From Lysobacteraceae bacterium (lineage in GTDB: Bacteria > Pseudomonadota > Gammaproteobacteria > Nitrococcales > AK92): 64,000 nt of DNA. Numbering within the stretch: position 1 is the first letter of the stretch; each line of letters begins with the position of its first letter. Positions 1-64,000 of this stretch are shown here, in pieces. The notes beneath the pieces are model-generated. The model saw nothing but the letters and a program-made list of their open reading frames with translations, did not search any database and was not told the origin of the DNA. The stretch is from assembly GCA_012523465.1 (NCBI GenBank), contig JAAYIK010000002.1, forward strand, positions 1 to 64,000, read 5' to 3'. The translations under genes were made by a program, and so were the position numbers.

Positions 1-375
1 ATCCGGTCGGGAACCGGCCGATGCGTGGAGGACTGTAAGACCGGCAAACCTTCCGGGTGAACCGGCACGTCCGGCGAAGCGCGAAACTCACGCCATAGCC
101 TGAAAGGCTTGGCGGGAGTAGTTCATCCATCAAGCTGTGAACAAGGCTGTGGGAGGGGCTTACTCGCTGCGCTCGCCCTTCGGGCCAACCTAGCGGCTGT
201 TACTGCGCTTCATTTCAGCCCCGACAACCGACCTGCAAGGCAGGTCAAGGCTAATGGCACTGAACTAAGGTCAGGAGGCCTTGTGGTTGCCTGCCCCCAC
301 TCCAAGCTTCCACCAGTCGTCATCAGCCCCAAACATGTGATGCATATGCCTTCACCTTTGCTGCAATGACGACAG
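1..375. other. Left-end stretch with no recognisable gene
   Basis: No open frame here has a family resemblance I recognise. The stretch holds several short inverted repeats, including a perfect 7-bp hairpin at 230-246 (GACCTGC, AAG, GCAGGTC). Its GC-rich phrases and lack of coding periodicity suggest the tail of a mobile or repeat element, or a structured intergenic region cut by the window edge. I could not assign it to a known intron, IS or RNA family. Confidence 0.3.
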
Positions 376-2208
376 ATGAACAACCACCAGCCTCCCAACC
401 GTTTCAAGCCCGCTCCTATGCCGCGCTTCGAGGCGCAGCGCCTGACCGATCTGAAAGCGCTGCAGATTCTCGATACGGAGGCGGAAGAGCGTTTCGACCG
501 CTACACCCAGCTGGCGGCCGATCTGTTCCAGGTGCCGATCGCGCTGGTGTCGCTGGTGGACGCGGAGCGGCAGTGGTTCAAGTCCGCCGTCGGCACCGAC
601 CTGCGGGAAACCGACCGCACTATCTCCCTGTGCGGGCACGTGGTCGCCGCCGATGAAATCCTGGTCATCGAGGACGCCCTGCGCGACCCGCGCTTTGCTG
701 GCAATCCGCTGGTGCAGTGCGCACCGCAGATCCGCTTCTATGCCGGTGTCCCGTTGCATGGAGCCGCTGGCCAGCCGGTCGGCACGCTCTGCCTGATCGA
801 CCATCAGCCGCGGCACCTGGCCCAGCACGAGCTGGCGCTGCTCAAGCAGCTGGCGGCCCTGGTGGAGAGCGAGCTGCAGCGGCAGCGCCACATCGACCAG
901 CTGCGGGCGGAGATCGAGCGCAGCGCCTATTTCGATGCGCTGACCTCGCTGCCCAACCGCCGCCTGCTGAGCGATCGGCTGGATTTCGCCCTGGAGCTGG
1001 CCAGCGAGCAGCAGCAGCGCATCTTGGTGGCCATCTTCGACCTCAACAACTTCTCCACCTTCAACAAGAGCTTCGGCCGGGCAGCCGGCGACGCCCTGCT
1101 GCGCGCCATCGCCGAGCGTTTGACGCAGGAGTTTCCGCCTCCCACCGTGGTCGGCCGCTGGCGCGACGACCAGTTCATGCTGATCGTGTTCCAGAACGAC
1201 CTGTCGATGGAGGCGCTGGGCGAGCGCCTGGTCCGCTGCATAGGGCGGCCCTTCCGAGTGGACGACAAGATGCTGCACGTCGGCGCCAAAATCGGCGTCA
1301 GCTGCTATCCAGACGATGCCCAGAACAGCCATGATTTGATCCAGCACGCCATCATGGCCATGCGCGCCAATCCGCCGGCGACGGAAAGCAGCTTCCGGCT
1401 CTATACCCCCGCGCTGGAGCGCAACCGGGTGCGCTACTACCACGTGCTACGCCGCCTGCGCCGGGCCATCGCCGTCGGTCAGCTCACGCTGGCCTTCCAG
1501 CCGGAAGTGGAGATCGCCAGCGGCTGCCTGGTCGGCGCAGAGGCGTTGCTGCGCTGGCACGACCCCGAGCTGGGTCAGGTGCCGCCTGATGAAGCCACCG
1601 CCACTGCCGAGCAGACCAACGTCACCCATCTTCTGGGCGAGCACGTGCTGCGCACTGCCTGCCAGCAGGCCGCGCGCTGGCGCGAGGTTTGCGGCCGTCG
1701 TCTCGAGGTCGCGGTCAACCTCACCGCCACCCAGCTCTACCGCCCCGACCTGGTGAAGCTGGTAGCCGACATCCTGGGCGAGTCAGGACTGGCCGGCAGT
1801 CAGCTGATTCTGGAGCTGACCGAAAGCTCGCTGGTGGAAGACATCGACACCGCGGTCGAGCGCATGCAGGCGCTCAAGCCGCTGGGGGTGCGCTTCGCCA
1901 TCGATGATTTCGGCACCGGCTACTCGTCCTTCGCCTATCTCACCCAGCTGCCGGTCAGCCGCCTCAAGATCGACCGCGCCTTCATCCTCGCCGTCAGCGA
2001 AAGCGCCGAGGCGGCCAAGGTGGTCAGCGGCCTGGTAGAGCTGGCCCACCGCCTGCAGCTGGACGTGGTCGCCGAAGGCGTGGAGACGCCCGCCCAGCTG
2101 GCCTTTCTGCGGCAGATCGGCTGCAACATCGCGCAGGGCTACTACTTCAGCCCACCCCTGCCGGCGGAACAGTTCGCGGACTACGTCGCCAACTGGAAGT
2201 CCGCCTAG
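376..2208 (+). CDS. GAF-GGDEF-EAL cyclic-di-GMP phosphodiesterase with degenerate GGDEF
   Basis: Predicted cytoplasmic c-di-GMP signalling protein of 610 residues. An N-terminal GAF sensor domain covers roughly residues 25-175, a GGDEF domain about 190-345 and an EAL domain about 360-605. The cyclase signature is degenerate: where GGDEF should stand, residues 263-267 read RDDQF, so cyclase activity is unlikely. The phosphodiesterase signature is well kept: EAL at 389-391, ELTES, IDDFGTGYSS at 509-518, LKIDRAFI and VVAEGVET. It therefore probably hydrolyses c-di-GMP, with GAF and the dead GGDEF as regulatory modules. No membrane segment is seen. The start has no strong ribosome-binding site; an in-frame ATG at codon 15 is the alternative. 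It stands alone and converges with the next gene. Confidence 0.9.
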   Translation: MNNHQPPNRFKPAPMPRFEAQRLTDLKALQILDTEAEERFDRYTQLAADLFQVPIALVSLVDAERQWFKSAVGTDLRETDRTISLCGHVVAADEILVIEDALRDPRFAGNPLVQCAPQIRFYAGVPLHGAAGQPVGTLCLIDHQPRHLAQHELALLKQLAALVESELQRQRHIDQLRAEIERSAYFDALTSLPNRRLLSDRLDFALELASEQQQRILVAIFDLNNFSTFNKSFGRAAGDALLRAIAERLTQEFPPPTVVGRWRDDQFMLIVFQNDLSMEALGERLVRCIGRPFRVDDKMLHVGAKIGVSCYPDDAQNSHDLIQHAIMAMRANPPATESSFRLYTPALERNRVRYYHVLRRLRRAIAVGQLTLAFQPEVEIASGCLVGAEALLRWHDPELGQVPPDEATATAEQTNVTHLLGEHVLRTACQQAARWREVCGRRLEVAVNLTATQLYRPDLVKLVADILGESGLAGSQLILELTESSLVEDIDTAVERMQALKPLGVRFAIDDFGTGYSSFAYLTQLPVSRLKIDRAFILAVSESAEAAKVVSGLVELAHRLQLDVVAEGVETPAQLAFLRQIGCNIAQGYYFSPPLPAEQFADYVANWKSA

Positions 2209-2233
2209 CCCGGCTGCGCGCGCCTGCCCATGA

Positions 2234-2977
2234 TCAGGACGCGGTGCCCACGGCCGCCGTCAGCTCCGGCTGCTGGATGTCTTCCGTCACCGCCGCCCGA
2301 ACCGCTTCCGCCTCCAGCGCATAGAACGCCGCGCCGCAGAGTATGGCGCTGGCGCCCAGCATCTCCAGGAATTCCTCCGTCGCGATCTCCAGCACCTGGT
2401 ACAGCCGCGGCGCTTCGCGCAGGAATTCATAGCCGATGACTTCCATGCCCACCGCGCCGAGCAGGAACACGCCCACCCCGGCGGCCATCAGCGAGAAGGA
2501 GTAGCGATGGAACCGCCAGAGGGCGACGATGGGACGCAACGACGGCAGCAGCAGCAGGCAGCCAAGGCCGAGGTAGGCGAAGATCCAGACACCATGGTCG
2601 CCGCTGAAGCGCGGCACCCAGTCGAGGTGCACCGTGAGCTTGGTAATGGTTTCGTGCAGCTGCAGATGCTCGTCCAACGACAGGAACAAAAAGCCGGCAC
2701 AGCCCAGCGCCAAGAACCAGCGCGGCACCTGGTCGTTTGGCCGTGCTTTGGCGGCCTTGATCAAAAACAAAATGCCGATGGCCGCCAGCTGCACGGTGGA
2801 AAACCACACCGCGATGCTCAGCTCGCCGTCGAGATCCAGCAGGCGCTCTATGGTCCAAACCGGACTGCCGAGCGCCGATTCGAGCAAATAAGCCACAAGT
2901 AGAAAAAGTTCGAAGCCGATCAGCCAGAAAAAAAGCTGTCTGACATTTTCCCAACTGAAACGTATGCTGATTTCCAC
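2234..2977 (-). CDS. Six-helix membrane protein with conserved-looking DEH/HE and EE motifs, function unknown
   Basis: A 247-residue integral membrane protein with about six hydrophobic segments (near residues 13-37, 53-74, 86-101, 128-149, 159-182 and 203-222). At the end of helix 3 lies an acidic/histidine cluster, D102 E103 H104, H108 E109, and at the start of helix 6 another acidic cluster, E201 E202, E205. This arrangement could bind metal at the membrane face, but I do not recognise the family with certainty. The start is GTG at 2977, preceded by AAGGGAAGG. It is transcribed away from the aidB-like gene and separated from it by 234 bp that include a 10-bp inverted repeat. A function cannot be given from context. 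Confidence 0.6.
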   Translation of the reverse strand: MEISIRFSWENVRQLFFWLIGFELFLLVAYLLESALGSPVWTIERLLDLDGELSIAVWFSTVQLAAIGILFLIKAAKARPNDQVPRWFLALGCAGFLFLSLDEHLQLHETITKLTVHLDWVPRFSGDHGVWIFAYLGLGCLLLLPSLRPIVALWRFHRYSFSLMAAGVGVFLLGAVGMEVIGYEFLREAPRLYQVLEIATEEFLEMLGASAILCGAAFYALEAEAVRAAVTEDIQQPELTAAVGTAS

Positions 2978-3044
2978 CGCTCGCCTTCCCTTATCGTTGT
3001 TTCCATTGATGATTATCGCTTCGAGGCATTATTAGCCTTGGTAG

Positions 3045-3090
3045 CGGAATCGGCTTTTTTCAACCTCCTACTTCCGGCCGATTCCGTTTT
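3045..3090. repeat. 10-bp inverted repeat, possible terminator on the plus strand
   Basis: CGGAATCGGC (3045-3054) and its exact complement GCCGATTCCG (3077-3086) are separated by 22 bases. On the plus strand the second arm is followed by TTTT. Both flanking genes are on the minus strand, where no T-run follows, so a role in terminating aidB transcription is doubtful. Confidence 0.4.
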
Positions 3091-3211
3091 CACGCGCGGC
3101 GGAAGGCAAGCGGCCGGTGGCGCCAGCGCGAGAGGATGACGAGGACCAGGCCGACCGGCCCGGTCGAAAGGAGGGTGTGGGACGGCCGCGGGCGCGCGCG
3201 GCCGGCGGATT

Positions 3212-4876
3212 TTAGATCTGGCCGGCCCGCTCAAGCAGCGCGTCCGCTGCCGTCGCCGACGGCAGCGCGCCGTAGACGTGCCAGCCTTCCGCGGCCAGGC
3301 GGCTGGCGCAGAAGGCGTCCGCCACCTCCGGCGGCGCATGCCGCACGAGCAGACTGCCCTGCAGCGTAAGCGCCATCAGCTCCACCAGCCGGCGTGCCCG
3401 CAGCTCCGCCTGCTCCGCCGTGCGCAGCTCCCGCTGCAGGCGCTCCATGGCGGCGTCCAGGTCGCGGTTGGCGCCGCGCGCCTGGGCCAGCTCGGTCAGG
3501 AAGCATTCCAGCGTCAACGGATCGCGCTGTATGGCCCGCAGCACGTCCAGGCACATCACGTTGCCCGAACCTTCCCAGATGCTGTTCAGCGGCGACTCCC
3601 GGAACAGCCGCGGCAGGATAGACTCCTCGATATAGCCGGCCCCGCCCAGGCACTCCATGGCCTCGTAGATGAATTCCGGCGCCCGCTTATTAGTCCAGAA
3701 CTTGGTCACGGCGGTGGCGATGCGGGCGAAGGCGCGGGCCGTAGGATTCCGGTGGCTCTCGTCGAACGCCCGCGCCACCCGCATGACCAGAGCCGTGCCT
3801 GCCTCTACCTCCAGCGCCAGGTCCGCCAGCACGTTGCGCATCAGCGGCTGCTCGATCAGCGGCTTGCCAAACGCCTGGCGGTGGCGGCAGTGGTGCAGGG
3901 CCTGCACCAGGGCCTGGCGCATCATGCCCACCGGCGCCGTCGCCGCGTCCAGGCGAGTCTGATGCACCATCTCGATGATGGTGGGCACGCCGCGCCCCGG
4001 CTCGCCCACCATGACGCCGTAGGTGCCGGCGTATTCGATTTCCGCCGACGCGTTGGAGCGGTTGCCCAGCTTGTCCTTGAGGCGCTGGATGAAGAAGGGA
4101 TTGCGGCTGCCATCCGGCCGCCAGCGCGGCACCAGAAAGCAGGACAGTCCTTCCGGCGTGCGCGCCAGCGTCAGGAAAGCGTCCGACATGGGTGCCGAAC
4201 AGAACCATTTGTGGCCGGTGATCTCGTACGCTTGGCCCGGGCCGGGCTGACCCAGCGGCATAGCCGTGGTGGTGTTGGCGCGCACGTCCGAGCCGCCCTG
4301 CTTCTCGGTCATGGCCATGCCGAAGGTGACGCCGGCCTTCTCGGCCGCCGGGATGCAGCGCGGATCGTAATGCCGCGACAGCACGCGTGGTTCCCACTCC
4401 AGCGCCAGCTCGGGCTGATGCCGCAGGGCCGGCACCACGGCATGGGTCATGGTGATCGGGCAGCACACGCCCTGCTCCGGCTGGGTCAGCAGATACATGA
4501 GCGCGACGTGGGCCACGGCGCCACCTTCGCCCTGAAGGCGCCAGGCGATGCCGTGACAGTCGTGCTCGATGGCCAGCGCCATCAGCTCGTGGTAGGCCGG
4601 ATGGAACTCGACCTCGTCGATGCGCCGGCCATAGCGGTCGAAAGCGCGCAGCTCCGGCGGATGGCGGTTGGCCTGGAAGCCCAGCTCCTGCACCCGCTCG
4701 CTGCCAACCACGGCGCCGAAGCGCCGGCAGTATTCACTGACCCAGGCCGGCGCCTCCCGCGCCACGGCCTCCCGCAGCGGAATGTCGGTGTCGAAGGCGT
4801 TGTAGTCGCCGAGCGGGGGCGGCTGGTTGAACACCTCATGGGTGGCAAGCTGGGTAAGCGGCTGGCGTGGCTGCAC
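3212..4876 (-). CDS. aidB: AidB-type acyl-CoA dehydrogenase
   Basis: Flavin-dependent acyl-CoA dehydrogenase-fold protein, 554 residues from the chosen start, close in length and sequence to E. coli AidB. AidB is the adaptive-response protein that has weak isovaleryl-CoA dehydrogenase activity and binds DNA. Shared landmarks include the VFNQPPPL N-terminus, CPITMTHA, GMAMTEKQGGSDVRANT, GHKWFCSAPMSDA, RLKDKLGNRSNAS, FGKPLIEQPLMR and NSIWEGSGNVMCLDVLR. I chose the GTG at 4876 because GGAGG lies 8 bases upstream and the protein then begins a few residues before the conserved VFNQP. An in-frame ATG at 4942 would add 22 poorly conserved residues. It lies just downstream of, and on the same strand as, the zinc alcohol dehydrogenase gene, with about 100 bp between. 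No Ada operator was identified. Confidence 0.9.
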   Translation of the reverse strand: MQPRQPLTQLATHEVFNQPPPLGDYNAFDTDIPLREAVAREAPAWVSEYCRRFGAVVGSERVQELGFQANRHPPELRAFDRYGRRIDEVEFHPAYHELMALAIEHDCHGIAWRLQGEGGAVAHVALMYLLTQPEQGVCCPITMTHAVVPALRHQPELALEWEPRVLSRHYDPRCIPAAEKAGVTFGMAMTEKQGGSDVRANTTTAMPLGQPGPGQAYEITGHKWFCSAPMSDAFLTLARTPEGLSCFLVPRWRPDGSRNPFFIQRLKDKLGNRSNASAEIEYAGTYGVMVGEPGRGVPTIIEMVHQTRLDAATAPVGMMRQALVQALHHCRHRQAFGKPLIEQPLMRNVLADLALEVEAGTALVMRVARAFDESHRNPTARAFARIATAVTKFWTNKRAPEFIYEAMECLGGAGYIEESILPRLFRESPLNSIWEGSGNVMCLDVLRAIQRDPLTLECFLTELAQARGANRDLDAAMERLQRELRTAEQAELRARRLVELMALTLQGSLLVRHAPPEVADAFCASRLAAEGWHVYGALPSATAADALLERAGQI

Positions 4877-4978
4877 GGCGACCCTCCAGACCAAAGGCGG
4901 TTGACTGCAAGCATCAGTTTCAACATAGCACGGCGCCGCCAATGCACCAGTTCGCCCGACTCGCCCCGCCCCGGGCGC

Positions 4979-6175
4979 CTAGTGCAGCGCCGTCCCAGGC
5001 TTGAGGACCACCTTGACGCAGCCGTCGCGCTTGTCGCGAAACATCGCATAGGCCTCCGGCGCCTGCTCCAGCGGCAGGCGATGGGTGACGATGACACTGG
5101 GGTCTACCTCGCCCTGCTCGATGCGCTGCAGCAGCGGACGCAGATAGCGGTGGACGTGGGTCTGCCCCGTCTTCAGCGTCAGCCCCTTGTTCATCAAGGC
5201 ACCCAAGGGAATCTTGTCCGCCACACCGGCGTAGACCCCGGGCACGGACACGGTGCCACCCTTGCGGCAGGCCATGATGGCCTGGCGCAGGGCCACCGGC
5301 CGCTCCGTCTCCAGCCACGTCGCTTGCTTGAGCCGGTCGTACCAGCCCTCGAGCCCGATGCCATGGGCTTCCATGCCGACCGCGTCGATGCAGGCGTCCG
5401 GACCGCGCCCAGCGGTCAGCTCGCGCAGCGCCTCCGCGATTTCCAGCGAGTTGCCGATTTCGCTAGGCCGCAGCGGCTCCACGCCCGGCTGGTGCATGGC
5501 CATCTCCAGCCGCTCGCTGACGTCGTCGATGGCGATGATGCGCTCCGCCCCCAGCAGCCGCGCGCTGATAATGGCGAACTGCCCCACCGGGCCGCAGCCC
5601 CATACCGCCACCGTGTCGCCGGGCTGGATGCCGCAGGCCTCGGCGGCCTGGTAGCCGGTCGGGAACACGTCGGACGGAAACAGCGCCTGCTCGTCGCTGA
5701 GCGACTCCGGCACCTTTAGCGGCCCCACGTCGCCATAAGGCACCCACACGTACTCGGCCTGGCCGCCGGCATAGCCGCCCAGCAGATGCGAATAGCCGAA
5801 TATGCCGGCCGGCGACTGGCCCCAGGCCTGCTCCGCCATGAAAGCGTTGGGGTTGGAGTTGTCGCACAGCGACCAGAGCCCGCGTTCGCAGAAATAGCAG
5901 CCGCCGCAGGCGATGGGGAAAGGCACCACCACCCTGTCGCCCAGCTGTAGGTTGGCGACCGCCGGCCCCGTCTCGACCACCTCGCCCATGAACTCGTGCC
6001 CCAACACGTCGCCGGCACGCATGGTCGGAATGACGTCGTCGTAAAGGTGCAAGTCAGAGCCGCAAATCGCGGTCGAGGTGACGCGCACGATGATGTCGCG
6101 CGGGTTGATCACTTCCGGGTCCGGCACCCGCTCCACCCGCACATCGCCCTTGCCATGCCAGACCACTGCCTTCAT
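4979..6175 (-). CDS. Zinc-dependent alcohol dehydrogenase (formaldehyde dehydrogenase-like)
   Basis: Medium-chain zinc alcohol dehydrogenase of 398 residues, cytoplasmic and NAD(P)-dependent. Catalytic-zinc signatures are C38 in CGSDLH and H60-E61 in GHEFMGEV. The structural-zinc lobe has C90, C93, C96 and C104. The nucleotide-binding segment reads VWGCGPVGQ and is followed by the acidic IAIDD. The long insert after the structural-zinc loop resembles the glutathione-independent formaldehyde dehydrogenase branch (threonine-dehydrogenase-like), so formaldehyde or another small alcohol/aldehyde is a plausible but unproven substrate. It is followed on the same strand by aidB and may be co-transcribed with it. 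Confidence 0.85.
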
Positions 6176-6230
6176 ACCGCCTCCCGCAGCCGACCCTGGA
6201 AAGACACGCTGCTCGCGAACGTCCGCGCAG

Positions 6231-6959
6231 CTATTGGCTGATCGCCGCCGACGGCAGCTCGCCCGACTCCATCAGCCGCTTGAAGCGGCGCAAATCCTCG
6301 CGCAGCATGGCCTGGGTCAGCGAGCGCGCCAGCCGGGCGGCGATGGCTCCGGCCGTCCCGGGCGGCTGGTAGCTCATCTCCACCTCGACCTCGGTCCCAT
6401 AGGGGCTGGAGCGGAAGCGAACCTCGCCGCTGGTCTCGATTTCCGAGCCTTCGACCGAGCGCCAGGCGATGCGCTGGTCCGGCTCGTCGGCGGTGATCTC
6501 GGATTCCCACTCCAGACGGCCCGCCATGGGCACCTCGGCCACCCAGTGGGAACGGCCGTCCGGCGCCGGCCGCACCTCCTCGATGAAGCGCATGAAACGC
6601 ACCAGGTTGCTGAAGTCGCGCCAGTAGGCGTAGACCTCGCCGCGGTCGCGGTTGATGGTGACGGAAGCGCGCAGCCGTAGCGCCGCGCCGCTGGCGCGGC
6701 CAAGCAGACCCTTATCGTGCGGGGTGGCGGTGCTGCGCCCCAGACGCTGGTACAGCGCGCAGTGCCCGGTCGCGCCCCGGTACATGAACACCGCGCCCAA
6801 CCCGGCCATCAGCATGCCCAAGGGCCCGCCGCGGCGCAGTCCCAGGATGCTGGCCAGGGCGCCGCCAAGCAATGACAGCCGCCGCTCGTTGTCGCCGACG
6901 TTGCGCCAGTCGGCGTAGCCCTGTTCCGCCTGCTCTCCCTGCATTCGCTCCCCTTTCAT
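6231..6959 (-). CDS. DUF2892-like membrane segment fused to an SRPBCC lipid-binding domain
   Basis: A 242-residue protein. Residues about 20-75 resemble the DUF2892/YgaP-type inner-membrane segment: [12 protein letters not shown], then hydrophobic [18 protein letters not shown] and TGHCALYQ. Residues about 95-220 form an SRPBCC (polyketide cyclase/START-like) domain, recognisable from [28 protein letters not shown]. Such proteins are thought to hold a hydrophobic ligand at the membrane; no substrate can be inferred. GGAGG lies 7 bases before the ATG, which supports this start. The gene lies between the alcohol dehydrogenase and the DUF2061 gene on the same strand. Confidence 0.75.
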
Positions 6960-7036
6960 GGCCTTTCCTCCCTGAATGGCCTACTGCCGTGCCTGGTGCT
7001 AACGGGGAATAGCGGCGCGCTGAGGGAAAAGCAATA

Positions 7037-7288
7037 CTAGACGGTGACGGCGTCACCGGTGCGAGGGAGGATCCGGCGCGGCAGCCGCCACCCGCTCCGG
7101 GCCGGCTGGCCAGCCGCCCGCCGCTGCCTGCGCTCCCACGCCTTCTCGTGGAAGAAGTAGGCGACCGTGTTGCACAACGGCTCGATCACAGCGATGGCCC
7201 CGCCCACCGCCCAGCTCCCGCTGATCAGGTAGCCGACGGTGAGCGCGACCGTGAAGTGCACACCGGCGAAACTGAGTGTCTTGACCAT
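7037..7288 (-). CDS. DUF2061 small membrane protein
   Basis: An 83-residue inner-membrane protein with two hydrophobic helices and the DUF2061-type pattern: SFAGVHFTVALTVGYLISGSW, then GGAIAVIEPLCNTVAYFFHEKAWER. Its function is unknown. I chose the second ATG (7288) because GGAGG lies 8 bases before it, inside the codons of a longer reading that would start at 7303. The upstream region holds a Fur-like palindrome overlapping a plausible -10 element and two further inverted repeats, so it is probably a regulated gene. The C-terminal 25 residues are basic and not conserved-looking. Confidence 0.7.
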   Translation of the reverse strand: MVKTLSFAGVHFTVALTVGYLISGSWAVGGAIAVIEPLCNTVAYFFHEKAWERRQRRAAGQPARSGWRLPRRILPRTGDAVTV

Positions 7289-7315
7289 CGTCCTTACCTC
7301 CATGCTTTATGCAAA

Positions 7316-7330
7316 TGATAAGGACTCTCA
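7316..7330 (-). promoter_or_regulatory. Candidate Fur box overlapping a promoter -10
   Basis: TGATAAGGACTCTCA matches 11 of 14 informative positions of the 7-1-7 Fur consensus (TGATAAT, one base, ATTATCA). On the minus strand a TTGATC/TATCAT pair with 16-bp spacing overlaps it, placing the site where a bound repressor would block transcription of the DUF2061 gene. Binding by Fur itself is an inference from the motif. Confidence 0.4.
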
Positions 7331-7336
7331 TTAACA

Positions 7337-7381
7337 GATCAAGTCAATCGACCTGATCGTTATGATAGGCCAAGTCTATCA
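7337..7381. promoter_or_regulatory. Two adjacent inverted repeats upstream of the DUF2061 gene
   Basis: GATCAAGTC and GACCTGATC (7337-7345 and 7350-7358) form a 9-bp inverted repeat with one mismatch around AATC. Immediately beyond, TGATAG and CTATCA (7363-7368 and 7376-7381) are a perfect 6-bp inverted repeat around 7 bases. The second could instead be a weak 3' hairpin of the GloA-like gene that ends at 7390. Neither has the T-run of an intrinsic terminator. Confidence 0.35.
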
Positions 7382-7389
7382 ATCTGCGC

Positions 7390-7830
7390 TCACCAGGTCC
7401 CGACGTTGGGCATCGATGCCCACGGCTCCTCCACCGGCAGCGGATCCCCGGCCTGCAGCAGCTCGATGGAAATGTTGTCGGGCGAGCGGACGAAGGCCAT
7501 GCGCCCGTCGCGCGGCGGCCGGTTGATGGTGACGCCGTGCTCCTGCAGCCGACGGCAGGTCTCGTAGATGTTGTCGACCCGGAACGCGATGTGGCCGAAA
7601 TTGCGTGCGCTGCCGTACTCCTCTGAATCCCAGTTGTAGGTCAGCTCCAGCATCGGCGCCTGATTGGCACGGGCCCGCTCCACGTCCTTGGGCGCTGCCA
7701 GGAAGATCAGCGTATAGCGCCCCTGCTCGCTTTCGTAGCGGCGGATTTCCACCAGCCCCAGCGCCTTGCAGTAAAAATTCAGCGATTCCTCGATGTCGGA
7801 AATTCGCACCATGGTGTGCAGGTATTCCAT
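7390..7830 (-). CDS. gloA: Lactoylglutathione lyase-like VOC protein
   Basis: A 146-residue vicinal-oxygen-chelate protein resembling E. coli glyoxalase I, which isomerises the methylglyoxal-glutathione hemithioacetal. The N-terminus [20 protein letters not shown] matches the family start. All four metal ligands are present by position: H5, E62 (in ELTYNW), H80 (in GHIAF) and E123 (in IELL). AAGGAGG lies just upstream of the chosen ATG at 7830; a longer reading frame upstream is not family-like. The segment at residues 47-57 is somewhat longer than in E. coli GloA, so a related VOC lyase with another substrate remains possible. It is divergent from the fumarase gene. Confidence 0.75.
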
Positions 7831-7914
7831 TTTGCCCTCCTTGCAGGCGGTCAATTGGCATTTCCTGGTATAAGATAGCGCTTTCCTACGCCAGTTCGGC
7901 CTGGTCAGGGCCGG

Positions 7915-7935
7915 CGGCGGGCGCCTCGCCCGCCG
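7915..7935. repeat. 9-bp GC-rich hairpin in the fumarase leader
   Basis: CGGCGGGCG and CGCCCGCCG flank a 3-base loop between the divergent gloA-like and fumarase genes. No T-run follows. It may simply be a GC-rich leader structure. Confidence 0.3.
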
Positions 7936-7991
7936 GCGCGCGTTCAACACCCCCGCTTGTCCCAGCAATAACAGCAGAGGTTGGCCTCGCC

Positions 7992-9506
7992 ATGTCGATC
8001 ATTCGCCAGGACGATTTCATCCAAAGCATCGCCGATGCGCTGCAGTACATCTCTTATTATCACCCCAAGGATTTCATCGACGCCGTCCATGCCGCTTATC
8101 GACGCGAGCAATCGCCGGCGGCCAGGGACGCCCTGGCGCAGATCCTGATCAACTCCCGCATGTGCGCCGAAGGCCGACGGCCGATCTGCCAGGACACCGG
8201 CATCGTCACCGTCTTCCTCAAGATCGGCATGAACGTGCGCTGGGATGCCACCATGAGCGTCGAGGACATGGTCAACGAAGGCGTGCGGCGGGCCTACCTG
8301 CACCCGGACAACGTCCTGCGCGCCTCGGTGCTGGCCGATCCGGCTGGCGCCCGCAAGAACACCCGCGACAACACGCCCGCCGTGATCCACATGAGCGTGG
8401 TCCCGGGCGACAAGGTCGAGGTCGAGGTGGCGGCCAAGGGCGGCGGCTCGGAAGCCAAGAGCAAGTTCGCCATGCTCAACCCGTCCGACTCCATCGTCGA
8501 CTGGGTACTCGAGATGGTGCCCACCATGGGCGCCGGCTGGTGCCCGCCGGGCATTCTCGGCATCGGCATCGGCGGCACCGCGGAGAAGGCCATGCAGCTC
8601 GCCAAGGAAGCCTGCATGGAGCGCATCGACATCCACGAGCTGCAGGCGCGCGGTCCCAGCAGCCGCATTGAGGAGCTGCGACTGGAGCTCTACGACAAGA
8701 TCAACCGACTCGGCATCGGCGCCCAGGGCCTGGGCGGCCTCACCACGGTGCTGGACGTCAAGATCAAGGACTACCCGACCCACGCCGCCAACCTGCCGGT
8801 GGCCATCATCCCCAACTGCGCCGCCACCCGCCACGTCGGCTTCGTGCTGGACGGCTCGGGCCCGGCTCGCCTCGCACCACCGCGGCTGGAGGACTGGCCG
8901 CAAATCGACTACGGCGTCAAAGAGGCGCGGCGGGTCAATCTCGACACCGTCACCCCGGAAGAGGTACAGAGCTGGCGGCCGGGCGAGACCCTGCTGCTGT
9001 CCGGCACCGTGCTCACTGGCCGCGACGCCGCCCACAAGCGCATGCAGGACATGCTGGAGCGCGGCGAGCCGCTGCCGGTGGACCTGCGCGGCAAGTTCAT
9101 CTACTACGTCGGCCCGGTGGATCCGGTGCGCGACGAGGTGGTCGGTCCAGCCGGTCCCACCACCGCCACCCGCATGGACAAGTTCACCGACATGATGCTG
9201 GAGAAGACCGGCCTGCTGGGCATGATCGGCAAGGGTGAACGCGGCCCGGCCGCCATCGAGGCGATCAAGAAGCACAAGGCCGTCTACCTGATCGCGGTCG
9301 GCGGGGCGGCCTACCTGGTGTCCAAGGCCATCCGCAAGGCGCGGGTGGTGGCCTTCGAGGATCTCGGTATGGAGGCCATCCACGAGTTCGTGGTCGAGGA
9401 CATGCCGGTGACGGTGGCCGTCGACAGCCGCGGCGTCTCCGTGCATGCAAGTGGCCCGGCTGAATGGCGGGCCAGGATTGGCAACATCCCGGTCACCGTC
9501 GCCTGA
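7992..9506 (+). CDS. Class I fumarate hydratase (4Fe-4S)
   Basis: Iron-sulfur fumarase of 504 residues that interconverts fumarate and malate in the TCA cycle. The N-terminal alpha part carries the cluster-ligand motif PICQDTG (C66), then [17 protein letters not shown] and [11 protein letters not shown]. The C-terminal beta part, from about residue 330, contains [34 protein letters not shown] and [15 protein letters not shown]. Length and domain order match single-chain FumA/FumB-type enzymes. The start ATG at 7992 follows CAGAGG and gives the family-like N-terminus; an upstream extension of 129 codons in the same frame is not conserved. It is followed by a 16-bp perfect hairpin. Confidence 0.93.
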
Positions 9507-9580
9507 AGGCCGCGCCGGGCGCGGGCGACCTCGGCAACCCACCAGATCCGGCCGCTTTGTCCCGGCCGACGCGGCACCCA

Positions 9581-9615
9581 TATGAGCAACATGCCGCTTC
9601 GGCATGTTGCTCATA
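9581..9615 (+). terminator. Perfect 16-bp hairpin downstream of fumarase, without a T-run
   Basis: TATGAGCAACATGCCG (9581-9596) pairs exactly with CGGCATGTTGCTCATA (9600-9615) around a 3-base loop. It lies 74 bp after the fumarase stop and 19 bp before the next start. The absence of a T-run makes classical intrinsic termination uncertain; mRNA 3'-end protection is an alternative. Confidence 0.5.
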
Positions 9616-9634
9616 CAATACTAGGGTGGCCGCC

Positions 9635-10090
9635 ATGAGACCGATGCTGCTCCTCGTCGCCTTGACCGCGCTGGCCTCCGGCTGCGCCATGCAACCCGCC
9701 GCTACCACCGCCGCGGCGCCAGCCGACGAGCGGGTCGAGGTCGCCAGCCAGGAAGGCGCCATTGCGCTGGAATGGCAGCTTCCTAGGGAGCGGCTCGACG
9801 GAACCCCGCTGTCAAGCTCCGACATCGCCGGCTACCGCATCTACATCGGCAACCGGCCGGGCCACACCGGCCGCGTCATCGCCATCGATGACCCGCAGCA
9901 GACCCGGGTGCTGCTGCGCGGCCTCAAGCCCGGCCACAGGTATCACGTGGCCATCAGCACCGTTGACCGCGAGGGCCTGGAAAGCCCGCGCTCGGCCGAG
10001 TCCCGCCTGGTCGCCGCGCCCATCACCGAGGGGCAGGTGGCCGCTTTCGAACGCGAGCGGTCGCCCATCCAGCACGCCAGCCTCGAGTGA
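9635..10090 (+). CDS. Small lipoprotein with a fibronectin type III domain
   Basis: A 151-residue predicted lipoprotein. The signal peptide ends in the lipobox LASGC with the lipidated cysteine at residue 17. After a low-complexity Ala/Thr linker, residues about 40-130 form one fibronectin type III domain: GAIALEWQLP, IAGYRIYIGN, TRVLLRGLKPGHRYHVAISTVDREGLES. It should sit on the periplasmic side of a membrane; its partner is unknown. The chosen ATG is the first that directly precedes the signal peptide. Confidence 0.75.
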   Translation: MRPMLLLVALTALASGCAMQPAATTAAAPADERVEVASQEGAIALEWQLPRERLDGTPLSSSDIAGYRIYIGNRPGHTGRVIAIDDPQQTRVLLRGLKPGHRYHVAISTVDREGLESPRSAESRLVAAPITEGQVAAFERERSPIQHASLE

Positions 10091-10234
10091 GGCCGGCCGC
10101 CGCCTGCGCAGGGGTGGGCGGATCGCCTATACTGGCGGGGCTCGCCAGGGCGGGCGCTTGCAGCGTCTCCGCGCCATGGCCCCGCGAGCGGGCCGGCATT
10201 CGCGACTCCCAATTCGAGGACTGGTTTCGCTTCC

Positions 10235-10801
10235 ATGCAGGATATCGTACGTTCCCAATCGATCGCCGAGGTCATCCGCAACCGCCGCAGCATCGATAGC
10301 TTCCGGCCGGAACTGCCACCGCGCGAAAACATTCTGGCGGCCATCGACAGCGCCCGCTGGGCGCCCAACCACCGGCTGACCGAGCCGTGGCACTTCTACC
10401 TCTGCGGCCCGGAAACCCGCCGCGCCATCATCGACCTCAACGCCGAGATTACCCGCGCCAAGAGCGGTGACGAGGCCGCCGAGCGCAAGCGCGAGCGCTG
10501 GTCGCGCATGCCGGGCTTTCTGGTCGTCACCTGCGACCTCGACCCCAACCCGCTGTACGAGCGGGAGAACTACGCTGCCACCTGCTGCGCGGTCCAGAAC
10601 CTCATGCTGCATCTGTGGGACATGGGCATAGGCACCAAGTGGACCACCGGCGACGTCACCCGCGACAGCCGCTTCTACGACCTGATCTGGGTGGACCCGC
10701 TGCAGGAGGTCGTGGTCGGCCTGCTCTGGTACGGCTACCCGGCCGAGACCCCGGACTCCACCCGCCGCCCGGTCGAGGCCATCGTCACCGACCTGCCCTG
10801 A
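10235..10801 (+). CDS. Nitroreductase-family flavoprotein
   Basis: A 188-residue FMN-dependent nitroreductase-fold protein, probably cytoplasmic and dimeric. Family features are the N-terminal VIRNRRSIDSFRPE with the FMN-binding RRS, ILAAIDSARWAPNHRLTEPWHFYL, the central ENYAATCCAVQNLMLHLWDMGIGTKW and the C-terminal VVVGLLWYGYP. It is closest to the short YdjA-like group. The natural substrate is not predictable. No clear ribosome-binding site precedes the ATG. It converges with the next gene with a 12-bp gap. Confidence 0.85.
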   Translation: MQDIVRSQSIAEVIRNRRSIDSFRPELPPRENILAAIDSARWAPNHRLTEPWHFYLCGPETRRAIIDLNAEITRAKSGDEAAERKRERWSRMPGFLVVTCDLDPNPLYERENYAATCCAVQNLMLHLWDMGIGTKWTTGDVTRDSRFYDLIWVDPLQEVVVGLLWYGYPAETPDSTRRPVEAIVTDLP

Positions 10802-10813
10802 CCGGCAGGCGGC

Positions 10814-11896
10814 TCACAACGCCGCCACGAAGCTGGCGATGAAGTCGCACAGCTGCTCGGTTTCCTTGATGCTGCCGAGATGGCCCCAGGGCGAGTCGAT
10901 CAGGCCTATCCTGGCTTGCCCCGCCATGCGGGTATTGAGGATGTCGGCCACCTCCTCCGCCCACTCCAGCCGATAGACGGTGTCGGTGTCCACGCTCAGC
11001 AGCAGCACCGGACACTGGATGCGCAGCACGCCGGCCTCGTAGTCACCGACGTCCCGCCCCAGGTCGTAGGAATTGATGGCGCCGAGCAGCGTGATGTAGC
11101 AGTTGGGGTCGCGGTCGCGGACGTCGATGTCCAGGGTGGCGGTGAGATAGCGCGAGATGGCGCGGCCGCGTTCGGCCTGTGCCTGCACCCCCTCGTGGAC
11201 GGCGTCCCACACCGCCGTCTTGAGCAAATCCTCGTGCACCGACATGATGCGCAGGAACTGATGCACGGTCTTCATGGCCGCCAGCGGCCGCACCAGGTCA
11301 TACCAGCCGCCCTGGAACGCCGGGTCCATGGTCAGCACGTTGATGATGAACTGATTGGCAGCCAGCGCCGCCGGCGGGGTGCGGCCGCAGCCAGCCACCG
11401 CTACCGCCGCGCCGATCAGCTCGGGGTAGAGGGCCGCCAGCTGCAGCGCGGTCATGGCCCCCATGGCAGGCCCGGCCACCAGGTGCAGCTCCTCCACCCC
11501 GATGGCATCCAGGAAGGCCTTCTGGTAGCGCGCCATGTCGATCAGGGTGATGGGCGGGAAATGCGGGCCGTAGCGGCAGCCGGTGTCGGGGTTCATGGTC
11601 AGCGGGCTGGTGCTGCCGTACATACTGCCCAGCGCGTTCATGCACAGCACCCGGAATGTGTCGGTGTCTATCGCCTTACCCGGCCCGATCAGGCCGTCCC
11701 ACCAGCCCGGGGTGGGGTCTTCCGCGCAGTAGCGCCCAGCGACGTGCTGGTCGGCGAAGCCGCCGTGGGTGATGAGGATCACCGGCCCGTCCGGATTGCC
11801 GCCGTCGTCATAGACGATTTGCGGCCGCTTCAGGGCCACACCGGATTCGGTGACGAAAGGCTCCGGCAAATGCAGGAGCTTCTTCTGCACGAGCAT
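10814..11896 (-). CDS. MetX-like alpha/beta-hydrolase with Ala in place of the nucleophile
   Basis: A 360-residue protein of the homoserine O-acyltransferase (MetX) alpha/beta-hydrolase family: HGGFADQHVAGR, then DTDTFRVLCMNALGSMYGSTSP, NPDTGCRYGPHFPPITLIDM and a nucleophile-elbow segment. At the elbow, where MetX proteins read GGSMGG, this protein reads GPAMGA, so residue 144 is Ala (codon GCC on the minus strand, 11465-11467). The Asp and His of the triad appear to remain (D305 and H339 in WGHLGS). It is therefore probably not a normal acyltransferase: a pseudoenzyme, a binding protein, or an enzyme using other chemistry. GAGGG precedes the ATG. It stands alone between the nitroreductase and the SulP gene. 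Confidence 0.8.
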   Translation of the reverse strand: MLVQKKLLHLPEPFVTESGVALKRPQIVYDDGGNPDGPVILITHGGFADQHVAGRYCAEDPTPGWWDGLIGPGKAIDTDTFRVLCMNALGSMYGSTSPLTMNPDTGCRYGPHFPPITLIDMARYQKAFLDAIGVEELHLVAGPAMGAMTALQLAALYPELIGAAVAVAGCGRTPPAALAANQFIINVLTMDPAFQGGWYDLVRPLAAMKTVHQFLRIMSVHEDLLKTAVWDAVHEGVQAQAERGRAISRYLTATLDIDVRDRDPNCYITLLGAINSYDLGRDVGDYEAGVLRIQCPVLLLSVDTDTVYRLEWAEEVADILNTRMAGQARIGLIDSPWGHLGSIKETEQLCDFIASFVAAL

Positions 11897-12045
11897 GCAA
11901 TCCCTCGCTTGCTATTGTTGTCTGGCGCACCGCCGCCCGTCCCTGGGCCCGCGCGGCAGGCAGGGCCGCAGCGCCGCCTAGCGGCGGCCCTCGGCTCATT
12001 GTATGGAGGCCGGCGCTGACGCCTGCAAGGCAGCGCCGGCGGCCC

Positions 12046-13830
12046 TCACGTGGCCACGGGGGCTTCCGCCTCGCTGGCGGCGGCCTGCTGCAGCCGGGCG
12101 CTGCGGCGCTGGGCGAAGGCCACCGCGCGCTCCAGCGTCGGGACGAAAACGATGCCCTCGCTGGTGCGGATGCCGGCGCCGCGCAGCAGCCGCCGCGTGG
12201 TTGGCCGGGTGCCGGCGAAGACCACGAAGATGCCGCGCTCGCGCATGTGCTCGAGCGCCGAGCTCAGCGCGATCAGGCCGGTGGCGTCGATAATGGGTAC
12301 GTTGCCCATCCACAGGATCAGGGTCCGCACGTCCGGCTCGTAGCGCTTTAGCGTGGTCATGGCCTTCTCGGCCGCGCCGAAGAACAGCGGCCCCTCCAGC
12401 ATGTACAGCCGGGTGTCGGCGGGCAGTTTGCCCTTGAGCTCCGGCATCTGCGCCTCCGGCATCCAGCGGCCGCCGGAGACCTCGCCCACCCGGTGCATGA
12501 ACAGTAGCGCCGCCAGCACCGTGCCGACGCCGACCGCCACCACCATGTCGAAGATCACGGTCAGGGCGAAGCAGGTCAGCAGCACCACCCGGTCGCTGTT
12601 GGGGCCGATGCGCAGCACGTTGCGCACGTGCTGCAGGTCGCTCATGTTCCAGGCCGTCATCAGCAGCAGTGCGGCCAGGGCGCTCATGGGCACGTAGGCC
12701 AGCAGCTGGGCCAGGCTAACCACCGCCAGCAGCACCACCAAGGCATGCACGATGGCTGACACCGGCGAGCGGGCGCCGGCCCGCACCCCGGCGGCGGACC
12801 GGGCGATGGCGGCGGTGGCGGTGATCCCGCCGAAGAACGGCGCCACCACGTTGCCGATGCCCTGGCCAATCAGCTCGGCGTTGGGGTTGTGCCGGGTGCG
12901 CAGGAAGTTGTCCACCACCACCGCGCACAGCAGCGATTCGATGGCGCCGAGCATAGCGATGGCGAAGGCCGGCCCGATCAGACTGCGCAGCGTCTCAAAG
13001 CTCAGCACGAAGGGCTCGCCATCCGGCCCCGGCCAGCTCCAGGGCCAAGACAGCGTCGGCGGCGTCGACGGAATGCCCGGCATGACCTGGCCGTCGGCGG
13101 TGACGTAGCTAAACTGCGAGCCGATGGTGGCCACGGCGAAGTCCGGCACCAGCTTGACGCCGAAGTAAGCCAGCAGCGCCGCTACCGTGACCGCCACCAG
13201 ATGCGCCGGGACGGGCGTCTTCAGCCGCGGCCACAGGATCATGATCGCCAGCGCCACGCCGCCGACCAGGATGTCGCCCCAGTTGGCGGTGGGCAGCGCT
13301 GCTGCCAGCATCCGCATGCGCTCGAAGAAGTTGGCCGGATTGCCCTCCAGCTCCAGGCCCAGGAAGCCGTCGACCTGCAGCAGGGCGATCACCACCGCGA
13401 TGCCCAGGGTGAAGCCGGTGGTCACTGGGTGGGGAATGTATTCGATGAGCCGCCCGAGCCGGGCCACGCCCATCACGATCAGGATGATGCCGGCCATGAC
13501 CGTCGCCAGCAGCAGGCCAGCGATGCCGTACTGGGCGGTGATGGGGTTGAGGATGACGATGAAGGCGGCGGTCGGCCCGGAGACGCTGCCGCGCGAGCCG
13601 CCGAACAGCGCGATCAGGAAGCCGGCGACGATGGCCGTGTACAGCCCGTGCTGCGGCGGCACCCCGGCGCCGATGGCGAGCGCCATGGCCAGCGGCAGGG
13701 CGATGATGCCGACCACGATGCCGGCCAGGATGTCGGCGATGAGCTGCTGCCGACCATAACCTTCCCGCAATGCCTCGCGCAGTGCGGTTGCAATGGGAAA
13801 CGATGCGAACCGGGAACCAGCTTCGCTCAA
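12046..13830 (-). CDS. dauA: SulP-family anion transporter with STAS domain, DauA-like
   Basis: A 594-residue inner-membrane SLC26/SulP transporter closely similar to E. coli DauA (YchM), a C4-dicarboxylate transporter. The membrane part spans about residues 30-440, with signatures DILAGIVVGIIALPLAMALA, SRGSVSGPTAAF, GRLIEYIPHPVT, AMLGAIESLLCAVV and GQGIGNVVAPFFGGITATAAIARSA. A C-terminal STAS domain covers about 465-575 (LYMLEGPLFFGAAE, then PIIDATGLIAL). The transported anion cannot be settled by sequence: dicarboxylate, sulfate or bicarbonate are all known in the family. The start codon is TTG, with GAGGTG 8 bases upstream. Confidence 0.85.
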   Translation of the reverse strand: MSEAGSRFASFPIATALREALREGYGRQQLIADILAGIVVGIIALPLAMALAIGAGVPPQHGLYTAIVAGFLIALFGGSRGSVSGPTAAFIVILNPITAQYGIAGLLLATVMAGIILIVMGVARLGRLIEYIPHPVTTGFTLGIAVVIALLQVDGFLGLELEGNPANFFERMRMLAAALPTANWGDILVGGVALAIMILWPRLKTPVPAHLVAVTVAALLAYFGVKLVPDFAVATIGSQFSYVTADGQVMPGIPSTPPTLSWPWSWPGPDGEPFVLSFETLRSLIGPAFAIAMLGAIESLLCAVVVDNFLRTRHNPNAELIGQGIGNVVAPFFGGITATAAIARSAAGVRAGARSPVSAIVHALVVLLAVVSLAQLLAYVPMSALAALLLMTAWNMSDLQHVRNVLRIGPNSDRVVLLTCFALTVIFDMVVAVGVGTVLAALLFMHRVGEVSGGRWMPEAQMPELKGKLPADTRLYMLEGPLFFGAAEKAMTTLKRYEPDVRTLILWMGNVPIIDATGLIALSSALEHMRERGIFVVFAGTRPTTRRLLRGAGIRTSEGIVFVPTLERAVAFAQRRSARLQQAAASEAEAPVAT

Positions 13831-14136
13831 CGCAGTGCACCTCGAACGTTAAGGAAAACGCAATGACCCGCGCCTAGCGTCCTGGCAGGTCGGAGCCATT
13901 GCGGCGAGGAAGGACGGCCTCGAGGGAACGACGCCCTGAAGGAGACGTGGACTTCGGTCGCAACAGCCGGCTGCGGAACGGCGCGCAATGGCGACGGGTT
14001 GCCGACCGGCCAGGAGAGCTTGACACAGAGCGTCAAAGATTATAAGCCCTGCGTGAAATTTTCGCTGAGAGCCGGTTCACTGCCGCTGGCAACGGCCCGG
14101 CGGGCAAGGCAAGCGCCGCGCTGGCAGCGCCCGGGC
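13831..14136. other. Intergenic region upstream of the SulP gene
   Basis: No gene is seen. It is the downstream side of the broken AhpD/CMD gene and the upstream side of the SulP transporter gene. Near 14020-14046 it contains a TTGACA hexamer, an ATTATA/TATAAT -10-like element readable on the minus strand, and the small palindrome TTGAC/GTCAA. Confidence 0.4.
14020..14046. promoter_or_regulatory. Candidate promoter elements between the SulP and CMD genes
   Basis: On the plus strand TTGACA and TATAAG are 15 bp apart, a short spacing. On the minus strand a perfect TATAAT occurs at 14039-14044, 209 bp upstream of the SulP start, but without a good -35. TTGAC and GTCAA at 14020-14036 form a 5-bp inverted repeat. 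Confidence 0.25.
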
Positions 14137-14449
14137 TCAACGCCCGGCGTCGTCCGCCCAGGCCTCGAAGGCCAGCTGGGAATGCGCCACCGCGCCGCCG
14201 GCGCGCATCTCGGCCGCCACCCAGATCGCCTCCATCAGCCCCTGCCGCGTCGCCCCTTCCCGCTGCGCTCCGCGGGTGTGGCGGTATGCAGTAAGGACAC
14301 TGCGTCACGTGCGCCACCGCCACCGCGATCAGCTGCTTAGTCTTGGCATCCAGCGCCCCGGCCTTGAAAACCGCCCGACCGAACTCCCGCCAGGCGGCCT
14401 CGATCTCCGGCGTCAAGCGCTTGCGCGGGTGCTCCGTTGCTGCCGCCAT
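14137..14449 (-). pseudogene. Frameshifted carboxymuconolactone decarboxylase / AhpD-like gene
   Basis: The first 53 codons encode an AhpD/CMD-family start: EHPRKRLTPEIEAAWREF, KTKQLIAVAVAHVTQCPYCI. Right after the CxxC motif the frame changes. The expected continuation (HTRGAQREGATRQ, LMEAIWVAAEMRAGGAVAHS, QLAFEAWADD, stop) is found in another frame and ends at 14137. Between the CPYCI codons and the CAC of the conserved histidine there are four bases where the family has two codons, i.e. a net loss of two bases. GGAGG precedes the ATG at 14449. Either the gene is genuinely inactivated or this is a sequencing error; the intact protein would have been about 104 residues. Confidence 0.75.
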
Positions 14450-14896
14450 TGCTACCTCCAACCGTCCACGCTCTAAATCCTTGCCAACCTGGGCCTGGGC
14501 GGCGGACATCTCAAGCCGCAGCGCCAGTGCCCGGGCGCGGGAACCCCGACGGCAGGGAAGCCGCGCCTTGCGGCTTGCAAGAGCAGCGCTTTGGACTATT
14601 CTGACTTGGTGATTTGCTCGCCAGCCGGCACGCCGGAAAGCCATTGCTGCTTTTTTACAACAGCAGTTTTCATAAAAATGTCACCGAAGTGTTGCTTTGC
14701 GTGCCGGGCTGGTGTAGAAAGTGTGAGCGTGCGGGAAAACAACGCGTCTCAACCCGCATGTTGCATGGCAACAACAAGAACAGGCGGCACTGCCGCCACC
14801 GGCTTGGGGGAGACCGGTAACCGGAGGGGAACCGCGCCTCCCATCCAAGAGCAATGACAACACCAAACGATTCCTTGGATGTAGGGGATACTCACA
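14450..14896. other. Intergenic region upstream of the porin gene
   Basis: No gene is seen in these 447 bases. The middle (about 14645-14690) is unusually AT-rich for this window, with several A and T runs, and is followed by a candidate promoter. The last 120 bases contain a perfect 7-bp hairpin, GGCGGCA/TGCCGCC (14783-14797), that would lie in the leader of the porin mRNA. Confidence 0.4.
14692..14720 (+). promoter_or_regulatory. Candidate promoter for the porin gene
   Basis: TTGCTT (14692-14697) and TAGAAA (14715-14720) are 17 bp apart, directly downstream of an AT-rich tract that could act as an UP element. The predicted leader is about 170 nt. Both hexamers are imperfect. Confidence 0.3.
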
Positions 14897-16078
14897 ATGA
14901 AGAAGCATGCTTCTGCCCTGGCCATCGCGGCTCTGCTTGCCGCTCCGGCCGCGCACTCCGCTGTGGCCGTTGACTTCAACGGCGAGTTCGAAGCCAACGC
15001 TGTCAACCTCGATAATGATGCGCCCGGCCAAGAAGATGGCCGCGGGATTCTTCAACTGCTGCGCCTGGGCGCCAACATCAAGCTGGACGATGGCGTGCAG
15101 ATCGTCACCCGCATGAACCTCTCCAACCGGGAATGGAGTGGCGACCGGTCCCGGCCCGCCATCAACGGTGCTTATAGCCCCGATGCCGCTGACAACGTCA
15201 CCCTGGATCTCGGCTACCTGCAGCTGCCGCTAGGCCCGGGCATTCTGCGCATCGGCCGCCAGGAGTCCAACTGGGGCAACTGCTTCGTCTCTTGCGACGA
15301 CCGCCGCGACCGCATCCAGTACGTCACCCGGCTCGGCGGAACCAACATCGGCCTGGGTTACGACAAGCGTGTCGAAGGCCAGTTCGGCCCCGGGCCCAAT
15401 ACAGATGACGACCAGACCGGTTACTACGGTTTTGCCGTCGGCCAGCTGGGTCCTGTCGTCGCCGGCCTCCTGATCTACCACGTGCGTTACGACGACAACT
15501 TCCCTCCCCCCATGGGCGATGGCACCGTCACTCTGGTCAGCCCGTACTTCCAGACCAAGGTCGCCGGCATCGACCTGTCCGGTACCTTCGCCTATCAGAA
15601 CATGGATCCCGGCCAGGTCAGCATGGATGATCGTCTGGGCGCCTACCTCCGCGCCGGCTACGACTTCGGTGTGGCCAAGGTCGAAGGCCAGCTGGTCTGG
15701 ACCGACGGCTATGCTCCCAACCAGGGCTTCGACAGCTTCTCCAGCATGATCAACAACAGCCCGGAGAACAAGAACAGCGCGCTTTCGGTCACCAACATCG
15801 GCGCCGACACCATCGGCTTCGCCGCTCGCGTCTATGGCAACGTCACCGAGCAGCTCAAGCTGGTCGCTGCCGCCGGTGTCTACGACGACGGCGACGCTGT
15901 CGAACGCGGTTACAGGGGCCGCGATGTTAAGCTGACCTTCTTCGACCTGCAGGCGCACTATCAGGTGACCCCGTCCACCCTGATCTGGGCGACCGCGGGT
16001 CGGGTCAACGTCGATCGGGCCTCGGGTTCGGACACCGACCTCACCGGTCTGAGCCTGAACGTCCGCACCACGTTCTAA
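14897..16078 (+). CDS. Outer-membrane porin-like beta-barrel protein
   Basis: A 393-residue predicted outer-membrane beta-barrel. It has a typical signal peptide (MKKHASALAIAALLAAPAAHS) cleaved near residue 23, alternating amphipathic strands ending in aromatic residues throughout, and a C-terminal phenylalanine (NVRTTF), the usual outer-membrane insertion signal. Acidic loops (DNDAPGQEDG, PNTDDDQT) are frequent. One cysteine pair (NCFVSC) may form a loop disulfide. It resembles trimeric general porins of Gram-negative bacteria; selectivity is not predictable. It is monocistronic, with its own leader and a strong terminator directly downstream, which suggests high expression. Confidence 0.8.
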   Translation: MKKHASALAIAALLAAPAAHSAVAVDFNGEFEANAVNLDNDAPGQEDGRGILQLLRLGANIKLDDGVQIVTRMNLSNREWSGDRSRPAINGAYSPDAADNVTLDLGYLQLPLGPGILRIGRQESNWGNCFVSCDDRRDRIQYVTRLGGTNIGLGYDKRVEGQFGPGPNTDDDQTGYYGFAVGQLGPVVAGLLIYHVRYDDNFPPPMGDGTVTLVSPYFQTKVAGIDLSGTFAYQNMDPGQVSMDDRLGAYLRAGYDFGVAKVEGQLVWTDGYAPNQGFDSFSSMINNSPENKNSALSVTNIGADTIGFAARVYGNVTEQLKLVAAAGVYDDGDAVERGYRGRDVKLTFFDLQAHYQVTPSTLIWATAGRVNVDRASGSDTDLTGLSLNVRTTF

Positions 16079-16102
16079 TCGGCACGGTGCAGATGTCATA
16101 AA

Positions 16103-16126
16103 GGGGCGCAACCGCGCCCCTTTTTT
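16103..16126 (+). terminator. Intrinsic terminator of the porin gene
   Basis: GGGGCGC, a 4-base loop and GCGCCCC are followed by six T residues, 25 bp after the porin stop codon. Confidence 0.9.
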
Positions 16127-16207
16127 GTTGCAGCCTGCTATCCTGCTCGTTCAGCAGGTAAATGCTCTCATCCAGCCAGACAACGACAAGCCAACGGGCA
16201 GAACCAC

Positions 16208-17197
16208 ATGCGTCGACAACAGCCATTGCTTGCCGCCGCGCTCGCCGTCGCGCTGAGCGCCTGCGCCACCACCGACCCCAAGGAGATCGCCGAAGACCCG
16301 CTGCTGCAGCAGACCTTCCTGCCCCAGCATGCCGACTTCGACAACCCCGGTCCGCTGCAGCGGCTACTGACCGGCGACCGCGAGGAGCAGCGTGCCAGGC
16401 TCGAGGAAACCGAGGCGCGCCTGGCCCAACTGGAGCGGCAGCTGCAGGCCGAGCGCGCCCGGGAGCGCGGCGCGGCCGCGCCGGCGCCCGCCGCGGCAGC
16501 AGCTGCGGCCGACACGCTGGCGGTCAAGGTCGGCCTAGCCATCTCGCCGGAGGCGGGCGACGCGCTGGCGCAGGAGCTGGCCCGGGCTTTCGCGGAGGCG
16601 TCGGCCGGGCATCCCATCGTGCTGATCGACGGCGCCGAGATGGCGAAACAGATGGGCGCCTACGGCTGCGCCGCCGGCACGGCCCGGCGCTGCCTCGAGC
16701 AGCTGGCCCGCTATCCTGGCGTCCAGCAGCTGATCGCCATCACCGCGGCCAAGAGCTCGCCCGGCCGCATCGGCCTGCCCCTGCAGCTGCACGACGCCGC
16801 ACACGGCCTGAGCCAAGAGGCGGCCACCGTGGAGCTGCCGGCCCGGCAGGACCGGGTCGAGCCGCAGGCGCTGCTGGCGCTGGCCGAAGAGACGCTGGCG
16901 GCGACCCTGTCCGCCGCCAGAGCCGCACCTTGGTCCACGCGGGCTTTCAACCGGGAAGGCAACGACATTTTCCTCGCCGCCGGTGAGCGCTCCGGCCTCG
17001 CGCCCGGCATGGTGCTGGCCGTGCACGGCCCCGGCCGCGCCATCGCCGCTCCCACCGGCGGCCTGGCCGGCTGGATTCCGGGGCCGCGCAAGGGTGCGGT
17101 TCGGGTCACGGCGCTATTCGGCCAAGACTACGCCGTCGCCGAGCTGATCGAAGGCGAGCCGCCAACAGCGACCGATCCGCTGCTGCCGCAGCGCTGA
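16208..17197 (+). CDS. Periplasmic lipoprotein with a coiled coil, function unknown
   Basis: A 329-residue predicted lipoprotein. The signal peptide ends in LSAC with the lipidated cysteine at residue 19. Residues about 55-90 are a charged heptad-like coiled coil (REEQRARLEETEARLAQLERQLQ), followed by an Ala/Pro linker. The rest is a globular alpha/beta region (VKVGLAISPEAGDALAQELA, HPIVLIDGAEMAKQMGAYGC) and a C-terminal small beta domain (GLAPGMVLAVHGPG, VRVTALFGQDYAVAEL). I do not recognise the family. It has its own terminator downstream and is convergent with rho. Confidence 0.6.
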   Translation: MRRQQPLLAAALAVALSACATTDPKEIAEDPLLQQTFLPQHADFDNPGPLQRLLTGDREEQRARLEETEARLAQLERQLQAERARERGAAAPAPAAAAAAADTLAVKVGLAISPEAGDALAQELARAFAEASAGHPIVLIDGAEMAKQMGAYGCAAGTARRCLEQLARYPGVQQLIAITAAKSSPGRIGLPLQLHDAAHGLSQEAATVELPARQDRVEPQALLALAEETLAATLSAARAAPWSTRAFNREGNDIFLAAGERSGLAPGMVLAVHGPGRAIAAPTGGLAGWIPGPRKGAVRVTALFGQDYAVAELIEGEPPTATDPLLPQR

Positions 17198-17224
17198 CCG
17201 CCTTGCGGAAAACTGCCACGCCGC

Positions 17225-17259
17225 GACCGGCAGTCGACATGGCTGCCGGTCTCTTTATT
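17225..17259 (+). terminator. Intrinsic terminator after the lipoprotein gene
   Basis: GACCGGCAG and CTGCCGGTC form a perfect 9-bp stem with a 9-base loop, followed by TCTTTATT. Confidence 0.8.
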
Positions 17260-17348
17260 GAAAGCTTGCCGGGAACCGAGTGCGAGCGGACCGGTTGATG
17301 CCGCAGCGGCTCCGGGAGACGGTGCAGAATCCTCTACAGGCTCTCTCC

Positions 17349-17380
17349 CCCGCCGTGGCGGCGGTCGCCGCCACGGCGGG
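17349..17380 (-). terminator. Perfect 15-bp GC-rich hairpin just after rho, without a T-run
   Basis: Fifteen bases on each side (17349-17363 and 17366-17380) pair exactly around a 2-base loop, starting about 6 bases after the rho stop codon on the minus strand. The sequence that follows on that strand is GGGAGAGAG, not a T-run, so this may be a 3'-end stabilising structure or a boundary for Rho-dependent ends rather than a classical terminator. Confidence 0.45.
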
Positions 17381-17386
17381 CGCCGC

Positions 17387-18643
<1,257 letters not shown>

Positions 18644-18672
18644 GGTTGTAGTCATCAGGATGGGGGGTCAGC

Positions 18673-18696
18673 AGGCACGCCGAGTTCGGTGTGCCT
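18673..18696 (-). repeat. Hairpin in the rho leader
   Basis: AGGCACGCCG and CGGTGTGCCT, with a 4-base loop, pair over 10 positions (one mismatch when read on the rho strand, a G-T wobble on the other). It lies about 30 bases upstream of the rho start codon and could affect rho expression, which is autoregulated in other bacteria; that role here is inferred. Confidence 0.35.
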
Positions 18697-18816
18697 TTGC
18701 AACAGGGTCGTGATCAGATTTACCGCTAGTGACTGCTGAATGGTCGGGTGCCGGGACGGCCTTGCGAAAGCAGAAGCGGGAGCGGCTCTATTCTTGTGTG
18801 GCCGCTCGCCGGAATT

Positions 18817-19143
18817 TTAAAGGTTGCTGTCGATGAAAGCGGCCAGCTGCGACTTGGACATCGCGCCGACCTTGGTCGCCTCAACGCCGCCGTTCTTGAA
18901 CAGCATCAGCGTCGGAATGCCGCGGATGTTGTACTTCGGCGGGGTCTCCGGATTGTCGTCGATGTTCAGCTTGACGACCTTCAGCCTGCCCGCGTACTCC
19001 CGCGCCACCTCGTCCAGAATCGGGGCGATCATCTTGCACGGGCCGCACCACTCCGCCCAGAAGTCCACCAGAACCGGTTCAGAACTTTTCAGGACTTCGC
19101 TTTCGAATGTGTCGTCGGTGACGTGGACGATTTTGTCGGTCAC
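18817..19143 (-). CDS. trxA: Thioredoxin
   Basis: A 108-residue cytoplasmic thioredoxin, the general protein disulfide reductase. The fold signatures are complete: [20 protein letters not shown], the redox motif WCGPC, the cis-proline GIPTLMLF and a C-terminal [13 protein letters not shown]. The chosen start is GTG at 19143, which gives the usual short N-terminus ([10 protein letters not shown]); a longer ATG-initiated reading adds 43 residues unlike any thioredoxin. GGAG lies about 10 bases upstream. The trxA-rho order on one strand is common in gammaproteobacteria. Confidence 0.93.
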
Positions 19144-19535
19144 GATGATAGGTCTCCGCAGGATCTGGAGCAAACTTGCTTGTTGACTCGTAGATGCGTT
19201 TGATTCGTCTTGAACGGAAGAGGGTACACGCAGGAAGGGCAGCTGGCGCGGCGCCAGGCGCAGCTTCAGCATAATCAGCGGCGGCGGACCATGCCATCAA
19301 CTCGATGCCCGCCTCGGATTTAGCAAAAGATTATCCCCATGCCTGCGTGGATGCAAGCACGAGCTTGGCACCGGCCGCCGCCACGCCCCGAGCCGGGCAA
19401 GACCGTCACCGAAACCGACTCATCTTGCAACTCTTCGCCCGACTTATTTAAGCTTGGCTGCAGACGCAATGCCGCCCATCTAGACCCTGTTGGTTGGCGT
19501 TGGCAGGCAAAGGCTCGCCGCAACTGGTTCTCCAC
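19144..19535. other. Divergent intergenic region between trxA and gspC
   Basis: About 390 bases without a convincing gene. It must contain the promoters of trxA and of the secretion operon. Two AT-richer patches (about 19317-19336 and 19441-19455) are candidate promoter areas, but I could not identify hexamers with confidence. If gspC starts at an upstream TTG (19494), the region is 42 bases shorter. Confidence 0.35.
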
Positions 19536-20432
19536 GTGACAGACCACCTTGCACGCCTTGTTCAACACCTGAACCCCAAGGCTTGGGACCGACTTGCCTA
19601 CCTGGTCAGCCTGCTGCTGGTGGTGTTGCTCGCGCACGCGCTGGCTCAGCTGACCTGGCTGCTGCTGCCCGCTCCCGAGCAGGGCCTGCCGCCGCCCCCG
19701 GCGCCGGGCGCAACGACTGCCCCCGGCCCGCAGCAGGTCTACCGCCAGATCGCGGCGCTGCACCTGTTCGGCCGCGCCGAATCGGCCACGCCCGCCATCG
19801 CGGCCGGCGGAGGCGGCGGCGCCCCCCTGGACGCGCCGGAAACCCAGCTCAATCTCACCCTGCGCGGCATCGTCTACAGCCCCCAGCCCGAGCTTGCCCG
19901 CGCCATTATCGCCACCTCCGGCCGTGCCGACGAAATCTACCGCCCCGGCGCCCAACTGCCCGGCGGCGCCAGGATCGAGCAAATCTATCCGGACCGGGTC
20001 ATCCTGCTGCGCAACGGCCGCTACGAAGCCCTGCGCCTGCCGGAGGAGAGCCAGGCCGCCCCGCAGCGCGCCGCCAGTGCCTCCCGCAGGCAACCGCGGC
20101 AGGCGCCGGCAGCCGACAATGACCTTGCGGCCATCCGCCAGCAAATCGTTGCCAATCCGCAAAACGTAGCCACTTATATACAAGGCGAGCCAGTCAACCG
20201 GGCCGGCGGCGGCATCGTCGGTTTCCGCGTGTTCGCCGGGCAGAACCGAGCCCTGTTCGAGCAATCCGATCTGCGCGAAGGAGACATCATCACCAACGTC
20301 AACGGCATCCAGCTGGATGGCCTGGACAAGGCGGCCGAGGCGCTGGCCCAGCTGTCCTCGGCCAACAGCGTGACCGTGACCGTGTTGCGTGATGGAGCGG
20401 AGCACACGCTGCAGATACAACTGCAGGACTGA
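19536..20432 (+). CDS. gspC: Type II secretion system protein C
   Basis: Inner-membrane protein that links the secretion platform to the secretin and helps choose substrates. From the GTG at 19536 it has 298 residues: a short cytoplasmic head, one membrane helix (RLAYLVSLLLVVLLAHALAQ), a Pro/Ala/Gly-rich linker, an HR domain (LNLTLRGIVYSPQPELARAI to YEALRL) and a C-terminal PDZ domain (VGFRVFAGQN, LREGDIITNVNGIQLDG). A TTG at 19494 is an alternative start; neither has a clear ribosome-binding site. It is the first gene of a 12-gene operon and leads directly into gspD. Confidence 0.88.
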   Translation: MTDHLARLVQHLNPKAWDRLAYLVSLLLVVLLAHALAQLTWLLLPAPEQGLPPPPAPGATTAPGPQQVYRQIAALHLFGRAESATPAIAAGGGGGAPLDAPETQLNLTLRGIVYSPQPELARAIIATSGRADEIYRPGAQLPGGARIEQIYPDRVILLRNGRYEALRLPEESQAAPQRAASASRRQPRQAPAADNDLAAIRQQIVANPQNVATYIQGEPVNRAGGGIVGFRVFAGQNRALFEQSDLREGDIITNVNGIQLDGLDKAAEALAQLSSANSVTVTVLRDGAEHTLQIQLQD

Positions 20433-20461
20433 GGATTCAAGAATAACCAAGGCAGGCCGTC

Positions 20462-22507
20462 ATGACCTCGACCAGCAATTTCGCGACTCGGCGGACTTGG
20501 AGCACGCTCGCAGCGGCTACCTTGCTCGCCATGGCCGCGCTCGTCCCCAATGCGCGGGCGCAGGCGCCGCAGCAGCAGGCGGTGCAGACGGCGGACGACG
20601 AGCAGCAGATCACGCTGAATTTCAAGGACATGGACATCGGCGCTCTGATCCGGGCGGTGGCCGAGGTGACCGGCAAGAACTTCATCGTCGACCCCCGCGT
20701 CAAGGCCCGGGTGACGGTGATATCGCAAAAGCCCCTGCCCGCCGATGAGCTGTACAAGGTATTCCTCTCCGTGCTGCAGGTGCACGGCTTCAGTGCGGTG
20801 GAAAGCGGCGACGTGATCAAGATCGTGCCGGAGATCACCGCCAAGCAGATGGCGGTGCCGACCATCGCCCAGGATGCGGCCGGCCCGGGCGACGAGATGG
20901 TGACCAGCGTCATCGCGGTGCGCAACGTCTCCGCCGCGCAGCTGGTGCCCATCCTCCGCCCGCTGGTGCCCCAGCAGGGCCACCTGGCGGCCTACCCGGC
21001 CAGCAACGCGCTGATCATCTCCGACCGCGCTTCCAACGTGCGCCGCCTGACCGAGATCGTGGCCCGGGTCGACCAGGCCGGCGACGACGAGATCGAAGTC
21101 ATCCCGCTGCAGCATGCCTCGGTGGCCGAGCTGGTGCGGCTGGTGAGCGCGCTGCGCCAGGGCGTCGATCCCAACCTCGGCCCCGGCGCGCAGATTAACA
21201 TCGCCGCCGACGAGCGTACCAACAGCCTGCTGCTGAGCGGCGACAAGTCCGAGCGGCTGCGCATCCGCGCCCTGGTGGCCCACCTGGATACGCCGGTCGA
21301 GTCGGGCGGCGAGACCCAGGTGGTCTATCTGCGCTACGCCAAGGCCGCCGACCTGGTGCCGGTGCTGACCGGAATCAGCGAAAAGCTGCAGGAGGCCGAG
21401 GCGCAGCAGGGAGGGGGCCAGGGCGCGGCCGCCGGCACCGGCGGCCGTACCGACATCAGCATCGAGGCGCACGAAGCCACCAACGCCCTGGTGATCACCG
21501 CCTCGCCCAACGTGCAGCGCTCGCTGCTGTCGGTGATCCGCCAGCTCGACATCCGCCGCGCCCAGGTGCTGGTGGAGGCGGCCATCGCGGAAATCTCCGA
21601 CAGCCAGGGCCGCAGCTTCGGAGTCGAGGCGGTGGGGCTCGACCCCAGCGGCGATTCGCCGGCCTTCAGCAGCCTGTTCGGCACCTTGCCCGGCGCGGTG
21701 CGCGATCTGCTCGGCATTTCCAATTCGGGCGAGGCCTTCTTCAATCCGGCCGGCCTCGGCTCGGGCGTGACGGTGGCGCTGGGCGACCTGAGCCATCGCT
21801 ACAAGTTCGGCATCCTGCTGCGGGCTCTGGCCAGCAGCACCCAGGCCAACCTGCTCTCCACGCCGTCGCTGCTGACCCTGGACAACCACGAGGCCGAAAT
21901 CCGGGTGGCCCGCAATGTCCCCTTCGTCACCGGCCAGTACACCAACCAGGGCCAGAACATCACCAACCCGTTCCAGACCATCACTCGCGAAGACGTCGGC
22001 CTGATCCTCAAGATCAAGCCGCAGATCAACGAAGGCAACAGTGTGATGCTGGAGATCTCGCAGGAGGTCTCCAGCCTGGAATCAGCCACCACGGTGCAAG
22101 CTTCGGACCTGATCACCAACAAGCGCTCCATCACCACCAGCGTCCTGGTGGAGGACGGCCAGCTGGTAGCGCTGGGCGGCTTGATCGACGAGACGGTCAA
22201 GCAGTCGGAGCAGAAGGTGCCGCTGCTAGGGGACATTCCGCTGCTGGGGAATCTGTTCAAGGCGCGCACCTCGTCCAAGGAGCAGCGCAACCTGATGCTG
22301 TTCCTGCAGCCGACCATCCTGCGCGACGAGGCCACCGCCAGCGCCTACTCGAGCCGCAAGTACAGCTTCATGCGCGCCCGGCAGCTGGAACAAAACCAGC
22401 GGGGAATCGCTCTAATGCCTGGCGAGAGCGTGCCGGTCCTCCCCGAGCGACCGCGCCCGCACATTCCGGCGCCCTTCGCGCCGACTGCATCGGGGGTCAT
22501 CCGGTGA
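20462..22507 (+). CDS. gspD: Type II secretion system secretin GspD
   Basis: Outer-membrane multimeric channel of the type II secretion system, 681 residues. A signal peptide is cleaved near the NARAQA sequence. N0 ([23 protein letters not shown]) and N1-N3 domains (repeats with [20 protein letters not shown] and [11 protein letters not shown]) precede the secretin core ([54 protein letters not shown]). A Gly/Gln-rich insert lies in N3. The final 60 residues form a hydrophilic tail that could be the S-domain for a pilotin; no pilotin gene is seen here. It overlaps gspE by 4 bp (GTGA). Confidence 0.96.
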
Positions 22508-24021
22508 GCAGCATCGACCCATTGCTCGAGCACGACGCCCGCGACCAAGAGACCGGCGCGCGGCCGTCCTTCGGCTTCGCCCGCCGCCACGGCCTGCTGG
22601 TCCAGGACATCGCCGCCGACCACGCCAGGGTGGTTTGCCGCCGCGGCGTGCGTCCGGCGAGCCTGGCCGAGCTGCGCCGCAGCCTGAAGCGCCCATTGCG
22701 GCTAGAGACCGTCGACGAGGAGACCTTCGAGCGGCTGCTGCAGCAGGCCTATGAGGCCAGCGGCGACGCCATGCAGATGATCGACGACCTCGGCGAGGGC
22801 CTCGATCTGGCCGAGCTGGAGCTGCCGGAGCCGGAGGACCTGCTCGAGAGCCAGGACGATGCCCCCATCATCCGGCTCATCAATGTCCTGCTGACCGAGG
22901 CGATCAAGCAGAACGCCTCCGATATCCACATCGAGCCGTTCGAGAACCGCATGCTGGTGCGCTTCCGCGTCGACGGCGTGCTGCGCGAGGTGCTGCAGCC
23001 GCCGCGCGCCATGGCCCCGCTGCTGGTCTCGCGCATCAAGGTCATGGCCAAGCTGGACATCGCCGAGAAGCGCCTGCCGCAGGACGGCCGCATCTCGCTG
23101 CGCATCGCCGGCCGCGCGGTCGACGTGCGCGTCTCTACCCTGCCCTCGGGGCACGGCGAGCGAGTGGTCATGCGACTGCTGGACAAGCAGGCCGGCCGGC
23201 TGGACCTGGAGCAGCTGGGCATGCCGGCACAGCTGCGCCAGTACGTCGACGAGCTGATTCACCGCCCGCACGGCATCATCCTGGTCACCGGCCCGACCGG
23301 CTCCGGCAAGACCACCACGCTGTACGCGGCGCTCTCGCGGCTCAACAACGCCACCCGCAGCATCCTCACGGTCGAGGACCCCATTGAGTACTACATCGAC
23401 GGCATCGGCCAAACCCAGGTCAACCCCAAGGTGGACATGAGCTTCGCCCGCGGCCTGCGCGCCATCCTGCGCCAGGACCCGGACGTGGTGATGGTGGGCG
23501 AGATCCGCGACCTGGAGACCGCCGAGATCGCCGTGCAGGCGTCGCTGACCGGGCACCTGGTGCTGTCCACCCTGCACACCAACACCGCGGTCGGCGCCGT
23601 CACCCGGCTGCGCGACATGGGCGTGGAGCCGTTCCTGCTCTCCTCCAGCCTGATCGGCGTGCTGGCGCAGCGTCTGGTGCGGCTGCTCTGCCCGCACTGC
23701 AAGCAGCCCCAGCAGGCCAGCCCCAGCGACTGCCGGCTGCTGGGCGTCGATCCGGCCGAGCCGCCGGTCATCTACGGCCCGCGCGGCTGCGAGCGCTGCC
23801 GGCAGACCGGCTACATCGGCCGCGGCGGCATCTTCGAGCTGGTGCTGGTGGACGAGCGCATGCGCGCCATGATCCACGACGGCGCCTCCGAGCAAGCGCT
23901 GGAGGCCCAGGCTCGCCTGAAGACCCCCAGCCTGCGGCAGGACGGCATGCAGCGGGTGCTGGCCGGGCAAACCTCCCTGGAAGAAGTGCTGCGGGTAAGC
24001 AGCGAAGACGCCCAGAGCTAG
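22504..24021 (+). CDS. gspE: Type II secretion ATPase GspE
   Basis: Cytoplasmic hexameric ATPase that drives pseudopilus assembly, 505 residues, GTG start overlapping the gspD stop. An N-terminal GspL-binding region is followed by the N2 domain ([21 protein letters not shown]) and the ATPase core. Walker A is GPTGSGKT with K269. The Asp box is [11 protein letters not shown], Walker B is [12 protein letters not shown] and the His box is STLHTN. A zinc module with C396, C399, C429 and C432 is intact. All catalytic features are present. Confidence 0.97.
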
Positions 24022-24132
24022 CGGCAGCCTTGCGAACCGCGGCCCTACCGGGCAAGACTCCCGGGCAGGAGCGCGGCGTCTTATCCAGGCCTTGAAGCAA
24101 ACATCGCCATGACTTGGGAAACGTAGGATCCG

Positions 24133-25347
24133 ATGGGCGCTTTCGAATATCAGGCACTGGACAGCACCGGCAAGCGGCGGCGCGGGGTGCTGGAAGGCGA
24201 TACCGCCCGCCAGGTGCGGCAGAAGCTGCGCGAGCAGGGCTGGATTCCGCTGGATGTGGCCGAGATCGCCCGCCAGGAACCCTCGCGGCAGCGCCTGTTC
24301 GCGCTGGGCGGCGGCGCCAGCGCGCAGGAGGTCGCCCTCATCACCCGCCAGCTGGCCACGCTGGTCGGCTCCGGCCTGCCGCTGGAGGAAGCGCTGCAGG
24401 CGGTAGCCCAGCAGGCCGAGAAGCCGCGCCTGCGGCGCATGATGACGGCCGTGCGCTCCAAGGTGATGGAAGGCCACTCGCTGGCCGATGGTCTGGCCGC
24501 CTTCCCCCGCGTGTTCTCGGAGATGTACCGCGCCACGGTTGCCGCCGGCGAGCAGACCGGCCATTTGGACCTGGTGCTGGAGCGCCTGGCCGATTACACC
24601 GAAAGCCGCCAGCACATGCGGCAGAAGGTGCAGCTGGCGTTGTTCTATCCGATTGGGCTCGTGATCGTGGCGGTCAGCGTGGTCGTGCTGCTGCTGACCT
24701 ATGTGGTCCCCAAGGTGGTGGAAGTGTTCAGCGACGTGGGCCAGGAGCTGCCGGGGCTAACCCGGGCCATGATCGCCCTGAGCGAGTTCCTGCAGCACCA
24801 CGGCATCCTGCTGCTGCTGGCGCTGGCCGGGCTGGCGCTGGCGTTCAGCTACGCGCTGCGCCGCCCAGGCTTCCGCCGCCGGGTGCATGCCCTCATCCTG
24901 CGCCTGCCGCTGGTCGGCAAGCTCAACCGCGGCATCAACGCCGGCCGCTTCGCCCGCACCTTCGCCATCCTGACCGGCAGCGGCGTGCCGGTTCTGGACG
25001 CCTTGCGCATCGCCTCCCAGGTCATCTCCAACCTGCCCATGCGGGAAGCGGTCCAGGAGGCCGCCTCCCGGGTGCGCGAGGGCACCAGCATCAGCCGCGC
25101 CCTGGAGCGCAGCGGGCAATTCCCACCCATGCTGCTGCACCTGATCGGCAGCGGCGAGCTGAGCGGCCAGCTGGAGCAGATGCTGGAGCGGGCAGCCATC
25201 AACCAGGAGCGCGAGACCGAGGCCACCATCGCTTCCTTGCTGGCGGTATTCGAGCCGCTGCTGATCCTGGTGATGGGCGGCATGGTGCTCACCATCGTGC
25301 TGGCCATACTGATGCCGATCTTCCAGCTGAATCAGCTGGTCGGGTAG
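24133..25347 (+). CDS. gspF: Type II secretion platform protein GspF
   Basis: Polytopic inner-membrane platform protein of 404 residues. It has two repeated cytoplasmic GspF domains (about 70-195 with EVALITRQLATLVGSGLPLEEAL, and about 275-395 with RFARTFAILTGSGVPVLDAL) and three membrane helices near residues 170-200, 215-245 and 370-400. A 111-bp gap separates it from gspE, larger than the other junctions of the operon; I see no promoter or terminator in it. Confidence 0.96.
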   Translation: MGAFEYQALDSTGKRRRGVLEGDTARQVRQKLREQGWIPLDVAEIARQEPSRQRLFALGGGASAQEVALITRQLATLVGSGLPLEEALQAVAQQAEKPRLRRMMTAVRSKVMEGHSLADGLAAFPRVFSEMYRATVAAGEQTGHLDLVLERLADYTESRQHMRQKVQLALFYPIGLVIVAVSVVVLLLTYVVPKVVEVFSDVGQELPGLTRAMIALSEFLQHHGILLLLALAGLALAFSYALRRPGFRRRVHALILRLPLVGKLNRGINAGRFARTFAILTGSGVPVLDALRIASQVISNLPMREAVQEAASRVREGTSISRALERSGQFPPMLLHLIGSGELSGQLEQMLERAAINQERETEATIASLLAVFEPLLILVMGGMVLTIVLAILMPIFQLNQLVG

Positions 25348-25407
25348 GCGCGCGCCGGCACTCTGCAGCAGAGACTCAATCTGATACAGTTCTCAAAAAT
25401 GAAGATC

Positions 25408-25425
25408 CGGCGGCACTTGCCGCCG
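25408..25425 (+). repeat. Intercistronic hairpin between gspF and gspG
   Basis: CGGCGGC, loop ACTT and GCCGCCG form a perfect 7-bp stem about 47 bases before the gspG start. No T-run follows. It may set the stability or relative level of the major pseudopilin mRNA; that role is inferred. Confidence 0.35.
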
Positions 25426-25471
25426 CGCGCACTGTCGCAACAGACATCGAGGTTTGGAGAGAGATCCAACA

Positions 25472-25918
25472 ATGCTTAGACGCCATCCCGTCCGCCGGCA
25501 GGCGGGCTTCACCCTGATTGAGATCATGGTGGTGGTGGTCATCCTGGCCATCCTCGGCACCTTCGCCATCACCAACATCATCGACAATCCCGACAAGGCG
25601 CGGGTGACCAAGGCCCAGCACGACATCCGCACCCTCGAGAGCGCCCTGGAGATGTACAAGCTGGACAACTTCCACTACCCCAGCACCGCGCAGGGCCTGC
25701 GGGCGCTGGTGGAACGGCCCAGCGGCAGCCCTGAGCCGCGCAACTGGAAGCCCGGCGGCTACATGAAGAGCATCCCCAAGGATCCCTGGGGCAATGATTA
25801 CATCTACATCGGCCCCGAGGACGGCAACGGCCGCATCCAGATCATCTCTCTGGGGGCCGACGGCCGGCCCGGCGGCGATGGACTCAACGCCGATATCAGC
25901 AACCTGACCCTGCCGTAA
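25472..25918 (+). CDS. gspG: Major pseudopilin GspG
   Basis: Main subunit of the type II secretion pseudopilus, 148 residues before processing. A short basic leader (MLRRHPVRRQAG) is followed by the prepilin peptidase site G-FTLIE and a hydrophobic helix (IMVVVVILAILGTFAITNI). The C-terminal domain has the GspG signatures YKLDNFHYPSTAQGLRALV, GYMKSIPKDPWGNDY and the calcium-loop-like SLGADGRPGGDG. The ATG at 25472 is preceded by GGAGAGAG. No prepilin peptidase gene is in the window, so it must be encoded elsewhere. Confidence 0.96.
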   Translation: MLRRHPVRRQAGFTLIEIMVVVVILAILGTFAITNIIDNPDKARVTKAQHDIRTLESALEMYKLDNFHYPSTAQGLRALVERPSGSPEPRNWKPGGYMKSIPKDPWGNDYIYIGPEDGNGRIQIISLGADGRPGGDGLNADISNLTLP

Positions 25919-25920
25919 GT

Positions 25921-26430
25921 GTGCACCGCCCCTCCCGCGGCTTCACCCTGATCGAGGTGCTGGTGGTGCTGATGATCATCGGCGTGATCGTCAGCCTTGC
26001 CGCCCTCTCCTTCGGCGACAACCGGGCCGAGGAGCTGCAGCGGGAAGCGCGCCGGCTGCAGGCGGTGCTGACCTTGGCGGCTGAGGAGGCTATCGTCAAG
26101 AGCCGCGAGCTGGGGGTGCGCTTCGACGCCGACGGCTACCGCTTTTTCATCCTCGACGACAACATGGCCTGGCTGTTGCTGGAGCACGAGCGCGAGTTCG
26201 CGCCCCGGCAGCTGCCGCCGCCGCTGGAGCTGACCCTGCTGACCGATGCCCGGGTAGTACGCGCCGGCAGCCTCGGCGGCGACGCCAAGGACACGCCGCA
26301 CGCCTATTTCTTCGCCACCGGCGAGCTGTACCCGGCCTTCGAGCTAATCCTGCGACACCCCGACCTGGAGCGGGCCTACCGCCTGGAGGCGCGCATCGAT
26401 GGCACGATCGAGCTGCACACGGAAGAGTAG
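25921..26430 (+). CDS. gspH: Minor pseudopilin GspH
   Basis: Minor pseudopilin of 169 residues, GTG start two bases after the gspG stop. It has a very short leader (MHRPSRG), the cleavage site G-FTLIE and the hydrophobic helix LVVLMIIGVIVSLAAL. The next segment, REARRLQAVLTLAAEEAI, is typical of GspH. The C-terminal part is variable. The 3' end overlaps gspI by about 32 bp. Confidence 0.93.
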   Translation: MHRPSRGFTLIEVLVVLMIIGVIVSLAALSFGDNRAEELQREARRLQAVLTLAAEEAIVKSRELGVRFDADGYRFFILDDNMAWLLLEHEREFAPRQLPPPLELTLLTDARVVRAGSLGGDAKDTPHAYFFATGELYPAFELILRHPDLERAYRLEARIDGTIELHTEE

Positions 26431-26836
26431 CGGCTTCACCCTGCTGGAGGTCATGGTGGCCCTAGCGGTGCTGGCCATCGCCCTGGCAGCGGTGGTCGAC
26501 AAAACCGTCGAACGCGGAGTCAACATCACCCATCTGCGCGACCGCACCCTGGCGCACTGGGTGGCGGAGAACCGGCTGGCCGAAATGCGGGCCATGAACG
26601 AATGGCGCGAAGGCAAGCAGACCGGACGCAGCGAGCTGGCCGGCCGCACCTGGTACTGGGAAGTGGAAACCCTGCCGACACCGGCCCGGCGGCTGCGGCG
26701 GGTGGTGATCCGGGTGGCCGCCGACGAGGATCGCGCCAATCCCATCAGCACCCTCAACGGCTTCCTGCTCGACCCAGCCGTGCGCCAGCCGTTCGTGCCC
26801 ATCCAGCCCGACGACGGCGAGGAGGAGCAGCAATGA
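26399..26836 (+). CDS. gspI: Minor pseudopilin GspI
   Basis: Minor pseudopilin of 145 residues and part of the GspI-J-K tip complex. Leader MARSSCTRKSSG, cleavage before FTLLEVMVALAVLAIALAA, then the GspI-type segment LRDRTLAHWVAENRLAEMR. It overlaps gspH at its 5' end and gspJ by an ATGA junction at its 3' end, suggesting translational coupling. Confidence 0.93.
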   Translation: MARSSCTRKSSGFTLLEVMVALAVLAIALAAVVDKTVERGVNITHLRDRTLAHWVAENRLAEMRAMNEWREGKQTGRSELAGRTWYWEVETLPTPARRLRRVVIRVAADEDRANPISTLNGFLLDPAVRQPFVPIQPDDGEEEQQ

Positions 26837-27432
26837 GAGCCCGCCACGACGGCTTCACCCTGCTGGAGCTGCTGGTCGCGCTGTCCATCTTCGCCCTCGT
26901 CTCGGTCATCGTCTTCACCGGCCTGCAAGCCAGCTTCGCCAGCCGCGACCGCACCGACCTGCATGCCGACCGCCTGATCGAGCTGCAGCGGGCCTTCAAT
27001 ATATTGCGCCAGGACCTGGAGCAGGCGGTGCCGCGGGCGGTGCGCGACCAGATGGGCGATTTCGATCCCAAGAACGCCTTCCAGCAGACCCTGGACGGTA
27101 TCGCCTTCACCCGCGCTGGCCGCAGCAATCCGCTGGGTCTGGAGCGCAGCAGCCTGGAGCGGCTGGGCTACGGCCTGCGGGAAGACACCCTGGTGCGCAG
27201 CCGCTGGCTGGCGCTGGACCAGCCGTCCGACCCGCTGATCGAGGAGCTGCCGCTGCTCCAGGGTGTGCTCTCCCTGAGCTTCCGCTTCCTTGGGACGGAC
27301 AAGCAGTGGGTGGACCAGTGGCCGCCGCCGAATTCGGTCTCCCCCGACGCCGAGCTGCCGCACGCCGTCGACGTCATCCTCGAGCTGGAGGATCTCGGCG
27401 TCATCAACCGCATCATCGTGTTGCCCTATTGA
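26833..27432 (+). CDS. gspJ: Minor pseudopilin GspJ
   Basis: Minor pseudopilin of 199 residues in the pseudopilus tip complex. Leader MRARHDG, cleavage before FTLLELLVALSIFALVSVIV, then the GspJ pattern RLIELQRAFNILRQDLEQAVPRAVRD and a C-terminal beta-rich domain. It starts within the gspI stop (ATGA) and ends 2 bases before gspK. Confidence 0.93.
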   Translation: MRARHDGFTLLELLVALSIFALVSVIVFTGLQASFASRDRTDLHADRLIELQRAFNILRQDLEQAVPRAVRDQMGDFDPKNAFQQTLDGIAFTRAGRSNPLGLERSSLERLGYGLREDTLVRSRWLALDQPSDPLIEELPLLQGVLSLSFRFLGTDKQWVDQWPPPNSVSPDAELPHAVDVILELEDLGVINRIIVLPY

Positions 27433-27434
27433 CC

Positions 27435-28406
27435 ATGAAGACCATCGCCTGCAGTCGACGTCAGCGTGGCATCGCCTTGATCACGGCGCTCCTGGTGGTC
27501 GCCATCGCCACCCTGCTGGCGGTGGAGATGGCCTCCCGCGAGCGGCTCGACATCCGCCGCACCCAGAACCTGATCGCCGGCGACCAGGCCTACGATCTGG
27601 CGCTGGCGGCGGAAAGCTGGGCGCTGGACATCCTGCGCGCTGACCTGGAGGAAGGCAACGAATGGGACGGGATGCAGGACAACTGGGCGCAGCCCATCCT
27701 GCTGCCGCCCTTCGAGGGTGCCATCCTCAACATGCGCATCGAGGACCTGCAGGGGCGCTTCAATCTGAACAACCTGGCCAACCTGCCGCAGGACCCGCAG
27801 CAGGCCGTCAACGACATCCATTACCAGCGCTTCCATCTGCTGCTGGAGAACCTCGCCCAGCAGCACGGCCTGGAGATCAACCCGCAGGAGCTGATCGAGT
27901 CGCTGGCCGACTGGCTGGACCCGGATCTCCAGGCCCGCCCCTTCGGGGCCGAGGACAGCTATTACCTGGCGCTGGACATCCCGCGCCGGGCCGCTAACCA
28001 GCTGCTGGTCAGCCCCACCGAACTGATGCTGGTGAAGGGCTTCACTCCGGAGCTGGTCAACGTCCTGCTGCCGCACGTGACCGCGCTGCCCCAGGCCGGC
28101 ACCAACATCAACGTCAACACCGCCACCCGCGAGGTGCTGCGCAGCCTCGATCGGCGCATCAGCGAAAGCCTTGCCGAGCGGCTGGAGCAGCAGCGTTTCG
28201 AGGAACCCTGGGAATCGCTGGAGATGTTTCTGAAGGCAGCCGAACTGTCGAGCACCGATTTTCGCGCCGAGGGCCTCGACGTCAGCAGCCAGTACTTCGC
28301 CTTTCGCGGCGACGTCATGCTTGGCCCGGCGCGCAGTCAGCTACATAGTCTGATAAGTCGCGCCGATGGCCTGCAGGTGCTCTGGCGCGCCCGCGGCACG
28401 CTATAG
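27435..28406 (+). CDS. gspK: Minor pseudopilin GspK
   Basis: Large tip pseudopilin of 323 residues. Leader MKTIACSRRQRG, then G-IALITALLVVAIATLLAVEMA. As in other GspK proteins, the residue five after cleavage is not Glu. The globular part carries DLQGRFNLNNL, LADWLDPD and NINVNTATREVLRSL, the helical SAM-like insert typical of GspK. It starts 2 bases after gspJ. Confidence 0.94.
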   Translation: MKTIACSRRQRGIALITALLVVAIATLLAVEMASRERLDIRRTQNLIAGDQAYDLALAAESWALDILRADLEEGNEWDGMQDNWAQPILLPPFEGAILNMRIEDLQGRFNLNNLANLPQDPQQAVNDIHYQRFHLLLENLAQQHGLEINPQELIESLADWLDPDLQARPFGAEDSYYLALDIPRRAANQLLVSPTELMLVKGFTPELVNVLLPHVTALPQAGTNINVNTATREVLRSLDRRISESLAERLEQQRFEEPWESLEMFLKAAELSSTDFRAEGLDVSSQYFAFRGDVMLGPARSQLHSLISRADGLQVLWRARGTL

Positions 28407-28502
28407 GGCAAGCCCTCTGGCCCGGCAGCCTGGCGGCTTAGCCTGTAAACTCAGCAGTAATCCAAGCAGAATGAGCCTGCTCGAGGATAGAGAACAACGC
28501 TC

Positions 28503-29711
28503 ATGTCGCAACGACTCGTGCTCCGCCTTCAGGGCGCCTCGGACGGCCAGTACCGATGGCTGCCGATAGGAAGCGATGGCCGCCCCGACGGCCCGGTGAC
28601 CGAAGGCAGCTTGAGTGACGCCGCCAGGCTGCGCCGGCCACTGGTCGTGCTGGCGCCGGCCGCCGATGTGGCCCTGTTCAGCACGCCGCTGCCGCGGCTG
28701 AGCCGGCAGCGGGCAGCCCGCGCCGTCCCGTATGCGCTCGAAGACCAGCTGGTGGAGGACGTCGAGGACCTGCACTTCGCCCTGGGCCAGCGCAATGCCA
28801 GAGGCGAGCTGGCCGTGGCCGTGGTGGCCAAGGCCCAGATGCAGGCCTGGCTGGACGCGTTCGCCGAAGCCGGGCTGGAAGTCGAGCAGATCTATCCCGA
28901 GCTGCTGGCCCTGCCTCATGAGCCCGGCTGCTGGACGCTGCTGCTGGAAAACGACCAATTCCTGCTGCGCACCGGCCGGCAAAGCGGTTTCGGCGGCGAT
29001 GTCGACAACCTGCCGGTGCTGCTGCCGGCGGCCCTGGAGGAGGCGGAACAACCGCCGCAGCGGCTGCTGGTCTACGGCGCCGGCCTGCCCGCAGAACTCG
29101 CGCTGGGCGAGCTGGCGGTGGAGCAGCATCCCCTGGACGACGTCCTGACCTTGCTGGCCCGGCATCTGCGCGAGCGTGAGGCCATCCCGCTGCGCACCGG
29201 CCCGTTCGCCCGCCGCCGCGGCTGGTCGGCGCAATGGCAGCGCTGGCGGCTGGCCGCCAGCCTGCTGCTGGCCTGGGCGCTGGCCGACACCGGCGGCGCC
29301 TATTTGCAGCAATGGCAGCTGCGTCAGGAGCTGCAAGCCGTGGAGGCAGCGCAGGCGCAGGTCTATCGCCGGGCCTTCCCCGACGGCGGCCAGCTGAACC
29401 GCTACAACCCGCGCCAGCAGGTCGAGAGCCGCCTGGCCGCGCTGCGCCGCAGCGGCGGCAGCGACAGCGGGCTGCTGCACCTGCTGCACACGGCCGGCCC
29501 GCTGCTGACGGCCGACCCCGAGCTGCAGGTCGTCAACCTCACCTACCGCGGCAACGGGCTAGAGCTGGAAGTCTCGGCCGCCAGCCTGCAGGGCATCGAC
29601 CAGCTCAAGCAGCGCCTCGACGGCGCGCCCGGCCTGGGCGTGGAAGTGGTCTCCGCCCGCGCCGAGGGCGACCGCGCCCAGGGTAGGCTGCGCCTGGAGA
29701 TTTCATCATGA
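28503..29711 (+). CDS. gspL: Type II secretion platform protein GspL
   Basis: Bitopic inner-membrane protein that docks the GspE ATPase, 402 residues. The cytoplasmic actin-like domain spans about 1-240 (LVVLAPAADVALFSTPLPRLS, RAVPYALEDQLVEDVEDLHFALG). One membrane helix lies near 257-277 (LAASLLLAWALADTGGAYL), and a periplasmic ferredoxin-like domain follows. A 96-bp gap separates it from gspK, which could hold a secondary promoter, though I could not identify one. It overlaps gspM by 4 bp. Confidence 0.92.
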   Translation: MSQRLVLRLQGASDGQYRWLPIGSDGRPDGPVTEGSLSDAARLRRPLVVLAPAADVALFSTPLPRLSRQRAARAVPYALEDQLVEDVEDLHFALGQRNARGELAVAVVAKAQMQAWLDAFAEAGLEVEQIYPELLALPHEPGCWTLLLENDQFLLRTGRQSGFGGDVDNLPVLLPAALEEAEQPPQRLLVYGAGLPAELALGELAVEQHPLDDVLTLLARHLREREAIPLRTGPFARRRGWSAQWQRWRLAASLLLAWALADTGGAYLQQWQLRQELQAVEAAQAQVYRRAFPDGGQLNRYNPRQQVESRLAALRRSGGSDSGLLHLLHTAGPLLTADPELQVVNLTYRGNGLELEVSAASLQGIDQLKQRLDGAPGLGVEVVSARAEGDRAQGRLRLEISS

Positions 29712-30205
29712 GCCTGCAGCAGTGGTGGCATGAGCTGGAAGCGCGCGAGCGCCGTACCCTGATCATCGGCGCCGTGGTGCTGGCGGTGTTCTTCTTCATC
29801 CAGTTCGTCTGGCTGCCGGCGCACCGGGAAGCCGATCGCCTGGCGCAGCAGCTGGCCGAGCAGCGCGCCCTGCTAGCCTGGATGCAACAGATGGCCAGCG
29901 AGGCGCAAGGCCTGCGGGCAGCTGGCGGCAGCGAGCTGGTCGGCATCGGCAACCAGGCGCTGTTTTCCTTCGTCGATCAAAGCGCCCGCGAGGCCGGTCT
30001 CGGCAATGCGCTGCGGCAGGTGGAGCCGAACGGCGAGCAGCGGGTGCGGGTCACCCTGCAGCAGGCCAACTTCGACCAGCTAATCCACTGGCTGGTGACG
30101 CTGAAAACCCGTCACGGCATCGACGCCGGAACGTTTGCGGTACGCCGCGGCGATTCGCCCGGCCTGGTCGATGCCCAGCTCATCCTGGAGTCCTCGGCGC
30201 CATGA
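29708..30205 (+). CDS. gspM: Type II secretion platform protein GspM
   Basis: Bitopic inner-membrane protein of 165 residues and partner of GspL. It has a short cytoplasmic head (QWWHELEARERRTL), a membrane helix (IIGAVVLAVFFFIQFVWLPA), a coiled region (HREADRLAQQLAEQRALLAWM) and a periplasmic ferredoxin-like domain. Overlaps of 4 bp with both gspL and gspN indicate translational coupling. Confidence 0.92.
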   Translation: MSLQQWWHELEARERRTLIIGAVVLAVFFFIQFVWLPAHREADRLAQQLAEQRALLAWMQQMASEAQGLRAAGGSELVGIGNQALFSFVDQSAREAGLGNALRQVEPNGEQRVRVTLQQANFDQLIHWLVTLKTRHGIDAGTFAVRRGDSPGLVDAQLILESSAP

Positions 30206-31002
30206 AGCTGCGTTTGCTTGGGTTGGTCCTGCTCGGCCTGCTCGCCTATGCGCTGTTCCTACTCTCCTCGCTGCCGGCAGCTCATGCCTGGAGCCTACTG
30301 AGCAGGCACATGCCGGCCCAGGCCTATGGCCTGAGCGGCACGCTCTGGAACGGCCAAGCCGCCGTGGTGCTGCAGGAGCAGCGCCGGCTAGAAGCCGTGC
30401 AATGGGAACTGCGGCCCGCCAGCCTGTTGACCGGCCGGCTGGGCGCCGACATCCAGGCCCGGCTGCCGGATGGACGGCTGCGCAGCGAGGTCGTCGCCAC
30501 CCCGACCGGCCGCGTCACGGCGCGGCAGCTGCGGCTGGACATGCCAGCGGCAGAGCTGGTGCAGTGGGCCGGCTTGGCCGGCCGACTGCCGGTGCAGCTC
30601 GCCGGCCGCTTCGACGTGCTGATGCGCGAGCTGGTCCTGGTCGACCAGCGTCTGGAGCAAGCCGACGGCCTGGTCAACTGGCATGCCGCCAACGTCCGCT
30701 TCGGCAGCCTGGCGCTGCCTCTTGGCGATCTGGCGCTGCGCCTGGAACCGACGGCGGACGGCGCCACCGGCGGCACCCTGGTGAACCAGGGCGGCGCCGT
30801 CGATCTCAGCGGCACGCTGCAGATCGGCCAGGATGGCCGCTTCGTGCTGGATCTGACCACCCGAGCCCGGGACGCCGTCGACCAGGACGTCGTCCCCGCC
30901 TTGCAGCTGCTCGGCATCCCCACCGACGGCAGCCCGGTCAGGGGCCGCCTCAGCGGCAATCTGGACGGCAGCGGATTGCGGCTGGAGCCGCTGGAGGGGT
31001 GA
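30202..31002 (+). CDS. gspN: Type II secretion protein GspN
   Basis: A 266-residue protein at the 3' end of the operon. An N-terminal membrane anchor (LRLLGLVLLGLLAYALFLLSSLPA) is followed by a periplasmic region beginning with GLSGTLWNGQAAVVLQEQRRLEAVQWELRPASLL, characteristic of GspN. GspN is absent from many type II systems, and its exact role is not settled. It ends 6 bp from the convergent yrfG gene, and no terminator is visible in that gap. Confidence 0.9.
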   Translation: MKLRLLGLVLLGLLAYALFLLSSLPAAHAWSLLSRHMPAQAYGLSGTLWNGQAAVVLQEQRRLEAVQWELRPASLLTGRLGADIQARLPDGRLRSEVVATPTGRVTARQLRLDMPAAELVQWAGLAGRLPVQLAGRFDVLMRELVLVDQRLEQADGLVNWHAANVRFGSLALPLGDLALRLEPTADGATGGTLVNQGGAVDLSGTLQIGQDGRFVLDLTTRARDAVDQDVVPALQLLGIPTDGSPVRGRLSGNLDGSGLRLEPLEG

Positions 31003-31008
31003 TGCCGC

Positions 31009-31680
31009 TCAGGCGGAACAGCCAGCCGCCGCCGGCATGATCTGGGCGAAATCCTCCAGCAGCGCGAACTCACCCTGCTGACGCCGCCCCTGGCCGCTGT
31101 CGGGCTGGGCGATGCCGAGCAGCCAGCGGATGCCGTGGTCGCGGGCGGCGCGCAGCACGCTCACGGTATCGTCCAGCAGCAGGGTGCGAGCAGGGTCGAA
31201 GGGCACCGCCTGCTGCAAGGCCCGCCAGAAGCCGGCCTGCTCCTTGGGGTGGCCGAAATCGTGGGAGGAAATCATAACGTCGAGATGGGCAGCAAGCTCG
31301 GTACGCTCGCACTTGAGGGCCAGTGCGGCGCGGTGGGCATTGGTCACCAGCACCCGTCTCTTGCCGGCCCGCTCCAGCGCCTGGAGGAATTCCACCGCCC
31401 GCGGGCGAAAGCCGATCAAGTGCCCGACCTCCCGCTTGAGTGCCGGGATGTCCAGCTCCAGCGCCCGGCTCCAGTAATCCAGGCAATACCACTGCATGCT
31501 GCCCTCCAAGCGGCGCATGTGCGGCAGCAGCTCCGCCCGCGCCGCCTCGACGCTAAGCCGGCGGACTTGCGCATAACGCCGGGGCAGATACTCTAGCCAG
31601 AAGTGATTGTCGAAGCGCAGGTCCAGCAAGGTGCCGTCCATGTCGAGCAGCACCGTGTCGACCTGGTCCCAATCGATCAT
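31009..31680 (-). CDS. yrfG: GMP/IMP nucleotidase YrfG
   Basis: HAD-family 5'-nucleotidase of 223 residues that aligns over its length with E. coli YrfG, a purine-nucleotide phosphatase. HAD motif I is VLLDMDGTLLDL, motif II is VLVTNAH, and the later motifs are FGHPKEQ and LLLDDTVSVLRAA. The WYCLDYWS segment is a YrfG hallmark. The ATG at 31680, with GGGGAG upstream, reproduces the family N-terminus. It is divergent from nudE, a neighbour relationship also seen in other gammaproteobacteria. Confidence 0.92.
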   Translation of the reverse strand: MIDWDQVDTVLLDMDGTLLDLRFDNHFWLEYLPRRYAQVRRLSVEAARAELLPHMRRLEGSMQWYCLDYWSRALELDIPALKREVGHLIGFRPRAVEFLQALERAGKRRVLVTNAHRAALALKCERTELAAHLDVMISSHDFGHPKEQAGFWRALQQAVPFDPARTLLLDDTVSVLRAARDHGIRWLLGIAQPDSGQGRRQQGEFALLEDFAQIMPAAAGCSA

Positions 31681-31771
31681 TTGGAACTCCCCTTGACGTA
31701 GCGGCCGCCCTGGCATCGGCCGCAGGCAATGCGCATGTACAATACCACTTGTCCCCATTCGAGAATGCGGC

Positions 31772-32329
31772 ATGGATAAAAAGCCTGAAACCCTGCACCG
31801 TGAGATCGTCGCCCGCTCCCGCCTGTTCCGGGTCGAGGCGCTCGACCTGCGCTTTAGCAACGGCGTCGAGGTCAAGTACGAGCGCCTGACCAGCTCGACC
31901 TCGGGCGCGGTCATGATCGTTCCCCTGCTGGACAACGACACGGTGCTGTTAATCCGCGAGTACGCCGCCGGCACCGAGCGCTACGAGCTGGCGCTGCCCA
32001 AGGGCCTGGCCGAGCCGGGCGAAGACCTACTGGAAGCCGCCAACCGCGAGCTGCAGGAAGAAGTCGGCTACGCCGCCCGCAAGCTCACCCCTCTGCGCCA
32101 GCTCAGCATTGCCCCCGGCTACATGCAGCACCTGACTCACGTCATCCTGGCAGAGGATCTTTATCCGCAGCGCCTGCAAGGCGACGAGCCCGAGCCCATC
32201 GAGGTCGTCCCCTGGCGCCTGGAGGAGCTGCCCCGGTTGCTGGCCCTCGAGTACTTCAGCGAAGCCCGCAGCATCGCCGCACTCTACATGGTGCGCGACC
32301 TGCTGCGGGAGCGGGGCGGCCGCCGATGA
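31772..32329 (+). CDS. nudE: ADP compounds hydrolase NudE
   Basis: Nudix hydrolase of 185 residues acting on ADP-ribose, NADH and diadenosine polyphosphates in E. coli. The Nudix box GLAEPGEDLLEAANRELQEE continues VG and is complete. The flanking LIREYAAGTERYELALPKG and SIAPGYMQHLTHVILAEDLYP are typical of NudE. It overlaps cysQ by 4 bp (ATGA). A TACAAT -10-like hexamer (31738-31743) lies 29 bp before the start, but no good -35 is seen. Confidence 0.93.
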   Translation: MDKKPETLHREIVARSRLFRVEALDLRFSNGVEVKYERLTSSTSGAVMIVPLLDNDTVLLIREYAAGTERYELALPKGLAEPGEDLLEAANRELQEEVGYAARKLTPLRQLSIAPGYMQHLTHVILAEDLYPQRLQGDEPEPIEVVPWRLEELPRLLALEYFSEARSIAALYMVRDLLRERGGRR

Positions 32330-33144
32330 GCGCGCGCCAGCTGCAGCGGCTGCTGCCGGCGGTGGCCGCGCTGGCGGAAGAGGCCGGCCGCCGCATCATG
32401 GAAATCTACCAGGCCGGCTTCGAGGTCTGGCACAAGAACGACGACTCCCCGCTGACCGCCGCCGATCAGGCCGCTCACCGCACCATCGTGCAGGGACTGG
32501 CCCAGCTCGCCCCCCGTGTGCCCGTCCTGTCCGAAGAAGGCCGCATCCCAGATTTTACCGAGCGCCGCCAGTGGCAGCGCTACTGGTTGATCGACCCGCT
32601 GGACGGCACCAAGGAATTCATCAAGCGCAACGGCGAGTTTACCGTCAACATCGCGCTGATCGAGGACGGCGCGCCGGTGCTGGGGGTGGTGCACGCTCCG
32701 GCCCGAGACGCCAGCTGGTATGCCGCCGCCGGGATCGGAGCCTTCCGGCGCAGCGAAGGACGAACCCAGGCCATACGCACCCGCCCCGCCCGACCGCCGC
32801 TGATCGCCATGGCCAGCCGCTCCCACCGCAGCCCGGCAGTGGACGTCCTGCTGGCACGGCTTGCCCAGGCGCAAACCCTGTCGATCGGCAGCTCGCTCAA
32901 GTTCTGCCTGATCGCCGACGGCAGCGCCGACTTCTACCCACGCTTCGGTCCGACGTCGGAGTGGGACACCGCGGCGGCCCAGTGCGTGGTGGAGCAGGCC
33001 GGCGGCCGGGTGGTGGATCTGGCGCTGGCGCCGCTGCGCTACAACACCAAGCCGTCGCTACTCAACCCTGATTTCGTGGTGTTCGGCGACCCCCATTACG
33101 ACTGGTCCAGCCTGCTGGAGGGAATCCATGGCGAAACCCGCTGA
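32326..33144 (+). CDS. cysQ: 3'(2'),5'-bisphosphate nucleotidase CysQ
   Basis: Magnesium-dependent phosphatase of the inositol monophosphatase family, 272 residues, which degrades 3'-phosphoadenosine 5'-phosphate from sulfate assimilation. Metal-binding motifs are NDDSPLTAADQAAH, LSEEG, and LIDPLDGTKEFIKRNGEFTVNIALI. The C-terminal GPTSEWDTAAAQCVVEQAGG supplies the last ligand. It is coupled to nudE, and its 3' end overlaps the next gene by 17 bp. Confidence 0.95.
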   Translation: MSARQLQRLLPAVAALAEEAGRRIMEIYQAGFEVWHKNDDSPLTAADQAAHRTIVQGLAQLAPRVPVLSEEGRIPDFTERRQWQRYWLIDPLDGTKEFIKRNGEFTVNIALIEDGAPVLGVVHAPARDASWYAAAGIGAFRRSEGRTQAIRTRPARPPLIAMASRSHRSPAVDVLLARLAQAQTLSIGSSLKFCLIADGSADFYPRFGPTSEWDTAAAQCVVEQAGGRVVDLALAPLRYNTKPSLLNPDFVVFGDPHYDWSSLLEGIHGETR

Positions 33145-33784
33145 GCGCCTGCTGGCAGCAGCCCTGCTGCTCGGGCTGGCGGCGCCCGTGGCCGCCTGGG
33201 AGGAAGGCCTGACGGTCGGCCTCAGCGTGGAGCGCTCCCATCTCGAGCTCGACTCCGGCGCCGAGGCCCGCAGCACCCGGCTGGTCCTGCAGCTGGCCGA
33301 GGAGGTCCGCCCCTGGCTGCGGCTGCAACTGCGCGGCGGCCCGGTGCTGCTGACCCAAAGCGGCAATTCGGCGACCGCCGGCATGGACTTCACCGGCTAC
33401 CACCTCGGGCTAGGCGCCCAGGCCGAGTGGTTCCGCCAGCAGCCGCTCGGCCTGATGGCCGCCGTCCGCTACAACTATCAGGAAGTCGACGACGAGCTCG
33501 AGACGCGCAAGGCCAGGCTCGACTGGCACGAGGCCACGGCCGAGCTGGCTGCCGTGCTGCGCCTGCAATCGGTGCAGTTGCGCCTGGGCGGCTACGGCCT
33601 GCACGTCGACGGCGACGAGACCGTCTCCGGCGACCTCACCCGCAGCAGCAGCCTGGAGGCCGAGCGGCACTACGGCGGCTTCGCCCAGCTTGACTTCTGG
33701 GTCGACTGGACCGGCAGCGTCAGCCTGCGCCTCGAGGCCGGCGCCCGCCAGGGGGCGGAACTGGTCTTCGCGCGCAGGTTTTAA
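33128..33784 (+). CDS. Small outer-membrane beta-barrel-like protein
   Basis: A 218-residue exported protein: a signal peptide (ERLLAAALLLGLAAPVAAWE), then alternating hydrophobic strands with aromatic ends (GYHLGLGAQAEWF, AAVRYNYQEVDDE, LRLGGYGLHVDGDE, HYGGFAQLDFWVDW) and a C-terminal phenylalanine (VFARRF), all features of small outer-membrane barrels. I do not recognise a named family. It is the last gene of the nudE-cysQ group, which it overlaps. Confidence 0.6.
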   Translation: MAKPAERLLAAALLLGLAAPVAAWEEGLTVGLSVERSHLELDSGAEARSTRLVLQLAEEVRPWLRLQLRGGPVLLTQSGNSATAGMDFTGYHLGLGAQAEWFRQQPLGLMAAVRYNYQEVDDELETRKARLDWHEATAELAAVLRLQSVQLRLGGYGLHVDGDETVSGDLTRSSSLEAERHYGGFAQLDFWVDWTGSVSLRLEAGARQGAELVFARRF

Positions 33785-33842
33785 GCGGGACGGCAAGCCT
33801 GCACGTCGGCCCGGCTTAGCGCCCGCCGTCCTGCCGGACCGG

Positions 33843-34463
33843 CTAGTCGGTCCCGCTTTGCCCGTAATCTGGCCCGCCCCGGGCCAGGAACTCCTGCTCG
33901 GCAGGCGGCGACTGCCGACCGAGAATGGCGTTGCGGTGGGGAAAGCGCCCGAAGCGTCGGATGATGTCGCGGTGCTCGCGGGCGTAGTCGAGCATGCCCT
34001 GCGCCAGCGGCCGCCAGGCCGACTGGCACTGCTGCAGCAGCCGCTCGTACTGCTGCACCGAGACGTCCTGCAGGTGCGCATTCTCGGCATGCTGCAAGGG
34101 CAGGTAGAAAAACCCGCGCTCCACCGGGCTCAGCATCTCGTCCAGGTTTTGCTCGATGCCGTCCAGGCACAGCCGCTGCGCCGCGGCATCCTGGGCGAAG
34201 GCCTGCGGCCGGCCGCGGTGGATGTTGCGGGAGAACTGATCCAGCAAGATGATCAGGGCCAGGCTGCCGCGGGCGGTCTGCTCCCAGCCGCTCAGCTCGC
34301 CGGCCACAGCCTCCTGGTACAGGCTGCCGAAGCGATCGCGGATCTCGGCGTCGAAGGTGGGATCGGGCTCGAACCAGCGCGCCATCATCGCCAGCGCCCG
34401 CTCAGGGTCGCTGCGGCTGTCCTCGAACCAGAAGGAGAGTATCCCTTCGATACGCGCTGGCAT
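33843..34463 (-). CDS. DUF924 family protein
   Basis: A 206-residue all-helical protein with the DUF924 signatures ILSFWFEDSRSDPERALAMMARWFEPDPTFD, LALIILLDQFSRNIHRG, FFYLPLQHAEN and FGRFPHRNAILGR. The fold resembles TPR-like helical repeats; its biochemical function is unknown. GGAGG precedes the ATG. It lies downstream of the MaoC-type hydratase gene on the same strand. Confidence 0.85.
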   Translation of the reverse strand: MPARIEGILSFWFEDSRSDPERALAMMARWFEPDPTFDAEIRDRFGSLYQEAVAGELSGWEQTARGSLALIILLDQFSRNIHRGRPQAFAQDAAAQRLCLDGIEQNLDEMLSPVERGFFYLPLQHAENAHLQDVSVQQYERLLQQCQSAWRPLAQGMLDYAREHRDIIRRFGRFPHRNAILGRQSPPAEQEFLARGGPDYGQSGTD

Positions 34464-34503
34464 GGCTCCTCCTTGCCTCCGGCGCTTGCCCTCGCGCAGG
34501 CGC

Positions 34504-34935
34504 TCAGGCCTGCTCCCGCCGCGGCACCATCACCACGGCCTCGCCGGTGATCACCTCTTTGTCGCCCACGCTGCAAACCGTCTCCAGCGTGACCATGTTG
34601 CGCTCCGGCTTGAGCCCCGTAACCTTCACCCGCGCGGTGACAGTGTCGCCGATGAACACCGGGGCACGAAAGCGCAGGCTCTGGCTGACGTAGATGCAGC
34701 CGGGACCGGGCAGCCGCATGCCGAGCACGGTGGAAATGAAGCCGGCCGACAGCATGCCATGAGCGATGCGCTGCTTGAACATGGTGGTGGCGGCGAACTC
34801 GGCGTTCACGTGCACGGGATTGAAGTCGCCGGTGACGCCAGCGAACTGCACGATGTCGGCCTCGGTAACAGTCTTGCTGAAGCTGGCCTCCATGCCCTCC
34901 TGCATGTCCTCGAAGTAATACAGCTGTTCACTCAT
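34504..34935 (-). CDS. MaoC-type (R)-specific enoyl-CoA hydratase
   Basis: A 143-residue single hot-dog-domain hydratase. The MaoC/PhaJ active-site signature is FAGVTGDFNPVHVNAEFAATTMFKQRIAHGML, with the catalytic Asp and His in DFNPVH. Such enzymes hydrate trans-2-enoyl-CoA to (R)-3-hydroxyacyl-CoA, for example feeding polyhydroxyalkanoate synthesis; no PHA synthase is in the window. The ATG at 34935 has AGGAA upstream; a longer in-frame reading is not family-like. Confidence 0.85.
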   Translation of the reverse strand: MSEQLYYFEDMQEGMEASFSKTVTEADIVQFAGVTGDFNPVHVNAEFAATTMFKQRIAHGMLSAGFISTVLGMRLPGPGCIYVSQSLRFRAPVFIGDTVTARVKVTGLKPERNMVTLETVCSVGDKEVITGEAVVMVPRREQA

Positions 34936-34997
34936 GGGCGTTTCCTGCTCGAATCTCAATAAGCCTTGCCAGCGCCCGCGGCGGGGCGCGTCCCGTC

Positions 34998-37478
34998 TCA
35001 ATCGCTGCCGCTGCGCAGCAGCCGCATGGGCGAAGCGCGATAGAAGCGCCAGGTCGCCAGCGCTCCCGCCAGCCAGACCAGCAACGGTCCCGCCAGCACG
35101 CCGACCAGCAGCGCGGTTACGTCGAAGCCATAGTCTAGCTGAAACAGCCGGCGGGCAATGACCAGCCCGGCGGTGGCGGCGCAGGCGCCACCCAGCGCTC
35201 CCGCGGCAGCGCCGATGAGCCAGAACTCGGCCCGCGCCAGCCGCCGCACGTGCCGGCGCTCGGCGCCCAGCGTCCGCAGCAGCGCGCTCTCGAAGCGCCG
35301 CTCTTCGCCGGTGGGCTGCAGGGCGGCCAGCAGCACGATGAGTCCAGCGATCAGCGTCATGCTGGTCATCAGCTCCACCACCCTGGAGCCCTGGGCGATG
35401 ATGTCGCGCACCGTGCCCAGGATGGCGTCGATGTCAAACACCGTCACGCTGGGAAAGCGCCGCACCAACTCGCTCAGCAGCCCGCGCTGCGCGGACGGCA
35501 GGTAAAAGCTGGTGATGAAGGTGGTCGGATACGCCTCCAGCAGGCCCGGTGGGGCGATGACGAAGAAGTTGACCTGGAAGCTGTCCCACTGTACTTCACG
35601 CACGCTGGTCACCGTGCCGCTGACTTCCTCGCCGCCGACGGCGAAGCGCAGCCGGTCGCCCACCTGGATGCCCAGATCCCTGGCCATGCCAATTTCCACC
35701 GAAAACTGGTCCGGCCTCGGCTCAGCCTCCGCCCACCAGCGACCGGCAACGATGCGGTTGTGCGCCGCCGGCTCCCTGCCGTAGGAGAGGTTGAACTCCC
35801 GCGCCACCAGCTGCTGCGCTCGGTCCTGATAGTGCTCGGGGCTGACGGTGCGGTCGTTGATGCCGATCAGGCGACCGCGGAGCATGGGGTAGAAGTCGGC
35901 GCTCACGCCATGCGCCTGCAACAGCTCGCGCACGGCCTCGACCTGGCTCGGCTGGACGTTGACCAGGAACAGATTGGGCGCATCCTGGGGCACGCTGTCC
36001 TCCCAGGCGGCCAGCAGGTCCTGGCGCACGATGGTCAGCATGAGCAGCGCCATCAGCCCCACGCCGATGGCCATGATCTGCAGGCTGGTACTAAGCGGCC
36101 GGCGGGTGATGCCGAACAGCCACAGCAGGCGCCGCCGCCTGCCACGCAGCCGCACCAGCAGGCGCAGCAGCAGCCAGGCCAGGGCCGCCAGCAGCGACAG
36201 CGTGGCAAGTACGGCGGCGAAGACCAGCACCGCCAGCGGCAGGTCGCGGGCCTGCCACCACATCAGCAGGAAGACAGCCGCCAGCGCGGCGAGATAGAGC
36301 GCACTGCCGCGAAAAACCCCCTGTCCCAGCTCCCGCCGCAGCACCCGCAACGGCGGCACCTGCCGCAACCGCAGCACCGTCGGCAAGGCGAACCCCAGCA
36401 TGGCAGTCAGCGCGATGCCTAGCCCCACCACGGCCGGATAGGGACCAGCCGGCGGAATCTGCGGCGGCAGCAGCTGGGCGACCAGGGCCAGCATGGCCAG
36501 GTGCAGCCAATAGCCCAGCACGATGCCGCGCGCGCCGCACAGCAGCGCCAGCCAGACCAGCTTCCAGGCCATCAGGGCCGTCACGTCGGCGGCGGTGGCG
36601 CCCAGGCAGCGCATGATGGCGACCCGGTCGACCTGACGCTGGGCGTAATGCCGTATGGTCAGCAGGATGGCGACGCCGGCGATCACCACCGTCAGCAGCG
36701 AGGCCAGGCCGAGAAAGCGCTGGGCCCGCTCCAGCACGTTGCGCACTCCGAAGCTGCTGTCGGCCGGGGTGCGCCACTCCAGGCCGGGCCGGTCCAGCGG
36801 CAGCCAATCCCGGAAGCGCTGCAAGGCCGCCTCCGGCCCGGCCAGCAACAGCTGGTAGCGCACCCGGCTGCCGGGCTGGATCAAGCCGGTGGCGGGCAAA
36901 TCGGCGTAGTTGATCATCACCCGCGGCGCCAGTCCGGTGAGAAAGCTGCCGCGGTCCGGCTCCAGCACCAGCAGCCCGGCAATGCCGAAACGCTGCTCGC
37001 CCAGTGCGATGGACTCGCCCACCGCGATTGCCAGCAAATCGAGCAGGCGCGGCTCCACCCAGGCGGTGCCGGGCGCTGGGACCGCCTGCACGGCTTCGGC
37101 CGGGGCAGCCGGCGTCGGCTGCAGCTGCAGCGCCCCGCGCAACGGATAGGGCGCCTGCACCGCCTTCACCGCCACCAGCTGCGGCCTGTCACCGGCCAGC
37201 ACCACGCTGGGAAACTCCGCGGTGCGGGCCACCGTCAAGCCCAGCTCCCGCGCCCGATCCAGCCAATCGGCGGGGAAGGGCTCGCTGCCTTGCACGGCCC
37301 GGTCGGCCGCCAGCAGCTCCGCCGCCCGGTAGCCGCTGGCCGCAGCCACCCGCTCGGCCAGCCAGGACACCGCGCAGACGGCGGCCACCGCCGTCACCAG
37401 CGCAGCCGCCAGCAGCCGCAGCTCACCGGCGCGCCAGTCGCGCCGCAGCAGTCGCCATGCCAGCCCCGCCCGCCTCAT
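34998..37478 (-). CDS. ybbP: FtsX-type ABC transporter permease YbbP
   Basis: An 826-residue inner-membrane permease of the YbbP type. It has an N-terminal helix (LRLLAAALVTAVAAVCAVSWL), a large periplasmic domain, and two FtsX blocks of about four helices each (near 255-390 and 720-820) with additional central helices. FtsX signatures are FLGLASLLTVVIAGVAILLTI and LIAGLIVLLAALQPTGEERRFESALLRTLGA. Partnered with YbbA, it resembles LolCDE/MacB-like machines moving hydrophobic envelope molecules; the substrate is unknown. It overlaps the ybbA stop by 4 bp. Confidence 0.9.
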   Translation of the reverse strand: MRRAGLAWRLLRRDWRAGELRLLAAALVTAVAAVCAVSWLAERVAAASGYRAAELLAADRAVQGSEPFPADWLDRARELGLTVARTAEFPSVVLAGDRPQLVAVKAVQAPYPLRGALQLQPTPAAPAEAVQAVPAPGTAWVEPRLLDLLAIAVGESIALGEQRFGIAGLLVLEPDRGSFLTGLAPRVMINYADLPATGLIQPGSRVRYQLLLAGPEAALQRFRDWLPLDRPGLEWRTPADSSFGVRNVLERAQRFLGLASLLTVVIAGVAILLTIRHYAQRQVDRVAIMRCLGATAADVTALMAWKLVWLALLCGARGIVLGYWLHLAMLALVAQLLPPQIPPAGPYPAVVGLGIALTAMLGFALPTVLRLRQVPPLRVLRRELGQGVFRGSALYLAALAAVFLLMWWQARDLPLAVLVFAAVLATLSLLAALAWLLLRLLVRLRGRRRRLLWLFGITRRPLSTSLQIMAIGVGLMALLMLTIVRQDLLAAWEDSVPQDAPNLFLVNVQPSQVEAVRELLQAHGVSADFYPMLRGRLIGINDRTVSPEHYQDRAQQLVAREFNLSYGREPAAHNRIVAGRWWAEAEPRPDQFSVEIGMARDLGIQVGDRLRFAVGGEEVSGTVTSVREVQWDSFQVNFFVIAPPGLLEAYPTTFITSFYLPSAQRGLLSELVRRFPSVTVFDIDAILGTVRDIIAQGSRVVELMTSMTLIAGLIVLLAALQPTGEERRFESALLRTLGAERRHVRRLARAEFWLIGAAAGALGGACAATAGLVIARRLFQLDYGFDVTALLVGVLAGPLLVWLAGALATWRFYRASPMRLLRSGSD

Positions 37479-38155
37479 GCCGCCACCAGATTGCCGTCCT
37501 GCAGCCGGTAAACGTGCTGGCAGCGCTCGGCCAGCGCCTGGTCGTGGGTCACCAGGACCAGCGTGGTACCACGGTCATGGTTCAGGCGGAACAGCATGTC
37601 GGCAATCCGCTGGCCGGTGTGATGGTCGAGATTCCCGGTCGGCTCGTCGGCCAGCAGCAGCTTGGGCGCCATGATGAAGGCGCGGGCGATGGCCACCCGC
37701 TGCTGCTCGCCGCCGGACAGCTGCGCCGGGTAGTGGCGCAGCCGGTTGCCCAGTCCCACCTCCTTGAGCGCCGCTGCGGCCTTGGCGGCAGCCTCCGGGT
37801 CGCCGGCCAGCTCGGCCGGCAGCATCACGTTCTCGATGGCGGTCAATCCCGGCAGCAGATGAAAGGACTGGAACACGAAGCCCAGCAGCTCCCCGCGCAG
37901 CCGGGCGCGCGCATCCTCGCTCATGGCGCTAAGATCGTGGCCGTCGAGCAGGATGCGGCCCTCGGTCGGCAGGTCCAGGCCGGCCAGCAGGCCCAGCAAG
38001 GTCGATTTGCCGGAGCCCGATGCCCCCAGGATGGCGACGCTTTCGCCGGCACGCACGTCCAGGTGTAGATTATCGAATAGGATGATTTCGCCATCGGGGC
38101 CATGAAACCGCATGCCAAGTCGCTCGGCCACCAGAATGGGCTTTGGATCCGCCAT
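37475..38155 (-). CDS. ybbA: ABC transporter ATP-binding protein YbbA
   Basis: A 226-residue ABC ATPase of the LolD/MacB group. Walker A is GASGSGKST, the Q-loop is [22 protein letters not shown], the signature is [15 protein letters not shown], Walker B is [12 protein letters not shown] and the H-loop is LVLVTHD. It pairs with ybbP in an operon. Its ATG (38153-38155) overlaps the ATG of the divergent tesA by two bases, so its AGGAAG ribosome-binding site lies inside tesA. Upstream in-frame extensions are not conserved. Confidence 0.93.
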
Positions 38156-38777
38156 GCTGAAACGCTTCCTGTGCCTGCTGTTTGCAATCTCGCTGCCGTC
38201 GGCGCCGGCCGCTGCCGAGCCGACCATTCTCATCCTCGGCGATAGCCTCAGCGCCGCCTACGGCATGGCGCGGGAGGAGGGCTGGACGGCCCTGCTGCAG
38301 CAGCGGCTCGCTGCAGCAGGCTATCCGCATCGGGTGATCAATGCCAGCATCAGCGGTGACACCACCCAGGGCGGCCTGGCCCGCCTGCCGGCGGTGCTGC
38401 AGCGCCACTCCCCGATGCTGACCGTGGTCGAGCTGGGCGGCAACGACGGCCTGCGCGGCATCCTACCGGCGGAAACCCGGCGCAACCTGCAGACCATCAT
38501 CGAGCGGCTTCGTGCTAGCGGCAGCCAGGTGATCCTGGTCGGCGTGCAGCTACCGGCCAACTACGGGGCCGCGTTCAACCAGCGCTTCAGCACCATCTAC
38601 CAGGAGCTGGCCCGCAGCTACCAGCTGCCGCTGACGGTGCTGTCGCTGGCCGACGCCTTCGCTCAGCCGGGCCTAATCCAGAGCGACGGCCTGCACCCCA
38701 CCGCCAAGGCTCAGCCGCTCATCCTGGAGCAGATCTGGGCCGTGCTGGAACCGCTGCTGGGCAAGGCCGGCTCCTGA
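38154..38777 (+). CDS. tesA: Multifunctional acyl-CoA thioesterase I / lysophospholipase TesA
   Basis: A 207-residue SGNH hydrolase secreted to the periplasm. The signal peptide is FLCLLFAISLPSAPAAAE. Block I is ILGDSLSAAYG with nucleophile S31, block II has NASISGDTT, block III is GGNDGLRG, and block V is SDGLHPTAKAQ carrying the catalytic Asp and His. It is divergent from ybbA, and the two start codons share two bases, an arrangement related to the tesA-ybbA neighbours of E. coli and pseudomonads. Confidence 0.93.
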   Translation: MLKRFLCLLFAISLPSAPAAAEPTILILGDSLSAAYGMAREEGWTALLQQRLAAAGYPHRVINASISGDTTQGGLARLPAVLQRHSPMLTVVELGGNDGLRGILPAETRRNLQTIIERLRASGSQVILVGVQLPANYGAAFNQRFSTIYQELARSYQLPLTVLSLADAFAQPGLIQSDGLHPTAKAQPLILEQIWAVLEPLLGKAGS

Positions 38778-38798
38778 AGGGGTGCGCGAGCGCGGCCA

Positions 38799-39716
38799 TC
38801 AGGCTGCCCGGTCGCGCGCCTCGCCGCCGAACAGCTCCAGCAGCCGCGGCAGGAAATTGCGGAATTCCAGCAGCTGCAGGTTGAAATCGGCGTCGAACTG
38901 CTCGGCGAAGGTCTCGGGCACGTAGTCGCCGCCCGACTCCTTCACCAGGTCCGAGAATTTCAACCGCTTGATGGAGTAATCCGCATCGACGATGCAGCTG
39001 AGCCGCTCGTTCCAGCTCAGGGCCAGGCGGCGGATGCGCTTGCCGGAGGCGAGATGGGCCTTGATCTCCTCGGCCTGCAAGTCCTGTCGCTTACAGCGGA
39101 TCTCGCAGCCCTCGGTGGCCGGATCCTCGAGCACGGCCTCCTCGCCCAGCTCCAGGTCGCTCGGAATGCGATCGCTGGCCAGCCAGTCGGTCATGATGGC
39201 CTGGGGCGCGCTGGTGGTCGCCGGCGGGGCGATCGGCAGCGTATCCAGGCACTCGCGCAGGAACTCGGTAAAGTCCTCCGCCTGCCGCCAGCTGCCGCAG
39301 TCCACCACCAGCCAGCCGCCGACGGTGTCGATGTAGCCGTAGACCTGCTTGCTGCGGGAGAAGGCCCGCGGCAGCAGTTCGAAGACGATTTCCTCCTTGA
39401 GCTGCTCGCGCTCGCGCTTGCGGACCTTGCGCAGCTCCCGCGCCTCGCGCTCGGCGATGCGCTGCTCAAGCTCCTCCCGCACTACGCTAGCCGGCAGAAG
39501 CTTGTTCTCCTGCTGCAGGCAGATCAGATAGGCGCCGTTGGCGGCATGCACCAGCTGCTCGCCGTGCTTGCCCAGGGGCGGCACCCAGCCGCGGCTTTGC
39601 ATGTCGAGGCTGCCGCAGGGGGTGTAGGCGAAGGCGGCCAGCCGCTCCTCCAGCTGTTCCGCGCTGAGCTCGAAGGGCTCCATCAGCCGGTAGGGACAGA
39701 GGTTCTTGAACCACAT
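38799..39716 (-). CDS. rdgC: Recombination-associated protein RdgC
   Basis: A 305-residue ring-forming DNA-binding protein that modulates RecA. It aligns with RdgC from end to end: MWFKNLCPYRL, RGWVPPL, LICLQQENKLLPASVVREEL, EREARELRKVRKREREQLKEEI, SKQVYGYIDTVGGWLVVDC, KRIRRLALSWNERLSCIVD and FDADFNLQLLEF. It is monocistronic in appearance, with short gaps on both sides. Confidence 0.95.
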   Translation of the reverse strand: MWFKNLCPYRLMEPFELSAEQLEERLAAFAYTPCGSLDMQSRGWVPPLGKHGEQLVHAANGAYLICLQQENKLLPASVVREELEQRIAEREARELRKVRKREREQLKEEIVFELLPRAFSRSKQVYGYIDTVGGWLVVDCGSWRQAEDFTEFLRECLDTLPIAPPATTSAPQAIMTDWLASDRIPSDLELGEEAVLEDPATEGCEIRCKRQDLQAEEIKAHLASGKRIRRLALSWNERLSCIVDADYSIKRLKFSDLVKESGGDYVPETFAEQFDADFNLQLLEFRNFLPRLLELFGGEARDRAA

Positions 39717-39802
39717 CGATGGTTACCTGTTGTTGGCGTGTGGGTGGAAGGCCCTGCCACCGGCGCGGGCGGCAGGGCGGCGGGAGCAGTCGGGGAAGCG
39801 GA

Positions 39803-40938
39803 TCAGCGCTTGAGCAGCGCCGCCCGCGCCGCCAGCGCCCGCTGGCGGGCATCCTCGCGGTCGCTCCCGAAGGCGACCAGATGACCCATCTTGCGGCCGG
39901 GCCGCGGCTCGGCCTTGCCGTACAGATGCAGCTTGACCTGCGGATCGGCCAGGGCCGCGGCCCAGTTCGGCTCACCCTGCTCCCACAGGTCGCCGAGCAA
40001 ATTGGCCATGACGGCAGGGCGCTGCTGATCGGTCGCTCCCAGCGGCAGGCCGCAGATGGCCCGCACTTGCTGCTCGAACTGATCGGTCAGGCAGGCATCG
40101 AAGGTGTAGTGGCCGGAGTTGTGCGGCCGCGGCGCCAGCTCGTTGACCAGCAGGCGATCGTCCTGGGTCAGGAACATCTCCACGCACAGCACGCCGACCA
40201 CGTCCAGCGCCTCCATCAGTCCGCGGGCGATGTCGATCGCCTCCTGTCGCAGACGCGGCTCGATCGGCGCATCCGGTATGGACAGGTCGAGGATGTGGTT
40301 GCTGTGCAAGTTCTCAATCACCCCGTAGTGGGCGAACTCGCCGTCGAGTCCGCGCGCCGCCACCACCGACAGCTCGCTCTTGAAATCGACGAAGCCCTCG
40401 AGCACCGCCTCGACCTCACCCAGCTGCTGCCAGGCGGCCCTGGCCTCCTGCGGACGGCGTATCACCACTTGGCCCTTACCGTCGTAACCGAAGCCTGCGG
40501 TCTTGAGCACGGCCGGCACGCCAATGGCGGCGACCGCCGCCTCCAGCTCGGCCTCGCTGCGCACGGGGTGGAATGGCGCCAGCGGAAAGCCCCGGCTGCT
40601 GATGAAAGTCTTCTCCCGCAGGCGATTCTGGATGATGTGCAGTACCTCGCCGCGGGGCCGCACCGGCACGTAGCGGGCGGCGCATTCGCTGGCCAGCGAG
40701 GGCACGTTCTCGAACTCGAAGCTGACCACGTCGACTTCCTTGCTGAAGGCGGCCAACGCGTCGAGATCCTCGTAAGGGGCCTGCACTTCCTTGTCGGCGA
40801 CTTGACCGGTCGGGGTGTCCCGATCCGGCGAGTAGGTATGGACCCGGTAGCCCATACGCTTTGCCGCCAGGGCGAACATGCGGCCCAGCTGGCCGCTGCC
40901 CAGAATCCCGAGAACGGCACCAGGCGCGATGATCTTGC

Positions 40939-40942
<4 letters not shown>
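39803..40942 (-). CDS. purK: 5-(carboxyamino)imidazole ribonucleotide synthase PurK
   Basis: ATP-grasp enzyme of purine synthesis, 379 residues. The N-terminal [21 protein letters not shown] is typical. The ATP-grasp segments are [48 protein letters not shown]. The start is a TTG that shares two bases with the purE TGA stop and has GGAGG 10 bases upstream; no ATG is available at the right place. It acts directly before PurE. Confidence 0.95.
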
Positions 40943-41427
<485 letters not shown>

Positions 41428-41517
41428 GACACTCCTCGGCCCAGTGAAAAGCGAAAGTTTAGCAGCATCGGCGCCGCTTTGAAGCGTCCAGCCGAGCTGG
41501 CCGAGGCGTTCGGCGCG

Positions 41518-42021
41518 TCACCCGAGCTCGTCGTTTTCCTCCGCCACCAACTGCCAAATGCTGCTGTTGGCCGCCTCCCAATCGACCGTCTGGGTGACGA
41601 CCTTGAAGCTTTCATGGATGCCTTCGGCGTCTGCCGTGCGTTCGACAGCGATGAGCGTGTTCACTTCGTGCTCGCAGAGGCCGGCGGCGTATTCGGCCTC
41701 GGCGCGGGCGTAGGGCAGCGCCTCCTCCAGGCTCGGCGCGCCGTAAAACTCGACGAAATGATGCGCCAGGGCTTCGATCACGCCCTTGAACTCGGCTTCG
41801 CTGATCTCGCTGATGACAGCCAGCGTCGACCAGCCGAAGCTGCTGGTGCCCAGGAAGCCATGGCGGAAGGCCTGCCGCTCCTTGCCCTGCAGCAGCGCCG
41901 GATCCTGGTCCGAGAAGGTGAACACGAAGGTGCCGGGAACGGCCAGCTCGCCGACCCGGGCCGCCAGGGGGTAAACCCGTTCGTCGGTGTCATCGAGCCG
42001 GGCAACGCGCAGGAATTTCAT
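41518..42021 (-). CDS. Uncharacterised protein downstream of the formate dehydrogenase operon
   Basis: A 167-residue soluble protein beginning MKFLRVARLDDTDERVYPL with FLGTSSFGWSTLAVISEISEAEF in the middle and a helical region with LPYARAEAEYAAGLCEHEVNTLIAVERTADAEG. From memory it resembles an uncharacterised family (possibly DUF6505) seen near molybdoenzyme genes, but I am not sure. Its ribosome-binding site, GAGGGGAG, begins within the T-tract side of the terminator that closes the formate dehydrogenase operon, so its expression may depend on read-through. No catalytic motif is evident. Confidence 0.6.
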   Translation of the reverse strand: MKFLRVARLDDTDERVYPLAARVGELAVPGTFVFTFSDQDPALLQGKERQAFRHGFLGTSSFGWSTLAVISEISEAEFKGVIEALAHHFVEFYGAPSLEEALPYARAEAEYAAGLCEHEVNTLIAVERTADAEGIHESFKVVTQTVDWEAANSSIWQLVAEENDELG

Positions 42022-42036
42022 GGCTTGCTACTCCCC

Positions 42037-42072
42037 TCAAGAAAAACGGCAGCGTCCGTGGACGCTGCCGTT
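42037..42072 (-). terminator. Intrinsic terminator of the formate dehydrogenase operon
   Basis: AACGGCAGCGTCC and GGACGCTGCCGTT form a perfect 13-bp stem with a 2-base loop. On the minus strand it is followed by TTTCTTG after the stem's own final TT. It lies 20 bp after the cytochrome subunit stop and just before the next start codon. Confidence 0.85.
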
Positions 42073-42091
42073 CCCGTCCGGCGCCGGCACG

Positions 42092-43201
42092 CTAGGTGCT
42101 GGAGCCGGTCACGGATTTGGCCGATGGCGGCGGACCGCCCCTGGGCGGCTCGGCCGGCATGGGCTTGACGCCCTGCTCCAGCAGCTGGGCATACCACAGG
42201 TTGTGATGCTGCTTGGCCCAGGCGGTATCGACCCGGCCCGTGGTCATGCCTTCCAGCGCGCCTTCCGTGCCCAGGGTGCCCATGTAGGCATGGCCGAAGA
42301 AGAGCGCGATCCAGAACATGGCCGCCCCGGCGTGGATGACATGGGCCAGTGCCATGGTGGCCCGATCCTGGCCGAAGTTGGGGAAGTCCAGGATGAAGCC
42401 GGTGATGACCACCGCCAGCCCCAGGCCAACCACGCCGATCCAATACCAGAGCTTCTCGCCGCCGTTCAGCTTCTCCGACGGCGCGTGACCGCCGCCGAAA
42501 TAGCCGCCGAAGGTCTTCAGCCACTCCAGGTCCACCCGCTTGGGAATGTTGACTCCCAGCCAGCTGATGATCATCAGGACCAGGGCGACACCGAAGGCCG
42601 GTCCAACAAAGTTATGGACGGTCATGGCCACCTGGGCGTAGGCGGCAAAGCCCCTCGCTCCCAGGACGGGGATCAGCACCGTCCGGCCGAACAGCAGACT
42701 AAGCCCGGTGATGCCCAGCACGATGAAGGTGATGGCTACGAACCAGTGCAGCACCCGCTCGTACATGGTCCAGCGCGGCACGGTCAGGCCCTCGCGGCCA
42801 CCCTCGATCTTGTTGCGACCGAAGACGGCGAAGAACACCGCGATCGCCGCCAGCGACAGCAGCATGATCCAGCCGCCGAAGCGCTTGAGCGGACTCGGCA
42901 CGCCCTCGCGACCGGAGCGAATCTCCCGCCAGATCTCGCCGCTGTTGTTGATCAGCACATTGGTGGTGTACGGTCCCGACTGATCGGTGGTGCCGGCCAC
43001 GCTCTGGCGGGCGTCGCGCCACATGTCGGCGCGCGGGTTGCTATCCCGCGACTCATAGCCGATGACCATCGGTCCGCTCTGAGCCCAGGCCGCCACGTAT
43101 CCCAGCGACGGCAGAATCATCGCCAGCGCAATGATGGCCAGCAGGCTGTACAGCATGGCGCGCCAGCGGCGTTTGGCGACGGTCTTGTCTGAAAAGGTCA
43201 T
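42092..43201 (-). CDS. fdhC: Formate dehydrogenase cytochrome b subunit (gamma)
   Basis: Inner-membrane cytochrome b556 subunit of 369 residues that passes electrons from the periplasmic formate dehydrogenase to the quinone pool. It has an N-terminal membrane segment, a periplasmic loop of about 60 residues (SGPMVIGYESRDSNPRADM), and a C-terminal four-helix diheme cytochrome b domain. That domain contains the heme-ligand-bearing segments RVLHWFVAITFIVLGITGL, VHNFVGPAFGVALVLMII and ALAHVIHAGAAMFWIALFFGHAYMG. The Pro/Gly-rich C-terminus is extended. It is the last gene of the operon, before a strong terminator. Confidence 0.92.
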   Translation of the reverse strand: MTFSDKTVAKRRWRAMLYSLLAIIALAMILPSLGYVAAWAQSGPMVIGYESRDSNPRADMWRDARQSVAGTTDQSGPYTTNVLINNSGEIWREIRSGREGVPSPLKRFGGWIMLLSLAAIAVFFAVFGRNKIEGGREGLTVPRWTMYERVLHWFVAITFIVLGITGLSLLFGRTVLIPVLGARGFAAYAQVAMTVHNFVGPAFGVALVLMIISWLGVNIPKRVDLEWLKTFGGYFGGGHAPSEKLNGGEKLWYWIGVVGLGLAVVITGFILDFPNFGQDRATMALAHVIHAGAAMFWIALFFGHAYMGTLGTEGALEGMTTGRVDTAWAKQHHNLWYAQLLEQGVKPMPAEPPRGGPPPSAKSVTGSST

Positions 43202-43219
43202 GATCTAGCCTCCCCGCAA

Positions 43220-43417
43220 TCACCGATCCGCGAAGGCGGACCCGGCGCGGTCAGCCAAGGCATCGCTACGTTCAGCGGCAGCCTGCTGGCTAGCGATCGG
43301 ATCCGGATCGCCTTTGTAGACGCCCGGCTCGTAGACCACCACGCCCATGTCGCAGGCGCTCAACAGGACGGCGAACGCGAAAGCCGCCCCCAGCCGCGAA
43401 ATTGGCTTCACAGTCAT
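43220..43417 (-). CDS. Small lipoprotein in the formate dehydrogenase operon
   Basis: A 65-residue predicted lipoprotein. The signal peptide ends in LLSAC with lipidation at residue 22, followed by DMGVVVYEPGVYKGDPDPIA and an Ala-rich acidic tail. Its position between the iron-sulfur and cytochrome subunit genes suggests an accessory role, such as anchoring or stabilising the complex, but nothing in the sequence proves that. The ATG at 43417 has a GAGGGAGGA-type ribosome-binding site upstream. Confidence 0.65.
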   Translation of the reverse strand: MTVKPISRLGAAFAFAVLLSACDMGVVVYEPGVYKGDPDPIASQQAAAERSDALADRAGSAFADR

Positions 43418-43465
43418 GGCGTCAGTCCTCCCTCGGGAATTCAACGGTGCACGGTCCAGATGCGC

Positions 43466-43485
43466 GGCCGCCCCGAAGGGCGGCC
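43466..43485 (-). repeat. Intercistronic hairpin with a TTCG-type loop
   Basis: GGCCGCCC and GGGCGGCC pair perfectly; read on the operon strand the loop is TTCG, an exceptionally stable tetraloop. It starts 10 bp after the Fe-S subunit stop and could protect the upstream subunit mRNAs or reduce downstream expression. Confidence 0.4.
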
Positions 43486-43494
43486 ACGCTGTCG

Positions 43495-44085
43495 TCAGAC
43501 GTTCTGACCGTACGCCGCCTGCCACCCCCAGGACTGCGGACGACCGCCACGACGCATGACCCGCTTGCGGTAGATGTTGGCGATGACATCACCGTCACCG
43601 GCCAGCAGGGCCTTGGTGGCGCACATTTCCGCGCAAAGCGGCAGCTTGCCCTCCGCGATGCGGTTGGTGCCGTACTTAGTGAGCTCGGCCTCCGAGTGCG
43701 GCTCCTCCGGCCCGCCAGCGCAGAAGGTGCACTTGTCCATCTTGCCCCGCACGCCGAAGGCCGTCTGCTGCGGATACTGCGGCGCACCGAAGGGGCAGGC
43801 GTAGAAGCAGTAGCCGCAGCCGATGCACAGGTCCTTGTCGTGCAGCACGATGCCATCGGCCGTCTGGTAGAAGCAGTCCACCGGGCAGACCGCCGCGCAG
43901 GGGGCGTCGGAGCAGTGCATGCAGGCGACGGAAATCGCCTTCTCGCCCGGCTGGCCATCGTCCATGACGATGACCCGCCGCCGGTTCACTCCCCAGGGCA
44001 CCTCATGCTCGTTCTTGCAGGCAGTGACGCAGGCGTGACATTCGATGCAGCGCTCTACGTCGCATAGGAATTTCATTCTCGCCAT
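43495..44085 (-). CDS. fdh3B: Formate dehydrogenase iron-sulfur subunit (FDH3 beta type)
   Basis: A 196-residue electron-transfer subunit with four 4Fe-4S clusters. Cys motifs in order are CDVERCIECHACVTACKNEH, CMHCSDAPCAAVCPVD, CIGCGYCFYACPFG and CTFCAGG with a later LCAEMCATKAL. It carries electrons from the catalytic subunit to the cytochrome b. It has no signal peptide, so it is probably exported by the Tat pathway in complex with the catalytic subunit. The gene follows the catalytic subunit by 24 bp. Confidence 0.93.
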   Translation of the reverse strand: MARMKFLCDVERCIECHACVTACKNEHEVPWGVNRRRVIVMDDGQPGEKAISVACMHCSDAPCAAVCPVDCFYQTADGIVLHDKDLCIGCGYCFYACPFGAPQYPQQTAFGVRGKMDKCTFCAGGPEEPHSEAELTKYGTNRIAEGKLPLCAEMCATKALLAGDGDVIANIYRKRVMRRGGRPQSWGWQAAYGQNV

Positions 44086-44109
44086 TGCGGCTCTCCTCTA
44101 TGTTCTTGG

Positions 44110-46989
44110 TCAGGCCGGACGCACGCGGCACAGCGTGGTCTTGGTCTCCTGCATCATGGTCACGGCGTCATAGCCGTACGTGGTCGCGGTGTTGGTGGAA
44201 TCACCACGGACGTACGGCGCCGCCCCTTCGGGGTACTTGTGCAGCAGGTCCTCGCCCTGGAAGTGACCGCCGAAGTGGAACGGGGTGAACACGGTGCCGC
44301 GGCCGACGCGATTGGTGACCCAGGCCTTGACCTTGATGCGCCCGCCTTCCGGACCCTCCAGCCAGACCCACTGACCGTCCTTGATGCCGGCATCGTTGGC
44401 GTCCGCCGGGTTGATCTCGACGAACATCTCCTGCTTGAGCTCGGCCAGCCAGGGGTTGGAGCGGGTCTCCTCGCCGCCGCCCTCGAACATGACCAGACGG
44501 CCGCTGGTGTGGATGAGCGGGAACTCCTTGGAGTAGTCGCGGGCCTGCACCGAACGCCAGCGGGTCGGCAAGCGGTAGAACAGCTTGCGGTCCTCGTAGG
44601 TCGGGAAGTCCTTGACCAGGTCGTAGCGCGGCGTGTAGAGCGGCTCGCGGTGCACCGGCACCGGGTCCGGGAAGTTCCACACGAAGGCGCGCGCCTTGGC
44701 GTTGCCGAACGGATGGCAGCCATGCTTCATGGCGACCCGGATGATGCCGCCCGAGCGGTCGGTGGTCCACGACTTGCCCTCGGCCAGCTCCTTCTCCTCC
44801 GGCGTCAGCTCGTCCCACCAGCCCAGCTGCTTGAGCAGCTTGTGGTCGAACTGCGGGTAGCCGCCCTGGATCTCGGCGCCCTTGGACCAGGAGTCCTCCG
44901 CCAGCAGGCTCTCGCCGTTGTACTCGGTGCCGAACGCGGCGCGGAAGTTGCCGCCACCCTCCATGACGTGCTTGCTGGTGTCATAGAGAATGTGCGTGCC
45001 CGGGTGCTTGAGCTCCGGCGTGCCGTAGCAGGGCCAGGGCAGGCCGTAGTACTCGCCGTCCAGCGGACCGCCCTGGGCCTTGAGGCTGACCACGTCGAAG
45101 TGCCCCGCATGCTTCATGTGCGCCTTCAGCCGCTCCGGGCTCTGACCGGTGTAGCCGATCGACCAGGCGCCGCGGTTGATCTCACGCAGCACGCTCTCGG
45201 GCTCAGGCACGTTGTTCACCACCTTGATGTTCTTGAACATCTGGTCGGCGAAGCCGAGCTTCTTGGCGAGCAGGTAGGCGATCTCGCCGTCGGTCTTGTG
45301 CTCGTAGAGCGGGTCGATCACCTTCTCGCGCCACTGCAGGGAGCGGTTGGAGGCGGTCGCCGAACCCGATTGCTCGAACTGCGTCGCCGCCGGCAAGAGG
45401 TAGGTGTTGTCCTTGCGGTCGTGCAGCACGGCGGTGACCGTCGGATACGGGTCGATGACCACCAGCAGGTCCAGCTTCTCCATGGCCCGCTTCATTTCCG
45501 GGCCGCGGGTCTGCGAGTTCGGCGCGTGACCCCACATCATCACGGCGCGGATGTTGTCGCGCTGGGCGATGTTGGCCTTGTCCTCTAGCACGCCGTCGAT
45601 CCAGCGGGAGACGGTGATGCCGGGGCTGAACATCGGCTTGACCTTGCCGCCCTTGCCGTCGTCGTACTCGTTCTGGTCGAAGCGGCCCGCCAGCCAGTCG
45701 AAGTCGACGTCCCAGACCGCCGCCCAGTGGCGCCAGCCGTCTTCCGACAGCGGGTAGTAGCCGGGCAGGTTGTCCGGGTTGGGGCCGACGTCGGTCGCAC
45801 CCTGCACGTTGTCATGGCCACGGAAGATGTTGGCCCCGCCGCCCTCGACGCCGATGTTACCCAGCGCCAGCTGCAGGCAGTTGTAGGCGCGGACGTAGTT
45901 GCTGCCGATGGTGTGCTGGGTGCCGCCCATGCACCAGACGAAGGTGCCCGGCCGGTTCTCGGCCATGATCTTGGCGACTTCGTAGAGGCCCTCGCGCGGC
46001 ACGCCGGTAACTTGCTCGACCCGCTCCGGGGTCCACTTGGCGACTTCCTCGCGGACCTTGTCGAAGCCGAACACCCGCTTGCGGAGGTACTCCTTGTCCT
46101 CCCAGCCGTTCTCCAGCACGTGCCAGAGAATGCCCCAGATCAGCGCCACGTCAGTGCCGGAACGGAACCGCACGTAGACGTCGGAGTGGGCCGCGGTGCG
46201 GGTGAAGCGCGGGTCCATGACCACCAGTTTGGCGCCGTTTTCCTTGGCGCGCAGGATCATCTGCATCGCCACCGGATGCGCCTCGGCGGCGTTGGAGCCG
46301 CACATCACGATGCACTTGGACTTGTTGATATCGTTGTAGGAGTTGGTCTGCGCCCCATAACCCCAGGTATTGGCCACGCCAGCCACGGTGGTGGAGTGGC
46401 AGATGCGGGCCTGGTGGTCGCAGTTGTTGGAGCCCCAGAAGGCTGCGAACTTGCGCTGCAGGTAGGCGCCCTCATTGCTAGCCTTGGACGAGCCGGCGAA
46501 CCAGAGTGCATCCGGACCCGATTCTTCGCGGATCTTCAGCAGCTTGTCACCGATCTCCTCGATGGCCTGCTCCCAGCTGATGCGCTGCCAGCGGCCGTTG
46601 ACTAGCTTCATCGGATACTTGGTGCGGCGCGTGCTGTGGCCGTGGTTGCGCAGCGAGGCGCCCTTGGCGCAGTGAGCGCCCAGGTTGATGGGGCTGTCGA
46701 AAGCCGGCTCCTGACCGATCCAGACGCCGTTCTGCACTTCGGCGTAGGTGCTGCAGCCCACCGAGCAGTGGGTGCAAACGGTCTTGACGCGCTTGATTTC
46801 GGCCTTCGGATCGATGCTGCGAGCCGCCTTGGCCTTCTTGACCATGGTGGTCGGCAGGGCACCGGCGACCGCAGCAGCACCGACGGCAAGCCCGGTGCCT
46901 TGCAAGAAGGCGCGGCGGCCAATGGCCCGACCCAATATGCCGGGGCGGCTGCTGGTCGCGGTGGTCCCGCTCTTCTTGATTAATTTCAT
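44110..46989 (-). CDS. fdhA: Formate dehydrogenase catalytic subunit, Cys type, Tat-exported
   Basis: Molybdopterin-guanine-dinucleotide (Mo or W) formate dehydrogenase alpha subunit, 959 residues. A twin-arginine signal lies at residues 25-30 (RRAFLQ). The 4Fe-4S ligands are C72, C75, C79 and C107 (CTHCSVGCS, later HCAKG). The metal ligand is cysteine C197 in ARICHSTTVAG, not selenocysteine; no in-frame TGA occurs. The following His of the active site is present. Cofactor-binding segments include GSNAAEAHPVAM and MMWGHAPNSQTRGPEM, and a C-terminal molydopterin-binding domain begins near residue 790. The operon supplies its Fe-S and cytochrome subunits and a TorD-type chaperone. Confidence 0.95.
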   Translation of the reverse strand: MKLIKKSGTTATSSRPGILGRAIGRRAFLQGTGLAVGAAAVAGALPTTMVKKAKAARSIDPKAEIKRVKTVCTHCSVGCSTYAEVQNGVWIGQEPAFDSPINLGAHCAKGASLRNHGHSTRRTKYPMKLVNGRWQRISWEQAIEEIGDKLLKIREESGPDALWFAGSSKASNEGAYLQRKFAAFWGSNNCDHQARICHSTTVAGVANTWGYGAQTNSYNDINKSKCIVMCGSNAAEAHPVAMQMILRAKENGAKLVVMDPRFTRTAAHSDVYVRFRSGTDVALIWGILWHVLENGWEDKEYLRKRVFGFDKVREEVAKWTPERVEQVTGVPREGLYEVAKIMAENRPGTFVWCMGGTQHTIGSNYVRAYNCLQLALGNIGVEGGGANIFRGHDNVQGATDVGPNPDNLPGYYPLSEDGWRHWAAVWDVDFDWLAGRFDQNEYDDGKGGKVKPMFSPGITVSRWIDGVLEDKANIAQRDNIRAVMMWGHAPNSQTRGPEMKRAMEKLDLLVVIDPYPTVTAVLHDRKDNTYLLPAATQFEQSGSATASNRSLQWREKVIDPLYEHKTDGEIAYLLAKKLGFADQMFKNIKVVNNVPEPESVLREINRGAWSIGYTGQSPERLKAHMKHAGHFDVVSLKAQGGPLDGEYYGLPWPCYGTPELKHPGTHILYDTSKHVMEGGGNFRAAFGTEYNGESLLAEDSWSKGAEIQGGYPQFDHKLLKQLGWWDELTPEEKELAEGKSWTTDRSGGIIRVAMKHGCHPFGNAKARAFVWNFPDPVPVHREPLYTPRYDLVKDFPTYEDRKLFYRLPTRWRSVQARDYSKEFPLIHTSGRLVMFEGGGEETRSNPWLAELKQEMFVEINPADANDAGIKDGQWVWLEGPEGGRIKVKAWVTNRVGRGTVFTPFHFGGHFQGEDLLHKYPEGAAPYVRGDSTNTATTYGYDAVTMMQETKTTLCRVRPA

Positions 46990-47028
46990 GAGATGTCTCC
47001 TCTCAGACGGCGCCTGGCTTGGGCCGGC

Positions 47029-47241
47029 TTAGAAATCAGCCCTGGCGTAGTAATCCTGGATGTGCTGAGTCACGCGGTAACCCAGCCGCTCCTTGGCAGC
47101 ATCCGGCGTCGGCACTTCGACGTCGGCGGCCGCCTGGCCGCTCGCCACCAGGGCAGCGATACCGCCCCCGGTGGCAGCCAGCGTCTTCAGAAACGTGCGA
47201 CGGGAGGTAACACCGTCAATCTTGCGATCGGTTTCTTTCAT
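47029..47241 (-). CDS. Small twin-arginine protein of formate dehydrogenase operons
   Basis: A 70-residue protein with a twin-arginine signal (SRRTFLKTLAATGGGIAALVASG) and a short mature part ending YRVTQHIQDYYARADF. Such 'formate dehydrogenase region TAT target' proteins commonly precede fdhA; the role is unknown but probably assists export or assembly. I chose the ATG at 47241, which has GGAGG 8 bases upstream; the ATG two codons earlier is too close to it. It lies 39 bp before fdhA. Confidence 0.8.
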   Translation of the reverse strand: MKETDRKIDGVTSRRTFLKTLAATGGGIAALVASGQAAADVEVPTPDAAKERLGYRVTQHIQDYYARADF

Positions 47242-47308
47242 GCCCATCCCCTCCTGATCGTCAGATGCGATTCGGCTGTCGTGGCCAGGCCGCGACAGCA
47301 GCCAACTG

Positions 47309-47926
47309 TCACCCCAGCATCGAGTAGTAGTGCTGCTCGAGCCGGAGGAATTCCTCGCCGAGCACGCCGACGGCACGGTAGAAGCTCGCCGACGGCGCCT
47401 CCTGCAGATCCTTGAATAAGCGTCCGAGCCAAGGCTCGATGTGACGCTGAAAAAACTCCTGCTGGCGCGGGAAGTCGTATTCCGGATCGGCCAGCACCAG
47501 CGCCATGATCTGGCAGACCATCCCGGCGTGGTCTTCCGGCTCGCTCACGCCCTCCTCGCGCTCCACGCCTAGCTGCTTGAGCTCCTGGCGCAGCTCGACC
47601 AGCGGCCGCTCCATCAGCGAGCCGGTGAGATACCAGGACGCATAGGGCGTGACCTCGCCGCCGCCAAGCCCGATAAACACGTCCTGATATTCCGCCGCCA
47701 GCGCCTCTGGCTGAGCCCGCTGCGCCGCCATGCGCAGCGTGAGCCAGGCTTCGCCGATGGCGTCCTTGACCCCGTCGGCCGGGTCCTCGATCCGGCTCAG
47801 CATGTCCAGCAGCTCCCGGCTCGGCGCAGCCGCCAACAGGGTGCCCAGCAGGTTCCAGACTCCTGCCCGCAGGCGGTCCTGCTCTTCTGCAGTCACCACC
47901 GGTTCCATCTCGATCGACGCCGTCAT
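47309..47926 (-). CDS. TorD-family molybdoenzyme chaperone
   Basis: A 205-residue all-helical cytoplasmic chaperone that binds the Tat signal of a molybdoenzyme and protects it during cofactor loading. TorD/DmsD signatures are YQDVFIGLGGGEVTPYASWYLTGSL and EPEDHAGMVCQIMALV. Its place directly upstream of the Tat protein and fdhA makes FdhA the likely client. It overlaps the polyferredoxin gene by 4 bp (ATGA). Confidence 0.88.
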   Translation of the reverse strand: MTASIEMEPVVTAEEQDRLRAGVWNLLGTLLAAAPSRELLDMLSRIEDPADGVKDAIGEAWLTLRMAAQRAQPEALAAEYQDVFIGLGGGEVTPYASWYLTGSLMERPLVELRQELKQLGVEREEGVSEPEDHAGMVCQIMALVLADPEYDFPRQQEFFQRHIEPWLGRLFKDLQEAPSASFYRAVGVLGEEFLRLEQHYYSMLG

Positions 47927-49662
47927 AGCCCATACACCTTCGGCTTGCGCGGCTCGCCCAGCTCCTCACGCATAGCGTCGATGACCCGGCAGTCGCCGCA
48001 CAGCCGCAGGCGCCGCAGCGCCGATTCGTTCTGGAACATGGCATGCCCCTTCAGCCGCTCGGTCATGCGCTCAATCACGCTGACGGTGGCGAACGGCTTG
48101 CCGCAGCTCGGGCAGCAGTAGGGCTCCTCTTCGTGAAGCACGCGGGCCTCGCGCCGCCGCTCCCAGTCGAACAGGTAGCGTGCGTCCAGGCTGATGGCGT
48201 CTTCCGGGCAGGCCGTCTCGCACAGGCCGCACTGCACGCACAGGTCTTCGACGAACTTCAGCTGCGGACTGTCGCCGCCGTCGCGCAGCGCCTTGGTCGG
48301 GCAGACCTGGACGCAGGACATGCACAGGGTGCACTTGTCCGCCGCCGCCAGCACCTGCCCGAACGGCGCCCCTTGCGGCAGATCGGCCACCTCGACGGCG
48401 GCGCCGGACTGCTCGTAGAGATGGTCCAGCGCCAGGCGCAGCGTGCCCCGCTTCTCGTTAAAGGTCTCGAAGCTGGCCGGCGCCACCGGCTCGATTTGCG
48501 GCCGCGCGACCAGCCAGTCGGCGGCTCGGCCGGCGTCCACCGCCAGCCGATGCAGCCGGCTCGGCTCGTAGCCCATAGCCCGCAGCAGCGCGCCGGCATA
48601 GCTCAGCTGGGCATCCAGCTCGCGCCGCGTCGATTCCGGCACCTCCTCGGTGTCCAGCAGCACCACCTCGCTGGCGCCATAGGCCAGCGCGCTCAACCAG
48701 ATGTCCATGCCGACCGCGCCGATCTCCTCCACCAGCACGGGGATCACCCGCTCCGGCAGGTCGGCCGCGCTCTCACGCAGCCGCTCCGTGCCGCGACCGA
48801 CGTCGTGGAACAGCAGGATCGGGTGGGTGCCGCCGGCGGCACGGTAGGCCTCCAGCATAGCCCGAATGCGAGCGATCTGATCCTTCGGCCCCGGGTAGGC
48901 GTAGATGATGGCCCCGGTCGGGCAGGCCGCGGTGCAGCTGCCGCCGCCCTGGCAGAGGAACGGATTGACCTCGATGAGGTTGCCGGCGGAGCTGATCGCG
49001 CCGGCCGGACAGGCTTCCAGGCAGCGGGTGCAACCAGTAAGCCCGCTGTCGCCGTGGGCACAGATGTCCGGGTTGTAGTTGAAGAACTTGGGCTTCTCGA
49101 ACTCACCGGTCATCTCCGGGATCTCGGCCAGCGCCCGCTCCAGGCGCGCAGCATCCCGGCCAGCCGGGTAGTAACCGAAGGGCGGCAGCTCGTAGCCGAG
49201 CAGCGGCTCGGGCTTCAGGTCCAGCACCAGATCGAAGTAGGGATACTGGGTGCCGGCCAACTCAGAGAGATTCAGCGCTTCGCCCTTGGGCGTAGCGAGC
49301 GTTGCAGAGTAATGACCCAAATGACCGGACAACTTGTCCACCCGGCCGTAGACGATGACCACCGTCGGATCGTCCTTGGCCTTGGCAGCCTCCTCGCTCA
49401 GCGCCGGCAGCGCTTCGGCGGTGATGTCGTCGGTAATGACCACGGTGCGCTGCAAGCCGCAGTCGGCCAGCCTTTGGGCAGCGGAAAGCGCCACGTCGGC
49501 GCTGCCGATGATGAGCAGGTTGCCGGCCGAGCGATACTCCACCAGCGAGGTGGCCTCCACCTCGACGGCGGCGCTTGCCTGCAGCGCAGCGTCGCGCGCC
49601 AGGCCCGCCACGCTGCGAGCCTGGAGCGCCATGTCCGCATAAACGTTCAAAAGCTCAGACAT
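47923..49662 (-). CDS. Polyferredoxin with four 4Fe-4S motifs and a zinc-ribbon-like tail
   Basis: A 579-residue cytoplasmic iron-sulfur protein of formate dehydrogenase operons. The first half has an alpha/beta region (about 45-185) and two cluster motifs, with Cys at 201, 211, 214, 218 and at 237, 243, 247. A second alpha/beta region follows (about 280-385). Two more canonical clusters have Cys at 444, 447, 450, 454 and at 475, 478, 481, 485. The C-terminus has CxxC pairs at 517/520 and 555/558, suggesting a zinc site. It may route electrons during FDH maturation or link formate oxidation to a cytoplasmic carrier. A candidate internal sigma-54 promoter precedes it. Confidence 0.85.
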   Translation of the reverse strand: MSELLNVYADMALQARSVAGLARDAALQASAAVEVEATSLVEYRSAGNLLIIGSADVALSAAQRLADCGLQRTVVITDDITAEALPALSEEAAKAKDDPTVVIVYGRVDKLSGHLGHYSATLATPKGEALNLSELAGTQYPYFDLVLDLKPEPLLGYELPPFGYYPAGRDAARLERALAEIPEMTGEFEKPKFFNYNPDICAHGDSGLTGCTRCLEACPAGAISSAGNLIEVNPFLCQGGGSCTAACPTGAIIYAYPGPKDQIARIRAMLEAYRAAGGTHPILLFHDVGRGTERLRESAADLPERVIPVLVEEIGAVGMDIWLSALAYGASEVVLLDTEEVPESTRRELDAQLSYAGALLRAMGYEPSRLHRLAVDAGRAADWLVARPQIEPVAPASFETFNEKRGTLRLALDHLYEQSGAAVEVADLPQGAPFGQVLAAADKCTLCMSCVQVCPTKALRDGGDSPQLKFVEDLCVQCGLCETACPEDAISLDARYLFDWERRREARVLHEEEPYCCPSCGKPFATVSVIERMTERLKGHAMFQNESALRRLRLCGDCRVIDAMREELGEPRKPKVYGL

Positions 49663-49690
49663 AGTACCTCAGCCTGATCGGCTCTCTGGC

Positions 49691-49717
49691 GGCGCGCCAA
49701 TCCCCCCGCGGCGCGCC
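49691..49717. repeat. Two GGCGCGCC octamers 19 bp apart
   Basis: The self-complementary octamer occurs at 49691-49698 and 49710-49717, which together can fold into an 8-bp stem with an 11-base loop in the polyferredoxin leader, about 30 bases from its start codon. Confidence 0.4.
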
Positions 49718-49733
49718 GTGCCTGCAATAGGAG

Positions 49734-49749
49734 TGCAAAGAAGGGGCCA
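49734..49749 (-). promoter_or_regulatory. Candidate internal sigma-54 promoter before the polyferredoxin gene
   Basis: On the minus strand TGGCCC, 5 bases and TTGCA match the -24/-12 consensus TGGCAC-N5-TTGC[AT] at all but one position with correct spacing. The predicted start is about 60 bases upstream of the polyferredoxin ATG. Confidence 0.4.
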
Positions 49750-49776
49750 GAAAAAAGCGACAATTACGGAGCGAAA

Positions 49777-49795
49777 CGACAGAACAGACCTGTCG
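49777..49795 (-). terminator. Weak hairpin after the DUF3306 gene
   Basis: CGACAG and CTGTCG form a perfect 6-bp stem with a 7-base loop and are followed on the minus strand by TTTCG. It could attenuate transcription between DUF3306 and the polyferredoxin gene. Confidence 0.35.
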
Positions 49796-49805
49796 ATACA
49801 AGAAC

Positions 49806-50465
49806 TCAGGCGTCCTGCTCCGCCCGCTCCCCGGCGTCGGCCTCCGCCACGCCCCGCTCCGCCTCGGCTTCCGCCGCCTTTCGCGCCAGCGCCTTCTCCT
49901 CCTCGGTCAAGGTGATGTAAGGCAGCTCCGCTTCGCGCTCGGCCCGCACCCGCGCCTCGGCCTCCTCCAGGGTGATCTCCTTGCCTCGCGCCAGCAGCCG
50001 CTCGCGCAAGGCCCGGGCCTCGCGCGCGATGGCCGCCTTCAGGTCATGCGGCACGACCTCGCCCAGCGGCGCGAACTGCGTGTAGTCGTCAGCATATTCG
50101 GCGCACAGGCAGTAGCGGTTGTAGGCCGGCGAGTGGAACACCTTGCTCAGCGCCTTCATCCGCAGCGCAGCTGAGACGTTTTTGGCGAAGAACACGCTCA
50201 GGTCGGAGTTGGCATCCAGGCTCTCAATCGGCGGCATATCCTCATCGGTCAGCTCGTCGTAGGGCTTGCCGGTGCGCGGATCGATACGAACCGCCGGCTC
50301 CTCCTGCTGCGGCGAGGCCTCGGCCACGGGCTCGACCGCCGGCGCCGGCTCGAGTTCCGACTCGAGCTCGCCGCGCCGAGCCTGGAGGCTGCGGCGCGAC
50401 CAGCGGGACAGAAAGCCTTCGCCCTCCTCCGCCAACTCGCTCCGTTGGGTCACCTTCTCGCTCAT
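49806..50465 (-). CDS. DUF3306 protein of formate dehydrogenase operons
   Basis: A 219-residue hydrophilic protein with the DUF3306 core: FLSRWSRRSLQARRGE, then a Pro/Glu-rich linker and LTDEDMPPIESLDANSDLSVFFAKNVSAALRMKALSKVFHSPAYN. The C-terminal third is highly charged and probably helical. The family is found almost only with formate dehydrogenase genes, but its function is unknown. I chose the ATG at 50465, close behind GGGGGAGG; a GTG six codons upstream overlaps the DUF3305 stop. Confidence 0.82.
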   Translation of the reverse strand: MSEKVTQRSELAEEGEGFLSRWSRRSLQARRGELESELEPAPAVEPVAEASPQQEEPAVRIDPRTGKPYDELTDEDMPPIESLDANSDLSVFFAKNVSAALRMKALSKVFHSPAYNRYCLCAEYADDYTQFAPLGEVVPHDLKAAIAREARALRERLLARGKEITLEEAEARVRAEREAELPYITLTEEEKALARKAAEAEAERGVAEADAGERAEQDA

Positions 50466-50479
50466 CGCACCTCCCCCGC

Positions 50480-51004
50480 TCACTTGTTCACTTCAGCATC
50501 AAAAATGCTCTTGTTGGTCCGCCGGTTACTGAACTTGCGCTTGCGTGGCACGTAGTTGTTGACCACGAAACGCTCCACCCAGTGGTAGACCTCGGGCGGC
50601 ATCGGCACGCGATGGACCGTCTCCTCGGCATCGCGCAGGTTGGTGGCATCGAGGTTCTGGGCATCGTCGAGGCTCACCGTGACCTGCAACGGCCGCAACT
50701 CCCCGCCATCCTGGCGGGCGACCACGAACACGGTGGGGGCAGCAGAGTTCACGTTGTAGGCGTAGCCGTCGATGCTGGCCTTATGCAGCCGCAGATGGAA
50801 TCCCATCCACATGTAGAGATCGCCTTCCGGGCCGGAGCGCATCTGCAGCTTGCGAACCTCGTCGCTGGCGAAGCGCTGCCCCACAACGACGCCCTGCACC
50901 TGCCACCGCTCCCCTTCCGGCAGCCCGGCAAAGCGCGCGACGATGACCGACACGGGCAGCACCGAATCGTCACCCCATTCATCCTGTCCGAAGCCGGACT
51001 CCAT
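50480..51004 (-). CDS. DUF3305 protein, first gene of the formate dehydrogenase operon
   Basis: A 174-residue soluble protein of the DUF3305 family: LPVSVIVARFAGLPEGERWQVQGVVVG, MWMGFHLRLHKASIDGYAYNV, PTVFVVARQDGGELRPLQVTVSLDDAQNL and EVYHWVERFVVNNYVPRKRKFSN. Its function is unknown, but it is a regular partner of DUF3306 and formate dehydrogenase. The second ATG (51004) has GGAGG 8 bases upstream and is the likely start. A good sigma-54-type promoter lies about 45 bp upstream. Confidence 0.85.
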   Translation of the reverse strand: MESGFGQDEWGDDSVLPVSVIVARFAGLPEGERWQVQGVVVGQRFASDEVRKLQMRSGPEGDLYMWMGFHLRLHKASIDGYAYNVNSAAPTVFVVARQDGGELRPLQVTVSLDDAQNLDATNLRDAEETVHRVPMPPEVYHWVERFVVNNYVPRKRKFSNRRTNKSIFDAEVNK

Positions 51005-51050
51005 CACGCTTTCCTCCATTGCACTGGATCTGCATTGCTGACATTGGGTT

Positions 51051-51068
51051 TAGCAACTTCCATGCCAA
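51051..51068 (-). promoter_or_regulatory. Sigma-54-type promoter of the formate dehydrogenase operon
   Basis: On the minus strand TTGGCATGGAAGTTGCTA matches the -24/-12 consensus TGGCAC-N5-TTGC[AT] except for one base (T for C at the last position of TGGCAC). The invariant GG and GC are 12 bp apart. The predicted start is near 51042, about 38 bases before the DUF3305 ATG. Confidence 0.6.
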
Positions 51069-51254
51069 GGAAATCGAGGCTTGCACGCCGAGAAGCGGGC
51101 CGAAAAACCGGCAACGCCCAGCCGCAAACTGGTGCATTCTGTCCGCCACCACAGGCCAAAATGTGCCAATCGCGACCCCCTTCTCCCGTTCTTCCCGGGC
51201 GACGGCTATGGATTGTCTCGCCGTGGATGGCGGCGGCAGTGCCGGAGCCGGTTT

Positions 51255-51269
51255 AGGCACGAAACTTGT
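51255..51269 (+). promoter_or_regulatory. Possible sigma-54-type promoter of moaA
   Basis: AGGCACGAAACTTGT keeps the GGCACG block and TTG with correct spacing but has A for T before GG and T for C in the -12 GC. The predicted start, near 51280, is about 49 bases before the moaA ATG. Confidence 0.35.
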
Positions 51270-51328
51270 ATGAGCGAGACGGTATCCGGAGCGGACAGCG
51301 ACGGCTTGGGTCTACCGAAGAGGAGCAC

Positions 51329-52339
51329 ATGGACAGCCACAGCCATGAGCAGCCGCGTCTGATCGATCGCTTTGGCAGGCACGTCACCTATGTGCGCCTG
51401 TCAGTGACGGACCGTTGCGACTTTCGCTGCGTCTACTGCATGAGCGAGGAGATGTCCTTCCTACCGCGGGCGCAGCTTCTGACGCTCGAGGAAATGGCCC
51501 TGCTCGGCCGTGCCTTCACCGAACTCGGGGTCACCAAGATTCGGATCACCGGCGGCGAGCCGCTGGTGCGCAAGAACGTCATCTGGCTGTTCCAAGCGCT
51601 GGGCTCCCTGCCCGGCCTCAAGGAGCTCACCCTCACCACCAACGGCTCGCAGCTGCAGCGCTACGCCACGGCGCTACGCCAGGCCGGCGTGCGCCGCATC
51701 AACGTCAGCCTGGACAGCCTCGATCCGGACCGCTTTCGCGCCATCACCCGGGTCGGCAGCCTCGACAAGGTGCTGGCCGGCATCGCCGCCGCCCAGGCAG
51801 CCGGCTTCGACAAGATCAAGATCAATACGGTTGCGATGAAGAATCGCAACGACGACGAAATCCTCGACCTCGTGCAGTTCGTGGTGGAACGCGGCATGGA
51901 CATCAGCTTCATCGAGGAGATGCCGCTGGGTCTCATCACCGAGCACGACCGAGCCGAAACCTACATGTCCAGCGACGAGGTGCGCGCGCGCATCGCCAGC
52001 CGCTTCGAGCTGGTTCCCAGCAACGTCAGCACCGGCGGCCCTGCGCGTTACTGGCTGATTCCTGGCACCGCTACCAAAGTCGGCTTCATCTCGCCCCACA
52101 GCCACAACTTCTGTGATGCCTGCAACCGGGTGCGGGTGACCACCGAAGGCCGGCTGCTGCTCTGCCTGGGCCAGGAACATTCCATGGATCTGAAGCGGGT
52201 GCTGCGGGCGCACCCGGGCGACCTGGAGCGGCTCAAGCAGGCCATCGTCGCCGCCATGGAACTCAAGCCCAAAGGGCATGACTTCAAGCTGAACGAAAAA
52301 CCGATCCTGTTCCGTCACATGAGTGTCACCGGCGGCTGA
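51329..52339 (+). CDS. moaA: GTP 3',8-cyclase MoaA
   Basis: Radical-SAM enzyme for the first step of molybdenum-cofactor synthesis, 336 residues. The N-terminal cluster is C30, C34, C37 (CDFRCVYC). Further signatures are [31 protein letters not shown] and the second-cluster motif [21 protein letters not shown]. The chain ends in the conserved Gly-Gly (VTGG). The ATG at 51329 follows GAGGAG; the frame is open for 21 more codons upstream. It starts the molybdenum-cofactor block, opposite the formate dehydrogenase operon. Confidence 0.96.
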
Positions 52340-52371
52340 CCCGCCGCTGCAAGAGGAAACAAGAGGCTGCC

Positions 52372-53304
52372 ATGGAAAAGCTGGCTTCTTCTTCCGTTCC
52401 CCTGAGCGAGGAAGTCCGTTATCCACGTTTCATGAACGTGCGGCAGGTGGCCGATTACCTGCAACTGAACGAAAAGAAGATCTACGCGCTGGTCAACGAG
52501 AGCAATATCCCCGCGACCAAGGTCACTGGCAAATGGCTGTTCCCGCGCGAGCTGATCGACCGCTGGCTGCTTGAATCCAGCCACGGCGGCGTCTTGACCG
52601 ACCGCATGGCCCTGGCCGGCGGCGACGACCCGCTGCTGCAGCGCGTGCTGGCCAGGCTGATGGACAAGGTCCAGGCGCAGGCCAACGTCAGTTTCAGCGG
52701 CACCGGCGTCAAGCTGGGCCTGTCGCTGCTGGCCAGGCAGCGCGCGGAGATCTGCACCTTGCACTGGGGCCCAGCCGAAGAAAGCCAAATGCGGCACACC
52801 GCCCTGCTCAATCAGTATCCACAGCACCGCGACTGGCTGCTGGTGCGCGCTTTCCGCCGCGAGCAGGGCCTGATGGTGCGGCCGGAGCACGCCGGCCGCC
52901 TGGAAGACTTGCTGCAGGCCGACCTGCGCTGGGTGCAACGGCAGGACGGCTCCGGCACGCAGCGTTTTCTGCAGGAGACCCTGGCCCGCCACAAGCGCGG
53001 CCTGGTGGCGCTGCAGGAACGCACGGTCGCGGTCGCCCATTCGCAACGGGACGCCGCCTCGCAGGTCGCCATGCGGCTGGCCGACGTCGCCCCCGGCACC
53101 CGCGGCTGCGCCACCGAGTTCGGCTTGGCCTTCGTCCCCGTGGGCTGGGAATGCTTTGACTTCGCCCTCTACCGGGGAGTCTACTTCCGCAAGCTGTTCC
53201 ATCAGCTGCTGCAAATCCTCGAAAGCGAGGACAGCCGGGCGCTGGCCGAGCGGCTCGGCGGCTACGACCTGAGCGAAGTCGGCCGTGTCGTCTGGACCGC
53301 TTAG
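52372..53304 (+). CDS. Excisionase-type HTH fused to a molybdate-binding-like domain, probable regulator
   Basis: A 310-residue cytoplasmic protein. Residues about 20-67 form a MerR/excisionase-type winged helix (MNVRQVADYLQLNEKKIYALVNESNIPATKVTGKWLFPRELIDRWL). Residues about 90-300 form a periplasmic-binding-protein-like domain (COG1910 type) without a signal peptide: NVSFSGTGVKLGLSLLARQ, LHWGP, HRDWLLVRAFRREQGLMVRPEHAG, RWVQRQDGSGTQRFL, QVAMRLADVAPGTRGCATEFGLAFVPVGWECFDFAL. Such proteins are thought to sense an oxyanion, often molybdate. Its position between moaA and moeA fits a molybdate- or tungstate-responsive regulator; the ligand is inferred. Confidence 0.75.
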   Translation: MEKLASSSVPLSEEVRYPRFMNVRQVADYLQLNEKKIYALVNESNIPATKVTGKWLFPRELIDRWLLESSHGGVLTDRMALAGGDDPLLQRVLARLMDKVQAQANVSFSGTGVKLGLSLLARQRAEICTLHWGPAEESQMRHTALLNQYPQHRDWLLVRAFRREQGLMVRPEHAGRLEDLLQADLRWVQRQDGSGTQRFLQETLARHKRGLVALQERTVAVAHSQRDAASQVAMRLADVAPGTRGCATEFGLAFVPVGWECFDFALYRGVYFRKLFHQLLQILESEDSRALAERLGGYDLSEVGRVVWTA

Positions 53305-53307
53305 CCC

Positions 53308-53517
53308 TTATTTGGACAGGTCCAGTTCTCCGTCGATGGTGTGGGTCAGGTCGAGGCCTTCGATGGTCAGCGTCATGCGCATCGGCAGCCGCTCGCTGCC
53401 GGTCAGCTTGCCGGACTCCAGTGCCGCGTTGACGGCGCGCTCGATCTCGCGCTGCGAGGTCACGCCCACCTGCTTGAGGAACTTGCGCACCTGCATGTTG
53501 AGCTCTTCCTGGTTCAT
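53308..53517 (-). CDS. Small DUF6494-like protein
   Basis: A 69-residue soluble protein: a helical N-terminal part (EELNMQVRKFLKQVGVTSQREIERAVNAALESGKL) and a beta-hairpin-like end (LPMRMTLTIEGLDLTHTIDGELDL). It matches my recollection of the DUF6494 family. AAGGAGCGAGAG precedes the ATG. Its function is unknown. It is divergent from moeA and convergent with the regulator gene, with 3 bp between stops. Confidence 0.65.
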   Translation of the reverse strand: MNQEELNMQVRKFLKQVGVTSQREIERAVNAALESGKLTGSERLPMRMTLTIEGLDLTHTIDGELDLSK

Positions 53518-53598
53518 GCTCTCGCTCCTTAGTCAGGCCCGTTGCCGGGCGCGATGGATGGTAGAGTAAGCGCATCAGCGCCTTGCGAAGCACACATC

Positions 53599-54876
53599 AT
53601 GACCGAAAAAAAGCCAGCAATACAGCAGCCTGCCAGCTGCAGCGACCATGACTCCAGCGCGCTGCCCCTGGACATCGCCTGGCAGCGCATCGTCACCGAC
53701 ATCCGGCCGCTCCAGGGCGTGGAACGCGTCAGCATGCGCCAGGCCCTGGGCCGCGTCCTGGCCGAGCCGATCCGCTCACCCCTGAACGTCCCGGCCCACG
53801 ACAACTCCGCCATGGACGGCTACGCGCTCCGCGCCGCCGACCTGCCGGAGCACGGCGAGCGGGCGTTCCGCCTGGTGGGGGCGGCCTTCGCCGGCCACCC
53901 GTTCGCGGGTCAGGTCGGGCCCGGCGAGTGCGTGCAAATCATGACCGGCGCGCCTATCCCGGCCGGCGCCGACACCGTGGTTATCCAGGAGCGGGTGCGC
54001 CGCGACGGCGACAGCGTGCAGGTCCCCGGTGGCGAGCAGCCAGGCCAGAACGTGCGCCGTGCGGGCGAGGACCTGGCCGAAGGGCAGGTGGTGCTGGAAG
54101 CCGGCCAGCGCATCGGACCGGCCGAGCTGGGCCTGCTGGGCTCGCTCGGGCTGGTGGAAGTGGCTGTCTGGCGGCGGCTGCGAGTGGCCTTTTTCTCCAC
54201 CGGCGACGAGCTGCGCAGTGCCGGCAGCCCGCTGGCCGCGGGCCAGGTCTACGACAGCAACCGCTACACCCTCTACGCCATGCTGCAGCGACTGGGCGTC
54301 GAGCTGACTGACATGGGGGTGATTGCCGACGATCCCGCCGCCCTGGAGCGGGCCTTCACCGACGCCGCCAGTTTCGCCGATGCCATCATCAGCTCGGGCG
54401 GCGTCTCGGTGGGCGAGGCCGACCACGTCAAGCAAATCCTCGCCCGCCTGGGCCGGGTCAACTTTTGGCAAATCGCCATCCGTCCGGGCCGGCCGCTGGC
54501 GTTCGGCACCATTGGCCGCGCCTACTTCTTCGGCATGCCCGGCAACCCGGTCTCGGTGGTGGCGACCTGGTATCAGTTCGTGCAGCCGGCCCTGCGCCGC
54601 CTGATGGGCCAGCGCCTGGAGCCGCCGCTCAGCTTCCGCGTGCGCACCGTGTCCGATCTGCGCAAGCGCCCGGGCCGGACCGAGATCCAGCGCGGGATAC
54701 TCGAGCGCGACGCCAGCGGCGAGCTGGTGGTGCGCAGCACCGGCCCGCAGGGCTCCGGCATCCTGCGCTCCGTCAGCATGGCTAACTGCTTCATCGTGCT
54801 GCCGCACGACCGCGGTCCGGTGAAAGCGGGCGAGATGGTCGACGTGCAGCCCTTCGAGGGCATCATGGGCTGGTAA
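53599..54876 (+). CDS. moeA: Molybdopterin molybdenumtransferase MoeA
   Basis: A 425-residue enzyme that inserts molybdate into adenylated molybdopterin. MoeA signatures are VPAHDNSAMDGYALRA, VQIMTGAPIPAGADTVVIQE, VRRAGEDLAEG, FFSTGDELRSAG, YDSNRYTLYAML, ISSGGVSVGEADHVKQIL, IRPGRPLAFG and FFGMPGNPVSVVATWYQF, followed by the C-terminal domain IV. The ATG at 53599 begins a non-conserved N-terminal tail of about 20 residues before the family start. Confidence 0.95.
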   Translation: MTEKKPAIQQPASCSDHDSSALPLDIAWQRIVTDIRPLQGVERVSMRQALGRVLAEPIRSPLNVPAHDNSAMDGYALRAADLPEHGERAFRLVGAAFAGHPFAGQVGPGECVQIMTGAPIPAGADTVVIQERVRRDGDSVQVPGGEQPGQNVRRAGEDLAEGQVVLEAGQRIGPAELGLLGSLGLVEVAVWRRLRVAFFSTGDELRSAGSPLAAGQVYDSNRYTLYAMLQRLGVELTDMGVIADDPAALERAFTDAASFADAIISSGGVSVGEADHVKQILARLGRVNFWQIAIRPGRPLAFGTIGRAYFFGMPGNPVSVVATWYQFVQPALRRLMGQRLEPPLSFRVRTVSDLRKRPGRTEIQRGILERDASGELVVRSTGPQGSGILRSVSMANCFIVLPHDRGPVKAGEMVDVQPFEGIMGW

Positions 54877-54885
54877 GGCCGCCAG

Positions 54886-56328
54886 CTAGCCGCGGCAGAA
54901 TGCCTCGTAGTCGACATAGCCCGGGAACGCCTTGCCGTCGCCGCAGTAGGCGCAGTCCGGATCACGGGCGAAGCGCAGCTCCTGGAAGCGGCCAGCGAGC
55001 GCGTCGTAGTGCAGCAGCCGGCCGACCAGGGGATCGCCCAGGCCGAGCAGTAGCTTGACCGTTTCCACCGCCTGCAGCAGGCCGATGACGCCGGGCATCA
55101 CGCCCAGCACGCCTGCCTCGGCGCAGGACGGCGCCAACTCCGGCGGCGGCGGCGCGGGGAACAGGCAGCGATAGCACGGCCCCGGGGCGCCGGGCCGGCC
55201 CGGCCAGAACACGCTGACCTGGCCGTCGAAGCGGAACACCGCGCCGTGGACATTGGGCAAGCGGTGCTTGATGCAAGCATCGTTGATCAAATAGCGGGCA
55301 GCGAAGTTGTCGGTGCCGTCCACCACCACCTGGTAGCCGGCGAAGATCTCGTCGACATTGCTGCTGTCCAGCCGCTCCTGATGCAGCACGACCTGCACGT
55401 CCGGATTCAGGGCCTGGATCGCCTCCCGCGCCGATTCCACCTTGGGCCGACCTATCCTTCCCTCGGTGTGGATTACCTGGCGCTGCAGGTTGCTGCGGTC
55501 GACCACGTCGTGGTCGACGATGCCGATGGTGCCGACCCCCGCCGCCGCCAGATACAGCGCCGCCGGCGACCCTAGCCCGCCGGCGCCCACCAGCAGCACC
55601 CGGCTCTCCAGCAGCTTGAGCTGGCCGCTCACGCCGACTTCCGGCATCAGCAGATGACGGGAGTAGCGCTCGCGGGCTGCGGCATCCAGCATGCGCGGCA
55701 GCTCGAACGGCAGCCCCTCGTTCTTCCAGCGGTTGAAGCCGCCGGCCACCGACCATACCCGCTTGTAGCCCAGCCGCATCAGCTCCTCGGCGGCGAACAA
55801 GGAACGGGCGCCGTGGCTGCACATCACCAACAGCGGCCGCTCCAGATCCGGCACCCGATCCTCGATCTGCAGCTCCAGAAAGCTGCGGCTCAGCCGCAAC
55901 GCCTCCTTCGGGCTGCCAGCAGCGATTTCCTCCTGCTCGCGCACGTCGATCAGGACAGCGCCTTCGGCCTGCATCGCGAACGCCTGGCGCGGCTCCACCT
56001 CCGGGACCTGCTCGCGCAGCGCCGCCAGGCGGCGCTCGCGCCCCCGCGGCGACCCGCCCGCCACCGAAGGGATGATAGCGATGACGTCGCCGCTCTTGAC
56101 CGGCGTCTCCAGCCCCTGCCGGCTGTTGATGTCGTCGCTGCCGACGAAGACGTTGACGTAGGGGCGCACCCGCCCTTCCGGGGTAAAGATCCGCCGCCCC
56201 AGCCCGTCGTGCCGTTCGGCCAGCGTCTGCAGCGCTTCGCCTACGGTCGCCGCGACCACTTCCACCTCGCTGGCGCCGTCCGCGTATGGTCGCAGCGGCG
56301 TCGGGATCCGCACGATCACTGAACTCAC
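54886..56328 (-). CDS. MoaD-rhodanese-MoeB fusion protein
   Basis: A 480-residue three-domain protein. Residues 1-92 are a MoaD/ThiS-like ubiquitin fold (VIVRIPTPLRPYADGASEVEV, RPYVNVFVGSDDI, VAIIPSVAGG as VIAIIPSVAGG) ending in the Gly91-Gly92 that free MoaD carries at its C-terminus. About 105-208 is a rhodanese with active-site loop CSHGARS (C170). About 211-470 is a MoeB-type adenylating enzyme: YSRHLLMPEVGVSGQLKL, the ATP site GAGGLGSP, RSNLQRQV, zinc cysteines C385/C388 and C459/C462 and SCAEAG. It could adenylate its own carrier domain and transfer sulfur to it. The GTG start overlaps the stop of the upstream JAMM peptidase gene by 4 bp; that peptidase could expose Gly-Gly. Confidence 0.88.
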   Translation of the reverse strand: MSSVIVRIPTPLRPYADGASEVEVVAATVGEALQTLAERHDGLGRRIFTPEGRVRPYVNVFVGSDDINSRQGLETPVKSGDVIAIIPSVAGGSPRGRERRLAALREQVPEVEPRQAFAMQAEGAVLIDVREQEEIAAGSPKEALRLSRSFLELQIEDRVPDLERPLLVMCSHGARSLFAAEELMRLGYKRVWSVAGGFNRWKNEGLPFELPRMLDAAARERYSRHLLMPEVGVSGQLKLLESRVLLVGAGGLGSPAALYLAAAGVGTIGIVDHDVVDRSNLQRQVIHTEGRIGRPKVESAREAIQALNPDVQVVLHQERLDSSNVDEIFAGYQVVVDGTDNFAARYLINDACIKHRLPNVHGAVFRFDGQVSVFWPGRPGAPGPCYRCLFPAPPPPELAPSCAEAGVLGVMPGVIGLLQAVETVKLLLGLGDPLVGRLLHYDALAGRFQELRFARDPDCAYCGDGKAFPGYVDYEAFCRG

Positions 56329-56726
56329 GGGGAAATCACCTCTTCCAGAAATTCGCCGTCCCGCAGCCGCCAGGAACGCAGTCCCGTCACGCCAGCGGCG
56401 CTGGTGCCGACGATCACGTAGGACCAGCCCGGCCAAGCATCGGCCAGGTCCTGGGCCGAAGGCACCGGCTCGGCATCCGGGTGGCTGTGCCAGATGCCGA
56501 GCACCCGCAGCCCGGCGGCATCGGCGCGCTGCTCCGCCCGCATGTACTCGATCGGATCGAGGCGGTAGTGCCGACGCCGGTCCGCTGCCGCGTTGGCCAG
56601 CGCCCAGACCTGCTCCACCCTAGCACCGACGCCCAGCAGCAGGCCGCAGCCTTCCTCGGGATAGGCCGCTTGCGCCAGCTCCAGCAGCCGGGCTCTGGCG
56701 GCCGCGGCAATCGTCAGCTCACTCAT
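56325..56726 (-). CDS. JAMM/JAB1 metallopeptidase (M67 family)
   Basis: A 133-residue compact zinc peptidase with a full JAMM motif: E25 (in YPEEGCGLLLG), H80-x-H82-P83 and S90-x-x-D93 (HSHPDAEPVPSAQD). Bacterial relatives trim residues after the Gly-Gly of MoaD/ThiS-like sulfur carriers (for example QbsD in thioquinolobactin synthesis and Mec+ acting on CysO). The gene precedes the MoaD-rhodanese-MoeB fusion gene and overlaps it by GTGA, so that fusion is the obvious candidate substrate; this is inference. The ATG at 56726 gives the usual family length; a longer frame upstream is not conserved. Confidence 0.87.
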   Translation of the reverse strand: MSELTIAAAARARLLELAQAAYPEEGCGLLLGVGARVEQVWALANAAADRRRHYRLDPIEYMRAEQRADAAGLRVLGIWHSHPDAEPVPSAQDLADAWPGWSYVIVGTSAAGVTGLRSWRLRDGEFLEEVISP

Positions 56727-56859
56727 GCCCAGCAGTGTAGCGCGATTTCGGAACCGGCTGCGAGAAGGTCGCACCTGCACCGCGCCGGAGTGTAATAGAA
56801 TCCTTGCCATTCTGGCCGCAAGGGCCGCCCAATCCGAACCTCAATCATCAGGAGCCAAC

Positions 56860-57972
56860 ATGACTGACAACTGCCACGGCCGCGTGGTTTTGCTGGTCGG
56901 CACCGAAAAGGGGCTGTTCCGCCTGGTCAGCGACCACCGCCGCGAGCAATGGAGCATCGACGGACCGCTGATCGAGGGACACGAGATCCTGCACGCCTGG
57001 ATAGACCCGCGCCGGCCACAAACGGCCTATGCCGCGGTGCGCCACCTGATCTGGGGCGCCCACGTTTATCGCAGCGAGGATGCCGGCAAGACCTGGGAGT
57101 CCCTCAGCGCCGCCCCCCAACACGAGGTCGGGAAGCACGAGGAAAGCCTGCGTGCGATCTGGTATCTGGCGCCAGGACTCGCCAGCGAACCGGACACGAT
57201 TTATGCCGGCATTGATCCCGCTGGCCTGTTCGTCAGCCGCGACCGCGGCGAGAGCTGGGAGCCCATGGCGGGCCTTAACGACCACCCGACCCGCACCACC
57301 TGGGAGCCGGCCAAAGGCGGCTTCTCCATCCATTCCATCCACCAGTGCGAACGGCTGCCGCAGCGGATGTACGCCGCCGTGTCGGCCGGCGGCGCCTACC
57401 GCAGTGATGACGGCGGCGCCAGCTGGTATCCCATCAACCGCAACGTCCGGGCCGAGAACAAGCCGCAGCGGTTCGTCGAAAGCGGCCACAACATCCACCG
57501 CCTGGTGGTCCACCCCAGGCAGCCGGATCGGCTCTACCGCCAGTGTTACAACGGCATGTACCGTAGCGACGACGGCGGCCTGAACTGGGTGGAAATCTCC
57601 GCCGGGCTGCCCAGCGACTTCGGCTATGCCATCGTCACCGAAGCGGCCGACCCCGACGTCGTCTATGTCCTGCCGATCGCCAGCAACCACATGCGGACCA
57701 TGCCGGAGGGGCGCATGCGGGTTTTCCGCTCCGCCGACGGCGGCAACAGCTGGCAGGCCCTGACCGCAGGCTTGCCGCAGTCCCATGCCTACGTGAGCGT
57801 GCTGCGCGAGGCCATGGATGTGGACGACCTGCCCTCCTGCGGGGTGTACTTCGGCACCACCAGCGGCCACCTGTTCGCCAGCCGCGACTACGGCCAGCAT
57901 TGGGATTGCCTTGCCGCCTTCCTGCCCCGCATTCTCAGCGTCAAGGCCGCGGTGATCCCTGACCATGAGTGA
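56860..57972 (+). CDS. BNR/Asp-box beta-propeller-like protein
   Basis: A 370-residue protein with repeated sialidase-type Asp boxes: YRSEDAGKTWESL, VSRDRGESWEPM, YRSDDGGASWYPI, YRSDDGGLNWVEI and FRSADGGNSWQAL, and a degenerate one near the end (ASRDYGQHWDCL). These indicate a beta-propeller, like the sortilin/sialidase or YCF48 class. There is no signal peptide, so it is probably cytoplasmic and not a secreted sialidase. AGGAG lies 6 bases before the ATG. It overlaps yqeC by 8 bp, suggesting a linked role with molybdoenzyme maturation. Confidence 0.78.
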   Translation: MTDNCHGRVVLLVGTEKGLFRLVSDHRREQWSIDGPLIEGHEILHAWIDPRRPQTAYAAVRHLIWGAHVYRSEDAGKTWESLSAAPQHEVGKHEESLRAIWYLAPGLASEPDTIYAGIDPAGLFVSRDRGESWEPMAGLNDHPTRTTWEPAKGGFSIHSIHQCERLPQRMYAAVSAGGAYRSDDGGASWYPINRNVRAENKPQRFVESGHNIHRLVVHPRQPDRLYRQCYNGMYRSDDGGLNWVEISAGLPSDFGYAIVTEAADPDVVYVLPIASNHMRTMPEGRMRVFRSADGGNSWQALTAGLPQSHAYVSVLREAMDVDDLPSCGVYFGTTSGHLFASRDYGQHWDCLAAFLPRILSVKAAVIPDHE

Positions 57973-58708
57973 CGTCCTGCTGCAAGCCCTCGGGGCCGAG
58001 TCCGGCATCCTCTGCGCCGTCGGCGCCGGCGGCAAGAAGACAGTGCTGTACCGGCTGTTCGCAGCCCATCCCGGGCGGGTCGGCCTGACCGCAACCGCCT
58101 TCATGACCGTGTTCCCCGACGAGCTGGCGGCCGCACGGCTGGTGGCCCCCGAGGCGGAACTGGAGGCACGGGTGCCAGCCCTGCCGGCACGGCGCATCGC
58201 CTATGCGCAACCGTCCGAGAAGCCGGGCCGTATGGCCGGCCTGGTGCCGGAGCGGGTGGCCACCATCCACGCCCGGGGCGGCTTCGACCTGACCCTGGTC
58301 AAGGCCGACGGCGCCCGCATGCGCCGCATCAAATGCCCGGCCGAGCACGAGCCCAGCCTGCCGCCGAGCACCAGTACGACCCTCCTGATCCTGTCCGCCC
58401 TGGCGCTGGGCAAGCCGCTCAGCGACAAGATCGCGCATCGTCCGGAGCGGGTGGCCGCCGTGACCGGGCGCGCCCTAGGCGAGCCCATCACGCCGGCCGA
58501 CCTGGCCGCCATTTACAGCCACCCCCAGGGCCTGCTGCAGGGGACCGCGGGCAGCCGGGTGATCCCAGTGCTGAACATGGTGGACACGGCGGAGCTGGAG
58601 CAGGCCGGGCGCGAGGTCGCCCGCCTGACCCTGGCAGCCAGCCCGCGCTTTGACCGCTTCGTCCTGCCCAGCCTGCGCCGCCCCGGCTTCCTGGTGGCGG
58701 TGCTGTAG
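57965..58708 (+). CDS. yqeC: YqeC-type molybdoenzyme accessory protein
   Basis: A 247-residue putative nucleotide-binding protein of the YqeC family, linked in other genomes to selenium-dependent molybdenum hydroxylases. The P-loop-like motif is GAGGKKT (residues 20-26). The family signature VKADGARMRRIKCPAEHEPSLP is present, followed by TLLILSALALGKPLSDKIAHRPERVAAVTG. No molybdenum hydroxylase or selenium gene is in the window, so its client is unclear; mobA lies about 4.6 kb downstream on the opposite strand. It overlaps the beta-propeller gene and ends at an intrinsic terminator. Confidence 0.8.
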   Translation: MSDVLLQALGAESGILCAVGAGGKKTVLYRLFAAHPGRVGLTATAFMTVFPDELAAARLVAPEAELEARVPALPARRIAYAQPSEKPGRMAGLVPERVATIHARGGFDLTLVKADGARMRRIKCPAEHEPSLPPSTSTTLLILSALALGKPLSDKIAHRPERVAAVTGRALGEPITPADLAAIYSHPQGLLQGTAGSRVIPVLNMVDTAELEQAGREVARLTLAASPRFDRFVLPSLRRPGFLVAVL

Positions 58709-58746
58709 AAAGCGCGCCGCTTGCGGCCGACGCGCTTTCTCGTTTT
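58708..58746 (+). terminator. Intrinsic terminator after yqeC
   Basis: GAAAGCGCG and CGCGCTTTC form a perfect 9-bp stem with an additional CCGC/GCGG inner pairing, followed by TCGTTTT. It begins at the last base of the yqeC stop codon. Confidence 0.82.
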
Positions 58747-58779
58747 CGACACAAAAGCTTCGCAAAGCCGCAACAACCA

Positions 58780-58837
58780 CTCATGACAATGGCAGGCGTC
58801 ACCGGATTCGCCACCTGCCATGAGGGAATGTCATGAG
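58780..58837 (+). promoter_or_regulatory. Leader hairpin bracketing the phoX ribosome-binding site and start
   Basis: CTCATGACA (58780-58788) pairs perfectly with TGTCATGAG (58829-58837), which contains the phoX start codon. ATGGCAGG (58789-58796) pairs with CCTGCCAT (58814-58821). The seven unpaired bases GAGGGAA between the two right arms are the ribosome-binding site. If transcribed, this would hold the start codon in a stem and the ribosome site in a bulge. As DNA it is also a large inverted repeat that a regulator could bind. Confidence 0.5.
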
Positions 58838-60788
58838 TCAGTTCGACCTGGAAGATCTCCCCACCAATCTCTCCGACAACGAGCATTTCCATTCCATCGT
58901 CGAGCGCGTGATCAGCCGCCGCGGCTTTCTCAAGCTGGGCGCCGGCGCCAGCGCCGCCGCCTTTCTGGGCGGCATGCTGAGTGCCTGCGGCGGCAGCTCC
59001 TCCGGCAGCAATCCCGCCTCCGCCTCGTCCCTGCTGGGCTTCAAGCCGGTGGAAAAATACACCGGCGACCAGGTCGTGATGCCGGAAGGCTACAGCGTGT
59101 CGGTGCTGGCTCCGTGGGGCACCCCGCTGTTCGGCTCCACTGCCGCTTACCGGGACGACGACAGCAACAGCGCCGCCGATCAGGCTGAGCAGGTAGGAGA
59201 TAACCACGACGGCATGCATTACTTCCCGATCAACGGCAGCGAGGAAGGGCTGCTGGTGATCAACCACGAGTATCACGAACGGACCATGTATGCCGACCGC
59301 GAGCCGAAGACGCTCGACGATTGCCGCAAATCGCAGCATGCCCACGGCGTCTCGGTGCTGCACATCAAGAAGAACGCTCAGGACCGCTGGGAAGTGGTGG
59401 TCGACTCCAGATACAACCGCCGCATCCACGGCAACACCGAGACAAAGCTGACCGGGCCGGTCGCCGGCGACGATCTGGTCGTAACCAGCGCCGACCCGCT
59501 GGGCAAGACGGTGCTCGGCACGCTCAACAATTGCGGCAACGGCCATACCCTCTGGGGCACCTACCTGACCTGCGAGGAGAACTTCAACCAGTATTTCGGC
59601 ACCACCTCGCCGGAAGCCGCCGACGGCAACGACCCGCGCGACGCGCTGCTGCGCCGCTACGGCATCAACCGCGCGGCGAGCGGCGGCACCTACCGCTGGG
59701 AACGCTTCGACGACCGCTTCGACTACATGAAGGAGCCCAACGAACCCAACCGCTTCGGCTGGATCGTCGAAATCGATCCTTTCGATCCCGACTCGCCCCC
59801 GCTGAAGCGCACCGCCCTGGGCCGCTTCAAGCACGAGAACTGCGCCATGACGCTGTCGCGCGACAACCGGGTGGTGGTCTACAGCGGCGATGACCAGGCC
59901 GGCGAGTACATCTACAAATTCGTCTCCGACGGCTACTATGACCCCAACAACCCCATCGGCAACCGCGAGCTGCTGAAGGAGGGCAAGCTCTACGTCGCCC
60001 GCTTCGAGGACAGAGCGCCCCGCGGCGAAGGCATGCTGGGGACGGGACGCTGGATCCTGCTGGATAAGAACGAGAACGAGCACCTCAGGCAGAACGACCA
60101 CGACTTCCCCGATCAGGCCGCAGTGCTGGTGAAGACCCGTCTGGCCGCGGACGCCGTCGGCGCCACCCCGATGGATAGGCCCGAGTGGATCGCCGTCCAC
60201 CCCAAGACCGGCGAGGTCTACTGCACCCTGACCAACAACAAGGGCCGCACGGAAAGCGAGGTCGATGGGGTCAACCCGCGCGCCAGCAACATTTACGGCC
60301 ATATCATTCGCTGGCGCGAAGCCGGTGACGATGCCGCCGCGCTGGAGTTCGAGTGGGATTTGTTCGTGCTGGCGGGCAACCTCAACGTCTATCCGCCGAA
60401 CCACCCCCGTGCCGGCAGCGCCAACGTGACCAGGGACAACGCCTTCAACAGCCCCGACGGGCTTGCCTTCGACGCCGATGGCCGGCTCTGGATCCAGACC
60501 GATGGCGACGACAGCGACGCGGGCGATTTCGCCGGCCAGGGCAACAACCAGATGCTGGCCGCCGACCCGGCCACCGGCGAGATCCGCCGCTTCCTGTACG
60601 GCCCCAAGGGCTGCGAGGTGACCGGCATCGCCTGGACCCCGGACCAGCGCACCATGTTCGTCAACATCCAGCACCCCGGCGGCAGCTGGCCGAAATCGCA
60701 GTGGCCGGAGATCACCGGCGGCGGCGCGCGGCCCCGCTCGGCCACCGTGGTCATCACCAAGGACGACGGCGGCGTGATCGGCACCTGA
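58833..60788 (+). CDS. phoX: PhoX-family alkaline phosphatase, Tat-exported
   Basis: A 651-residue protein of the PhoX (DUF839) family: calcium/iron-dependent alkaline phosphatases that release phosphate from organic phosphoesters outside the cytoplasm. A twin-arginine signal lies at residues 28-34 (SRRGFLK), followed by AGASAAAFLGGMLSAC, whose cysteine could also be lipidated. PhoX landmarks are GMHYFPINGS, LLVINHEYH, HGVSVLHI, NNCGNGHTLWGTYLTCEENF, FGWIVEIDPFDP, ALGRFKHENCAM, YSGDDQAGEYIYKF, RPEWIAVHPKTGEVYCTLTNN and SPDGLAFDADGRLWIQTDGD. An intrinsic terminator follows. No clear PhoB box is visible upstream. Confidence 0.92.
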   Translation: MSQFDLEDLPTNLSDNEHFHSIVERVISRRGFLKLGAGASAAAFLGGMLSACGGSSSGSNPASASSLLGFKPVEKYTGDQVVMPEGYSVSVLAPWGTPLFGSTAAYRDDDSNSAADQAEQVGDNHDGMHYFPINGSEEGLLVINHEYHERTMYADREPKTLDDCRKSQHAHGVSVLHIKKNAQDRWEVVVDSRYNRRIHGNTETKLTGPVAGDDLVVTSADPLGKTVLGTLNNCGNGHTLWGTYLTCEENFNQYFGTTSPEAADGNDPRDALLRRYGINRAASGGTYRWERFDDRFDYMKEPNEPNRFGWIVEIDPFDPDSPPLKRTALGRFKHENCAMTLSRDNRVVVYSGDDQAGEYIYKFVSDGYYDPNNPIGNRELLKEGKLYVARFEDRAPRGEGMLGTGRWILLDKNENEHLRQNDHDFPDQAAVLVKTRLAADAVGATPMDRPEWIAVHPKTGEVYCTLTNNKGRTESEVDGVNPRASNIYGHIIRWREAGDDAAALEFEWDLFVLAGNLNVYPPNHPRAGSANVTRDNAFNSPDGLAFDADGRLWIQTDGDDSDAGDFAGQGNNQMLAADPATGEIRRFLYGPKGCEVTGIAWTPDQRTMFVNIQHPGGSWPKSQWPEITGGGARPRSATVVITKDDGGVIGT

Positions 60789-60809
60789 CCCGCCTTCCGG
60801 CCCCGGCGA

Positions 60810-60841
60810 ACGGCCCGCCCACCGCGGGCCGTTTTCATTTT
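60810..60841 (+). terminator. Intrinsic terminator after phoX
   Basis: ACGGCCCGC and GCGGGCCGT form a perfect 9-bp stem with a 5-base loop, followed by TTTCATTTT. It lies 21 bp after the phoX stop codon, between convergent genes. Confidence 0.85.
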
Positions 60842-60873
60842 CCGGCGCGGCAGCCGCGATCCGCCAGGAGCGC

Positions 60874-63282
60874 TCAATGCAGCGTGGTGGGATTCTTTTC
60901 CATCGCTTCCAGATGGCGCCGCAGCTTTTGCAGCCGCGGGGACAGCGGACTCATCCTGCCTTCCGCCCGGGCCACGGCATCGCGCAGCAGCTGCAGCGCC
61001 TCGGGGCGACGTCCGCTGTCGCGCAGCAGGACGCTGAGCCGGATCACGCTGTTGATGTGCAGCATGCTGTCCTCCCCCATCACCCGCGCGGTCTGCTCGC
61101 AGGCCTGCCGCAACAGCGGCTCGGCCAGCTCGAACTGGTCTTGCTCGGCATACAGGGCAGCCAACTCGGCGCGGGTCATGATGGCATGAGGGTGCTCCTC
61201 GCCCAGTAGCTTGCTCCAGGTGGCCAGATTGCGTCGATAAAGCTGCTCGGCCTCCGCGTATTCGCCCTTTTCCCGCAGCAGGTCGGCCAGATTGTTGATG
61301 CTGGTGGCCGTGGCCGGATGCTCGACGCCGACCAGCTTCTCCCAGACCGCGATGGCGCGCCGGTACATGGGCTCGGCCTGCGCGCTGTCGCCCATGGCAT
61401 CCAGCACTCCGGCCAGGTTGTGTAGAGTCGATGCGGTATCGACGTGTTCCTCGCCGTAGACTTCCTGGCGAATGGCCAGGGCGCGGGCGAACAGCTGTTC
61501 AGCCGTGCGGTACTGCTCGCGGACATCCAGCAAGGTCGCCAGATTGTGCAGGCTGGCCGCCGTCGCCGGATGCGCTGGACCGAAGGCGGTCTCCACCACG
61601 CCCAGCGCACGCTGATAAAGCGTTTCCGCCTGCTCGTGGTCATGCCCGGCATAGAGCAGACCGGCCAGGCTGTCCAGGCAAGCGGCAGTGGTCGGATGGC
61701 CGTTGCCGCAATGCCGCTCAGCCAGAGCCAGCGCGCGCTCCAGCAGCGGTCGGGCGCCGGCGAAATCCTGCGCCGCCTTGCGCACCGCCGCCAGGTTGGC
61801 GAGATGGGGGATCAGATCGACGTGCCGCTCCCCCAGCGCCTGCTCGCGCAGCCTGAGCGTGGTCTGGTAGAGCACCGCGGCCTGGTCAAGCTCGCCGCGC
61901 TTCTCCAGCAGCATCGCCAGCTGGTGACGGACGGCATGGGAGTCGGGGTGATCGTCGCCCAGCAGCTGCTCCCGCGCCGCCAGGGCCCGGCGTAGCAGCG
62001 GCTCGGCCTCGGCGAGCCGCTCGACGTCGTTCAGCCAAGCGCCGCAAGCGGCATCCAGGGCAGCCTGCGCCATCGGTGGCAGCTCGCCCGCGCGCTCCCT
62101 CGCCCGCGCGAACAGCGGCTCCAGATTCGGCTGCTCCAGCAAATCCCGCAGGGCCAGGCTCAGCTCCACGACCAGGGCGCCGAAATCGGGCGGCGACAGC
62201 CGCGCACGCCAGTCGTCCAGCCGGCTGCAATAGAACTCGATCAGGCCTTCGCCCAGGCCCCAGGCCTGCCAGCAGCCCAGCAAATCGTCGCGGCGGCCTG
62301 GCTGCAGCAGCGCCTGCAGGACCCGGCAGTCGCCCAGCCAGTCCGCCAGTGCCTGCCAGTGCGCGGCTGCCGGCAGCAGCCACGGCAAGGCATCCAGCGC
62401 TTGCGGCGTGGCCGCATACAGGCGGGACAGCTCCAGGTACACAGCCTGCTGCTCGACGCCTTCCCGCAGCAGCTGGCGCCGTACCAAATCCTGGCTGCGG
62501 GCGCCGGCCAGCGCCCAGCCATTGGCCCCCTGGTAAACCAGGCCGCGCCGAGCCAGCCCCGCCAGCGCCGCCGTCTCCAGGCCAGCCTGCCGCAGCAGCA
62601 GCTCCGGCACGCCGCGCCGCGCGCCCCACAGCAAGCGCAGCAAGGCCGACTCCTCGGCGGCCAGATCCCTCAGCTCGGCCACATCCAGCGGCAACGGGGC
62701 GAGCGCGAGCGTCTCGTGCTGCCAGCCGCGGCGACGCAGCACCTCGCAGGCGGCGCCGGGCGCCACGCTGACGATGAGCCGCGCCCCGGGCGGCAGGTAG
62801 CGCGGCAGCCAGGCCATGTCCTCGTCGGCCGCGCCGCCCTCCAGACTCTCCAGACCGGTGAGCACGAGCACGACCTTGCCCGTGGCCGCGGCGCGTGCCA
62901 GCCAGTTCGGCAGAACCTCGATCCGGCCCTCCAAGGTCACCGGCAGCGCTTCCCGCAGCCCGCGCCCCTGGCGCAGCCCGCTCAGCAGCCGAAACAGCAG
63001 ATGGTTCAGCTGCCGGCTTTCCCGGGTGCAGCCGAGGTGATGCACTAGCACCAGGGCGTCGGCATGGGCGACGGCATAGCGGCGCGCCCAGTGATCCAGC
63101 GCTGCCGCCGCAGCCCCCGGCGCGGCGGCTTCCAACACCAGCGGCAGCCCGCGCCGCGCGCAATGCTGAGTGAGGCGCTGGCGCAGCCCCTTGGCCGCTG
63201 CGCTCATCTCGCCCAGCCACCGACCAAAGCTCTGTTGATCGGCCTGGGCCAGGGCGGTCAAATCCGGCTGTTCATTCATCAT
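60874..63282 (-). CDS. STAND/NACHT-like TPR protein with erased nucleotide-binding motifs
   Basis: An 802-residue cytoplasmic protein. The N-terminal ~190 residues follow the pattern of NACHT/STAND ATPases fused to TPRs (LDHWARRYAVAHADALVLVHHLG, EVLPNWLARAAATGKVVLVLTGLESLEG, WLPRYLPPGARLIVSV). The Walker A site, which in relatives reads GESGSGKS, is here AAAPGAAA (about residues 52-59), and the Walker B Asp is replaced (LTGLESLE). A central helical region (about 200-440) links to about eight 42-residue kinesin-light-chain-type TPRs (for example HPATAASLHNLATLLDVREQYRTAEQLFARAL). It is probably a non-ATP-binding scaffold. Its start (ATGATG) overlaps the mobA stop by 11 bp. Confidence 0.82.
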   Translation of the reverse strand: MMNEQPDLTALAQADQQSFGRWLGEMSAAAKGLRQRLTQHCARRGLPLVLEAAAPGAAAAALDHWARRYAVAHADALVLVHHLGCTRESRQLNHLLFRLLSGLRQGRGLREALPVTLEGRIEVLPNWLARAAATGKVVLVLTGLESLEGGAADEDMAWLPRYLPPGARLIVSVAPGAACEVLRRRGWQHETLALAPLPLDVAELRDLAAEESALLRLLWGARRGVPELLLRQAGLETAALAGLARRGLVYQGANGWALAGARSQDLVRRQLLREGVEQQAVYLELSRLYAATPQALDALPWLLPAAAHWQALADWLGDCRVLQALLQPGRRDDLLGCWQAWGLGEGLIEFYCSRLDDWRARLSPPDFGALVVELSLALRDLLEQPNLEPLFARARERAGELPPMAQAALDAACGAWLNDVERLAEAEPLLRRALAAREQLLGDDHPDSHAVRHQLAMLLEKRGELDQAAVLYQTTLRLREQALGERHVDLIPHLANLAAVRKAAQDFAGARPLLERALALAERHCGNGHPTTAACLDSLAGLLYAGHDHEQAETLYQRALGVVETAFGPAHPATAASLHNLATLLDVREQYRTAEQLFARALAIRQEVYGEEHVDTASTLHNLAGVLDAMGDSAQAEPMYRRAIAVWEKLVGVEHPATATSINNLADLLREKGEYAEAEQLYRRNLATWSKLLGEEHPHAIMTRAELAALYAEQDQFELAEPLLRQACEQTARVMGEDSMLHINSVIRLSVLLRDSGRRPEALQLLRDAVARAEGRMSPLSPRLQKLRRHLEAMEKNPTTLH

Positions 63283-63934
63283 CGCGGCTTCCTGCAGCCG
63301 CCGGGCCGCTGCCTTGCAGGCGAGCCTCCAGGGCCTCGCGGTCGGCGGGGGTGTTGACATTGAGAAAGGCCTCCGGCACGTCGGCGAAATCGGCCAGCGC
63401 CATCCGATGCTGCGCGTACCAGCGGTCGATCTTGCGCTCGCCGGCCGCCAGAAAGGCTTCCAGGCTGGGTAGCAGGCGCCGCGGCAGCAGCGCGAAGACC
63501 GGCTGCAGCCGCCCTGCTCCTTCGGCCACGGCCAGCTCAGCCCGTTCCCGCGCCAGTGCCTGGCAGAGCCGCTGCACCAGGTCGGGCGGCACCAACGGCG
63601 AGTCGCAGGGCACGGTGACGATCCATTCCGTCCCGCTGGCTGCCAGGCCGCTGGCCATGCCGGCCAGCGGGCCGGCGTAATCGCCCACGCGGTCGGCGAC
63701 GACGGGAACCCCGTAGCGGCGGTAGCAGTCGTGGCTCCGGTTGGCATTGATGATGAGTGCCGCCGTCTGCGGCCGCAGGCGCTCGATGATGTGCTCGACC
63801 ATGGGCCGGCCGGCCAACGGCACCAGCCCCTTGTCGATGCCCCCCATGCGGCTGGCCCGCCCTCCGGCAAGCACGACGCCGGTCACCGCATCCTGGCTGA
63901 CTTGGCTCACTGGCTGTTCTCCTCTGACAGACAT
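63272..63934 (-). CDS. mobA: Molybdenum cofactor guanylyltransferase MobA
   Basis: A 220-residue nucleotidyltransferase that attaches GMP to molybdopterin, giving the bis-MGD cofactor required by formate dehydrogenase. The nucleotide-binding motif is VLAGGRASRMGGIDKGLVPLAGRPM. Also present are VVADRVGDYAGPLAGMASGL, VTVPCDSPLVPPDLV and the C-terminal FLNVNTPAD. GGAG lies 6 bases before the ATG-proximal spacer. It is translationally coupled to the downstream TPR protein gene through an 11-bp overlap. Confidence 0.93.
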   Translation of the reverse strand: MSVRGEQPVSQVSQDAVTGVVLAGGRASRMGGIDKGLVPLAGRPMVEHIIERLRPQTAALIINANRSHDCYRRYGVPVVADRVGDYAGPLAGMASGLAASGTEWIVTVPCDSPLVPPDLVQRLCQALARERAELAVAEGAGRLQPVFALLPRRLLPSLEAFLAAGERKIDRWYAQHRMALADFADVPEAFLNVNTPADREALEARLQGSGPAAAGSRDDE

Positions 63935-64000
63935 GGCGCGCTCCAGACCGTAGAGCCTATGCCAGGGCGCCGCTGCGGTCGAGCGCCGCGACTCACCAGC

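Follow-up and report, generated by a model that had tools for sequence, protein, structure and literature searches.

The window, as we call the whole stretch of 64,000 nucleotides that was analysed, encodes on its reverse strand an 802-residue protein (60874..63282, whole gene including the stop), recognised from its frame and its orthologues as a nucleotide-dead STAND-TPR protein with a single match in its own genome. The frame (60877–63282) is open across 802 codons up to the stop at 60874–60876, in agreement with a preliminary description, made from the sequence alone, that had found it intact apart from its Walker motifs. From the N-terminus, and all on the same strand, the protein appears to comprise a degenerate STAND nucleotide-binding domain (NBD; residues ~30–195, 62698..63195), delimited by AlphaFold models and by fold matches to MalT, PH0952, and Apaf-1; a winged-helix-like domain (residues ~205–272, 62467..62670), placed by secondary structure, fold matches, and spacing; an arm-like helical region (residues ~275–400, 62083..62460), placed by the models and by PH0952 and Apaf-1 fold matches that extend to residue 400; and an array of kinesin light chain (KLC)-type tetratricopeptide repeats (TPRs; residues ~403–775, 60958..62076), the most conserved part according to Pfam, KLC structures, and dN/dS. 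Within the NBD, the orthologue alignment locates an eroded P-loop, AAAPGAAA (residues 52–59, 63106..63129), and the Walker B strand VVLVLT (residues 137–142, 62857..62874), in which Thr142 replaces the Asp. Past the repeats, the model and the orthologue C-termini delineate a helix (residues 782–796, 60895..60939) with a LSPRLQKLRRHLE-type motif that most orthologues keep. Pfam matched TPR_12 to the window protein in eight stretches (279 bits against a cut-off of 30.1) and TPR_10 in nine, bearing out the roughly eight KLC-type repeats described earlier, and the array shares the KLC fold, with Z-scores of up to 25.4 (KLC1). The model of the FxSxx-COOH system TPR protein, NF040586, scored 151.5 bits, below its curated cut-off of 300, with the TPR region as the best stretch.

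The gene is part of a formate dehydrogenase (Moco/FDH3) cluster, a setting that the preliminary description had missed. Its upstream partner is mobA, for molybdenum cofactor guanylyltransferase (63272..63934, reverse strand; TIGR02665 over cut-off), the last 11 bases of which overlap the STAND-TPR start; in all 11 loci checked in the Aquisalimonas family (f2), the mobA stop overlaps the gene or sits at most 42 bases away. The start codon of the gene in locus L066 is unsure. The conserved neighbours are yqeC (57965..58708, forward; TIGR03172 over cut-off and synteny) and, by synteny, genes for a BNR/Vps10-type propeller protein (56725..57972, forward) and a MoaD-like/rhodanese/MoeB fusion (54886..56436, reverse); moeA (53542..54876, forward; NF007960) and moaA (51266..52339, forward; TIGR02666) each exceed the cut-off. 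The cluster further holds, on the reverse strand, genes for a TorD/DmsD-like chaperone (47309..47926; NF003442, 59.7 bits, under the cut-off of 132), the candidate formate dehydrogenase catalytic subunit FdhA (44110..46989; molybdopterin oxidoreductase domains, and TIGR01591 at 485.4 bits, under the cut-off of 666.25), the FDH3 beta subunit FdhB (43495..44085; NF038355, 340.9 bits, over the cut-off of 240), and the cytochrome b subunit FdhC (42092..43201; TIGR01583, 162 bits, over the cut-off of 115.85). A synteny scan found mobA, yqeC, BNR, moeB, moeA, and fdh genes around the STAND-TPR gene in relatives' loci, and the identified neighbours are Moco/FDH genes conserved across two orders; beside the gene in four Wenzhouxiangella-family loci, the scan identified an LplA-like gene and fdh genes but none of the Moco genes in the query set. 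The gene and fdhA share a contig in 16 of the 21 genomes having both; the 20-kb stretches used for comparison were picked where this is so (7/14 f2 genomes) and are no measure of linkage frequency.

Alignment of 28 orthologues confirmed the P-loop and Walker B substitutions as first described, with Ala at both the Walker A Lys (58) and Ser/Thr (59) positions and Thr at the Walker B Asp position (142), so that the window protein has neither the GxxxxGK[S/T] nor the Walker B Asp of a NACHT/NPHP3-like STAND ATPase. GK[S/T] occurs at the P-loop site of none of the 28. The series is graded, from GKA through GRS/GRT and a shortened loop to all-Ala: all 15 rows of the window protein and f2 carry neither Lys nor Arg, all six Spiribacter-family rows have GxxxSGR, and the Wenzhouxiangella rows have GKA (three rows), GRA, or nothing. 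As a family trait, the earlier claim of lost Walker motifs holds for Walker A (28/28) and fails for Walker B, since the Asp is kept in 15 of the 28 orthologues and in 10 of the 15 own and f2 rows; the Wenzhouxiangella rows have an Asp one residue after the position. Excluded from this set as NACHT or generic TPR proteins were L022, L045, L046, L069, and L072–L074, and outside it stand L061 (partial), L081, and other later Wenzhouxiangella-family loci, of which L081 likewise has no Lys at the site. A P-loop relocated elsewhere in the protein was rejected, given that no AAA/NACHT model matched the window protein and GxxxxGK[S/T] is found nowhere in the 28 rows; a bare GK[S/T] triplet does occur within the TPRs of six Wenzhouxiangella rows. 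An intact P-loop at another position in homologues, which the preliminary description had named as contrary evidence, was accordingly not seen. In own and f2 sequences, the P-loop stretch is so poorly conserved that just 3% of the domain's 8-residue windows score as low, the opposite of a working STAND; the corresponding shares are 43% in the Spiribacter family and 45% in Wenzhouxiangella, in both of which the P-loop is conserved about like the rest of the domain, and 24% over all 28 rows. Weak phosphate binding might persist where Arg stands for Lys (the Spiribacter family) or the site reads GKA (three Wenzhouxiangella rows).

Loss of the nucleotide site is a family trait, not decay. In eight chosen close pairs of relatives, none including the window protein and several with high synonymous divergence, dN/dS was 0.16–0.37 in the dead domain (residues 30–220) and 0.03–0.14 in the TPRs, and both parts are under purifying selection in these pairs. 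With the lesion in 28/28 orthologues and the fold retained, these values uphold the earlier judgements that the gene is not simply decaying and that its TPR surface has been kept. A simple pseudogene was ruled out by the conserved frames, the selection in relatives, and the C-terminal motif kept in most orthologues. Ongoing decay, in which a former STAND is losing its function and the frame is open by chance or because the loss is recent, would fit the absence of both Walker motifs from the window copy and the fragmented copies, one with an in-frame stop, of Wenzhouxiangella MAG G331, and the selection data come from relatives, the window's own species having no close relative among the genomes compared. 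Nevertheless, we regard decay as very improbable, given that the lesion is shared across two orders in 28 orthologues, most of them with the conserved C-terminal motif, that the gene is present in 14/14 f2 genomes, and that the dN/dS values largely contradict decay for the relatives.

The earlier profile-search proposal was answered in part: TPR_12 was found, and no NACHT/AAA Pfam model matched the first 400 residues of the window protein, HMMER filters dropping most matches above ~0.1, so the sequence of the window protein alone cannot show a NACHT resemblance. The resemblance comes instead from AlphaFold models with fold search, from profile–profile alignment (99.9% for own and f2 against Spiribacter-family orthologues), and from weak AAA matches in three of eight orthologue N-termini tested (L018, L020, L021; none in the other five), the best AAA_22 matches, 8e-6 and 9e-6, lying just below the curated cut-off. 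AlphaFold2 models reached pLDDT 92.6–93.5 and predict a STAND fold for residues 8–353. Fold lists for the full-length model were dominated by TPR proteins, with PH0952 at rank 37 in Foldseek, and the N-terminal part was therefore modelled and searched on its own. The 400-residue model then matched MalT (Z 19.4 over 322 residues), the TPR-STAND PH0952 (Z 18.9 over 326 residues), and Apaf-1 (Z 16.2 over 330 residues), in alignments spanning 322–339 residues that take in the P-loop NBD fold, the winged helix, and the arm; a sequence search of solved structures with the same part gave nothing meaningful. The predicted fold agrees with the NACHT-TPR-like region proposed in the preliminary description, which had also held that structural dissimilarity of residues 40–190 to a P-loop domain would speak against it; the models instead resemble a P-loop STAND.

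A second lesion, likewise missed earlier, is the absence of the AAA+ helical lid. According to the models and the spacing, the winged-helix-like domain follows the last NBD strand directly, with no STAND helical (lid) domain in between, and the AlphaFold models contain no helix of at least four residues between residues 192 and 209 where the lid of STAND ATPases would be expected. The spacer from NBD to winged helix is 31 residues in the window protein and 24–43 residues in 27 of the 28 orthologues (L066 gave no measurable spacer), compared with 104 in the GKS-bearing homologue L022. The comparison is limited to L022, the partial L069, and published PH0952 boundaries, because further GKS-bearing relatives of L022 were not found: 274 class genomes yielded one weak match with stops, and plasmids none. 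Alignments and models show that the nucleotide-holding parts have been lost across the examined orthologues while the predicted fold and the TPRs are kept, and point to a fusion in which a KLC-type TPR array follows an inactive STAND ATPase made up of a degenerate NBD, a winged helix, and an arm, with the lid missing. The interpretation is supported that this STAND-type domain, judged by its sequence, would be unable to switch with nucleotide as other STANDs do, and the permanently non-switching protein of the preliminary description stands to that extent, with the loss in 28/28 orthologues and the fold retained. Through other residues, the old pocket might conceivably hold a nucleotide, or else a pterin-nucleotide (MGD, for example), and so serve as a Moco carrier; Mo-bisMGD contains GMP moieties, the gene is coupled to mobA, and the fold around the pocket is retained. 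We consider this improbable: the lid is gone, and the poor conservation of the own and f2 P-loop stretch, in the lowest 3% of domain windows, speaks against a conserved ligand at that place.

Across the two bacterial groups examined, the STAND-TPR gene is nearly confined to genomes with FDH3. Among 54 genomes of the order, 21 had both, one the gene only, two FDH3 only, and 30 neither (Fisher 1e-11, ignoring shared ancestry), counting G052 as "both" after a full-length search that covered 15 of the 54 genomes and setting aside G014 (N-terminal profile match 8e-22, no FDH3), whose match was classed as a NACHT homologue with GKS; with neither adjustment, the counts are 20, 2, 3, and 29. Among 43 genomes of the Wenzhouxiangella family, the corresponding numbers were 7, 1, 0, and 35 (Fisher P 2.5e-7, ignoring shared ancestry), with G331, its fragmented copies notwithstanding, counted as having the gene, and in the Spiribacter genus (g8) they were 6, 0, 0, and 8, with yqeC giving no discrimination there. 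FDH3 is present without the gene in G003 (91% complete) and G012 (99% complete), and the gene is therefore not needed for FDH3 everywhere. A general Moco gene was rejected as an explanation, yqeC being present in many genomes with neither FDH3 nor the STAND-TPR gene. The family looks narrow, since a profile search of 274 class genomes, few per order, found only the own sequence and one NACHT-type match. A plasmid-borne family was also dismissed: tblastn of the N-terminal 400 residues against a plasmid collection gave no match, and no record covered 80% of the full protein, matches starting at residue 332 or later among those listed (10 of 71 records).

The position of the gene in an FDH/molybdenum cofactor cluster suggests a role, and the gene displays the genetic linkage and the co-occurrence with a molybdoenzyme that characterize an FDH/Moco maturation factor. 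We propose, with a probability of roughly one half, that its nucleotide-dead product is an iSTAND-like TPR scaffold that was recruited as an accessory to the maturation of FDH3. The protein would be cytoplasmic and made together with MobA; not switching between ATP and ADP, it could act as an unchanging docking platform whose TPRs bring FdhA and the TorD-like chaperone together with MobA and MoeA, the enzymes of the last steps of Moco synthesis, so that bis-MGD might be loaded into FdhA ahead of Tat export. TorD is described as contacting MobA as a platform, and the late Moco enzymes as assembling into a multiprotein complex (PMC10609526). Alternatively, the TPRs might bind a signal (formate, a cofactor intermediate, or an unloaded apo-subunit) that the dead NOD relays through protein–protein contact, for example to a sigma-54 activator, so that the protein would govern the expression of FDH and not its assembly. 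The top fold match is MalT, and a sigma-54 activator homologue adjoins mobA in the own and 7/7 f2 stretches; against such a regulator, Pfam found no DNA-binding output domain in the window protein, no sigma-54 activator was found near the gene in the three Spiribacter-family and four Wenzhouxiangella-family loci scanned, and we know of no STAND switching route without nucleotide. We judge regulation unlikely, though less so than the carrier role.

As for the origin of the proposed scaffold, we tentatively envisage, at somewhat less than even odds, that a signalling ATPase of the STAND class became a TPR platform, permanently locked and devoted to the loading of Moco into FDH3, either before at least two gammaproteobacterial orders diverged or with inter-order transfer, and that the P-loop decayed differently in each lineage after the lid and GK[S/T] were lost. 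The inactive STANDs described in the sources cited here sit in defence systems (PMC7159879, PMC8195603, PMC12839542), and a search of the open-access (PMC) literature found no paper linking a TPR/NACHT protein with formate dehydrogenase or Moco. A family that follows FDH and has both iSTAND lesions would show a dead switch kept for its shape in ordinary metabolism and, if the proposal is true, an inactive STAND at work in metabolism, not in defence or transcription. The gene is a candidate accessory for FDH3, an enzyme kind of interest for CO2 reduction, and the graded P-loop series provides material on the role of the P-loop fold once nucleotide is lost.

Compared with known systems, the closest architecture is that of PH0952 (PDB 6MFV) and MalT (8BOB), which share the order of NBD, winged helix, and arm followed by TPR-type repeats; the window protein differs in having no P-loop Lys or Ser/Thr, Walker B Asp, helical (lid) domain (residues 263–316 in PH0952, as delimited in PMC6468293), or detected output domain. 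The NPHP3-like NACHT-TPR protein L022 (G014, Spiribacter genus) shares the KLC-type TPRs, the LPxWLAR and WLP/WFP motifs, and the LWAARGG start of the winged helix, and differs in its GESGSGKS, Walker B Asp, NPLFL-type lid region, and NACHT match (2e-7). TorD is all-helical and without a P-loop domain, a fold unlike that of the STAND-TPR protein. TorD/NarJ-type redox enzyme maturation proteins are nevertheless alike in the proposed job, that of a platform between MobA/Moco and the molybdoenzyme (PMC10609526). The cluster already encodes a TorD-like chaperone of its own, an observation that counts against a maturation scaffold. The iSTAND, iSTAND2, and BrxB/BrxF proteins of BREX are described as P-loop folds whose Walker motifs are eroded and whose C-terminal helical bundle is absent or reduced (PMC8195603, PMC12839542), and by comparison with these descriptions the window protein has both lesions. 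On that likeness, it could be a defence-type nucleic-acid or phage sensor, lying by chance in a metabolic cluster. This is most unlikely: no MoxR, vWA, or BREX gene is among the identified Moco/FDH neighbours, and purifying selection acts on the domain in the eight pairs, in contrast to defence iSTANDs, which are described as rapidly evolving. A defence gene was also rejected with PADLOC: the whole protein matched no more than a generic TPR model (3e-5) and PDC-S39 (E 0.13), and its N-terminal part matched no model. The window protein is further set apart from the iSTANDs by its winged helix, arm, and KLC-type TPRs and by its tie to FDH. Finally, the N-terminal domain of BcsE is described as having a predicted ATPase fold, lacking a functional Walker A, and taking part in oligomerisation (PMC7439463), a parallel outside the STAND class, as that domain is RecA/KaiC-like and belongs to cellulose secretion.

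The STAND-TPR gene (60877-63282, minus strand) is an open frame of 802 residues without an internal stop. Its first 11 bases overlap the 3' end of mobA (63272-63934, minus strand; TIGR02665), and we read the AGGAAG stretch 5 bases upstream of its ATG as a putative ribosome site. The altered nucleotide motifs reported in the preliminary description were confirmed, with AAAPGAAA at residues 52-59 as the P-loop and Thr at residue 142 in place of the Walker B Asp. Pfam identified 8 TPR_12 and 9 TPR_10 stretches; NACHT/AAA models were not among the matches listed for residues 1-400, and the genome search found no second STAND-TPR match in the same genome.

AlphaFold2 models of the full-length protein (28 alignment rows; pLDDT 93.5, pTM 0.90) and of residues 1-400 (15 rows; pLDDT 92.6, pTM 0.90) agree: at the Walker A site of P-loop NTPases, a strand at residues 48-52 is followed by a short loop and then a helix spanning residues 57-72, and residues 137-142 form the Walker B strand. 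Using the N-terminal model alone, a fold search retrieved MalT (8bob; Z 19.4 over 322 residues, rmsd 4.5), PH0952, a TPR-STAND from an archaeon (6mfv; Z 18.9 over 326 residues, rmsd 5.9), and Apaf-1 (3sfz; Z 16.2 over 330 residues), followed by Avs3 (Z 15.3, 180 residues) and Cdc6/Orc1 proteins (Z <=14.1, mostly 150-170 residues); the TPR part resembles kinesin light chains, with Z scores reaching 25.4. Based on the models and the matches to MalT, PH0952 and Apaf-1, the N-terminal residues do form a predicted STAND-type core, and the likeness to a P-loop domain on which the earlier claim hinged is thus present.

In these models, the last strand of the nucleotide-binding domain (188-192) runs almost straight into the winged helix (209-272). 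The corresponding landmarks are 104 residues apart, an NPLFL stretch included, in L022, a classical GKS-bearing homologue (NACHT 2e-7 in Pfam), and residues 263-316 of PH0952 at this place are described as a helical domain in an excerpt of PMC6468293. The spacer is 31 residues in the window protein and 24-43 in 27 of the 28 orthologues, L066 being the one without a measurable spacer. Given this difference, the nucleotide-clamping lid is missing in the orthologues, including those that retain K or R at the Walker A position; because it is absent even there, the switch was probably lost already in their common ancestor, as judged against one full GKS comparator.

Orthologues were found in all 14 genomes of the Aquisalimonas family (including Aquisalimonas, Methylonatrum kenyense and Ectothiorhodospiraceae), in part of the Spiribacter family, in the window's genome and 0/3 others of its family (one of those 78% complete), and, beyond the order, in Wenzhouxiangella and Alkalisalibacterium. 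The tree of the TPR part groups the window protein with the Aquisalimonas family (support 92/92, not starred), and two long-branch rows lie elsewhere. Across the 28-row alignment, the Walker A Lys position holds K in 3 rows, R in 8 and other residues in 17, and GK followed by S/T was found in 0/28. GxxxSGR[T/S/A] is present in 6/6 Spiribacter-family rows (five from Spiribacter, one from g16), and the six Wenzhouxiangella-family rows have GKA (3), GRA (2) or nothing recognisable (1). The P-loop is shortened in 11/14 Aquisalimonas-family rows and full length but changed in 3/14; the window protein retains the original length, with residues now alanines. In the window's and Aquisalimonas families, mean majority fraction is 0.38 in the P-loop versus 0.62 elsewhere in residues 44-194, where only 3% of windows are as poorly conserved; P-loop conservation approximates the rest in the Spiribacter (0.77 vs 0.75) and Wenzhouxiangella (0.69 vs 0.71) families. 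Judging from this alignment, nucleotide-motif lesions are a trait of the protein family. The Walker B loss of the window protein is not general, because Asp is kept in 10/15 rows of the window's and Aquisalimonas families and 15/28 overall.

Eight close orthologue pairs from relatives, none including the window protein, gave NG86 dN/dS of 0.16-0.37 for residues 30-220, 0.16-0.37 for residues 221-419 and 0.03-0.14 for the TPRs, rough values because several pairs are highly diverged at synonymous sites. Outside the nucleotide motifs, E122, L124, P125, W127, L128, R130, W158 and P164 are invariant or near-invariant in the 28 rows. Decay of the gene was rejected.

Among 54 genomes of the order, 21 carry both the STAND-TPR gene and FDH3 (the formate dehydrogenase type of the window cluster), 1 only the former (G040, 82% complete), 2 only FDH3 and 30 neither (Fisher 1e-11, computed ignoring kinship). 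G014 was scored by judgement as neither, its match being L022, and G052 as both, from a partial copy at a contig end in a full-length search of 15 genomes; without these judgements the table is 20/2/3/29. The two genomes with FDH3 alone, G003 and G012, show that FDH3 is able to do without the STAND-TPR gene. Within Spiribacter (14 genomes), the match is exact (6 both, 8 neither); yqeC, present in 12/14, does not discriminate. The gene and FDH3 share a contig in 16 of the 21 genomes having both and lie on separate contigs in 5. The Wenzhouxiangella family (43 genomes) comprises 7 with both, 1 with STAND-TPR only (G329), 0 with FDH3 only and 35 with neither (P 2.5e-7). In this family, the MAG G331 has fragmented STAND-TPR copies (L082, L084), one with an in-frame stop. 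A short fdhA fragment in G327 (C42:65353-65733) has one in-frame TGA and may reflect selenocysteine or be a remnant. Matches to fdhA split near residue 735 in 7/7 FDH3-bearing Spiribacter-family genomes and G003, which suggests an insertion or divergent stretch.

The formate dehydrogenase and molybdenum cofactor (Moco) cluster spans 42.1-63.9 kb of the window and includes fdhC, fdhB (FDH3 beta; NF038355, above cut-off), fdhA, TAT-target-like and TorD-like proteins (both below cut-off), polyferredoxin, moaA, an HTH-PBP protein, moeA and yqeC, together with the STAND-TPR gene, mobA and the three genes described next. A 516-aa fusion (54886-56436, minus strand) has ThiS/MoaD-like, rhodanese and MoeB/ThiF domains in series; long matches to it also occur at some related loci (L089, L090, L096). 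The BNR/Vps10-type propeller gene (56725-57972, plus strand) overlaps yqeC and recurs near yqeC in Aquisalimonas-family, Spiribacter-family and Alkalisalibacterium loci; phoX (58833-60788, plus strand) lies between yqeC and the STAND-TPR gene. All seven 20-kb Aquisalimonas-family stretches, selected for the STAND-TPR gene and fdhA on one contig, have mobA, the STAND-TPR gene, yqeC, BNR, moeB, moeA, polyferredoxin, torD and fdhA, with 0 phoX matches. Relative to the chosen STAND-TPR start, the mobA stop ranges from 56 bases beyond it to 42 bases short of it in 11/11 Aquisalimonas-family loci checked, and the Alkalisalibacterium locus has the order mobA/STAND-TPR gene/yqeC. At three Spiribacter-family loci, moaE and moaA adjoin the STAND-TPR gene, mobA, moeA, yqeC and BNR are more distant, and an LplA-like gene lies downstream; at four Wenzhouxiangella-family loci, an LplA-like gene and fdh genes adjoin it. 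The LplA/BPL-type ligase gene (PF16917; L067 12286-12948 and L058 12102-12926, both plus strand) is directly 3' of the STAND-TPR gene in these two families. Beyond the window end, a sigma-54 activator homologue (L097 18483-19790, plus strand) adjoins mobA, as in the seven Aquisalimonas-family stretches, and is a candidate regulator of the cluster.

By inspection, the STAND-TPR protein has no signal peptide and would stay in the cytoplasm, the compartment in which FdhA would receive its Mo-bisMGD prior to Tat export. Excerpts of a review (PMC10609526) describe TorD contacting MobA as a platform and the last Moco enzymes forming a multiprotein complex. The TPR array may be a docking platform at the Mo-bisMGD loading step of FdhA, a reading consistent with an array that is encoded alongside MobA and co-occurs with FDH3; we give this scaffold role a probability of roughly one half. 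In the main rival reading, the protein would sense a signal for the expression of fdh. No description of an inactive STAND-TPR protein tied to formate dehydrogenase was found in the open PMC literature; TPR-STANDs, inactive STANDs and formate dehydrogenase chaperones are all known kinds already.
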